Assembly: GCA_015486955.1 (NCBI GenBank)
Contig: WFQR01000169.1
Span: 1 to 33,158, forward strand
DNA: 33,158 nt
Source: Hippea sp.
GTDB lineage: Bacteria > Campylobacterota_A > Desulfurellia > Desulfurellales > Hippeaceae
Direction of reading: 5' to 3'
Shown: piece by piece, positions 1 to 33,158 of the stretch
How the letters are laid out: each line of letters begins with the position of its first letter
Numbering within the stretch: position 1 is the stretch's first letter
Position numbers and translations under genes: made by a program
Notes under the pieces: generated by a model
Database searches by the model: none
What the model saw: only the letters and a program-made list of their open reading frames with translations
Told to the model about the DNA's origin: nothing

Positions 1-192
1 GACAACATTCTTAAACCCTTGTCAGAAATGGCAAGGTTGCAAGTGGAGGCAAAAGTTCCTCTACTTGCAGATAGACCATGTCACACCTTGTCTTCGCTGA
101 TTAGGTTGCTTGAGGCATTGAGGGAATTACCCTCAGAGGCTTTGGCATCCTGTATGCAAGACAAGGAAGCCCCTACTATACCTGAAGGTTAG
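1..192 (+). CDS. Possible C-terminal tail of a TnpB-like protein (5' end outside window)
   Basis: Frame 1 is open from base 1 to TAG at 190-192 (DNILKPLSEMARLQVEAKVPLLADRPCHTLSSLIRLLEALRELPSEALASCMQDKEAPTIPEG*). The ORF ends inside an omega-RNA-like 3' hairpin, as is common for tnpB genes. No catalytic part is visible. Confidence 0.4.
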   Translation, partial: DNILKPLSEMARLQVEAKVPLLADRPCHTLSSLIRLLEALRELPSEALASCMQDKEAPTIPEG

Positions 193-207
193 TAGGGAGA
201 GGTTCAC
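165..207 (+). ncRNA. TnpB omega-RNA/right-end-like hairpin ending in TTCAC
   Basis: GAAGCCCCTACTATACCTGAAGGTTAGTAGGGAGAGGTTCAC; perfect 8-bp stem CCCTACTA(171-178)/TAGTAGGG(190-197), then GGTTCAC. This is the usual layout of IS200/IS605-family tnpB omega-RNA 3' ends. Confidence 0.45.
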
Positions 208-278
208 AAACATAACTACCTCGCTGTGCTTTTTGTCTTGTCTGGGAGTATCTCTATACTGCCGTCGTTGTTCAGTTT

Positions 279-336
279 AACTCCCCCCGCCGAGAAGTCT
301 CCTTCCGTAAGGGAGGAGATGAAAGGCGGGCGTTTA
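279..336 (-). other. Nested hairpin downstream of iscB (possible element end or terminator)
   Basis: CCCCGCC...GGCGGG outer stem enclosing CTCCTTCCGTAAGGGAGGAG inner hairpin, just 3' of the iscB stop. Confidence 0.45.
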
Positions 337-346
337 TTCTGTTTGC

Positions 347-1654
347 TCATGCCACCATCACCCGTTCTACCCAATTGTTATTCCTCCTTATAAGTATGGT
401 TTGTTTCAAGGGAACTTGTTTATAACTCTTACCTGCCAACCGTATGTAGTTGCCGTTTATGTCTTGGATGTAAGCATAGCTTCCGCTGGTGAATCCAGAA
501 ATAAACCCAACCTGTCCGTCTATTTTCACCTTATCCCATAAGCACCAAAGCTTTCCGTCTTTAGTTCTAACCTGTTTTGTGTTCTTTGAATTTCTCTTGG
601 CTTCTGTGTTGGGATTGGTTCTTCCTTTTCTCGGTGTAGCTTCGTGAAGACTGCGTTTTTTCTTCCTAACCTGTCTGATGATTGTTGTAGTGTTTATGTC
701 TTTTGGGTTAGTGAAACCTGTCATCGCTACAGCATCGTTGGCATGAGTTTTGGGTAATCCTATCTTGTTGCGGTGAATCTTAGTCAAATAGCCGTAGGTG
801 AATTTCACTCTATCTTTGAGTAACGCTTTGAGTTCCTTAATAAGTTGCAACCTGAATGAGTTTAGATAAGCAGGCTCTTTGTAGAGTTTAGGTTTTTTCA
901 GTTTAGCCATCAATTTGGGATTGCGGTGGATTTTCTCATGGCACTTTCTATGCAGAAGGGCAAGGTTGTCGGGTCTGTCTGTTCCACCCTTGCTTCTTGG
1001 GATAATGTGGTGTATTTGCCACCCGTTGCCGTTTCCACCGTATCCTTTTCCACACAACTGGCATTTCCCATTCTCCCGTGCAAGAAGATACTCCAATACA
1101 TTTGCATAACCGCAGAGGTTGCCTTTTTGATATTCTTCTCCTTCAACATCAGGGTTTTGTAGCTTTTGAGTATCAAAACGAGCTATCTCAACAATAACCT
1201 CAGGGTCAGGCAAGAATTTAGTTAACCTCTCTATCCACCTAACTGTGTGTTCGAACCTTGCCCTAACTGACGGAGGAAGCCAGCCCTCTGGTCTGCGTCG
1301 ATTAAGAAAGCGTGGCTTTCTATAAGGTGTTTTTCTGTATCTCCTGAACCTGCGGTATTCCCTGCGTTGAAGCAGTAACTTTGAAATATCCCTGCGAAGC
1401 CTTATCTCGCCTTTTTCAACAACCTTCCCGCCCAGTCCGTTGTCAACCACTATGGCAAAACCCATAGTAGTTCCTGTGTCAAACCCTACTTTGACTGGCT
1501 GAGTGTAGTGTGTAGTCTTATACAGCAGTTGGATGGTAAAAGGTCTGCGACAGACTACCCTTGCCAGTCCTTTCTTGAGAAGCCTTCTCACCTTCCCAAA
1601 CCTTCTGGTTGGCATCAGCGGTTTACCTTCCTCACTAATCACAAAAACCACCAT
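347..1654 (-). CDS. iscB: IscB RNA-guided endonuclease (RRXRR/PLMP domain, RuvC, HNH)
   Basis: N-terminal EEGKPLMPTRRFGKVRRLLKKGLARVV; RuvC-I KVGFDTGTTMGFAIV; Arg-rich bridge helix RREYRRFRRYRKTPYRKPRFLNRR; RuvC-II VIVEIARFD; HNH CQLCGK...WQIHHIIPRSKGGTDRPDNLALLHRKCHEKIH; RuvC-III KTHANDAVA. All catalytic motifs appear present. Confidence 0.92.
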   Translation of the reverse strand: MVVFVISEEGKPLMPTRRFGKVRRLLKKGLARVVCRRPFTIQLLYKTTHYTQPVKVGFDTGTTMGFAIVVDNGLGGKVVEKGEIRLRRDISKLLLQRREYRRFRRYRKTPYRKPRFLNRRRPEGWLPPSVRARFEHTVRWIERLTKFLPDPEVIVEIARFDTQKLQNPDVEGEEYQKGNLCGYANVLEYLLARENGKCQLCGKGYGGNGNGWQIHHIIPRSKGGTDRPDNLALLHRKCHEKIHRNPKLMAKLKKPKLYKEPAYLNSFRLQLIKELKALLKDRVKFTYGYLTKIHRNKIGLPKTHANDAVAMTGFTNPKDINTTTIIRQVRKKKRSLHEATPRKGRTNPNTEAKRNSKNTKQVRTKDGKLWCLWDKVKIDGQVGFISGFTSGSYAYIQDINGNYIRLAGKSYKQVPLKQTILIRRNNNWVERVMVA

Positions 1655-2000
1655 GCGGTAAGCCTCCTTACGGAGTTATTTGCCCCTCGACCAAATTATC
1701 TGGGCTTACCATGTCCAGCCCACTGTCCCACAAAAGTGGGGCTGTTTAGAACTGGACGACAGAGCTAAGGACTGGGGCATCATCCTTAGGTGTCATGACC
1801 CAGATAATCCAGCCCCATCTTACTTGGGGCTCGGTCTAATCAACCAGTTGCCCCCGTCCCTTACGGGACAAGCCCCTTCTGTGAAGGAGGGGTGGTTGAC
1901 GGGGTTTTCCCCACTGGGGGCACTGGGCTCAGGCAGGCCATCGGGCGGGGTTCACAGATGCTCAACGAGGATTCTGAGGCGGGCTGCCTGAGCCCAGTGA
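1655..2000 (-). ncRNA. Candidate IscB omega-RNA / HEARO RNA scaffold upstream of iscB
   Basis: GC-rich, multi-stem region directly 5' of iscB. Stems include CACTGGGCTCAGGCAG(1921-1936)/CTGCCTGAGCCCAGTG(1984-1999), ATTATCTGGG(1695-1704)/CCCAGATAAT(1799-1808), AGCCCC/GGGGCT, GTCCC-TTAC-GGGAC, CCCCTTC/GAAGGAGGGG. Position matches IscB omega-RNA (HEARO). Confidence 0.8.
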
Positions 2001-2024
2001 GTAATGATAGATATATCATTACTC
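1999..2024. repeat. Perfect AT-rich inverted repeat at the outer boundary of the omega-RNA region
   Basis: GAGTAATGAT-AGATAT-ATCATTACTC, 10-bp perfect stem; TAATGAT recurs at 2031. Confidence 0.7.
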
Positions 2025-2223
2025 TAAAAATAATGATATAGATAAATTCAAAAATGTCAAGTAAAAAATGCTCAAATCGGGCAAATTTTTTATTTTTTTC
2101 TTGATTAGATATATCAAAATTTAGATTTTGTTATAGCGAGAAGAAGAAAGCAAAAAGGTAGTTTTTGTTAAAATTGGAAACATATACAAGAAAGGATTAA
2201 AATTCTACGGAAGGGTGTGAAAC

Positions 2224-2526
2224 ATGTTTGTTTACATCTGCCACCCGATTAGAGGCAACAAGAGAAAGAACATAGAGAAAATCATCAGCATAGTCCGTAA
2301 GATCAACCTAACCATGCCAAATATTGTCCCCTTGACCAACTACATTGCTGACTGCATGGCTTTGGACGACGACGTTGAGGAAGAGAGGCTGAAAGGCTTA
2401 TACAACGACAGGAAACTGTTGGAAAGCGGTGTAGTGGACGAGCTGTGGGTGTTTGGAGATAGGATTAGCGAGGGAATGCAGTTGGAGTTGACCTCCAGAG
2501 GAGGAGGTCAAACCCTATGTGCTTAA
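2224..2526 (+). CDS. DUF4406/nucleoside 2-deoxyribosyltransferase-like protein, probably with a truncated or replaced C-terminus
   Basis: MFVYICHPIRGNKRKNIEKI...DRKLLESGVVDELWVFGDRISEGMQLEL matches the fold pattern; ends abruptly in TSRGGGQTLCA encoded by a hairpin (TTGACCTCC 2488-2496 / GGAGGTCAA 2503-2511). Confidence 0.55.
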   Translation: MFVYICHPIRGNKRKNIEKIISIVRKINLTMPNIVPLTNYIADCMALDDDVEEERLKGLYNDRKLLESGVVDELWVFGDRISEGMQLELTSRGGGQTLCA

Positions 2527-2534
2527 TCCTCAAC

Positions 2535-2950
2535 GGTGTCACCCTTAATCTTTGGGGAGTCACCCTCAAAAGAGGGTGTTCGCAAATGCCTTCAGTATAG
2601 GGTTTTTGCTACCTGTCAAGGGAGTCACCCTAAAAAATAGGTGAGTCACCCAAGAGAAAAACGTATAATGTACAAAAAGAGAAAAAGAGAATAGCATGGA
2701 TAAAAGAGCATGGGATGAGTGGGACAAGGAAATAGAGAGAAATAGTAAAAATGGACAGCTTGATAGACTAATAGACAACGCCCTCAAGGAAAAGAAAGAG
2801 AACAAGCTCTTGGATTTGGAAATAGTCCTGCATGAGTCACCCAAAAAAGAAGGGTGAGTCACCCTACTGAAGTGCAACCGATCATCGGCTTGTTTAAGGG
2901 ATTTTCTTACTTGTCGAGGGGGGTCACCCCCAAATTTTTGGGGAGTCACC
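2535..2950. repeat. Cluster of GTCACCC / GGGTGAGTCACCC-type repeats
   Basis: Copies near 2535, 2554, 2621, 2642, 2834, 2852 (perfect palindrome AGGGTGAGTCACCCT, 2851-2865), 2920 and 2941; two longer imperfectly related blocks at ~2597-2651 and ~2897-2950. Confidence 0.75.
2696..2857 (+). CDS. Small hypothetical protein, 53 aa (below ORF-track threshold)
   Basis: ATG...TGA: MDKRAWDEWDKEIERNSKNGQLDRLIDNALKEKKENKLLDLEIVLHESPKKEG; flanked by GTCACCC repeats. Confidence 0.45.
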   Translation: MDKRAWDEWDKEIERNSKNGQLDRLIDNALKEKKENKLLDLEIVLHESPKKEG

Positions 2951-3026
2951 TTGTTTTTTTGGATAGGTTGCACCTTTGAAAGCCAAAAGCTATACTTGTT
3001 GGTTGAAAAAGACGAGAGGTGAAAAG

Positions 3027-3362
3027 ATGGGTAGTTGGGATACAAAGTTTGACGGTGTGAGAAACTACATACAAAGACGGGTTAGGAAACTCTCAGAGAG
3101 GACAGTTGATACAGGCGAACTGTCGGGCAGGATTGCTGAGCTGGTGAACAGCCTTAAAGACGACGAAGACCCTATATTCCTGACAAGCAACGGCAAAATA
3201 GTTGGCATAATTATATCTCCCAGCGACGATGCAGGTTACTCTATACTTGCTGAGTCTGTCGAGAATATGCTGATAGCAAAGGAGATACAAGAAAGGGCAA
3301 AAAACTACGACCCAGAAAGGAATGTAGACTGGGAAGACGTTAAAGAAAATTACGGATTATAA
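3027..3362 (+). CDS. Phd/YefM-like type II antitoxin-family protein
   Basis: Likely start MGSWDTKFDGV preceded by GAGAGGTGAAAAG. ELVNSLKDDEDPIFLTSNGKIVGIIISPSDD and EIQERAKNYDPERNVDWEDVKENYGL resemble Phd/YefM antitoxins. Confidence 0.6.
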   Translation: MGSWDTKFDGVRNYIQRRVRKLSERTVDTGELSGRIAELVNSLKDDEDPIFLTSNGKIVGIIISPSDDAGYSILAESVENMLIAKEIQERAKNYDPERNVDWEDVKENYGL

Positions 3363-3509
3363 ATTTTTTTGAATTTTGGATTATGAAATTTGACAACGGC
3401 TTTGTTGGGGACATTATTAAGGATGACTTACTCAGGGGAAGGAGAGAAAGAGAAAATTATGCAAAGGTGGATCACCACCAACACTACCACTACCACTGAG
3501 GAGAGTACT

Positions 3510-3887
3510 ATGGGTGCAGTTAGCGATATACAGAGCTACATAGAAAAACGCTGTCAAGAGGATGAGAGGTTTAAAATAGAATACGAAGCCGTGAGGCGGT
3601 TTATGGCTTTTTTAAAAAGCAAATACAAGGGCGAAGACTTGTTGAGGGTTTTGAGAATGCTGCCGATAGACAGATACGAATACGACAAAGAAGAAAACGT
3701 TCTTTGGGTGGGTTCACTCAAGGTAAAAGGGCACAAAGTTAAGGTATGCTGGGATGATAGCGATGGCTACCCTGCCTTTTGTGGGTTTGTTGAGGATATT
3801 GAGTGTGCAAAGACACAGGGGGAGACGGTTGAGGAGCTGATAGAGAATGTGAAAGAGGTGGTGGAGCTGTGCAGGGAAGATATTTAA
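3510..3887 (+). CDS. HicB-like antitoxin-family protein (N-terminal extension, HicB-like C-terminus)
   Basis: KVCWDDSDGYPAFCGFVEDIECAKTQGETVEELIENVKEVVELC resembles the HicB partial RNase H fold. Start placed at MGAVSD rather than the upstream TTG at 3390. Confidence 0.5.
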   Translation: MGAVSDIQSYIEKRCQEDERFKIEYEAVRRFMAFLKSKYKGEDLLRVLRMLPIDRYEYDKEENVLWVGSLKVKGHKVKVCWDDSDGYPAFCGFVEDIECAKTQGETVEELIENVKEVVELCREDI

Positions 3888-6800
3888 GATAGTTCTAAAG
3901 GCCTTAGCAATCCTACCGCCTTTGTAAACACTTCTCCACCGTTATCCATCCACTTCTTTATATCACCGACTATAATCACTTCTTCTTTTGACCTTGTAAC
4001 TGCAACATTCAAAAGATTTGGCTTTCTTGTAGCCCATCTAATTGCCCCAGCTTTAGCTCCACCTAATAAAATAATTACGATTTTATTCTCTTTACCTTGA
4101 AAAGTATGAACTGTTCCTATGTTCGTCCAATTCATACCCTTAAATTTTCTCTTCACGTCATCTAAAGTGATTCCTACAAAAGGAGATATTATATAGACTT
4201 TATCTAATTTGTCTTGGTACATTTTTCTCAGTATCTCAACAACCGCATTAACCTCAACATCAGACACATTCTTAAACCATGTTCTTGCCTCGTCAGTGTT
4301 AACGTTGACAAAATACCCTTTACCCGTAGCCTTTTTATCATCCGCACCGTGTATCATTGTGTTACTGTAGGCAATTGCATTGGCAATACTGAACGCAGGG
4401 TCTTTGCACCTGAAATGCACTCTTAATGGTATCCCTATTGGTATTTTAAATCCGTCCCTTTCTATTACTGCCTGTATGCTTGAAGCTCTATCCGCAAGAA
4501 CTTGAACAGACGTATCTATAAAGCCGTCTTCCGAGCTTGAAATTTGTATAGCTCTCTCACGCCCAGGCACTATTAAACCTACGTTAACTCCCAATTCACT
4601 TGCTATTCGCTCCACTTCTAAGGCTTTCTCAAGTGCGTTTCTCAAACTTTCTGGTATGGTGATAACAGGCTCAATCTGCAATGGATCACCCACTATTACT
4701 GCCCTTTTTGCCCTCATAAGTAAGCCAGTCGCATAATAGGGTATTCCTTGCCCAGCCTCGTCCACAATTACAAATCCAATGGAGTTGGGTTTTGTAAGAG
4801 CAGCAAACATGTTGGTTACAGAGTGAAACGTGGTGGATATAACAGGTGTTACAAACGCAAAGGATGTCCATGAATTTACAATAGCCTCAACGTCCTTATC
4901 TGTTATCTCCTCAGTTATATTGCTACCCTTGTTTAAGATACTAAAAAACAAGTCTATATTATGCTTAAACTCTTGGCGGTACTTCAGGACAAACGCATAG
5001 TGTAACCTTAAGGCTTTAAAAAACAGTTCTTTACGTTTTTCTTCCAAAGACCTTACGGCGTACGGCGTAAACAACTGCTTTTCTTTATCTGGGTAATTGT
5101 AAATAACCTCTGGCAAAGAAAGAAAATCAAGTTCCTGACTATTGATATTATCAATTCCAAGTTTCTCGAATAGGTTAATTAAGTTGTTCATTGTGGTTGA
5201 TTTTGCTTTGTATAGCCTTTCTTTTACGAGCAGTTGACTCTTAAGTTCGTTTAGATTGTTCTCTATTTGTTGGCCTTGTTCGATTAAAGCATCCAAATCT
5301 TTTTGCATTTGTGAGTATTCATTTACAATGCTCTTCACAAAAGACAGATTTTTAAGAATAGGTATTTTTGATAAACTGAAAGCCATCCTGTTGGCCTGTT
5401 TGTAGTTAGCTATGCCATTCTTTTTATCGTTTATCAACGTCGTTACCTCGTTTTTTTCACCTTCAAGCATGCGAGCTTTACTGCTCAACTGGGTGTATTC
5501 ATCTCTAATAGTCGAGTATTGGCTTTCTTCAGTATTAAAATAGTCTTTAATTGAAAAAGTGTTGGCTTCTATCATTTCATCAAAAGGAATCAGCTTTTTT
5601 ATTTCCTCAATTTCATTGTAAAGTTCAAGGAAATCTTTGGCATACTGCTTTAAATCTATGCTGTTTATTAGTAATCTCAACCTATCGCCTCTTTCTTTGG
5701 CCTGTTGGGTTTCCTCTTCGGAGGAGTAATCCACTTTCCAAAGGTATTTGAGCATAATCCCAAGTTCCCTGACAAATCCCAGATTGACCGACCTCAAGTT
5801 TTCTTTTTTGCCTAAAGCCACTGACACAGGACTCCAGCATTCATCATCAGCCAGGTTTTTAAAACACTCAGCAAAATTAGTAAAAATCGGCTCATTAAGG
5901 ATTTTATCTCTATATTCTGACACCTTATCCATTAATGGGAGCTCTTTCGAGACGTTTTCCACTGCCTTGTTATTACTTGAAGCCACCACAATATTGTAGT
6001 CACACAGCTTATCATTGGTAAACCTGTAAAACTTTCCAAAAGTAGAACTGTCCTCGCTGAGTATAGCATCATCGCCGAGTATGTCGTTTGCAAGATAGTA
6101 TGCTCGTTGGGTTACTATGTTAGCCACTATATCCCTGAGTATCGTTGTTTTTCCTGTTCCTGGCGGCCCGTTAACACTCACAATACCATTTTCGTTGCCT
6201 TTTAGAAATCTCCTATACACCTCTGACAGGGCTAAAGCTTGGTTAAAGAAAGATTTAGCCCAAGCTTCTGTTAACCACCTTGCAGGTGGGATGTTTTCTG
6301 GCTTAAGGGTTTGAGCTTCAGTGCCCTCACTAAGCATCTTTCTGTTGGGGTTGCCAAGAATATATTGTTTTAGGGTTTCACTTTCATTGAAATGAAGTTT
6401 AGCAAGATCGAGTTCACTCACAAAGAATGATGGTGGCTCATTGATTTCTTTATAAATTTCACCTAAAAATTTTTCATTTTCGACACTCTTTCCTGTTGAA
6501 ACAATGGGATAATCAAAATCATTTAAAGAGAAAAACTTGTCCAGTTTCATCCAGTTGAGGAAGTGTTCTACCATTTCCTTTGCTACTCTTTCATTTAACC
6601 CTTTTTGCTTCCTTTCGTAAACATTTGGCAGAAGTCCTGTGGATATAACGCCTATTTCAGAAGCAATCAATTTCATTGTGGTATCTGTGGTAAGCAGTAT
6701 GACATTGTCAGGAGAGTCGTACTCAGCCACATATTTAGCAAACCTGACAACTGCTTTATCTGTTTCGTCGAGTTTGCTATCTGGCTTAAGTTTTCTGTGT

Positions 6801-7765
6801 AATCCATCAAAATCAACTTTGCTTAATTCGCTGCTAAACAACTCATGAGAGAAAGATACAACTTTCACATGCTTACCGCTTATTCTATCTCCTTTGGGTG
6901 TGTATTCGTTTGTTCTTATTATTTCGTTAAGCCATATTAACCCTTGTTTTGCGAGATCTTTTCTTTTTTCTCTTTCTTCTTTACTTCCCTTACCACCTTC
7001 GTCTTTTAAAGTATCAAGCTCTTTAAGAACCTTATCATACACCCCTATTACAAAACTGTAATTGCTTTGCTTTAGGTAGTATAAGTAAGGGTTTTCTTTT
7101 CTTTTCCAAAATTCCGCAAGCTTCATAGCAAAGGAAGTATCAATTATCCAATAAGCGTAGGTGTTGTAATAGGTTTTAAACCTCTCTGCAAAGCGGTTGT
7201 TAAACAGCTCTATTTGTTTCATCATTTCGTTGGCACTAAGTAGGGTATCCTCTTTATTTAAAATTTTTGATACGTAAAACCAGAAGGGCTTAACCCTTAC
7301 TGCAAGCTGAGGTGTTTTCTCGCCGTCTTCGTTATTGTCTTGGCTTTTTCTATCATCTAAAATATCTTTTGGTAACCCCACAATCTTGTTATCAGAATTT
7401 GCCACAATCGAAAACAAATACATCCACTCATTTTCAATCTTATCGTAATTTTCTACATTAAACTTATCCGTGTTTATACCAAAAAATTCCAAAATCTTAT
7501 TGATTACTTTTTTCTTTCTGATAACTCCTATATGACTGCGACAAAAAAATGTTCTCTTTCTGTCAGCGGTATTCAGTTTTCCTCTAAATGATTTGAAAGC
7601 CTGATATGGTTCTGTATATATGCCGTTGCCTCTTTCTAATCTCTCATTTATCATTCTAACTTTTGCTTCTTCACCTTGCTCGTTGAATAAATCGACTTCT
7701 GGTAAATTCTGGAACACCTCGAAAACTTGCCAGAAATCGAGTAACTTTTTGATTGGTTCGCTCAT
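3884..7765 (-). CDS. Large SF1 (Upf1-like, AAA_11/AAA_12) helicase, 1293 aa
   Basis: Walker A VNGPPGTGKTTILRDIVANIV; motif II VIVDEAGQG; GDPLQIEPV; TVHTFQGKENKIVIILLGG; LNVAVTRSKEEVIIVGD; SD AAGGAGGCAGAGAAAATG. Confidence 0.88.
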   Translation of the reverse strand: MSEPIKKLLDFWQVFEVFQNLPEVDLFNEQGEEAKVRMINERLERGNGIYTEPYQAFKSFRGKLNTADRKRTFFCRSHIGVIRKKKVINKILEFFGINTDKFNVENYDKIENEWMYLFSIVANSDNKIVGLPKDILDDRKSQDNNEDGEKTPQLAVRVKPFWFYVSKILNKEDTLLSANEMMKQIELFNNRFAERFKTYYNTYAYWIIDTSFAMKLAEFWKRKENPYLYYLKQSNYSFVIGVYDKVLKELDTLKDEGGKGSKEEREKRKDLAKQGLIWLNEIIRTNEYTPKGDRISGKHVKVVSFSHELFSSELSKVDFDGLHRKLKPDSKLDETDKAVVRFAKYVAEYDSPDNVILLTTDTTMKLIASEIGVISTGLLPNVYERKQKGLNERVAKEMVEHFLNWMKLDKFFSLNDFDYPIVSTGKSVENEKFLGEIYKEINEPPSFFVSELDLAKLHFNESETLKQYILGNPNRKMLSEGTEAQTLKPENIPPARWLTEAWAKSFFNQALALSEVYRRFLKGNENGIVSVNGPPGTGKTTILRDIVANIVTQRAYYLANDILGDDAILSEDSSTFGKFYRFTNDKLCDYNIVVASSNNKAVENVSKELPLMDKVSEYRDKILNEPIFTNFAECFKNLADDECWSPVSVALGKKENLRSVNLGFVRELGIMLKYLWKVDYSSEEETQQAKERGDRLRLLINSIDLKQYAKDFLELYNEIEEIKKLIPFDEMIEANTFSIKDYFNTEESQYSTIRDEYTQLSSKARMLEGEKNEVTTLINDKKNGIANYKQANRMAFSLSKIPILKNLSFVKSIVNEYSQMQKDLDALIEQGQQIENNLNELKSQLLVKERLYKAKSTTMNNLINLFEKLGIDNINSQELDFLSLPEVIYNYPDKEKQLFTPYAVRSLEEKRKELFFKALRLHYAFVLKYRQEFKHNIDLFFSILNKGSNITEEITDKDVEAIVNSWTSFAFVTPVISTTFHSVTNMFAALTKPNSIGFVIVDEAGQGIPYYATGLLMRAKRAVIVGDPLQIEPVITIPESLRNALEKALEVERIASELGVNVGLIVPGRERAIQISSSEDGFIDTSVQVLADRASSIQAVIERDGFKIPIGIPLRVHFRCKDPAFSIANAIAYSNTMIHGADDKKATGKGYFVNVNTDEARTWFKNVSDVEVNAVVEILRKMYQDKLDKVYIISPFVGITLDDVKRKFKGMNWTNIGTVHTFQGKENKIVIILLGGAKAGAIRWATRKPNLLNVAVTRSKEEVIIVGDIKKWMDNGGEVFTKAVGLLRPLELS

Positions 7766-7812
7766 TTTCTCTGCCTCCTTAATCAGAAGCAGGCACCAGG
7801 CTATCCCAGTGC

Positions 7813-9396
7813 CTACTGAACGGAGTTGTTGAGTTCGTCTGTTGGAATTTCAGTTATGTAGTAGTAGGGCGTGTTATACATGATGAATGGTATGTAAAGG
7901 TAGGATCCATCGAGTATGGATACCATCTTGGACGGCATAGGCCAGCTTATTATCTGATTGTAAGTTCCCAAGTCTCCATTGATGTTTGGATCGATGTAGA
8001 TCTTAAAAGCCTTTTCTTTGCCGTTTACAGTGTTGATAACAAGCAATTCTTCAAAGTTTGGATAATCCTTGCCAATAATCATGTATATATATTTTCCATC
8101 TGGAGATACTGTGTAGTCATCAATGTACCAGTTCTTAATCATGTAAACAGGATATATGCCTTCTACATTATTTGTTGAGGTATTTATCTTAACCATGAAA
8201 TAGAACTCATTACCCGTAGAGCTGTTGTCTGAGGATGGTATGTATAAATCAGATAATGCAAACACGTATTTGCCATCCAAACTTGTCACTGGTTGATCGA
8301 ATCTAAAATATTTATAAGGCAGATTAGTTGTAGTATTGAAGACATCTATAATGGTGTAATATCTTACTGCTTGGCCTGAAACAGCATCCTCTACTTGGAG
8401 TATAGAAGAATTATCCGTTGAAACCAACTCTGGTACATAAACTTTTCCATTAGTCTCTACTGGAGCATAGGTAAAGTAGTAGTCAGAAGACTGCATGGTA
8501 TAAGGAACGTATCCCGTGTCTATATCAGTATTATTTATGGTGACCTGATTCGGGTTTACATAGACAAAGGTTTTGGCCTTATCTGCATCTTGAGCTAAGA
8601 ATAAAGCTATTTCTGAGCTGTTATCTTTACCTAATAGGTATAAAAAGCCACCATCGTACGGAGCATAAGGATAGCCATAACCAGAAATGGCGGTTTTGTT
8701 TAGAGTATGCTCTGCTGTGTTTATATCGTAAACTGTTGTATCTGTGTCTCCTGGAATAAGAAGTATGATGTGATTTTTGATGTATGTAGAAAAATAAGGA
8801 GGCTGATTTATATTTTCCTCGCTTTCTATTTCTGACATCAAACTACCAAGCCAATCGTTTTCCTTTGTAGGTTGGCTACTGTTCAAATCTATTGTGTATG
8901 CCTTATTACCAATCGTCGCATAAGTTATGTTATTGAATGGATCAAAATAAAGGTAAGCTAATCCGCTTCCCACATTAAGTGCAACATATTTAGCCCCTTT
9001 CGTTTGTGATACTACTATAGTACCATTCCAGCTAAAGCTGTCTTCTGTGCATGTTCCGTAACCATTGTTGAGGCTTACATCATTTAGGTTTGGCTTTTGA
9101 CCATTTAACCAGACACGTACTTGAGGGCTACCACCAGAGCTGGAAGAGTTGTTTGAGCTCGAGCTTGAGTTCGAGTTTGAGCTTGAGCTTGAACCCGAGT
9201 TGTTGTTACTTGGATTAGTGCCCGTGCTTGGAGTAGTGCCAGGGCTTCCACCCCCCTGATTACCAGGAATTACAGTTGGGCCTGAAGTCGATGGGCTGGA
9301 ACTACCGCCTCCACCACCACCGCAGGAGTAAAGCGTAAGTGAAACAAACAAAGCTACCAACAGGACAACCAAGCTCTTCAAGCAGCGTTTCCTCAT
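7813..9396 (-). CDS. Secreted lipoprotein with Gly/Ser/Asn-rich linker and beta-propeller-like C-terminal region
   Basis: Signal peptide and lipobox MRKRCLKSLVVLLVALFVSLTLYSC; GGGGGGSSS...SSSSSNSNSSSSSNNSSSSGG linker; repeated DGKYVFALSD / DGKYIYMIIG blade-like motifs. Confidence 0.75.
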   Translation of the reverse strand: MRKRCLKSLVVLLVALFVSLTLYSCGGGGGGSSSPSTSGPTVIPGNQGGGSPGTTPSTGTNPSNNNSGSSSSSNSNSSSSSNNSSSSGGSPQVRVWLNGQKPNLNDVSLNNGYGTCTEDSFSWNGTIVVSQTKGAKYVALNVGSGLAYLYFDPFNNITYATIGNKAYTIDLNSSQPTKENDWLGSLMSEIESEENINQPPYFSTYIKNHIILLIPGDTDTTVYDINTAEHTLNKTAISGYGYPYAPYDGGFLYLLGKDNSSEIALFLAQDADKAKTFVYVNPNQVTINNTDIDTGYVPYTMQSSDYYFTYAPVETNGKVYVPELVSTDNSSILQVEDAVSGQAVRYYTIIDVFNTTTNLPYKYFRFDQPVTSLDGKYVFALSDLYIPSSDNSSTGNEFYFMVKINTSTNNVEGIYPVYMIKNWYIDDYTVSPDGKYIYMIIGKDYPNFEELLVINTVNGKEKAFKIYIDPNINGDLGTYNQIISWPMPSKMVSILDGSYLYIPFIMYNTPYYYITEIPTDELNNSVQ

Positions 9397-9408
9397 TACA
9401 ACACCTCC

Positions 9409-9873
9409 TTAAAAAAATGTTTCTGTATTGTGTGTTTTTCCTTCTATATACGCAATGAGCACCGTGAAGCCGTACTTGTTAGGCAGGGTAAACCATCTCT
9501 CATCGGAGTTTTGAAGCTTCCTCTTGCTAACCTCAACAAGCACATCAAAGAGGGTTATGTTGTTTCTCTTGAGGATTTTCTCTATCTTCCTGCTGTTTTC
9601 TTCTATTGCTTCCAAAACCATATCTACATTACCGTTATCAATCCCTTGCGGATCGTCAATGTCGTCAACTATAGATTCTACTATTGCTTTAGCTTTAATT
9701 TTATGTAAAATTCTTTGGCAAGCAAGTATATCTTTTCTTGTAGTTCTTTTATCTATGAGCAGGCCTTCAATGGCCTGCTCCAGTATATCAATGTCGTCTG
9801 GGTCACTTGACATGATCACCATAAGATCAGAGAGTGAGTGTATGTCGAACTTTTCACCGTATAGAATGTCCAT
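9409..9873 (-). CDS. Hypothetical protein, 154 aa
   Basis: Co-directional, close spacing with flanking genes. Confidence 0.5.
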   Translation of the reverse strand: MDILYGEKFDIHSLSDLMVIMSSDPDDIDILEQAIEGLLIDKRTTRKDILACQRILHKIKAKAIVESIVDDIDDPQGIDNGNVDMVLEAIEENSRKIEKILKRNNITLFDVLVEVSKRKLQNSDERWFTLPNKYGFTVLIAYIEGKTHNTETFF

Positions 9874-9881
9874 TTTCGACC

Positions 9882-10115
9882 CTACAAAACCACATACCCT
9901 CTCTCTATCAACTTTGTTGTCAGTTCCGCTACCATTTGGTTAATCTCATTTTTAACCCTGCTCGGCGTAAACCCATAAATCTCAAACCCATCCTCAACCA
10001 GTTTCTCAATGGTCTTCGGCTCTACTGCGTTTTCGTTATCCAACGCTATGTCCACCAGATCACCAAAAACCTTTGAGAAAATTTGACCGTAGATTTCCCT
10101 GCTTACTTTTGGCAT
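9882..10115 (-). CDS. Hypothetical 77-aa protein, paralog A
   Basis: SD AGGAGGTGATACATG; gapless 28/77 identity with the neighbouring 77-aa ORF, counted by hand. Confidence 0.7.
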   Translation of the reverse strand: MPKVSREIYGQIFSKVFGDLVDIALDNENAVEPKTIEKLVEDGFEIYGFTPSRVKNEINQMVAELTTKLIERGYVVL

Positions 10116-10125
10116 GTATCACCTC

Positions 10126-10359
10126 CTATAAAACTGTGTATCCTTCTTCCATTAAAACGCTCACAATTTCAGAAACCATTCTCTCTATATCCTCTGAAGC
10201 CTCCTCAATATCCAGTCCTTCGTGCACAAAAGCACTCTCAACTTCCTCAAAAATCGTGTCCAGCTTTACTACCCCACCAGTTAGGTCAATCACTATTGCG
10301 AGGTCGTTCAGGACGTTTGAGAAAATTGCATTGTACAGCTTTTCACTCACTTTAGCCAT
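10126..10359 (-). CDS. Hypothetical 77-aa protein, paralog B
   Basis: MAKVSEKLYNAIFSNV...EEGYTVL aligns end to end with MPKVSREIYGQIFSKV...ERGYVVL. Confidence 0.7.
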   Translation of the reverse strand: MAKVSEKLYNAIFSNVLNDLAIVIDLTGGVVKLDTIFEEVESAFVHEGLDIEEASEDIERMVSEIVSVLMEEGYTVL

Positions 10360-10373
10360 TCGTACCTCCCTCT

Positions 10374-10446
10374 TTATATATAGGGCTGTTTTTTTAACAA
10401 AATTACCGATTTTTCTTATTTGTATGCGGGGTTAGGGAAGTATGTA
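10374..10446 (-). promoter_or_regulatory. Shared upstream module, copy A (upstream of the 77-aa genes)
   Basis: CTATATATA / TTTTTAACAAAATTACCGATTTTT / TTTGTATGCGGGGTTAGGGAAGTATGTA; near copy at 21993-22071. Confidence 0.6.
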
Positions 10447-10456
10447 TTAAAGCCAG

Positions 10457-11386
10457 TTATCCTTCTCTGAGCGGGGTGTTATATGTTATTTCTCTTTTTT
10501 TGGGATTATAGTCTATTCCTATAGAACGTAGCAAAAATATATTTCTCTTTAAACCTTCCGATATTTTGTTAACAAATTTATCATAATCCTCAAATTCGAA
10601 AGCATCTTGTTGGGTTGCAAGTTTTTGTGTGTTTCTGTAGGCTTCCTCAAGCAGGCTATCCACTTTAATTTTGACTGGAAATTTAACGCTAAGTAATAGC
10701 CATCTAACGAGCCACCTTACCTCAAAGTCTCTAATACGAAAGATTTTTTCTATAAAAGGCTTATATAATTCGTAAATTCCTATAGGTAAGACATACTTAA
10801 AGTAATCTCTGTTAAAGAAAAAAACATATTCTTTTTCCTCTTTATCGTAGAAAGAAGAATCAAACATTCCAAACATTATTGTTTTTTTATCTTTTGTATA
10901 GATAAAATTAATCGACATCATTAAGTCAAAGCATTCTTTGATTTCTGATTGAGGATAATTACAGAAACTTGCAAATTTTTCTAAATCTTCCTCAGATAGA
11001 ATTGCACCAGCTTCTTTTGTTTTTTTATCAATAGCTGTATTTTGTAAAATTAAGTCAGTAAGATCGTTGACACAATCTAATGTTATTATAGAATTAACCT
11101 CAAGTTTCTCCTTTGTTCTTTTGTCTTCTCGTAAGCAAATATAACTTACATTAGCAGACACAGACTCATTATCCTGTTTTTCTTCGCCAAAGTCGGGATT
11201 GTTAGTAAAGTCATCCATTATACCACCCTCTATGTCACTTTCCTCATCATTCTCGTCAATTCGGAACATCCCAAAAAGCATAGACATTCTCTCTTGTAGT
11301 GACATTTTGGAGAAAATCTGTTCAATTAATTCTTTTTCTTTTTGCCTTTTTCTTCTTACATCATCAATTGTGATTTCTTTGGACAT
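10457..11386 (-). CDS. Hypothetical protein (~309 aa) directly downstream of CRISPR array 1
   Basis: Likely ATG at 11386 with SD AAGGAGGTGACTTGT; the track start at 11395 is a GTG within the SD. No family recognised. Confidence 0.6.
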   Translation of the reverse strand: MSKEITIDDVRRKRQKEKELIEQIFSKMSLQERMSMLFGMFRIDENDEESDIEGGIMDDFTNNPDFGEEKQDNESVSANVSYICLREDKRTKEKLEVNSIITLDCVNDLTDLILQNTAIDKKTKEAGAILSEEDLEKFASFCNYPQSEIKECFDLMMSINFIYTKDKKTIMFGMFDSSFYDKEEKEYVFFFNRDYFKYVLPIGIYELYKPFIEKIFRIRDFEVRWLVRWLLLSVKFPVKIKVDSLLEEAYRNTQKLATQQDAFEFEDYDKFVNKISEGLKRNIFLLRSIGIDYNPKKREITYNTPLREG

Positions 11387-11417
11387 ACAAGTCACCTCCT
11401 TTGACTTTATTTTTGGT

Positions 11418-12298
11418 TTTTTAACCTCTTATAGTAGGTTTGAAATGACACGTTAAACGGATCTGATCCAACAAACCGCTGGGCCTTTTAATCTCTTATA
11501 GAAACTTTGAAACTCGCCACAGAACCTACAGTGGGCGGTGGAGATAGTGCTTTTAACCTCTCATAGTAGGTTTGAAACCAATCTTAGCAACCTCAACCGC
11601 CCTCTCCTCAAGAAACTTTTAATCTCTCATAGTAGGTTTGAAACGTCATATATCCAATATGTATTCGGAGTTATATATCCCCTTTTAACCTCTCATAGTA
11701 GTTTTAAAACTTTTCGCACCCGTGAGGTCTCGGAGTTGATTTAGGACTTTTAACCTCTCATAGTAGTTTTAAAACACCGCGATACGACTCAGTGGGGGAA
11801 ATGTTCCTTTACTTTTAATCTCACATAGTAGCTCTAAAATGGGTGTTCCTTTTTTCACCCAAATGTTTCGAAACTTCAAACTTTTAATCTCACATAGTAG
11901 CTTTAAAACCACTACGGCGATCACATGAAGGTTGAAGTCAGGGGCACTTTTAATCTCACATAGTAGCTTTAAAACTCCGCATGGGCTTCCGCCTTGATTT
12001 TATCCAGCTTTCTTTTAACCTCATATAGTAGTTTAAAACGCGTAAGCGTCTTTAAGCACGTCGTAAACAAACTTACTTTTAACCTCACATAGTAGTTTTA
12101 AAACCACAGAAAAAGCGAGAGAGGAGCTAAGAGAGATCACTTTTAACCTCACATAGTAGTTTTAAAACAACCTCAGGTAGATGACGAGCCTTAGGCAAAA
12201 CAACCTTTTAACCTCACATAGTAGTTTTAAAACTTTTCTTTATCACGCCCCGCACAGCCTAACCACCCACTTTTAACCTCACATAGTAGTTTTAAAAC
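11418..12298 (-). CRISPR. CRISPR array 1, 14 repeats (29 bp), leader on the right
   Basis: Consensus (+) CTTTTAA[T/C]CTC[T/A]CATAGTAG[T/C]TTTAAAAC, spacers ~34-38 nt. Leftmost repeats degenerate (11418, 11486); rightmost repeats uniform. Confidence 0.97.
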
Positions 12299-12396
12299 CC
12301 ATTTTACCCATTTCCATAATTGCTTTCATTATAACAACTATAGAAATTCTCCTTTCAGAAAATCCCTTAAAAATTCTCGAACTTCCAGTAGTGCAT
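12299..12396 (-). promoter_or_regulatory. CRISPR leader of array 1
   Basis: CCATTTTACCCATTTCCATAATTGCTTTCATTATAACAACTATAGAAATTCTCCTTTCAGAAAATCCCTTAAAAATTCTCGAAC is homologous to sequences right of arrays 2 and 3. Confidence 0.85.
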
Positions 12397-13086
12397 TTAG
12401 CAAACTTCCACTATCAACTCCCCAAAACCGTAGCCGATCCTGTAGCCCACAAATCTTGGAATTAAGTAATTTGAAATTACCCTGCACCTAACGGCTGGGA
12501 AGTGAATGTTTACATCCTCTTTTGGGTAAGGCACATAAAAATACTTAATGTCGCTGACATCCACTTTTAACTGCTTCCACTGAGATTTTGGAACTTCAAT
12601 GCCTAAATAGTGTTTTATTTGGTGAAAGACCGAATCCACAATAAAGTCCTTGAGAAATGCCCTCAGCTTTTCCTCGTTGCCCTCCACATCCTTTTTAATC
12701 TCTTTAGTTTCCTCACTGTTGCTTGCTAAGATGATCGGCGTTCTTGTTTTGTAAACTGCAAATGCTGAGGCTATTTTTGGCATGGCGAAGTTTTCATTTC
12801 TTAAACTGGCATTTATTACCTTCAGCGTCTTTGTCTTTGTTTTTATCTCTTTCTTGTAGGCAGCATTTTTAAGATAGTTCATCATTTCAATGTCATTTGT
12901 GTAGTTAACCACCTCAGCATACCCACTGGTTGTAGGCCATGTGTAAATGAGAACTGGCGGAATGTGTCTGTGCCACAATATTTTTTCTGTGTATTCTTCT
13001 CTCTTGTTAACAGAGGCAAGGAAGTTTCTAATAGTTCTCGGAGTTAAGTCCTCAGCAAAACCGTCTAACTTTAATACCAACTTCAT
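12397..13086 (-). CDS. cas6: Divergent Cas6/Csf5-like crRNA endoribonuclease candidate
   Basis: Between two arrays in a cas locus; ~230 aa; AFAVYKTRTPIIL and C-terminal FVGYRIGYGFGELIVEV resembling a Cas6 glycine-rich loop. SD AAAGGAGGTG. Confidence 0.65.
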   Translation of the reverse strand: MKLVLKLDGFAEDLTPRTIRNFLASVNKREEYTEKILWHRHIPPVLIYTWPTTSGYAEVVNYTNDIEMMNYLKNAAYKKEIKTKTKTLKVINASLRNENFAMPKIASAFAVYKTRTPIILASNSEETKEIKKDVEGNEEKLRAFLKDFIVDSVFHQIKHYLGIEVPKSQWKQLKVDVSDIKYFYVPYPKEDVNIHFPAVRCRVISNYLIPRFVGYRIGYGFGELIVEVC

Positions 13087-13098
13087 AAAACACCTCCT

Positions 13099-14254
13099 TT
13101 TTTAATCTCTTATAGTGGTTTTAAAACTATACTCCGTGCAGGGGGAACATATATCCCATGCGGTTTTTAACCTCTCATAGTGGTTTTAAAAACTTGCAGG
13201 ATCGATTACGCCCAGATAGCGGAAAAGGCTTTTTAACCTCTTATAGTGGTTTTAAAACCTTCGAGTGGCAAAACTCATCGGGACTGCTCTTCCGCCAGCC
13301 ACCTCACTACTTTTAGCCTCTTATAGCAATCTTAGGGAAAGATGACTTACCCTATACCGCCGAAACCGACGGTTTTTTTAATCTTTTATAGAAGGTTTAA
13401 AGTCCTCAATACTCTTGCGTATTGTGTGGGTCTTATAAACTTTTAATCTCTTATAGCAGATTTAAAACGATGAGGCTGATAACGAAAGAGATAACTGGAA
13501 TTTCTTTTAATCTCTCATAGTAGCTTTCAAACGCGTTATTGAGCTTCTAACATCGCTGGCACTCGCCGTTACTTTTAATCTCTCATAGTAGCTTTAAAAC
13601 TCGCGTCTGTCATGGACATGCTAACGTCGGTTGTCCCCTTTTAATCTCACATAGTAGGTTTGAAACTTCCAATCGTCTCTACAAGGCAACACATTACCTT
13701 GCTTTTAATCTCTTATAGTAGTTTTGAAACATGTTTATACCCCTGAGAGCGATTCTGGGCGTTTTTCTTTTAATCTCTCATAGTAGCTTTGAAACGAAAG
13801 AACAAGAAGAAAAACTGAAAGAATACCCTGTCGCTTTTAATCTCTTATAGTAGCTTTAAAACATTGCCCCTGCGAGTGTCGTGTCGGTTTGGGATAGAGC
13901 TTTTAATCTCTCATAGTAGTTTTAAAACGTGGTTGCTTATTCTCGGGCTTGCTCTCGGGGGAACTTCTTTTAATCTCTCATAGTAGTTTTAAAACATATA
14001 CATGAAAGGAGGCTTACACTATGAAGAAGTTCTTTTAATCTCTCATAGTAGTTTTAAAACATGTCTAACCTGTTTTGCCTAACGGCTGGCACAGGCTTTT
14101 AATCTCTCATAGTAGTTTTAAAACTACTCAACTGTTATCCAGATTCTCTGAGAAAAATATCTTTTAATCTCTCATAGTAGTTTTAAAACACAAAAGCAAA
14201 AGCGCGGTTTCTGGTCTCGGCTGTTCTTTTAATCTCTCATAGTAGTTTTAAAAC
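13099..14254 (-). CRISPR. CRISPR array 2, 18 repeats (29 bp), leader on the right
   Basis: Repeats from 13099-13127 to 14226-14254; several degenerate leader-distal copies (e.g. CTTTTAGCCTCTTATAGCAATCTTAGGGA near 13310, TTTTTAATCTTTTATAGAAGGTTTAAAGT near 13375); leader-proximal six copies identical. Confidence 0.97.
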
Positions 14255-14463
14255 CCATTTTTCTTGTCTCCATAATTGCTTTCATTACAACAACTACAAA
14301 GACCCCCCTTCTTAAAAATCCGCTCAAAAATTCTCCAACCCCCAGTCGTGCATTAGCCACTATACTATCGTCCATCGATCCAACGACTATCAACTATCAT
14401 CTATCTTCCCCACCAACCACCCCACTATTAACACCCAGAATGGGCTATGTAAAAGATCGTGCC
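14255..14463 (-). promoter_or_regulatory. CRISPR leader of array 2 plus extended homologous flank
   Basis: CCATAATTGCTTTCATTACAACAACTACA...CCACTATACTATCG...CAACCACCCCACTATTAAC...ATGGGCTATGTAAAAGATCGTGCC, shared with 19870-20083. Confidence 0.85.
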
Positions 14464-14478
14464 TAACCTAAACTGGCA

Positions 14479-15960
14479 CTAATTTAAGTAGAAGTGCAAC
14501 ATTGACCTAACGCCCAAGTCGTATTTCCTGAAGAAGGCATGTAGCCTTTCCATCATTTCTAAGCTTTCTTTCGCTTTGTTTCTTATTGGAAGCAAGCCAG
14601 TGGTTTTGCTTATGGTTCTTGAAGTTAAAAGCGTCTTTGTCGCCTCACGCCCAGTTAGTTTAGCATAGTCCTCAAGCAAAGCTTTCGCCTCAACCAACGC
14701 CTCATCCAACAACTGCTTATCAATGTAAAGCGTATTTGAATCGTCCCTGCAAACAACGGGCATAAGGCTTGATATGGTCGCTTTGCATCCGCCTTTGTAG
14801 AAAATGTGCTGCCTGTTGCTGCTCAATCTCCACCCTACATGGTAAGGCAGCCTGTCCCCTTTTAGAAAATCAGTTATCAGCTCTTTATACTGTCCCCATT
14901 CATCACCGTTATACTTTCTCCACTCATCAGGGTGGCTCGACCTGCTGACTTTCCTTGCCATAGCCCAGCCGTCCTCATAGAACACCGCCATACCAGCTTT
15001 CCTGTAAACTTCGTCTAAAGCCTTTAGCGATTTCACACAGTCAAAGCATATCACGTTGCCTTCCTGTAGTTCTTGAAAGTCTGTAAACTTACTGCTTGCC
15101 ACGTCTTTTATTCGGCTTGCACGGACACCTTTGTTCACGTCTTTGCCACAGAAAACACACCTACCTTGAGTTATGTGTTTCTCTGTTTTTTCCGCAGTTT
15201 TCTTTGGCAGTTCAAAGTGTTTACCCATAAGCATTGAAGGAGTAATTGTCTCTTCAGGAATAACCACGTTTCCCTTTGCTGGTGATTTGTCCTCAAGCTC
15301 AACAAGTGCCGTGTGCGGCATGAAGCAGGGAACAACCCCATGTTTGAGCCAGTAGGGTGGAGTGGGCCTGTAGTAGGCAACCCTGTCCGTTTCTACCTCT
15401 TCTTTCCACTCAAGCACAGATAAAGGTTTAGAGGGAGTGTAGGGGTTGAGGAAGAAGCCCCTATCGTCGGCATCCTCAACCTCAACACCCTTAACAATTC
15501 CCCAACCGTATTTGCCTTTCTTTCCCAAATACTTCACATTGGACACAAGGCTCTTGAGCTTGTCTGGATCGGCGGATATGTAGAAATGCACCTTTGAAAT
15601 GGTGAGGCGTTCATAGTAGTTCAGCAGGTTTTTGTAAGTTCCCGATCCACCTTTTATCTGGTGGTTGTATTCAAACACGCTGTTGCCCATAATTCTTCTA
15701 AACCAGTCATCACTTAAACTCCTCTTTAGTGCATCACCGTAAGGCAAAACCGCCTCGTCGTCATCGACATACCATATTGACCCAGATAAGGTGTTGTTTC
15801 TCTTTTCTATGAAGTCCGTTTCCTTGTCTTTTAATGGATCATGGCTACTGTCGTAAAAACTCCCGTAAATCAGCGAGAGCAGTACTGCATCAATTGTTGT
15901 AAATCTATGCAAAAGCGGTGGCGTGGCAAAGTGAAAGGTTACTTTCAAGGGCCTAATCAT
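14479..15960 (-). CDS. Csf3 (Cas5-like)-Csf1 (Cas8-like, zinc finger) fusion of a type IV-A-like CRISPR-Cas system
   Basis: N-terminal Csf3-like MIRPLKVTFHFATPPLL...YLGKKGKYGWGIVKGVEVED...YRPTPPYWLKHGVVPCFMP; C-terminal Csf1-like zinc finger CVFC(~15148-15159)...CFDC(~15036-15047) and GWRLSSNRQHIFYKGG. Single uninterrupted ORF next to csf2 and dinG. Confidence 0.75.
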   Translation of the reverse strand: MIRPLKVTFHFATPPLLHRFTTIDAVLLSLIYGSFYDSSHDPLKDKETDFIEKRNNTLSGSIWYVDDDEAVLPYGDALKRSLSDDWFRRIMGNSVFEYNHQIKGGSGTYKNLLNYYERLTISKVHFYISADPDKLKSLVSNVKYLGKKGKYGWGIVKGVEVEDADDRGFFLNPYTPSKPLSVLEWKEEVETDRVAYYRPTPPYWLKHGVVPCFMPHTALVELEDKSPAKGNVVIPEETITPSMLMGKHFELPKKTAEKTEKHITQGRCVFCGKDVNKGVRASRIKDVASSKFTDFQELQEGNVICFDCVKSLKALDEVYRKAGMAVFYEDGWAMARKVSRSSHPDEWRKYNGDEWGQYKELITDFLKGDRLPYHVGWRLSSNRQHIFYKGGCKATISSLMPVVCRDDSNTLYIDKQLLDEALVEAKALLEDYAKLTGREATKTLLTSRTISKTTGLLPIRNKAKESLEMMERLHAFFRKYDLGVRSMLHFYLN

Positions 15961-15983
15961 TTTCTACCCCCATGCACTATTTT

Positions 15984-17279
15984 TTATCTCTTCTTGCTTT
16001 TGCTTCCCTTCTCCCCGTCATTGACCTCCAGATACCTCAGCGGTAGGGTAAATGTCTCATAATCCATATTTTCAAGCCATTCATTGAAGGCTTCGACCGC
16101 ATCGCTTTCAAGTTTATCCTGCGGGTTTATGTAAAGATCTGGCAAGCCAAAGATGTTTGCGTCAACGCTCTTGCCTATTAGTAGGTTTATTCCGTTTCTC
16201 GAGACAGACAATTTAACCCTTCCAAATCCTCTTTTTTCAAAAGACCCAAATGCAAACCTGTAAACATTGCCATCAGCATCGACTAACGACTGTTGAGCGA
16301 GCACTCTCAAACTCTCAAGAAGCAAGCCGTATTCAACAAGAGACAAAGGCTCTTTTGTGGATATTTCACCGCTCAAGATTGACCCTGCGGGAATATAATA
16401 AGTGTCAATTATGTTTTGTATGGTTTGTTTCTTTTTGTTGCCACCACCGTTGTCTTGACTGTCATCCGTCTCCGCTTCGGTGTTTGCTGTGGTGCTTTTT
16501 GTTTCCTCTCTTTCTTTCTTATCCTCTCCCACAAACTTTAACCACCTTTTCCTGCTCTCTTCACTAAGGAATAATTTGGCAAATACACTGCCTTTAACGA
16601 TGTCATCCACCACAATCACAACTTCGCTGTTGTAGTATCTGCTTGTGTATGTGTAAAATGGGCTTAATTTATTTTTATTCGCTTCCTCTTTGTTTTTATC
16701 TTTGTCTTTTGTATCCTTCAGATCAGCCCACACTCTCAATGTCTCGTATATCGCTTCCCTGTCTTCAAGGTCTATGACAGGGTTAGACGGCATTAGATCG
16801 GTGATTATCAGCTTTGAAGGAATATACAAGGTCATGCCGTATAAAGAGGCAAAAGGTATCCTGCTTGTCACTTCCTTAATGGCAAGGTATTTTGCATACT
16901 CACCGCTTCCCTGAGGGTCAGAAATCCTCATAACATTTCCACCGCCAACGCTGTATAAGAAAAACAAGGAGAGCACGTCCGCATTTTTTAGTCCGCCTTC
17001 ATTTCCCTTGCTTGCTTCCTCAAGCTTACGCAGGTAACCTTTATCCCAAGCCTTTGAGAAGATTAAGTAAGTGCCTGCACGCCTCAACATACCGCCAAGA
17101 CCGTTCGAAGAAAAAATGGGAATATCAACAAAGACTGTGTTCAAACCTACACTTCTCAAGTCATCAGGAATGTCTCTCAATACCACCGTTCTACTTTTAA
17201 GCTGTGCTTCCCTGTCAACTTGTGCTAAAGGGGTTAGCAACTCAGCCTTAATGTCCAACACTCCTGCAAACTTACTCAT
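15984..17279 (-). CDS. csf2: Csf2 (Cas7-like backbone subunit) of a type IV-A-like system
   Basis: RAMP-like TVFVDIPIFSSNGLGGMLRRAGTYL; YIPAGSILSGEISTKEPLSLVEYGLLLESLRVLAQQSLVDADGNVYRFAFGSFEKRGFGRVKLSV; located between dinG and csf3-csf1. Confidence 0.82.
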   Translation of the reverse strand: MSKFAGVLDIKAELLTPLAQVDREAQLKSRTVVLRDIPDDLRSVGLNTVFVDIPIFSSNGLGGMLRRAGTYLIFSKAWDKGYLRKLEEASKGNEGGLKNADVLSLFFLYSVGGGNVMRISDPQGSGEYAKYLAIKEVTSRIPFASLYGMTLYIPSKLIITDLMPSNPVIDLEDREAIYETLRVWADLKDTKDKDKNKEEANKNKLSPFYTYTSRYYNSEVVIVVDDIVKGSVFAKLFLSEESRKRWLKFVGEDKKEREETKSTTANTEAETDDSQDNGGGNKKKQTIQNIIDTYYIPAGSILSGEISTKEPLSLVEYGLLLESLRVLAQQSLVDADGNVYRFAFGSFEKRGFGRVKLSVSRNGINLLIGKSVDANIFGLPDLYINPQDKLESDAVEAFNEWLENMDYETFTLPLRYLEVNDGEKGSKSKKR

Positions 17280-17296
17280 CTCAAAACCTCCTTTTT

Positions 17297-19180
17297 CTAA
17301 AGTTTTATTGTTCTTATTTCTGAGCTTCTCTCCTCAATGAAGGGTTTTAGCTTCTTAAACCTATCCCCATCGTAAATTCTGTGATCAAGCACATAAAACT
17401 CGCCTTTGTCCTCTGGCGTCCTCAACAGCCTTCCCATCCACTGCCTAAAATTGATGATCATTTCCCCCTCATAAAGGGAGTAGTTTTTACTGTTGAGCCA
17501 CTTGAGTGTGATAACAGGAAACGGCAGCCTTGCTATGTAGAGCTTTTCAAGTTTTTTGCCAGGCAGGTCAACGCCTATGCCGTAATGCCTTACGGCGATG
17601 AGCAGCTTTACGTGCATTTTCTCAAAAATTTTTAAAACGCTTCTCATGGTTTTGTCTGGTGCAGAAACTATCATCTTCTCTTTGTCAATGTGTCTTAAGA
17701 GGGCATTGTATATCATATCAGCCTGTAGGTAACTGCCAGTCAACACAAGCGATTTCTTATCGTCAAAAGTTTTAGCCACTATATCCGCTATGTAATTTGC
17801 CCACTCTTCCAGTTTTGCTTTGTCCTCTTCAGTCATATCGTAAACGCTTCCCGTTTTGGGTGGTTGAGGTATTTTGTCTTCGGGTAAATCTTTAGGTGGT
17901 AAATAGGTAATTTGGTTTTTGTCCCATAGATAGGATACAGGATAAAGGAATACGCCCATATTTTTGGGGATAGAAAGGGTCAGCTTTGCGGATTCTTCCT
18001 GCTTGTTTCTGTTCACGTAAACCGTTGCGGACATGCCGATAATTTTGGGCTTCACTTTCCAGAAGTTCACTTGCAGTTGTTTTTTTGCATCCACCCTTGA
18101 AAACTCAATCGACGGATAGCCTTTACTCGGTGAGTATTTTAAATAACCTAAATTGCCTGTTCCTTTTGTAACGCTCATCAATTCCTCTATCTCCTGAACA
18201 AGGGCGTAGAAGTATGGGACTTTAATGTTCTCTTGAAAAACCTTATTCAAAGCATTTTTTAGAGGATTTAGTAGGGCTCTGGTGGTGAATTGCTCTTTGT
18301 TTATGGTTTCCCTCAAATCTCTGACAAACCGCTTATACTCATCGCTATCATACTTAAAGTATGCACCAATCCTTTCTTTTCTTGAGTGTGTCTTCGTGAA
18401 AGTGAACATCTTTGTGGATAAACTGGTGAGGATTTGAGTTAGCTTTTTTGATATATGCCCATTTGCATGATCCAAAAAGTTCGATATTAACCATGCTAAC
18501 CTAAAAGGTGAAAAAGAGCGTGTAAACAGCGTGTCAGATACCAGCGGTATGGTGTGCACCTCGTCAAGGATAATGTGATACTTGTCTATGTTTTCCTTAA
18601 AGGAAGCCGACGAAGTGTTTTTGAAGAGAAAATTGGATAGAAGGTAAAAATGGTTGGTCACGGCAATGTCGTAGTCATCAAAAGTCCCAGCCTGCTTTAT
18701 TCGTTCATCAGCCTTAATAAGCTCCCTTAAGGGTTTTTCCATATCTGGGTCTTTTAAGGTCTCTTCTATAAATGTATCCACAAGCCACCATACTCGCCCC
18801 TCAAGAGTGTCTTTGTTCTTTTCCATCTCCTCTATGTATGCATTGATGCCATCGCAGAATTGAGATAAGCTGTCTTTGTTTTCCTTTAATTTGTTGATGT
18901 CTATGTAGTTATCCTTACCAAAAACAACCCCTACCTTTGCATTAGGGATCAGCTTTTTTAAGGTGCTCTCAAGCTCATAAGCAAGTTTATTGGTGCTTGT
19001 GGAAACAATAACTCTGTTTCCGTCAAGCAGGTTTTTAGCTAACTTGCCTATTACGTATGATTTCCCAAAACCTGTAGGGGCTTCCAAGAGAATGGGATGG
19101 TCGTTTTTGCTGTAGGCGTCTAACAGTATTCTAACCACAGAGTTTTGGACTCTTTCCCTTTCTTCAATTGAGTACCCCAT
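17297..19180 (-). CDS. dinG: DinG-family SF2 helicase (Csf4-like, CasDinG)
   Basis: Walker A ILLEAPTGFGKSYVIGKLAKNLL; VTNHFYLLSNFL; DEVH box ILDEVHTIP; motif VI NFRQWMGRLLRTPEDKGEFYVLDHRIY; SD AAGGAGGTGTTTT ATG. Confidence 0.88.
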   Translation of the reverse strand: MGYSIEERERVQNSVVRILLDAYSKNDHPILLEAPTGFGKSYVIGKLAKNLLDGNRVIVSTSTNKLAYELESTLKKLIPNAKVGVVFGKDNYIDINKLKENKDSLSQFCDGINAYIEEMEKNKDTLEGRVWWLVDTFIEETLKDPDMEKPLRELIKADERIKQAGTFDDYDIAVTNHFYLLSNFLFKNTSSASFKENIDKYHIILDEVHTIPLVSDTLFTRSFSPFRLAWLISNFLDHANGHISKKLTQILTSLSTKMFTFTKTHSRKERIGAYFKYDSDEYKRFVRDLRETINKEQFTTRALLNPLKNALNKVFQENIKVPYFYALVQEIEELMSVTKGTGNLGYLKYSPSKGYPSIEFSRVDAKKQLQVNFWKVKPKIIGMSATVYVNRNKQEESAKLTLSIPKNMGVFLYPVSYLWDKNQITYLPPKDLPEDKIPQPPKTGSVYDMTEEDKAKLEEWANYIADIVAKTFDDKKSLVLTGSYLQADMIYNALLRHIDKEKMIVSAPDKTMRSVLKIFEKMHVKLLIAVRHYGIGVDLPGKKLEKLYIARLPFPVITLKWLNSKNYSLYEGEMIINFRQWMGRLLRTPEDKGEFYVLDHRIYDGDRFKKLKPFIEERSSEIRTIKL

Positions 19181-19247
19181 AAAACACCTCCTTACAATTT
19201 GTTCTCACTATCTATACGCACAAGCCCCTTTTTGTTATGGAGTTTTG

Positions 19248-19869
19248 CTTCCAACCTCTTATAGAAGCTTTGGATTTCTAATAACCTACAGGGTATTTCT
19301 AATAACCTACACTTTTAGCCTCTTATAGAAACTTTGAAAACACAGGTGAATTTGAACGAAAGTCTTTATCACTGCTTCTTTTAATCTCTTATAGTAGGTT
19401 TGAAACCAATCTTAGCAACCTCAACCGCCCTCTCCTCAAGGAACTTTTAATCTCTCATAGTAGCTTTAAAACGTTGTTTCCTAAAGGCGTGGAGCTTTTC
19501 TTTTCATGTCAGCACTTTTAATCTCTCATAGCAGTTTAAAAACAAAAAGGAGCTATTTTGGGGTTCAATTTGCAAGTTCTTTTAATCTCTCATAGCAGCT
19601 TTGAAAACAGATTTGTTAAGGGAGGGTAAGCTATGAGTGCAAAACTTTTAATCTCTCATAGTAGTTTTAAAACGTTGGTGTCGATGAACTTGGCTCATCT
19701 TTAATCAGAACTTTTAACCTCACATAGTAGTTTTAAAACTTTTATCTCTGATGTGCTTAGCCGTCGTTTTCGCTTTTAACCTCACATAGTAGCTTTAAAA
19801 CTATGCTGTGATGTTGCTGCCAGTACTGATAAAACAACGTCTTTTAACCTCACATAGTAGCTTTGAAAC
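19248..19869 (-). CRISPR. CRISPR array 3, 10 repeats (leftmost highly degenerate), leader on the right
   Basis: Repeats at 19248 (degenerate), 19312, 19378, 19444, 19515, 19579, 19645, 19711, 19773 and 19841-19869. Confidence 0.96.
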
Positions 19870-20083
19870 CCATTTTACCTATTTCCATAATTGCTTTCAT
19901 TACAACAACTACAGAAACACTCCTTTCAGAAAATCTCTTAAAAATTCTCCAACCTTCAGTCGTGCATAACCACTATACTATCGATCCATCGATCCAACGA
20001 CTAACGACTAACGACTATCTTCCCCTCCAACCACCCCACTATTAACGCCCTAATGGGCTATGTAAAAGATCGTGCCATTGCAG
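19870..20083 (-). promoter_or_regulatory. CRISPR leader of array 3 plus extended flank shared with array 2
   Basis: CCATTTTACCTATTTCCATAATTGCTTTCATTACAACAACTACAGAAAC... and CCACTATACTATCGATCCATCG...ATGGGCTATGTAAAAGATCGTGCC. Confidence 0.85.
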
Positions 20084-20115
20084 GCAAAATCAGTCTAACG
20101 ACTAACGACTATCGA

Positions 20116-20877
20116 CTATCGATCTCTCAGCACCTCTATCATCCTGTCTTGATCACCGTTGTATTCAATCCAGAAGTTGATCACTTCTTTTGTTGTCATT
20201 TTCCTCTGTTTCATAAGTTCCTTAAGCTCTGGCTTGATAATCCTTGCAATCTCATCAATTGTTATAGTTGGCGATTGTTGGGTTTGTTCTGGCTCACGGT
20301 TGTTGCTTCCGCTTTGATTTTCATCCCTGATAACCTCAACACTCACCTGTTCCTCTTTCTCAACGTCAACTTCATCTTGAGTGTAAGGCATACCACCCAA
20401 CTCTTCTGGAAACGCAAGCCTGAAGCCCTGTGCTATGGCGACCTTCTTGATCATAGTAATTGGCTTGGTTCTCCAGATATGGGTGTCCTGTCTATACTCG
20501 TTGAAGTAAACTTCGTGATAGAACGGCTGACTCCAATCTTTTCTCTTAATCTCTATACAGGCTTTCAGAGTGCCGTCTTTCATGCTGCCTTCAGTCCAGA
20601 CTCTCCAGCCGTCGAGCTTCCCAGACCTCTCAGCACGCTTGAGATAAGTCTCATAGCCAACGATGATGGAAGCACCATCGCCACGTGGAATAAGGTAGAT
20701 TTCCCTTTTAAAAGGGTTGAGGTTGAAGGCTTTGCAGATTTCAAGGAAGCGTTTTACATCCTGCTGAGGGATTTTCTGTCCAACGAGGGAGAGATAGTCT
20801 TTCACAATCCTTGTTGCCTCGTCCATTCTGTTGTCCATTTTGTTATCTCTGATTTGAGCAACGTTGTTGCCTGCCAT
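20116..20877 (-). CDS. bet: Phage recombination protein Bet / RecT-Redbeta family ssDNA annealing protein
   Basis: DVKRFLEICKAFNLNPFKREIYLIPRGDGASIIVGYETYLKRAERSGKLDGWRV...KPITMIKKVAIAQGFRLAFPEELGGMPYTQDEV. Confidence 0.92.
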   Translation of the reverse strand: MAGNNVAQIRDNKMDNRMDEATRIVKDYLSLVGQKIPQQDVKRFLEICKAFNLNPFKREIYLIPRGDGASIIVGYETYLKRAERSGKLDGWRVWTEGSMKDGTLKACIEIKRKDWSQPFYHEVYFNEYRQDTHIWRTKPITMIKKVAIAQGFRLAFPEELGGMPYTQDEVDVEKEEQVSVEVIRDENQSGSNNREPEQTQQSPTITIDEIARIIKPELKELMKQRKMTTKEVINFWIEYNGDQDRMIEVLRDR

Positions 20878-20889
20878 GACTGCACCTCC

Positions 20890-21555
20890 TTAGAAAGATC
20901 CATTCACTATCAAATAAGCACCAGCCAAAAACAGAAGCAGAGCTGACAGCAACTCAATCAATCTGAAATTTATGCTCCCAACAAACCTAAACACCGCTTC
21001 GGTGAACATTGAAAACAGGATAAAAGGTAAACCTATACCCAACGAGTAAACAAAGAGCATTACAGTGCCTTTCGTGGTTGAGGTTGTTGCGGCAAGGAGA
21101 AGTATTGATGAAAGGATAGGGCCCACGCAGGGTGTCCAGCCTACAGCAAAGACAATGCCGACAAGGAAGGACTGGATGAGTCCAGATTTTGTTTGCCTAA
21201 TAAGGTTGAGCTTTTTGGTTTTGTTGAGGATGTTGAGGTTGATTAAGTGAGACACCTGCAGGGCAAGGATAACCAGTACAATTCCAGACACTCTTGCAAG
21301 CGTGCTTCTGTATTTGATAAGCAAAGTGCCCACTGTTCCCGTTGCCGTTCCAAGAAGCGTGAAGATGATAGAGAACCCAGCAACAAAAGCCAATGCCCTT
21401 GTTAGCGATCTTTTAATTTCGATATCTCCGTGCCTTAGATCCTGCACACTGTAACCTGTGGTGTAGGATAAATAAGCAGGTATTAAGGGTAGTATGCAGG
21501 GCGATGTAAAGGAAAGTAAACCGCCCGCAAAGGCGGTCAAAAGCTCTTTACACAT
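20890..21555 (-). CDS. CcdA/DsbD-type cytochrome c biogenesis transmembrane protein
   Basis: AFAGGLLSFTSPCILPLIPAYLSYTTGYS...GIVFAVGWTPCVGPILSSIL; two Cys-Pro-type motifs within TM segments. Confidence 0.9.
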   Translation of the reverse strand: MCKELLTAFAGGLLSFTSPCILPLIPAYLSYTTGYSVQDLRHGDIEIKRSLTRALAFVAGFSIIFTLLGTATGTVGTLLIKYRSTLARVSGIVLVILALQVSHLINLNILNKTKKLNLIRQTKSGLIQSFLVGIVFAVGWTPCVGPILSSILLLAATTSTTKGTVMLFVYSLGIGLPFILFSMFTEAVFRFVGSINFRLIELLSALLLFLAGAYLIVNGSF

Positions 21556-21567
21556 AGCAGACCTTCC

Positions 21568-21972
21568 TTAGAATGGTATATCACCTTCCTCGTTTACTTC
21601 GGGAGGAGGCTCAACAGTGTTGTCGTTACTGCTTTCTTTGTATCCAGTGAGGAATTTCACTGTGTCTACTAAAAGTTCGTGTTTGCTTCTTTTGTTTCCA
21701 TTGGCATCTTCCCAAGATCTGTACCTTAACCTACCTTTCATGAGAACCATCCTTCCTTTTTTTAAGTAGTCATTCATCGCCTCAGCGAGTCTGCCGTACA
21801 AGACTACGTCAATGAACATAGTTTCCATTTTTGTTGAGCCGTCATCATTTTTCCCAGCAGGAGTGTTTACAGCAATGGCAGTAGTACCCACAGCCACCCC
21901 TGCTGGTGTGTACCTGATCTCAATGTCCCTTGTGAGATTTCCAACCAACACCACCAAGTTAAAGCCACTCAT
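21568..21972 (-). CDS. ssb: Single-stranded DNA-binding protein
   Basis: MSGFNLVVLVGNLTRDIEIRYTPAGVAVGTTAIAVN...DVVLYGRLAEAMNDYLKKGRMVLMKGRLRYRSWED; acidic tail ending EEGDIPF. Confidence 0.95.
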   Translation of the reverse strand: MSGFNLVVLVGNLTRDIEIRYTPAGVAVGTTAIAVNTPAGKNDDGSTKMETMFIDVVLYGRLAEAMNDYLKKGRMVLMKGRLRYRSWEDANGNKRSKHELLVDTVKFLTGYKESSNDNTVEPPPEVNEEGDIPF

Positions 21973-21992
21973 ACGAACCTCCTTTAAAAAGT

Positions 21993-22071
21993 CTCTCTAT
22001 ATATATAGAGTCACTTTTTAACAAAATTGCCGATTTTCCCCATTTGTATGCGGGGTTAGAGAAGTATGTAG
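21993..22071 (-). promoter_or_regulatory. Shared upstream module, copy B (upstream of ssb)
   Basis: CTATATATATAGAG / TTTTTAACAAAATTGCCGATTTT / TTTGTATGCGGGGTTAGAGAAGTATGTA; near copy of 10374-10446. Confidence 0.6.
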
Positions 22072-22140
22072 CATTTTTTCTCTTGACTTTTCCTCAAAAA
22101 TTACTAAGAATATAAGTAGCTTGATGCTTTTGTAACTATC

Positions 22141-22186
22141 TCACCCGTAAGGGTGATCCCCAAATGGGGATGAGCGGGGAAACCGC
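22141..22186. other. Three consecutive hairpins in intergenic region
   Basis: TCACCC-GTAA-GGGTGA (22141-22156), ATCCCC-AAAT-GGGGAT (22156-22171), GCGG-GGAAAA-CCGC (22174-22186). Confidence 0.6.
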
Positions 22187-22289
22187 ATTTATATCTATTT
22201 AAAATCTAAATCTATAAAATAATAATTTAATTAAATTTCATATTCTATATTCTAAAATAAAAAACCTAAAAATAATAAGGGGGTGCTGT

Positions 22290-22640
22290 ATGTCGTTATT
22301 ATGTAGAAATGTTTTGGTATTACCAAAGGAACTCAAAAAATGGGCAGAAGGAGTGGTTTATCATGGGTTGCAAGGTATTCCTATTGGGGAAGTATTTATT
22401 TCCGAAGAAGATAGAATAAAACTGTGGTTTAAATCTTATCGTCTGATTCCTGATGAGTTCCTCGCAAAATTATCTCTCTACTCAAAAAACCCTGTTGTTC
22501 ATCGTGCTGTCGTTGATATTGGGTATTATTTAGTTAGAATTTACAGGAATGGCATGAAAGTGTTTGAGAAGGAAAAAGACTTCTTTTTTTATTCCCCTAT
22601 TCTTATTCCACGTTTATGGGCCTACAGTAACAACCCCTAA
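22290..22640 (+). CDS. Hypothetical protein, 116 aa
   Basis: SD-like AAGGGGGTG before ATG; no family recognised. Confidence 0.5.
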   Translation: MSLLCRNVLVLPKELKKWAEGVVYHGLQGIPIGEVFISEEDRIKLWFKSYRLIPDEFLAKLSLYSKNPVVHRAVVDIGYYLVRIYRNGMKVFEKEKDFFFYSPILIPRLWAYSNNP

Positions 22641-22693
22641 GAGGGTCTGGAAAAATTTAACGGTTTAAGTCTATTTATATAGGAGGTTTTGAA

Positions 22694-23290
22694 ATGAATG
22701 AAGTGTGTAGAAAAATTTACGAAATAGTAAAAAACAACGATTTTCATCTTAGAAACTTGCAATATAGTTCAGAAAATTACTGGCTATTTAGTTATGGTGG
22801 GTCCGATAACCTACATATTTTCAAGTTAAAAGACAATAGGATTATTGGAATTTTAGAAGAATACGCCAATCCAGTTGGAGCTGATGAACGAATTCTTAAT
22901 ATTGCAAAAAACGAGAACTTTCGTAAATTTTTTGATTTATTTTATAAAGAGAATGATTATTTACCAGAAGATGTTAGGGATATACTCGAGGCCATTCTTA
23001 ATGACGAATACTATCTCTTCACTGAAGAGAGTGAAAAAGAAAAAAATATCTGGATTTATGAAACCTATCAAAATTACAAAGAAAAAATTATCGGTAGTGT
23101 TTTATATAACGATCTCTCTGAAATTGAAATAACAACCGATGTAATTGAAGACTTGACCGAAGAAGCTGCGGAGAAGGTAGTTGACATTCTCAATGATAAT
23201 GATTTGTTCCCGCTATTTATAACAAGAGATAATGTTCTTAAACTTCTTGCTGAGGAAATCAAGAATGACCTAAAAGCAGCTCTAACTTGA
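22694..23290 (+). CDS. Hypothetical protein, 198 aa
   Basis: SD AGGAGGTTTTGAA ATG; coding-like composition; followed by a terminator. Confidence 0.6.
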   Translation: MNEVCRKIYEIVKNNDFHLRNLQYSSENYWLFSYGGSDNLHIFKLKDNRIIGILEEYANPVGADERILNIAKNENFRKFFDLFYKENDYLPEDVRDILEAILNDEYYLFTEESEKEKNIWIYETYQNYKEKIIGSVLYNDLSEIEITTDVIEDLTEEAAEKVVDILNDNDLFPLFITRDNVLKLLAEEIKNDLKAALT

Positions 23291-23312
23291 GGGCTTTCGC
23301 CCTCTCTTTTCT
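23289..23312 (+). terminator. Rho-independent terminator
   Basis: GAGGGC-TTTC-GCCCTC followed by TCTTTTCTTT. Confidence 0.75.
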
Positions 23313-23375
23313 TTAATTTAAAATTCAAAATTCAAAAATAATTTACAAAAATATTTATCTTAAAGGAGGCTAAAA

Positions 23376-24233
23376 ATGTCAGTGTACGATATTATTCTGG
23401 ATAAGATTTTAAAAGCTATGGATAAGGGTATTGTGCCTTGGAAGTCCCCCTATACTGCAAGGGGGCATAGGAACATTGACGGGCGTTATTATCATGGCAT
23501 TAATGTCTTTTCGTTAAATATTGCCTGTTGGATTTATAATTACAAGACGCCGATATGGTTAACTTGGAAGCAGATCTATCAAAGGGGTTGGCATCTTAAA
23601 AAGGGTGCAAAGGGCGTCAGAATTATATTTTTTAAGGAAGTGGAAAAGGAAATTATAGATGAAAATGGAAATATTGAAACTGAATTGATCCCTGTTCCTC
23701 GATATTATCATGTTTTTAATTTAGAATGTCTCAAGGAGTATGATTCAATAAAATCCCAGTTTGAGAATGAGCCTGTACCGCCTATGGATAACCTATTGAA
23801 CAATTACATTAAAAACTCAGGTGTAAGTCTAATACATGCTTCTTATGGGGTGTCTTTCTATGAGCCAAAAAGGGATAGAATAGTCATGGCACCCGTGAAA
23901 AAGTCTATGTATTATCAAGTTTTATCACATGAGATAGTGCATAGTACTGGGCATAAAAGTCGCCTGAATAGATTAGATGATTCTTTCTTTGAAAGCAAAC
24001 AAAAATACTCATTTGAGGAATTAATAGCTGAGATAGGGAGTGCTTTTCTGCTTGTAAAAACAGGTAAAACAATCGATTATGAAAATACTGCCTCTTATTT
24101 GGCTGGTTGGGCTGAGTGGCTCAAAGGGCAGAAAAAAACTGCTCTCTTTAGGGCCGCTAAAAAGGCCCAAGAGGCAGTAGAGTATGTGGAAAAGGTTGCT
24201 TTTTCTAAAGGCAAAAATAAGAAAATAGCTTAA
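23376..24233 (+). CDS. ArdC-like antirestriction protein (ssDNA-binding N-terminal domain plus zincin metallopeptidase)
   Basis: IVPWKSPYTARGHRNIDGRYYHGINVFSL...TWKQIYQRGWHLKKGAKGVRIIFFK; HEIVHSTGHKSRLNR (HExxH). Confidence 0.9.
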   Translation: MSVYDIILDKILKAMDKGIVPWKSPYTARGHRNIDGRYYHGINVFSLNIACWIYNYKTPIWLTWKQIYQRGWHLKKGAKGVRIIFFKEVEKEIIDENGNIETELIPVPRYYHVFNLECLKEYDSIKSQFENEPVPPMDNLLNNYIKNSGVSLIHASYGVSFYEPKRDRIVMAPVKKSMYYQVLSHEIVHSTGHKSRLNRLDDSFFESKQKYSFEELIAEIGSAFLLVKTGKTIDYENTASYLAGWAEWLKGQKKTALFRAAKKAQEAVEYVEKVAFSKGKNKKIA

Positions 24234-24289
24234 ATTATTTCTAAAAAAACTCATAACCCAATAACCCAAATAAAAAAAGGAGGTTTAAG

Positions 24290-24721
24290 ATGATAGAAGT
24301 GAGAGATATTTTGGGAAGTACAGGAGTAGAAAAAAGAAGAAGGTATCAGGGAGAAACAACTAAACTGAGGAAGAGAATAGTAGGCGAGGAGAATGTTGTG
24401 ACATTTAAGTACTATCATCGTTTGAGGAAGGTTTTTACTGTGGACGCTGAGATTAAGAGTAAAGGGTATAAATACAAATGGGAGTGGGCTGACACACTGA
24501 AAGGAGATGTGAAGGAAATAGAGAAGCAATTGAAATCTACACCTTTGCCAGTTACGATAAAGAAAACGGTCCTTCATGTAATTAGAAAGCATGATTGGAA
24601 TTCTGTGAAAAAACAAGGCTGGTTGTATGATCCCACGTATGGAGTGTTTACATATGAGATTGAAACACCAATCGTGCATGTTCTTATAAGAGAGGGTGCT
24701 AATTTTTACAGTGCCGGGTAG
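24290..24721 (+). CDS. Hypothetical protein, 143 aa
   Basis: SD AAAGGAGGTTTAAG ATG; co-directional with ArdC; followed by a terminator. Confidence 0.6.
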   Translation: MIEVRDILGSTGVEKRRRYQGETTKLRKRIVGEENVVTFKYYHRLRKVFTVDAEIKSKGYKYKWEWADTLKGDVKEIEKQLKSTPLPVTIKKTVLHVIRKHDWNSVKKQGWLYDPTYGVFTYEIETPIVHVLIREGANFYSAG

Positions 24722-24745
24722 AGGGCTTCTGCCCTCTCTTTTCTT
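24721..24745 (+). terminator. Rho-independent terminator, near-identical to 23289-23312
   Basis: GAGGGC-TTCT-GCCCTC TCTTTTCTT. Confidence 0.75.
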
Positions 24746-24884
24746 GTGGTGTCAGTTCTGACACTACTGGAGAAGAGAGGCTTGCCAATAGGCATCAACT
24801 GGTATACAATTCTTCCCAGAGCAAAAACCAAACTATGTTGTTTGGGAAATTTGCTAACTTTTTCCCTATATATTAAGGGAAAAA

Positions 24885-25451
24885 ATGAGAAAAGTTTTTG
24901 ATGCTTTGATTCTTACCATACTCGTGAGCATCGTGGTCACTTTTCCGCTAACATCCTTTTCCGCCACTTACCAAGCCGTCGTTCTCAAAATCACCGACGG
25001 TGACACGGTTTGGGTAAAAATGTACGGCAAAAGAGTTAAGCTAAGGCTTTTGGGCATAGACACGCCTGAGGAATACCCGTCAAGGAAGATGGACAAGGAC
25101 ATAGAGATGTGCCACACAACCTACAAACAGATGAGAAAACTTGGCTTGCTTGCTACAAAGCACGCAAAGACGATGCTTTATAAAGGAGAGCATGTGACAG
25201 TTATAACCAAAGGCAAAGGATACTACGGCAGGACGCTTGCCTTTATTATCCTGCCCGATGGAACAAACTACAACGAAAAGGAAGTGGCTGACGGGTATGC
25301 GTGTGTGTATAAGTGGCACGGGCATAAGAGCAGGGAATTGAGTTGGGGAGAGTTTGAGAAGCTGGAGAGGTTGATGGAAAAAGCAGAGAAAGAAGGAAAA
25401 GGGCTTTGGGATGAGTACAAAGGGATAATGGAGTGTTTGTGTGATTATTAG
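24885..25451 (+). CDS. Secreted thermonuclease (SNase family)
   Basis: Signal peptide; VLKITDGDTVWVKMYGKRVKLRLLGIDTPEEYP...LATKHAKTMLYKGEHVTVITKGKGYYGRTLAFIILPDGTNYNEKEVADGYACVYKW. Confidence 0.93.
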   Translation: MRKVFDALILTILVSIVVTFPLTSFSATYQAVVLKITDGDTVWVKMYGKRVKLRLLGIDTPEEYPSRKMDKDIEMCHTTYKQMRKLGLLATKHAKTMLYKGEHVTVITKGKGYYGRTLAFIILPDGTNYNEKEVADGYACVYKWHGHKSRELSWGEFEKLERLMEKAEKEGKGLWDEYKGIMECLCDY

Positions 25452-25475
25452 AAGGAATATTGGTAAGGAGGTTAA

Positions 25476-26279
25476 ATGCATTTGAAATATAATGGATATC
25501 TCGCATGGCTCGATGTTCTCGGGTTTAAGGATATCGCAAAAAGAAATCCAAAATTTGCAGGCAATATTGGTTTATTGCTTCAGCAATTTGAATATTCATT
25601 AGTGCATGGACAAAGAGTAGCTGGCAAAACTCCTGACGGAAAAGATTGTCTATACCCAGATGTAAGTAAAAGGACAGTTAGAGCATTTATTATGTCTGAT
25701 ACTTTTATAATTTGTAGTATGGGTGATACTTCTGAAGATCTAAAAAATGTACTCTATGCAGTATGGTGGCTAATGCCAAACGGTTTTGCCGCACTTGATG
25801 AAGATTTAGCATTAAGAGGTGCAATATCAAAAGGGACAATTGAATTAATTTTTGGACAATCACACTTAATTGATAGTTGTATAATTGTACAAGGCGATGC
25901 TGCAATTGAGGCCGTAGAGTTAGAGTCTAAATTATCAGCCGGCGTGTGTAAGTTAACATCTTCAGTTATCAACGATTTACATGGAATAGATTTGGATATA
26001 AAAATTGCTAATAGGGAAGGTATCTTTAATCCTGTTATTGAATGGGAAATACCTGAGAAAGATTCGAATGGAACAATAAAATCAGTTAAGTCTCATGTCA
26101 TTAATTGGCCTTTATCACCAGTTGACATTTCTAAACTTACAATAAAATTTAATAGGATGATTAAGAATGCAGATTCAGGTCGTCGAGAAAATCGTCGAGA
26201 AAAATTGATAGCTGAAAATACTAAAGAATTTTATGAATCAATTAAAAACAATCGGAGACCAAATTATAAAACTTATTAA
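25476..26279 (+). CDS. Hypothetical protein with class III nucleotide-cyclase-like fold motifs
   Basis: YLAWLDVLGFKDIA...FIMSDTFIICS...DLALRGAISKGTIELIFGQ...AIEAVELES; SD AAGGAGGTTAA ATG. Confidence 0.5.
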   Translation: MHLKYNGYLAWLDVLGFKDIAKRNPKFAGNIGLLLQQFEYSLVHGQRVAGKTPDGKDCLYPDVSKRTVRAFIMSDTFIICSMGDTSEDLKNVLYAVWWLMPNGFAALDEDLALRGAISKGTIELIFGQSHLIDSCIIVQGDAAIEAVELESKLSAGVCKLTSSVINDLHGIDLDIKIANREGIFNPVIEWEIPEKDSNGTIKSVKSHVINWPLSPVDISKLTIKFNRMIKNADSGRRENRREKLIAENTKEFYESIKNNRRPNYKTY

Positions 26280-26296
26280 AGAAGAAAACCGTAGTC

Positions 26297-26535
26297 GATA
26301 TAAAAAATATATTTTTCGTCAGAGAACAAGAAGTTTTTGAGGCTGTGCAAAAAAATAAACTTAAATATAAAGGAACCTTAGAAGAGAACATTGCAAAAAA
26401 ATAGAAAAAGCCATTAGAAATGCGGAAACATTGAGCAAGAAAGACATAAAAATGCTTTTGTGTAAGGAGAGAATTGTTGATCCATCAGGCGTGAACCACT
26501 CCTCCTCCTACTACTACTCGGGGTTGACTTTACGA
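26297..26535 (+). pseudogene. Frameshifted coding remnant (or frameshift-dependent small gene)
   Basis: IKNIFFVREQEVFEAVQKNKLKYKGTLEENIAKK* continues in the -1 frame across an A7 run as IEKAIRNAETLSKKDIKMLLCKERIVDPSGVNHSSSYYYSGLTLR*. Confidence 0.4.
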
Positions 26536-26536
26536 T

Positions 26537-26568
26537 AATGAAGTTATACTATTTAGTATAACTTCATT
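26537..26568. promoter_or_regulatory. Perfect palindrome upstream of vapBC (putative operator overlapping promoter)
   Basis: AATGAAGTTATACTA-TT-TAGTATAACTTCATT, 15-bp perfect arms; TTGACT upstream and TATACT within the left arm; SD AAAGGAGG follows. Confidence 0.8.
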
Positions 26569-26582
26569 GAAAGGAGGTTCTC

Positions 26583-26846
26583 ATGCTTGCAAAGGTTTTC
26601 AATAAAGGGCAGGTGGTGATACCTGCAAGACTGAGAAAGAAATACAAGATAAACATAGGAGATAAAGTTAATATAATCGAGGAAGATGATGGTATAAAGA
26701 TAGTTCCTGTTGAATCCTATGATAATGTAGCGGAAAATCTTGCCGGTATTTTTAGCAACTATGCAGATAAAGAGGTTGATGAAAAAAACATAGATAGAGC
26801 CACAGAGAAATATTTGGTGGAGTCTGTGAAAGATGAGATATATTGA
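26583..26846 (+). CDS. vapB: AbrB/MazE/SpoVT-type antitoxin (VapB)
   Basis: MLAKVFNKGQVVIPARLRKKYKINIGDKVNIIEEDDGIKIVPV; overlaps the PIN-domain gene by 14 bp. Confidence 0.88.
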   Translation: MLAKVFNKGQVVIPARLRKKYKINIGDKVNIIEEDDGIKIVPVESYDNVAENLAGIFSNYADKEVDEKNIDRATEKYLVESVKDEIY

Positions 26847-27225
26847 TACAAATGTAATATTGAGGTTTTTAACCAATAAGAGCTCTAATAAAAAACTTAT
26901 TGATTTTTTCAAAAAAATAGAAAAAGGCGAAGAAGAAGTTAAGTGCATTGATATGGTATTTTTTCAAACGATTTTTGTGTTAAAAAGTTTTTACAAAATA
27001 GAAAAAGAGGAAATAATAGATGCGATGAGAAACTTGCTTACTTTCAAGGGCTTAAGAATGAAAGATAAACAAACAATAGAAAGAACCCTTGATCTTTGGG
27101 AAAGGCATCCAGATGATATTATAGATTGCTACATAGTGGCCTGTATGGAAAAAGACGGGGAGAGTGAGATTTACAGCTTTGATAAAAAGATAGAAAGACT
27201 TGGAATAAGAAGGATCAATCCATAG
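26833..27225 (+). CDS. vapC: PIN-domain toxin (VapC)
   Basis: MRYIDTNVILRFLTN...WERHPDDIIDCYIVACMEKDGESEIYSFDKKIERL; acidic PIN residues in place. Confidence 0.9.
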   Translation: MRYIDTNVILRFLTNKSSNKKLIDFFKKIEKGEEEVKCIDMVFFQTIFVLKSFYKIEKEEIIDAMRNLLTFKGLRMKDKQTIERTLDLWERHPDDIIDCYIVACMEKDGESEIYSFDKKIERLGIRRINP

Positions 27226-27372
27226 TATATTACATTTTTCCCTATATACAAGTTGTTGTGTATCAAACTATCGACCAAAGACTAACGACTAATAATCCAT
27301 TGAGCACATTTGGGGTTGACAAATGAGAAAAAAGGAGTAAATAGTTAAGTAGGAGTAGAAGGGGGTGAGAGT

Positions 27373-27615
27373 ATGTTACTCGAAGCTCTTGCTTTTGTTG
27401 TGGGTTTACCGATAGCTGGAGTGGTTGCAGTTAAGGGATCAGTTAGATTAAGAGATAAGTTAAGCAAAAATGCTGTGTGGAATGCAAAGATAGAAATTGA
27501 AAGTAATGACAATAAAAAAGAATTTTGTATTAAAAAATGGCACGGAAGCCCAAATTACAGACATAGTGTATACCCATACGATAATTTACATTCACTATAT
27601 CATGGCACTGATTGA
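27373..27615 (+). CDS. Small hypothetical protein, 80 aa, hydrophobic N-terminus
   Basis: MLLEALAFVVGLPIAGVVAVKGS...; SD-like GGGGGTGAGAGT ATG. Confidence 0.4.
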   Translation: MLLEALAFVVGLPIAGVVAVKGSVRLRDKLSKNAVWNAKIEIESNDNKKEFCIKKWHGSPNYRHSVYPYDNLHSLYHGTD

Positions 27616-27838
27616 CGATCAATAAGAATACTATTCCCTGTTTTGCTCCTCAAACTTCTCTTTCTCTGCTCTAATTCTATCCTGCAGTTCCCAAAGTTCA
27701 ATTGATATTGCAAGAAGATTGAAAACTTGACAAATTATAAAAGATGCCTTATTTTGCCAAAAATAATCTTTTACGGAATTCGGGCAGTAACCCTGCGCAA
27801 ACTATAAGGTACAGGGCGAACCCCGAGAGTTGTTTATA

Positions 27839-28741
27839 ATGGAAGAAAACGACATTTTAATACTTGATAAATCTGAAATTAGTTTCTTTGATTTAGAATA
27901 CATACTGCCTAAATTAGAGAAAAGTAAAAGAGTTGAATTAATCGGAACTAAGTATTTTATAGATCCTTCCTTTTGGGCAATTCTCAGGTGTGAGAAACTA
28001 AGAAGAGCAAGAATGGAAAATAATTTAGAAATAATGGCAGACGAAGGTTTTAAAAAATCCAAAGCTTACGATTACTTATTGAAAATAACTGATAGGGAAT
28101 TTTCTTACACTACAGTACCAATAAAAGATTTTGCCCCAACAAATGTCGACGATGCAGATATTTTTGCAGAGGATTTTATAGATTTAATGCCTGTGGAAGA
28201 CTATAAACTATCCTCTTTTCTGAAGTATATAGTAAGAGAGCTTGTAACAAACGCTATAGACCACTCGGACAGCATAATAAGCACAATATGCGCTGGTCAA
28301 ATGTTTCCTAATCTTAAAGAAAGCGAAATAGTTGTTGTAGACGCAGGTGTGGGCTTTCTCAATACATTAAAAAGAAAATACAAAGAATTAAAAAGTGATG
28401 ATGACGCTATAGAAAAGGCTCTGCAAAAAGGTGTCACAGGCTACACAAAAAGATCAAATAGATACCATTTATACAACAAGAATATTGGTTTTGGTCTTTA
28501 TGTGATATCAAGAATAATTGAAAGTTTTGGTGGCACACTCAAAATAATATCAAGAAAGGGAAGCCTTACTTTAAAAGATGGGCATATATTAGATAAAACC
28601 TTATTTAAAGAAAACCTTTGGAGAGGCAGCATAGTAATTGTGCGACTAAAATACGACAAGTTTTTTGATATAACTTTAGAAGATTTTCTAAAAGTTATCA
28701 GAAAAGAGGACAGAGAAAAAGAGGAAGAAGATATCTTTTAA
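27839..28741 (+). CDS. GHKL (HATPase_c)-domain protein
   Basis: N-box-like YIVRELVTNAIDHSDS; VVVDAGVGFLNTL; GFGLYVISRIIESFGGTLKI. Track start is 27830; MEENDIL at 27839 is an alternative. Confidence 0.75.
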   Translation: MEENDILILDKSEISFFDLEYILPKLEKSKRVELIGTKYFIDPSFWAILRCEKLRRARMENNLEIMADEGFKKSKAYDYLLKITDREFSYTTVPIKDFAPTNVDDADIFAEDFIDLMPVEDYKLSSFLKYIVRELVTNAIDHSDSIISTICAGQMFPNLKESEIVVVDAGVGFLNTLKRKYKELKSDDDAIEKALQKGVTGYTKRSNRYHLYNKNIGFGLYVISRIIESFGGTLKIISRKGSLTLKDGHILDKTLFKENLWRGSIVIVRLKYDKFFDITLEDFLKVIRKEDREKEEEDIF

Positions 28742-29091
28742 GCAAAAGCGTGCATGAACGGCATTTCACCTATCTTTTCTTTATTCTCTTTATGCCATCT
28801 GTTACTGTAGTCTACAACCCAATTAAGAACTTCTTTGATTTCTCCGTTGTAATTAACAGCCTTTACATTCTGTTTTATAAAATCCCTTCCGTAGTATCGA
28901 GTGAATATGCCGATAATCTCGTCTCCAAAGCTCTGAGTTATACCTTCTATGCCAGCAAAATCCAAAGTCACGGTATTACCTTCTGCAAAAACTTTCTCCA
29001 TCATCTCTCTTATCTTTTCACCACTCGGTCTTGTTCCTAAAAAACTCACACATGGAAATATATCTTTAATTCTTATTACAACATTTTTCAT
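28738..29091 (-). CDS. STAS-like DUF4325 protein
   Basis: GTRPSGEKIREMMEKVFAEGNTVTLDFAGIEGITQSFGDEIIGIF; 3' end overlaps the convergent GHKL gene by 4 bp. Confidence 0.75.
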   Translation of the reverse strand: MKNVVIRIKDIFPCVSFLGTRPSGEKIREMMEKVFAEGNTVTLDFAGIEGITQSFGDEIIGIFTRYYGRDFIKQNVKAVNYNGEIKEVLNWVVDYSNRWHKENKEKIGEMPFMHAFA

Positions 29092-29232
29092 GGCTCACCT
29101 CTTTTAACTCTCTTTCTTTAACAGTTTACCTTATTACCTCCATTTGTCAAGTTTTTCCCTGTACACAAGCGGTTGTATAACGAACTAACGACCAACGACC
29201 AATAACCAATGACCAACGACTAACGACCAATT

Positions 29233-29289
29233 CCCATTTCCATGCGATTTTCTGATTTTTGTTAAAAAATATGCCTATATATAGAGAGA
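29233..29289 (+). promoter_or_regulatory. Shared upstream module, copy C (upstream of traH)
   Basis: CCATGCGATTTTCTGATTTTTGTTAAAAAATATGCCTATATATAGAGAG, related to the reverse complements of 10374-10446 and 21993-22071. Confidence 0.5.
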
Positions 29290-29384
29290 AAAAACGCTGT
29301 TTTTGCTAACTTTGCTTTGGGGTGGAAAAAAGTGAAATTTGGGATTATAAAATTATAAAAAAAAGATCGTTTGGAGGTGACAAG

Positions 29385-30908
29385 ATGTCCTTAAGGGGCA
29401 GTAAAATATTCAGGATGGTAACGATCGTGGTAACAGTATTCACCTTTCTCTCCGTTACTACCTATGCAGACATGGGCTCGTATATGGGGAATATACTATC
29501 CCAGCTCGGAGAGCTAACACCAAAAGTTTACCACACACAGCAAAGGGGTTACTTCGTTGGCGGTACTGTGCATATACCACCTTTAGGCCAGACGATACAT
29601 CCTTTTGAGATTTCCCTACCTACATGGAAAAACAACTCCTGCGGCGGTATAGACATTCTTGGCGGTGGTTTTAGCTACTTAAATTTTGATTACATTGTTC
29701 AGAGCTTACAAAACATAATCCAAGCCGCACCTGCTTTGGCATTTGAAATAGCCTTAAGAGTGTTGTCTGAACAGTTGTTTGGTTCTTCTAACACACTCCA
29801 ATCTATCATAGACGCCTTAAACGGTCTCAACTTCAACTCATGTACGGCCATGAATGGAATTGTAACAACGGCATCTAACTTGATTAATCAGGCAATAAAA
29901 GGTTCTGGACAGCAAGCTGTAAAAGAGCAGGAGAATGGTGGCAGCAACAACTTTGCTGATGCCATTTCAAGCTTTATTGATAACGTATGGCCGAGCTTAA
30001 AGGAAACGTTTAATGATATTAAAAATGCTGTTAAGAACAAAAATCCAAGTACAAGTGACACTGAGGCTCAAGAGGTTGCTGGCATTCCCGCTGGTGGTTT
30101 GCTGAACGCTGTATCCCAAGAACTTGGCGGTTTGCCAAGTGACTTTGTTGACACAATGAGATACTATCTTGGTGATGTTTCAGGAGAGGTAGTGCCTGTT
30201 AAGGACTCTGCTGGTGCACCTATCCCTACCCCAATGGCTGTTATACTCTGGCCGTGTGGCCCTACTGCCACAGCTAAAGGTTTTGTGGATGATTTAGTAA
30301 ATGGTGAAATTCATGAGATATCTTTTGATGAGCTTAGTCACAGCCCAGGCACATGTGCTGGGCAGAAAATTGAAGCTGGCGCAGGTGCATCTCTTAAAGA
30401 TAAGATTACAAAGTATATGCAGGATATATACCAAGCACTTGTGGAAAACGAAGATCTCAGTACATTTGGAGATAGTCAGCAAATCGTGAACTTAATCGAG
30501 ATATCCCCTATTCCAATTTATTCATTCTTAAGAAACTCTGCCCTTATTGGTGGCGGGTACGGAGATGTTCTAATAGAGCAACTTGCCAAACCAGTAGCTA
30601 TAGCCATAGCATCTGAGGTGGCAGGTCAGTACATAAGGGCTTTGATGAGTGCCATTTCCCATGTAAAAGGCAGGATGGAAATTAAAGGCACAAGTCAGGC
30701 GCTAAAAACTATCGATGCTTATATACAGCATTTAATACAGTTCCAAAGCAAACTTCAGGATCAGTATTACTTAGCAATGAAAGCTGCCAATCAAATCTAC
30801 AGCAGTTTTCTTGAGAGATACAAACTTACCCAAAACCTTGTAAACGAAAAACTCACATCCTTGAATATGCAGCAGTCGTTGGCATTTCAGAGGTCGCTTG
30901 GATGGTAA
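29385..30908 (+). CDS. traH: TraH-like F-type conjugative transfer protein
   Basis: Signal sequence; GSYMGNILSQLG...QQRGYFVGGTVHIPPLGQTIHPFEISLPTWKNNSCGGIDILGGGFSYLNFDYIVQSLQNIIQAAPALAFEIALRVLSEQL; start MSLRGSK with SD TTGGAGGTGACAAG. Confidence 0.9.
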   Translation: MSLRGSKIFRMVTIVVTVFTFLSVTTYADMGSYMGNILSQLGELTPKVYHTQQRGYFVGGTVHIPPLGQTIHPFEISLPTWKNNSCGGIDILGGGFSYLNFDYIVQSLQNIIQAAPALAFEIALRVLSEQLFGSSNTLQSIIDALNGLNFNSCTAMNGIVTTASNLINQAIKGSGQQAVKEQENGGSNNFADAISSFIDNVWPSLKETFNDIKNAVKNKNPSTSDTEAQEVAGIPAGGLLNAVSQELGGLPSDFVDTMRYYLGDVSGEVVPVKDSAGAPIPTPMAVILWPCGPTATAKGFVDDLVNGEIHEISFDELSHSPGTCAGQKIEAGAGASLKDKITKYMQDIYQALVENEDLSTFGDSQQIVNLIEISPIPIYSFLRNSALIGGGYGDVLIEQLAKPVAIAIASEVAGQYIRALMSAISHVKGRMEIKGTSQALKTIDAYIQHLIQFQSKLQDQYYLAMKAANQIYSSFLERYKLTQNLVNEKLTSLNMQQSLAFQRSLGW

Positions 30909-30960
30909 AAAAGTGTAATTTTGAATTTTGAATGTTGGATGTTGGATTATGAGGTAGGTT

Positions 30961-31443
30961 ATGTTTGGGAGGAAAAAAAGAGAGCTAACTCAAGAGGAGA
31001 AAGAACTCAATATAGCTAAGGATTTTTTCTGGATGATATTCATGGTGGAGCTAATTACCATTCCACCTGTCCTCACATTTTTAGCGGATCACAACGCACT
31101 AAACTTGAGCACAGAGATTCCTCTTGGTTTGTTGTTTGCTTTCTTTCTCAGTTTTGGGCCTGGTTTTCTGTATAGAAAGATGAGAGGACTGTATAGTGCT
31201 TTCACTGAGGAAGGTTATAAAGACAAAAGCATGATAAAAAGTTCAGCCTTGATATACAACATGGTTTACTTCGTGGTTTTATCGTTTATAGCGTACTATA
31301 TTGCGTTGGCAGTTTCATACTTCATCTTTGGTAAGCATACCTTTGCTGATTACGTTTTCATTGTTATTTTTAACTTAGGGGCACTGTATTTATCCAAAAA
31401 ACTCACTGATAGAAAAGTGAGCAAGTACATAAAGGAGGACTAA
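30961..31443 (+). CDS. Hypothetical membrane protein, 160 aa, between traH and traG
   Basis: Several hydrophobic segments; co-directional with tra genes. Confidence 0.6.
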   Translation: MFGRKKRELTQEEKELNIAKDFFWMIFMVELITIPPVLTFLADHNALNLSTEIPLGLLFAFFLSFGPGFLYRKMRGLYSAFTEEGYKDKSMIKSSALIYNMVYFVVLSFIAYYIALAVSYFIFGKHTFADYVFIVIFNLGALYLSKKLTDRKVSKYIKED

Positions 31444-31444
31444 A

Positions 31445-33158
31445 GTGGCTTACGAGCTTTATTACTACGGCAACGGCCCTGTTATGGCCCAAGTTATAGA
31501 GTCCGTAAAATACGTGCTAAATAGTCCTGACTACGGCACAATCATTCAAGTTGTTTTAGTTCTTGCTGGTCTTCTCATGGTAACTGCTTGGCATGGAGCC
31601 AATATCAAAGGTAGAAATGGAACCCATACATTAGGAGTGTCAATGCTCACCTTGCTTGTCCTGTACTATGGGGCGTATGCCCCTAAGGTTGACTTGCTGA
31701 TTAATGATCCTCTAAATTCTTTTGTCACTTCAGTTCAAAACGCCCCAATAGGTCTCGGTGCAGTTCTTTGGGCAAGTAATCAGATAAACAGAGGTTTAGG
31801 GGACTTGTTTGACGCTTCTTTTTCCAGTTCAGGTTTCCCAGACGAGTTCACCTATGAACATATGGGGTCAGTTCCCGCTGGCCTTCTAACAGTTGCGGCT
31901 TTGGGCAGAATTACCCCAAATGACGCTTATCTCTTTATGACTATAGAAAATTACATCAAAAACTGCTACATGACGGCTGTGCTTCTTGGACAGAAAAACA
32001 TAAACAACATAAGAACTTCAACAGATTTACTTGACGAAATATCAACCAACTTGAGCGATGCTTGGACAGGAACATACTACTCTTCCAGTAATCCTCAGGG
32101 AGTGAACGAAAAATGCACTCAGCTTTACAGCGACATGAAAAGGGATCTCACCAACGCCGTTGATACCAATGGATCGGTTAGTAAGTTGCTTCTTTTCTTC
32201 TTAAGGTCTCTTAATGTCTACGGCATGGCAACGACGACAGATGCACAAAACATACTCCAAACAGCAGGCAGTTACATGCTCGGTGCAACCGTCTCATCTC
32301 AAAATCTCCTTGCTCAGGCAGTTCTTATCAATGCTCTTAATCCCCAAATGTTAGCATTTGCAGAGCAGAATGGCTTCAATCCTTCCGCTTTTAATATGGC
32401 AATAACCCAATCGGCTCTAAATACCACCACAATGATGGCAACAAGTTATGCACTTGCATCCACATTTTTACCTATGGCTTATCTTGTTGTAAGTGCGTTT
32501 GTGGTGGCTATCCTGCCGCTGAGCTTTGCTTTGATGTTTGTGCCGTCTCTAACAAGAAGGTACGGTATTATGACATTTAATCTGCTTACCTGGCTTGCCT
32601 TCTGGGGCCCAATAGCAAGCGTTGTCAACTTTCTTGTGCAGGCTTTTGCATCTCACAGTTACCAGACGATACATCTTGGAGGTAATGTAACCTACGGTGC
32701 TTTCCCATTCATCATGGCTCACACTCAAACCCTAATGTCCATAGCGGGCGATATCATGTTCTCTGTGCCCGTGATAGCTTTTGCACTCTCATCTGGCAGT
32801 GCCTATGCCATGACTCAGGTTGCTGGTGCTGTTGCTGGTATATCAAGATCCTTTGCATCAGGGGCAAGTTCAAGAATGACAACAGCCACAGGTATAAGGA
32901 GTGAGGAAAACGCAGCAGAGGAAAACTTAGCCGAAGGCCAGGCAGTCAAGGATGCAGGCTACAGCAACAAGGAGATAGGTAGAGGGTTGTTTGATGTGGA
33001 GAGGGCCGCTGGGATGTTTGCAGCATCGAGAACGGATTACTTTAAAAATATTTTCGACACTTATTCTCCATCTCAAGTTGCTCGCTCTGAAGCAAAACTT
33101 AAGGCTCAAAGCATAGGGCGTGGGGAGGGCTTCACTTCTCTCCAGCAAGCTGAAACAA
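31445..33158 (+). CDS. traG: TraG-like F-type conjugation protein (N-terminal part, runs off window end)
   Basis: GTG start after SD AAAGGAGGAC; MAYELYYYGNGPVMAQVIESVKYVLNSPDYGTIIQVVLVLAGLLMVTAWHGANIKGRNGTHTLG...; open to the window end. Absent from the ORF track. Confidence 0.85.
   Translation, partial: MAYELYYYGNGPVMAQVIESVKYVLNSPDYGTIIQVVLVLAGLLMVTAWHGANIKGRNGTHTLGVSMLTLLVLYYGAYAPKVDLLINDPLNSFVTSVQNAPIGLGAVLWASNQINRGLGDLFDASFSSSGFPDEFTYEHMGSVPAGLLTVAALGRITPNDAYLFMTIENYIKNCYMTAVLLGQKNINNIRTSTDLLDEISTNLSDAWTGTYYSSSNPQGVNEKCTQLYSDMKRDLTNAVDTNGSVSKLLLFFLRSLNVYGMATTTDAQNILQTAGSYMLGATVSSQNLLAQAVLINALNPQMLAFAEQNGFNPSAFNMAITQSALNTTTMMATSYALASTFLPMAYLVVSAFVVAILPLSFALMFVPSLTRRYGIMTFNLLTWLAFWGPIASVVNFLVQAFASHSYQTIHLGGNVTYGAFPFIMAHTQTLMSIAGDIMFSVPVIAFALSSGSAYAMTQVAGAVAGISRSFASGASSRMTTATGIRSEENAAEENLAEGQAVKDAGYSNKEIGRGLFDVERAAGMFAASRTDYFKNIFDTYSPSQVARSEAKLKAQSIGRGEGFTSLQQAET

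What the first reader, a model, noticed from the sequence alone, without database searches (positions are those of the whole stretch)
11386..19869. Each CRISPR array reads directly into a protein gene (array-as-5'-leader architecture, three times)
All arrays are transcribed leftwards from right-hand leaders. Array 3's distal end (19248) lies 67 bp before the dinG ATG (19180); array 2's distal end (13099) touches the cas6 SD (ATG at 13086); array 1's distal end (11418) is about 31 bp before a 309-aa ORF (ATG ~11386). The pattern leader-array-gene repeats three times, so effector expression may be coupled to pre-crRNA transcription and processing, and Cas6 cleavage would set the 5' end of the dinG and cas6 mRNAs.
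Basis: partly seen in the sequence, partly recalled or inferred. Interest (0 to 1): 0.75.

Follow-up and report, generated by a model that had tools for sequence, protein, structure and literature searches.

The report
CRISPR arrays inside a cas operon
On a plasmid-like piece of DNA, three CRISPR arrays each run directly into a protein gene (two of them CRISPR genes). The same array-inside-the-operon layout recurs in distant relatives of this rare type IV-E system, so guide RNAs and the enzymes that use them are probably made from the same transcripts.

Summary
Three arrays on the minus strand (14, 18 and 10 repeats) have leaders on their right. They end 31, 12 and 67 nt before the start codons of a 309-aa ORF, cas6 and dinG. 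The genes form a type IV-E CRISPR system on a conjugative-type element (TraH, ArdC).

The layout is not a local oddity. Among nine non-redundant IV-E relatives, seven (four lineages with under 46% Csf3-Csf1 identity) also have co-directional arrays inside the cas operon. Six have one directly upstream of cas6; another is upstream of dinG and another upstream of csf3-csf1. Two relatives (C. concisus, one Campylobacterota MAG) and two type IV-A-like controls lack internal arrays.

No promoter-like site lies between array and gene in the window; five of nine minus-strand sites lie in the leaders. Co-transcription is therefore likely.

Cas6 cutting the terminal repeats is plausible for cas6 and the 309-aa ORF, and weak for dinG, whose last repeat is badly decayed (19/29). 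A regulatory role is inferred, not shown; no RNA data exist here.

The parts
19870..20076 (-). leader of array 3 (homologous to leaders 1 and 2)
   Evidence: (families D6, D7, D11); promoter-like sites at 19900-19872 and 20066-20038
19248..19869 (-). CRISPR array 3, 10 repeats; last repeat 67 nt before dinG ATG
17297..19180 (-). dinG (Csf4-like helicase, type IV-E)
   Evidence: PADLOC Csf4_3_IVE E=1.8e-56
15984..17279 (-). csf2 (Cas7-like backbone)
   Evidence: PADLOC Csf2_0_IV E=5.5e-15
14479..15960 (-). csf3-csf1 fusion (Cas5-Cas8-like), hallmark of IV-E
   Evidence: PADLOC Csf3-Csf1_0_IVE E=1.1e-47
14255..14463 (-). leader of array 2
   Evidence: promoter-like sites 14453-14424 and 14393-14364
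13099..14254 (-). CRISPR array 2, 18 repeats; last repeat abuts the cas6 ribosome-binding site
12397..13086 (-). cas6 (type IV-E pre-crRNA endonuclease)
   Evidence: PADLOC Cas6_1_IVE E=2.4e-26; conserved His and C-terminal Gly-rich loop in alignment
12299..12396 (-). leader of array 1, filling the gap after the cas6 stop codon; contains TGTTATAAT (extended -10-like)
   Evidence: promoter-like site 12329-12301
11418..12298 (-). CRISPR array 1, 14 repeats; last repeat 31 nt before the 309-aa ORF
10457..11386 (-). 309-aa ORF of unknown family, with AGGAGGTG ribosome-binding site
   Evidence: no convincing match in Pfam, PADLOC, NCBIfam or PHROGs, none in plasmids by tblastn

Best explanation
This is a type IV-E CRISPR system on a conjugative-type element whose arrays are built into the cas operon. 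SHOWN from sequence: three co-directional array copies, each with its own homologous leader, sit immediately upstream of dinG-csf2-csf3/csf1, of cas6 and of a 309-aa ORF. Co-directional arrays inside the operon recur in most IV-E lineages found. INFERRED: RNA polymerase starting in a leader (and, in relatives whose arrays have no leader room, at the operon promoter) transcribes the array and reads on into the next gene. Cas6 then cuts within the repeats, releasing crRNAs and leaving the downstream gene on a separate mRNA. When the terminal repeat is intact, as before cas6, that mRNA would begin with the 8-nt repeat handle joined almost directly to the ribosome-binding site. The simplest consequence is that guide RNAs and their processing and effector proteins are made together from a compact plasmid locus. 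Whether cleavage also tunes cas6 translation or mRNA stability (feedback) is open. The three arrays in the window arose by duplication of one leader-array unit.
For: Array and gene coordinates and strand. IV-E identity. Promoters: no consensus promoter within 150 nt upstream of cas6, dinG or the 309-aa ORF; 5 of 9 minus-strand promoter-like sites fall in the three leaders. Relatives: arrays between csf2 and cas6 in L022, L024, L027, L029, L030 and Sulfurimonas indica L041; between csf3-csf1 and dinG in L025; between cas6 and csf3-csf1 in L041. Gaps to the downstream start codon are 22-82 nt, and upstream gaps are as short as 31 nt (L024) and 23 nt (L041), leaving no room for a leader promoter. 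In L041 the strong promoter-like site (TTGACA-17-TATACT) lies upstream of csf2, before a solitary repeat-like element (25/36; shuffle maximum 22) and both arrays. All internal arrays point the same way as the operon, in 5 lineages. Type IV-A-like controls have their arrays at the operon end.
Against: No transcript data. The consensus promoter scan is weak, and total hits equal the shuffle mean. Repeats are AT-rich with little predicted structure, so Cas6 cleavage of terminal repeats cannot be judged by folding. The dinG-proximal terminal repeat is decayed. L011 and L040 manage without internal arrays. Array-before-cas6 is not significantly preferred over other operon gaps: by hand, about p=0.1 with 4 informative lineages. 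Absence of terminators on the operon strand is not significant (1 against 3.4 expected).
Confidence: 0.66

Rival explanations
1. Historical accident. A leader-array unit copied itself into gaps of a compact plasmid operon; because arrays grow only at the leader end, the old end simply stays next to whatever gene lies downstream. Read-through happens, but the layout has no regulatory role.
For: Arrays 1 and 3 share a spacer and all leaders are homologous, so duplication did occur. One array precedes a gene with no known CRISPR link (309-aa ORF). The preference for cas6 is not statistically strong. Two lineages lack internal arrays.
Against: Internal arrays recur in 5 of 7 lineages with different gene orders, always co-directional. 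The last three repeats before cas6 are better preserved (25-26/29) than the two before them (22 and 19/29), opposite to usual end decay; a fused older array would also explain this.
Confidence: 0.45
2. Each gene has its own promoter lying in or just upstream of the terminal repeat or last spacer, so array and gene transcription are independent.
For: All three terminal repeats carry TATAAG, close to a -10 box. Cannot be excluded by sequence.
Against: No -35/-10 pair passes the consensus scan in the 150 nt upstream of the three genes. TATAAG also occurs in older mid-array repeats. The gap before cas6 is 12 nt.
Confidence: 0.15
3. Cas6 autoregulation. The terminal repeat is a cis-regulatory site in the cas6 (and perhaps dinG) mRNA; Cas6 binding or cutting limits its own synthesis and matches it to pre-crRNA supply.
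For: An array lies directly upstream of cas6 in 4 lineages despite different gene orders. In the window the cas6 ribosome-binding site abuts the repeat. In L041 csf2, cas6 and csf3-csf1 each follow a repeat or array.
Against: Preference for cas6 not significant. Arrays also precede dinG and a non-cas ORF. L025, L011 and L040 have no array upstream of cas6. No expression data.
Confidence: 0.25

Closest known systems
Type IV-E CRISPR-Cas (DinG, Csf2, Csf3-Csf1 fusion, Cas6)
   Same: All four proteins match type IV PADLOC models, three of them IV-E models, and the locus is on a conjugative-type element.
   Different: Three arrays, each leading into a gene; Csf3-Csf1 only about 23-31% identical to the other IV-E fusions found. 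The founding IV-E paper is not in the searchable library, so whether it remarked on internal arrays could not be checked.
Type IV-A CRISPR-Cas
   Same: DinG helicase and Csf2 backbone. IV-A acts by transcriptional interference with DinG (PMC11519345).
   Different: In the IV-A-like controls the cas genes are contiguous and the array lies beyond the operon end. In IV-A3 a single array lies upstream of the cas genes with a 65-bp leader (PMC7434947).
cas-autoregulating mini-CRISPRs (Creg/CreR; from general knowledge)
   Same: Repeat elements placed near cas genes that could adjust cas expression.
   Different: Those act through a spacer partly matching a cas promoter. No window spacer matches a cas promoter; the best off-array match is 16/17 nt in recT.
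Solitary repeats as RNA anti-CRISPRs (PMC10651486)
   Same: The single repeat-like element before csf2 in L041.
   Different: Here it lies inside the host CRISPR operon, not in a phage.

Membership tests
Type IV-E CRISPR-Cas | Csf3-Csf1 fusion protein | tested here: met
   PDLC01726 Csf3-Csf1_0_IVE E=1.1e-47; second half matches Csf1 models
Type IV-E CRISPR-Cas | IV-E DinG (Csf4) | tested here: met
   Best model Csf4_3_IVE E=1.8e-56, ahead of IV-A models
Type IV-E CRISPR-Cas | Csf2 (Cas7) | tested here: met
   Csf2_0_IV E=5.5e-15; aligns over its length with C. concisus Csf2
Type IV-E CRISPR-Cas | IV-E Cas6 | tested here: met
   Cas6_1_IVE E=2.4e-26; conserved residues in 10 homologues
Type IV-E CRISPR-Cas | No adaptation genes | tested here: inconclusive
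   No Cas1 anywhere in the genome, the window included, but the assembly is only 82% complete
Type IV-E CRISPR-Cas | Carried by a plasmid-like element | tested here: met
   TraH, ArdC, SNase, RecT, SSB in the same contig; complete plasmid not reconstructed
Type IV-A CRISPR-Cas | Separate csf1 and csf3 genes | tested here: not met
   Fused in one 493-aa ORF
cas-autoregulating mini-CRISPR (Creg type) | Spacer with partial match to a cas promoter | tested here: not met
   No such match in the window
Operon with array and cas genes on one transcript | Read-through RNA spanning array and gene | not testable with these tools
   No RNA data; indirect sequence evidence only

The most novel reading that the evidence does not exclude
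Type IV-E operons use repeats as internal processing and feedback sites. Cas6 cuts one polycistronic RNA into crRNAs and separate cas mRNAs, and cleavage or binding at the terminal repeat next to the cas6 ribosome-binding site limits Cas6 production. Cas protein synthesis would then be set by pre-crRNA processing.
Probability: 0.2. Interest if true: 0.75.

Novelty: new variant of a known kind. Interest (0 to 1): 0.52.

Why it matters
CRISPR arrays are usually treated as separate transcription units beside the cas operon. In IV-E they appear to be part of the operon itself, in lineages as far apart as this window's element, a class known mostly from environmental MAGs, and Sulfurimonas. If transcripts confirm it, crRNA supply and cas protein supply are tied at the RNA level. 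IV-E, for which I found no functional study in the papers I could search, then gains a clear testable prediction: Cas6-dependent 5' ends on cas6 and dinG mRNA.

Tried and rejected
Viral-contig scans with Csf3-Csf1, DinG and the 309-aa ORF found no relative. A genome-contig scan with the window protein alone found none; an alignment query then found ten.

The 309-aa ORF could not be identified: no family in four libraries, no plasmid relative, AlphaFold model poor (pLDDT 47), so no fold search was made. Cas6 has no close solved relative by sequence.

Repeat stem conservation was not informative. A relic repeat before cas6 in L025 was suspected by eye but did not pass the scan and is not claimed. 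Spacers pairing with gene starts: 2 of 39 against 0.5 expected, not significant. Terminator depletion: not significant. No phage record matches the spacers. Two of the four records fetched as controls (L058, L061) turned out not to be usable type IV loci with an array.

Full report
WHAT IS THERE. The 29-nt repeats occur only in this contig of the genome, in one orientation. Manual register gives array 1 at 11418-12298 (14 repeats), array 2 at 13099-14254 (18) and array 3 at 19248-19869 (10). Leaders on the right are homologous: about 98 nt for array 1 and about 200 nt for arrays 2 and 3. Repeats decay towards the left end. Reading leftwards, the order is leader 3, array 3, dinG, csf2, csf3-csf1, leader 2, array 2, cas6, leader 1, array 1, 309-aa ORF. 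The upstream genes ssb, a DsbD-like ORF and recT are on the same strand, so no divergent gene interrupts. Gaps from the last repeat to the start codon are 67, 12 and 31 nt for dinG, cas6 and the 309-aa ORF. The 12 nt before cas6 are AGGAGGTGTTTT.

WHAT SYSTEM IT IS. PADLOC models name a type IV-E system: DinG, Csf2, Csf3-Csf1 fusion and Cas6. There is no cas1 in the 82% complete genome. ArdC, SNase and TraH lie about 3-9 kb beyond the operon's right-hand end, so the locus is on a conjugative-type element, as usual for type IV. Spacers match other mobile elements of the same genus: array 1 spacer 3 exactly, in an integrase-bearing contig of the same assembly; array 2 spacer 2 at 35/36, in a Toprim-AAA primase-like gene; array 3 spacer 5 at 32/33. 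The 5' flank is CCA in these three, which fits the orientation.

IS THE LAYOUT RECURRENT. Searches for the IV-E fusion protein gave, besides the C. concisus plasmid pICON (L011), six distinct loci in one class, known here only from MAGs, plus Sulfurimonas indica (L041) and a Campylobacterota MAG (L040). Arrays were located independently of genes. Array directly upstream of cas6, same strand: L022, L024, L027, L029, L030, L041. Upstream of dinG: L025. Upstream of csf3-csf1: L041. A solitary repeat-like element 29 nt before csf2 in L041 matches 25/36 (shuffle maximum 22). Gaps to the start codon, in the order just given for cas6, then dinG and csf3-csf1: 22, 23, 53, 22, 76, 82, 41 and 49 nt. Gaps on the other side can be as small as 31 nt (csf2 to array, L024) and 23 nt (cas6 to array, L041); in L025 an array starts 8 nt after the cas6 stop. 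L040 has no array in the fragment and L011 has one array beyond the operon end. By Csf3-Csf1 identity below 46% there are seven lineages counting the window, five with internal arrays. Two type IV-A-like plasmid loci carry their arrays at the operon end.

IS IT MORE THAN CHANCE. Arrays in the window cannot be counted three times, because they are copies: leaders are homologous and arrays 1 and 3 share a spacer. Across lineages, co-direction in five of five has probability about 0.03 under random orientation (hand calculation). Preference for the gap before cas6 over other operon gaps is suggestive only (about 0.1, by hand, four informative lineages). Recurrence of internal arrays is therefore solid, while special linkage to cas6 is not proven. 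Operon-end arrays in L022, L024, L025 and L030 lie 99-223 nt from the next gene, unlike most of the internal ones.

HOW IT PROBABLY WORKS. No promoter-like pair lies in the 150 nt before cas6, dinG or the 309-aa ORF; five of nine minus-strand sites lie in leaders. In L041 the strong site precedes csf2 and both arrays lie downstream of it. So array and gene most likely share transcripts. Cas6 is conserved and looks intact, and the terminal repeats before cas6 and the 309-aa ORF keep 26 and 23 of 29 positions and 7 of 8 handle bases, so cleavage there is plausible. The one before dinG (19/29, GTTGGAAG) may not be cut; the next one (21/29) might be. The last three repeats before cas6 form a better preserved subgroup than the two before them, which fits either selection on them or fusion of an older array. 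Folding predicts little repeat structure, so cleavage is inferred from conservation only.

WHAT IS KNOWN. IV-A systems silence transcription with DinG (PMC11519345). IV-A3 has one array with a 65-bp leader, described as upstream of the cas loci (PMC7434947). A review describes leaders as carrying the array promoter; the passages read there say nothing about operon-internal arrays (PMC10013973). The founding IV-E paper is not held, so prior notice of this layout in figures cannot be excluded. I found no paper describing array read-through into cas6 in type IV.

VERDICT. Observation confirmed. Interpretation partly supported: co-transcription likely, Cas6-set 5' ends plausible for two of three junctions, regulation untested.

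Noticed in passing
window 347-1900 (-): IscB gene with its HEARO/omega RNA (RF02033, 147.9 bits) directly upstream: a second RNA-guided system on the same element.
   Followed up: partly
window 3884-7765 (-): 1293-aa protein with PIN domain and AAA_11/AAA_12 superfamily 1 helicase motifs, function unknown, possibly defence.
   Followed up: no
window 13099-13403: The last three repeats of array 2 (CCACTAT..., ending AAAAA) are better preserved than the two before them (22 and 19/29), against the usual decay towards the array end.
   Followed up: partly
window 11579-11615 and 19407-19443: Arrays 1 and 3 share a spacer (34 nt identical), so one array was copied from the other or from a common ancestor.
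   Followed up: yes
L055 (G000:C33), L056 (G009:C192), L057 (G010:C92): Protospacers in mobile elements of the same genus, with 5' CCA flank in three of three good matches; a possible motif for type IV-E.
   Followed up: partly
window 12299-12340 and homologous leader positions: Leader 1 contains TGTTATAAT (leaders 2 and 3 TGTTGTAAT), like an extended -10 box, about 30 nt before the first repeat.
   Followed up: partly
L022, L024, L025: Two arrays per locus with different repeats that share only the 3' part (such as GGTTAAAA); one Cas6 may process two repeat types.
   Followed up: no
L041 7379-7414: Solitary repeat-like element between the csf2 promoter-like site and csf2 in Sulfurimonas indica.
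   Followed up: partly
window 23376-24233, 24885-25451, 29322-30908 (+): ArdC anti-restriction protein, a staphylococcal-nuclease-family protein and TraH (F-type conjugation) on the right of the window.
   Followed up: no
L022 10875-11213 (-): Small predicted membrane protein between csf2 and the internal array; in L024 csf2 ends with the same C-terminal residues, KSNQEEE.
   Followed up: no

What the first reader, a model, noticed from the sequence alone, without database searches (positions are those of the whole stretch)
14479..19180. Type IV-A-like CRISPR-Cas effector with a Csf3-Csf1 fusion
Seen: a DinG-like helicase, a Csf2/Cas7-like gene and a single 493-aa ORF in one co-directional unit flanked by CRISPR arrays. 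Established: type IV-A systems carry csf1, csf2, csf3, csf5/cas6 and dinG (csf4) and are typically found on conjugative plasmids or ICEs. Inference: the 493-aa ORF has an N-terminal Csf3-like half (GKKGKYGWGIV; RPTPPYW) and a C-terminal Csf1-like half (CxxC...CxxC zinc finger; NRQHIFYKG), so the large and Cas5-like subunits appear fused. As far as I know csf1 and csf3 are normally separate genes, so this may define a new type IV-A variant with reduced gene count.
Basis: partly seen in the sequence, partly recalled or inferred. Interest (0 to 1): 0.9.

Follow-up and report, generated by a model that had tools for sequence, protein, structure and literature searches.

The report
Type IV-E CRISPR with fused Csf3-Csf1
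A plasmid-like piece of DNA from a Desulfurellales-like bacterium carries a rare but already described kind of CRISPR system (type IV-E), in which two effector proteins are joined into one, and its stored guides match other mobile DNA elements of the same genus, which suggests it fights rival elements.

Summary
Profile searches put the N-terminal half on solved IV-A Csf3 chains and the C-terminal half on solved IV-A Csf1 chains. The fusion is not an assembly error: it recurs in five other records, including a complete Campylobacter concisus plasmid. The targets are an element with an F-type TraC gene and an integrase-bearing element also present in the host MAG. All three protospacers have 5'-CCA on the PAM side. 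In passing, two other IV-E loci lie next to cas1-cas2. Best reading: a nuclease-free, crRNA-guided silencer of rival mobile elements, with the two halves of the PAM reader joined in one chain. The structure model was too poor to use; nothing has been tested experimentally.

The parts
14479..15960 (-). csf3-csf1 fusion (Cas5-Cas8), 493 aa; Csf3 half about residues 1-221, variable linker about 222-260, Csf1 half about 260-493 with CxxC...CxxC
   Evidence: PDLC01726 Csf3-Csf1_0_IVE 1.1e-47; TIGR03116 and TIGR03114; halves find solved Csf3 and Csf1 chains
15984..17279 (-). csf2 (Cas7), 431 aa, longer than two relatives (336 and 358 aa) through insertions
   Evidence: PDLC01724 Csf2 5.5e-15; TIGR03115 4.3e-5; alignment A7
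17297..19180 (-). dinG/csf4 helicase, 627 aa, Walker A EAPTGFGKS and DEVH box, no HNH domain found
   Evidence: PDLC01732 Csf4_3_IVE 1.8e-56; TIGR03117 1.4e-33; Pfam
12397..13086 (-). cas6 of IV-E type, 229 aa, between arrays 1 and 2; His39 invariant in the four members aligned
   Evidence: PDLC01712 Cas6_1_IVE 2.4e-26; alignment A6
11418..12298 (-). CRISPR array 1, 14 repeats, leader end at the right
13099..14254 (-). CRISPR array 2, 18 repeats, leader end at the right
19248..19869 (-). CRISPR array 3, 10 repeats (the leftmost degenerate), leader end at the right
12299..12396 (-). leader of array 1, homologous to the other two leaders
   Evidence: repeat family D7
14255..14463 (-). leader of array 2 plus a stretch also found beside array 3
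   Evidence: repeat families D7, D8, D18
19870..20076 (-). leader of array 3 plus the same stretch
   Evidence: repeat families D7, D8, D18
12105..12139 (-). spacer matching 35/35 a 190-aa gene of an integrase-bearing element in the host MAG (G000:C33) and in G002:C24; 5' flank CCA
14125..14160 (-). spacer matching 35/36 the primase-helicase gene of a TraC-bearing element (G006:C192); 5' flank CCA
19544..19578 (-). spacer matching 33/35 near the start of an integrase gene (G005:C92) and 30/35 just upstream of the integrase in G000:C33; 5' flank CCA in both

Best explanation
This is a type IV-E CRISPR-Cas system carried by a conjugative element (plasmid or integrated) of a Desulfurellales-like bacterium. 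Cas6 cuts the array transcripts into crRNAs. Csf2 forms the backbone on the crRNA, and the fused Csf3-Csf1 caps its 5' end. The fused chain supplies both halves of the PAM reader that are separate subunits in IV-A (the Cas5 thumb and the Cas8 zinc finger), here reading 5'-CCA. Target binding opens an R-loop, and DinG is recruited to unwind DNA, which blocks transcription or replication of a rival mobile element without cutting it. Shown here: gene content, fusion, arrays, matched targets, the shared CCA flank and the conjugative setting. Inferred from IV-A: complex assembly, PAM reading by the fused chain, DinG action and silencing without cleavage.
For: All four Cas proteins match type IV models, and IV-E models score best for the fusion, DinG and Cas6. 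Halves of the fusion find solved IV-A Csf3 and Csf1. The C. concisus plasmid pICON holds the same gene set; its fusion matches the IV-E model at 2.5e-253. Three spacers match mobile DNA of the same genus, all with 5'-CCA; three random trinucleotides would be identical with p of about 5e-4. One target contig has TraC_F_IV (6.6e-69) and the window itself has TraH (2.8e-52). No nuclease domain was found in the cas genes. [quoted passage not shown]
Against: No activity, expression or complex has been tested. The AlphaFold model failed (mean pLDDT 45.6), so the fold of the fusion is inferred from profiles only. The CCA motif rests on three spacers. The fully matched target lies in the same MAG bin, which may mix strains. 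The C. concisus fusion has lost most of the zinc-finger cysteines, so the finger is not essential in all IV-E members.
Confidence: 0.8

Rival explanations
1. A new type IV-A variant: IV-A in which csf1 and csf3 fused recently in this lineage.
For: DinG, Csf2 and arrays as in IV-A; the 2025 classification counts only three type IV subtypes (PMC12669027), so formally the fusion would sit inside IV-A or as an unranked variant.
Against: The fusion is shared with C. concisus, a Campylobacterales-labelled MAG and two unclassified MAGs at 24-32% identity, so it is old; it was proposed as IV-E years ago.
Confidence: 0.1
2. Two genes joined by assembly or sequencing error.
For: The source is a MAG of 188 contigs.
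Against: The same fusion is in five other records, one of them a complete plasmid; no stop inside the frame.
Confidence: 0.01
3. A system that mainly silences elements resident in its own host rather than fending off incoming rivals: one spacer fully matches, and another matches 30/35, an integrase-bearing element in the host's own MAG, which a nuclease-free effector could tolerate.
For: G000:C33 carries both protospacers with CCA.
Against: The MAG may mix strains; related elements occur in other genomes of the genus, so ordinary competition explains the same data; another spacer matches an element found only in another genome.
Confidence: 0.15
4. A decaying system that no longer acts.
For: Degenerate repeats at the trailer ends; no cas1 found in the genome.
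Against: All ORFs intact, leader-proximal repeats uniform, spacers with near-perfect matches to elements of the genus.
Confidence: 0.05

Closest known systems
Type IV-E CRISPR-Cas (Campylobacter concisus pICON; PADLOC Csf3-Csf1_0_IVE)
   Same: Fused Csf3-Csf1, Csf2, IV-E Cas6, DinG, one array, plasmid-borne
   Different: 24% identical in the fusion; here three arrays, dinG is co-directional instead of divergent, the zinc finger is kept, and Csf2 is longer
Type IV-A (P. aeruginosa, P. oleovorans, K. pneumoniae)
   Same: Csf2 backbone, DinG helicase, Cas6, array, no nuclease, spacers against mobile elements
   Different: csf1 and csf3 are separate genes; reported PAM is 5'-AAG/AAN, not CCA (PMC8175902, PMC11519345)
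Type IV-E next to cas1-cas2 in two unclassified MAGs (L006, L007)
   Same: 506-aa fusion, DinG, Csf2, Cas6, two arrays
   Different: Adjacent type II-like cas1-cas2, 36-nt repeats, mostly 30-31-nt spacers; two protospacers flanked 5' by TTTT and TTTG

Membership tests
Type IV-E | Single protein with a Csf3 part followed by a Csf1 part | tested here: met
Type IV-E | Type IV Csf2 (Cas7) | tested here: met
   PDLC01724 5.5e-15
Type IV-E | DinG of the IV-E branch | tested here: met
   PDLC01732 is the best model, 1.8e-56; no tree was built
Type IV-E | IV-E Cas6 and CRISPR array | tested here: met
   PDLC01712 2.4e-26; 42 repeats
Type IV-E | Carried on a mobile element | tested here: met
   TraH, ArdC, SSB, RecT in the window; plasmid or ICE not resolved
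Type IV-E | crRNA-guided interference | not testable with these tools
   needs an assay
Type IV-A | Separate csf1 and csf3 genes | tested here: not met
   one ORF without a stop
Type IV-A | DinG helicase in the locus | tested here: met
Type IV-A | 5'-AAG/AAN PAM (reported for some IV-A, not strictly defining) | tested here: inconclusive
   three protospacers have 5'-CCA instead; small sample
Type IV-A2 (DinG-HNH) | HNH domain on DinG | tested here: not met
   Pfam finds only helicase domains
Type IV-C | Cas10-like large subunit with HD domain | tested here: not met
   only the zinc-finger stretch resembles Cas10 IVc

The most novel reading that the evidence does not exclude
IV-E is a distinct effector design in which one chain reads the PAM (5'-CCA here) and stably silences rival mobile elements, even ones resident in the same host, and some IV-E lineages own an adaptation module (cas1-cas2), so that IV-E can be a complete adaptive system.
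Probability: 0.2. Interest if true: 0.6.

Novelty: new member of a known kind. Interest (0 to 1): 0.33.

Why it matters
Type IV-E is rare, and the papers that could be read here report no PAM, targets or structure for it. This locus gives 39 spacers, three clear targets and a candidate PAM, so a plasmid-interference test can be designed at once. The fusion joins the two subunits that read the PAM together in IV-A, which offers a scaffold with one gene fewer for programmable silencing. As a claim of a new variant it does not hold.

Tried and rejected
Relatives in viral contigs: none. Relatives in phage records: none. Three spacers as 20-25-mers in viral contigs: none. About half of the spacers (19) against plasmids: none. 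The C. concisus array against plasmids and phages: no convincing target. Ten of the Cas1 loci of the genus and family were checked for arrays: those found have other repeats, so no in-trans adaptation partner was identified. The founding paper on IV-E (gkz1197) and PMC8658065 are not held. Weak hits of short stretches (E above about 1e-4) were treated as chance.

Full report
Observation. The arrays are real: 42 repeats of 29 nt and 39 spacers, mostly of 35-38 nt, in three arrays. Each array has a homologous leader at its right end and degenerate repeats at its left end, so all three most likely read on the minus strand, like the cas genes. Arrays 1 and 3 share one spacer with one mismatch. A fourth cas gene, Cas6 (12397-13086), lies between arrays 1 and 2.

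Identity. The PADLOC library has a model named Csf3-Csf1_0_IVE; it matches the 493-aa protein at 1.1e-47. The DinG matches Csf4_3_IVE at 1.8e-56 and the Cas6 matches Cas6_1_IVE at 2.4e-26. NCBIfam gives Csf3 in the N-terminal part and Csf1 in the C-terminal part, both under the curated cut-offs. Profiles of the two halves, built from six and five relatives, were run against solved structures: the N-terminal half finds IV-A Csf3 (7xfz_B 5.3e-7; 8rc3_F 5.7e-6) and the C-terminal half finds IV-A Csf1 (8rc3_G 1.5e-5; 7xfz_A 5.6e-5; 9n3y_A 6.5e-5).

Distribution. The same fusion occurs in a MAG labelled Desulfurellales (47-49% identity), a MAG labelled Campylobacterales, two unclassified MAGs (nearly identical to each other), and on C. 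concisus plasmid pICON, where dinG, fusion, cas6, csf2 and an array of about 20 repeats lie together; a further contig is cut off within the Csf3 part (L009). The Desulfurellales MAG belongs to the same family as the window's genome, hence 'Desulfurellales-like' for the host. Eight other genomes of the window's own genus lack the fusion, so it comes and goes. The literature mentions a csf1-csf3 fusion variant (PMC8175902) and the proposal of IV-E (PMC7434947). The 2025 classification counts three type IV subtypes (PMC12669027), so IV-E is a proposed name and not an official one. The founding paper itself could not be read.

Targets. Array DNA was searched against 25 genomes of the phylum. Spacer 14125-14160 matches 35/36 in G006:C192, inside a 655-aa Toprim/AAA primase-helicase; the same contig has TraC of an F-type system (6.6e-69). 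Spacer 12105-12139 matches 35/35 in G002:C24 and in the host's own MAG, G000:C33. Spacer 19544-19578 matches 33/35 in G005:C92 and 30/35 in G000:C33, just upstream of the integrase start in C33. C33 has a tyrosine integrase (6.8e-38), and C24 and C92 hold parts of its relatives. In the crRNA orientation set by the leaders, all protospacers are preceded by CCA: TCCA, CCCA and CCCA. CCA makes up 1.2% of trinucleotides in these contigs; three random trinucleotides would be identical with a chance of about 5e-4. A fourth spacer (19674-19710) resembles another site of the primase-helicase gene with 9 mismatches and a CCT flank; this is suggestive only. The repeat end next to a spacer is AAG, so the arrays themselves do not carry CCA.

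Setting. The window has TraH, ArdC, SSB, RecT and a SNase-like protein, which points to a conjugative plasmid or ICE. No integrase or relaxase was found among the ORFs scanned, so which of the two is open.

Mechanism. In IV-A structures Cas5 and the zinc-finger domain of Cas8 form a two-part PAM reader, and DinG loads on the displaced strand (PMC11519345). The fusion joins exactly these two parts; all else in the locus is as in IV-A, without a nuclease. The best reading is therefore crRNA-guided, nuclease-free silencing of rival mobile elements. Steps shown: genes, arrays, targets, flank. Steps inferred: complex, PAM reading, DinG action, outcome.

In passing. Two other IV-E loci (L006, L007) sit beside cas1 (7.3e-99 to a type II Cas1 model) and cas2, while a 2021 review says type IV systems lack adaptation genes (PMC8175902) and a 2024 review says that in many cases they contain no adaptation module (PMC11656645). 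Two of the L007 spacers match contigs of its own MAG, with TTTT and TTTG as 5' flanks. No cas1 was found in the window's own genome, whose MAG is 82% complete.

Limits. The AlphaFold model was poor. The PAM rests on three spacers. The host is a MAG. No experiment was at hand.

Noticed in passing
L007:232-8383 and L006:542-8475: A type IV-E locus (506-aa fusion, dinG, csf2, cas6, two arrays) directly followed by type II-like cas1 and cas2, i.e. a IV-E system with an apparent adaptation module of its own; two L007 spacers match contigs of the same MAG with 5' TTTT and TTTG.
   Followed up: partly
window 347-1654 (-) and 1675-1900 (-): IscB RNA-guided endonuclease (NF040563 6.1e-99) with its HEARO/omega RNA (RF02033) just upstream, on the same contig as the CRISPR system.
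   Followed up: no
window 14217-14463 and 19832-20076: Leader plus about 100 bp, ending in an identical 25-mer AATGGGCTATGTAAAAGATCGTGCC, duplicated on both sides of the dinG-csf2-fusion block; suggests that the arrays arose by duplication.
   Followed up: no
window 10391-10446 and 22015-22070: A 56-nt intergenic element, 91% identical in both places, upstream of minus-strand genes (a small ORF and ssb); perhaps a shared promoter of the mobile element.
   Followed up: no
L004:11992-13425: The C. concisus IV-E fusion has lost three of the four zinc-finger cysteines kept in the other full-length members.
   Followed up: partly
window 3884-7765 (-): 1293-aa protein with a PIN_4 domain and an SF1 helicase part, with weak similarity to helicases of defence systems; unknown function.
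   Followed up: no
window 27830-28741 (+) and 28738-29091 (-): HATPase protein and a convergent STAS-like DUF4325 protein overlapping at their ends; possible regulatory pair.
   Followed up: no
L058:8322-10199: TraC of the targeted element is interrupted by an intein-like stretch.
   Followed up: no
window 13996-14031, 19608-19644: Two spacers that look like ribosome-binding site plus ATG of unknown genes; too few to claim a preference for gene starts.
   Followed up: no
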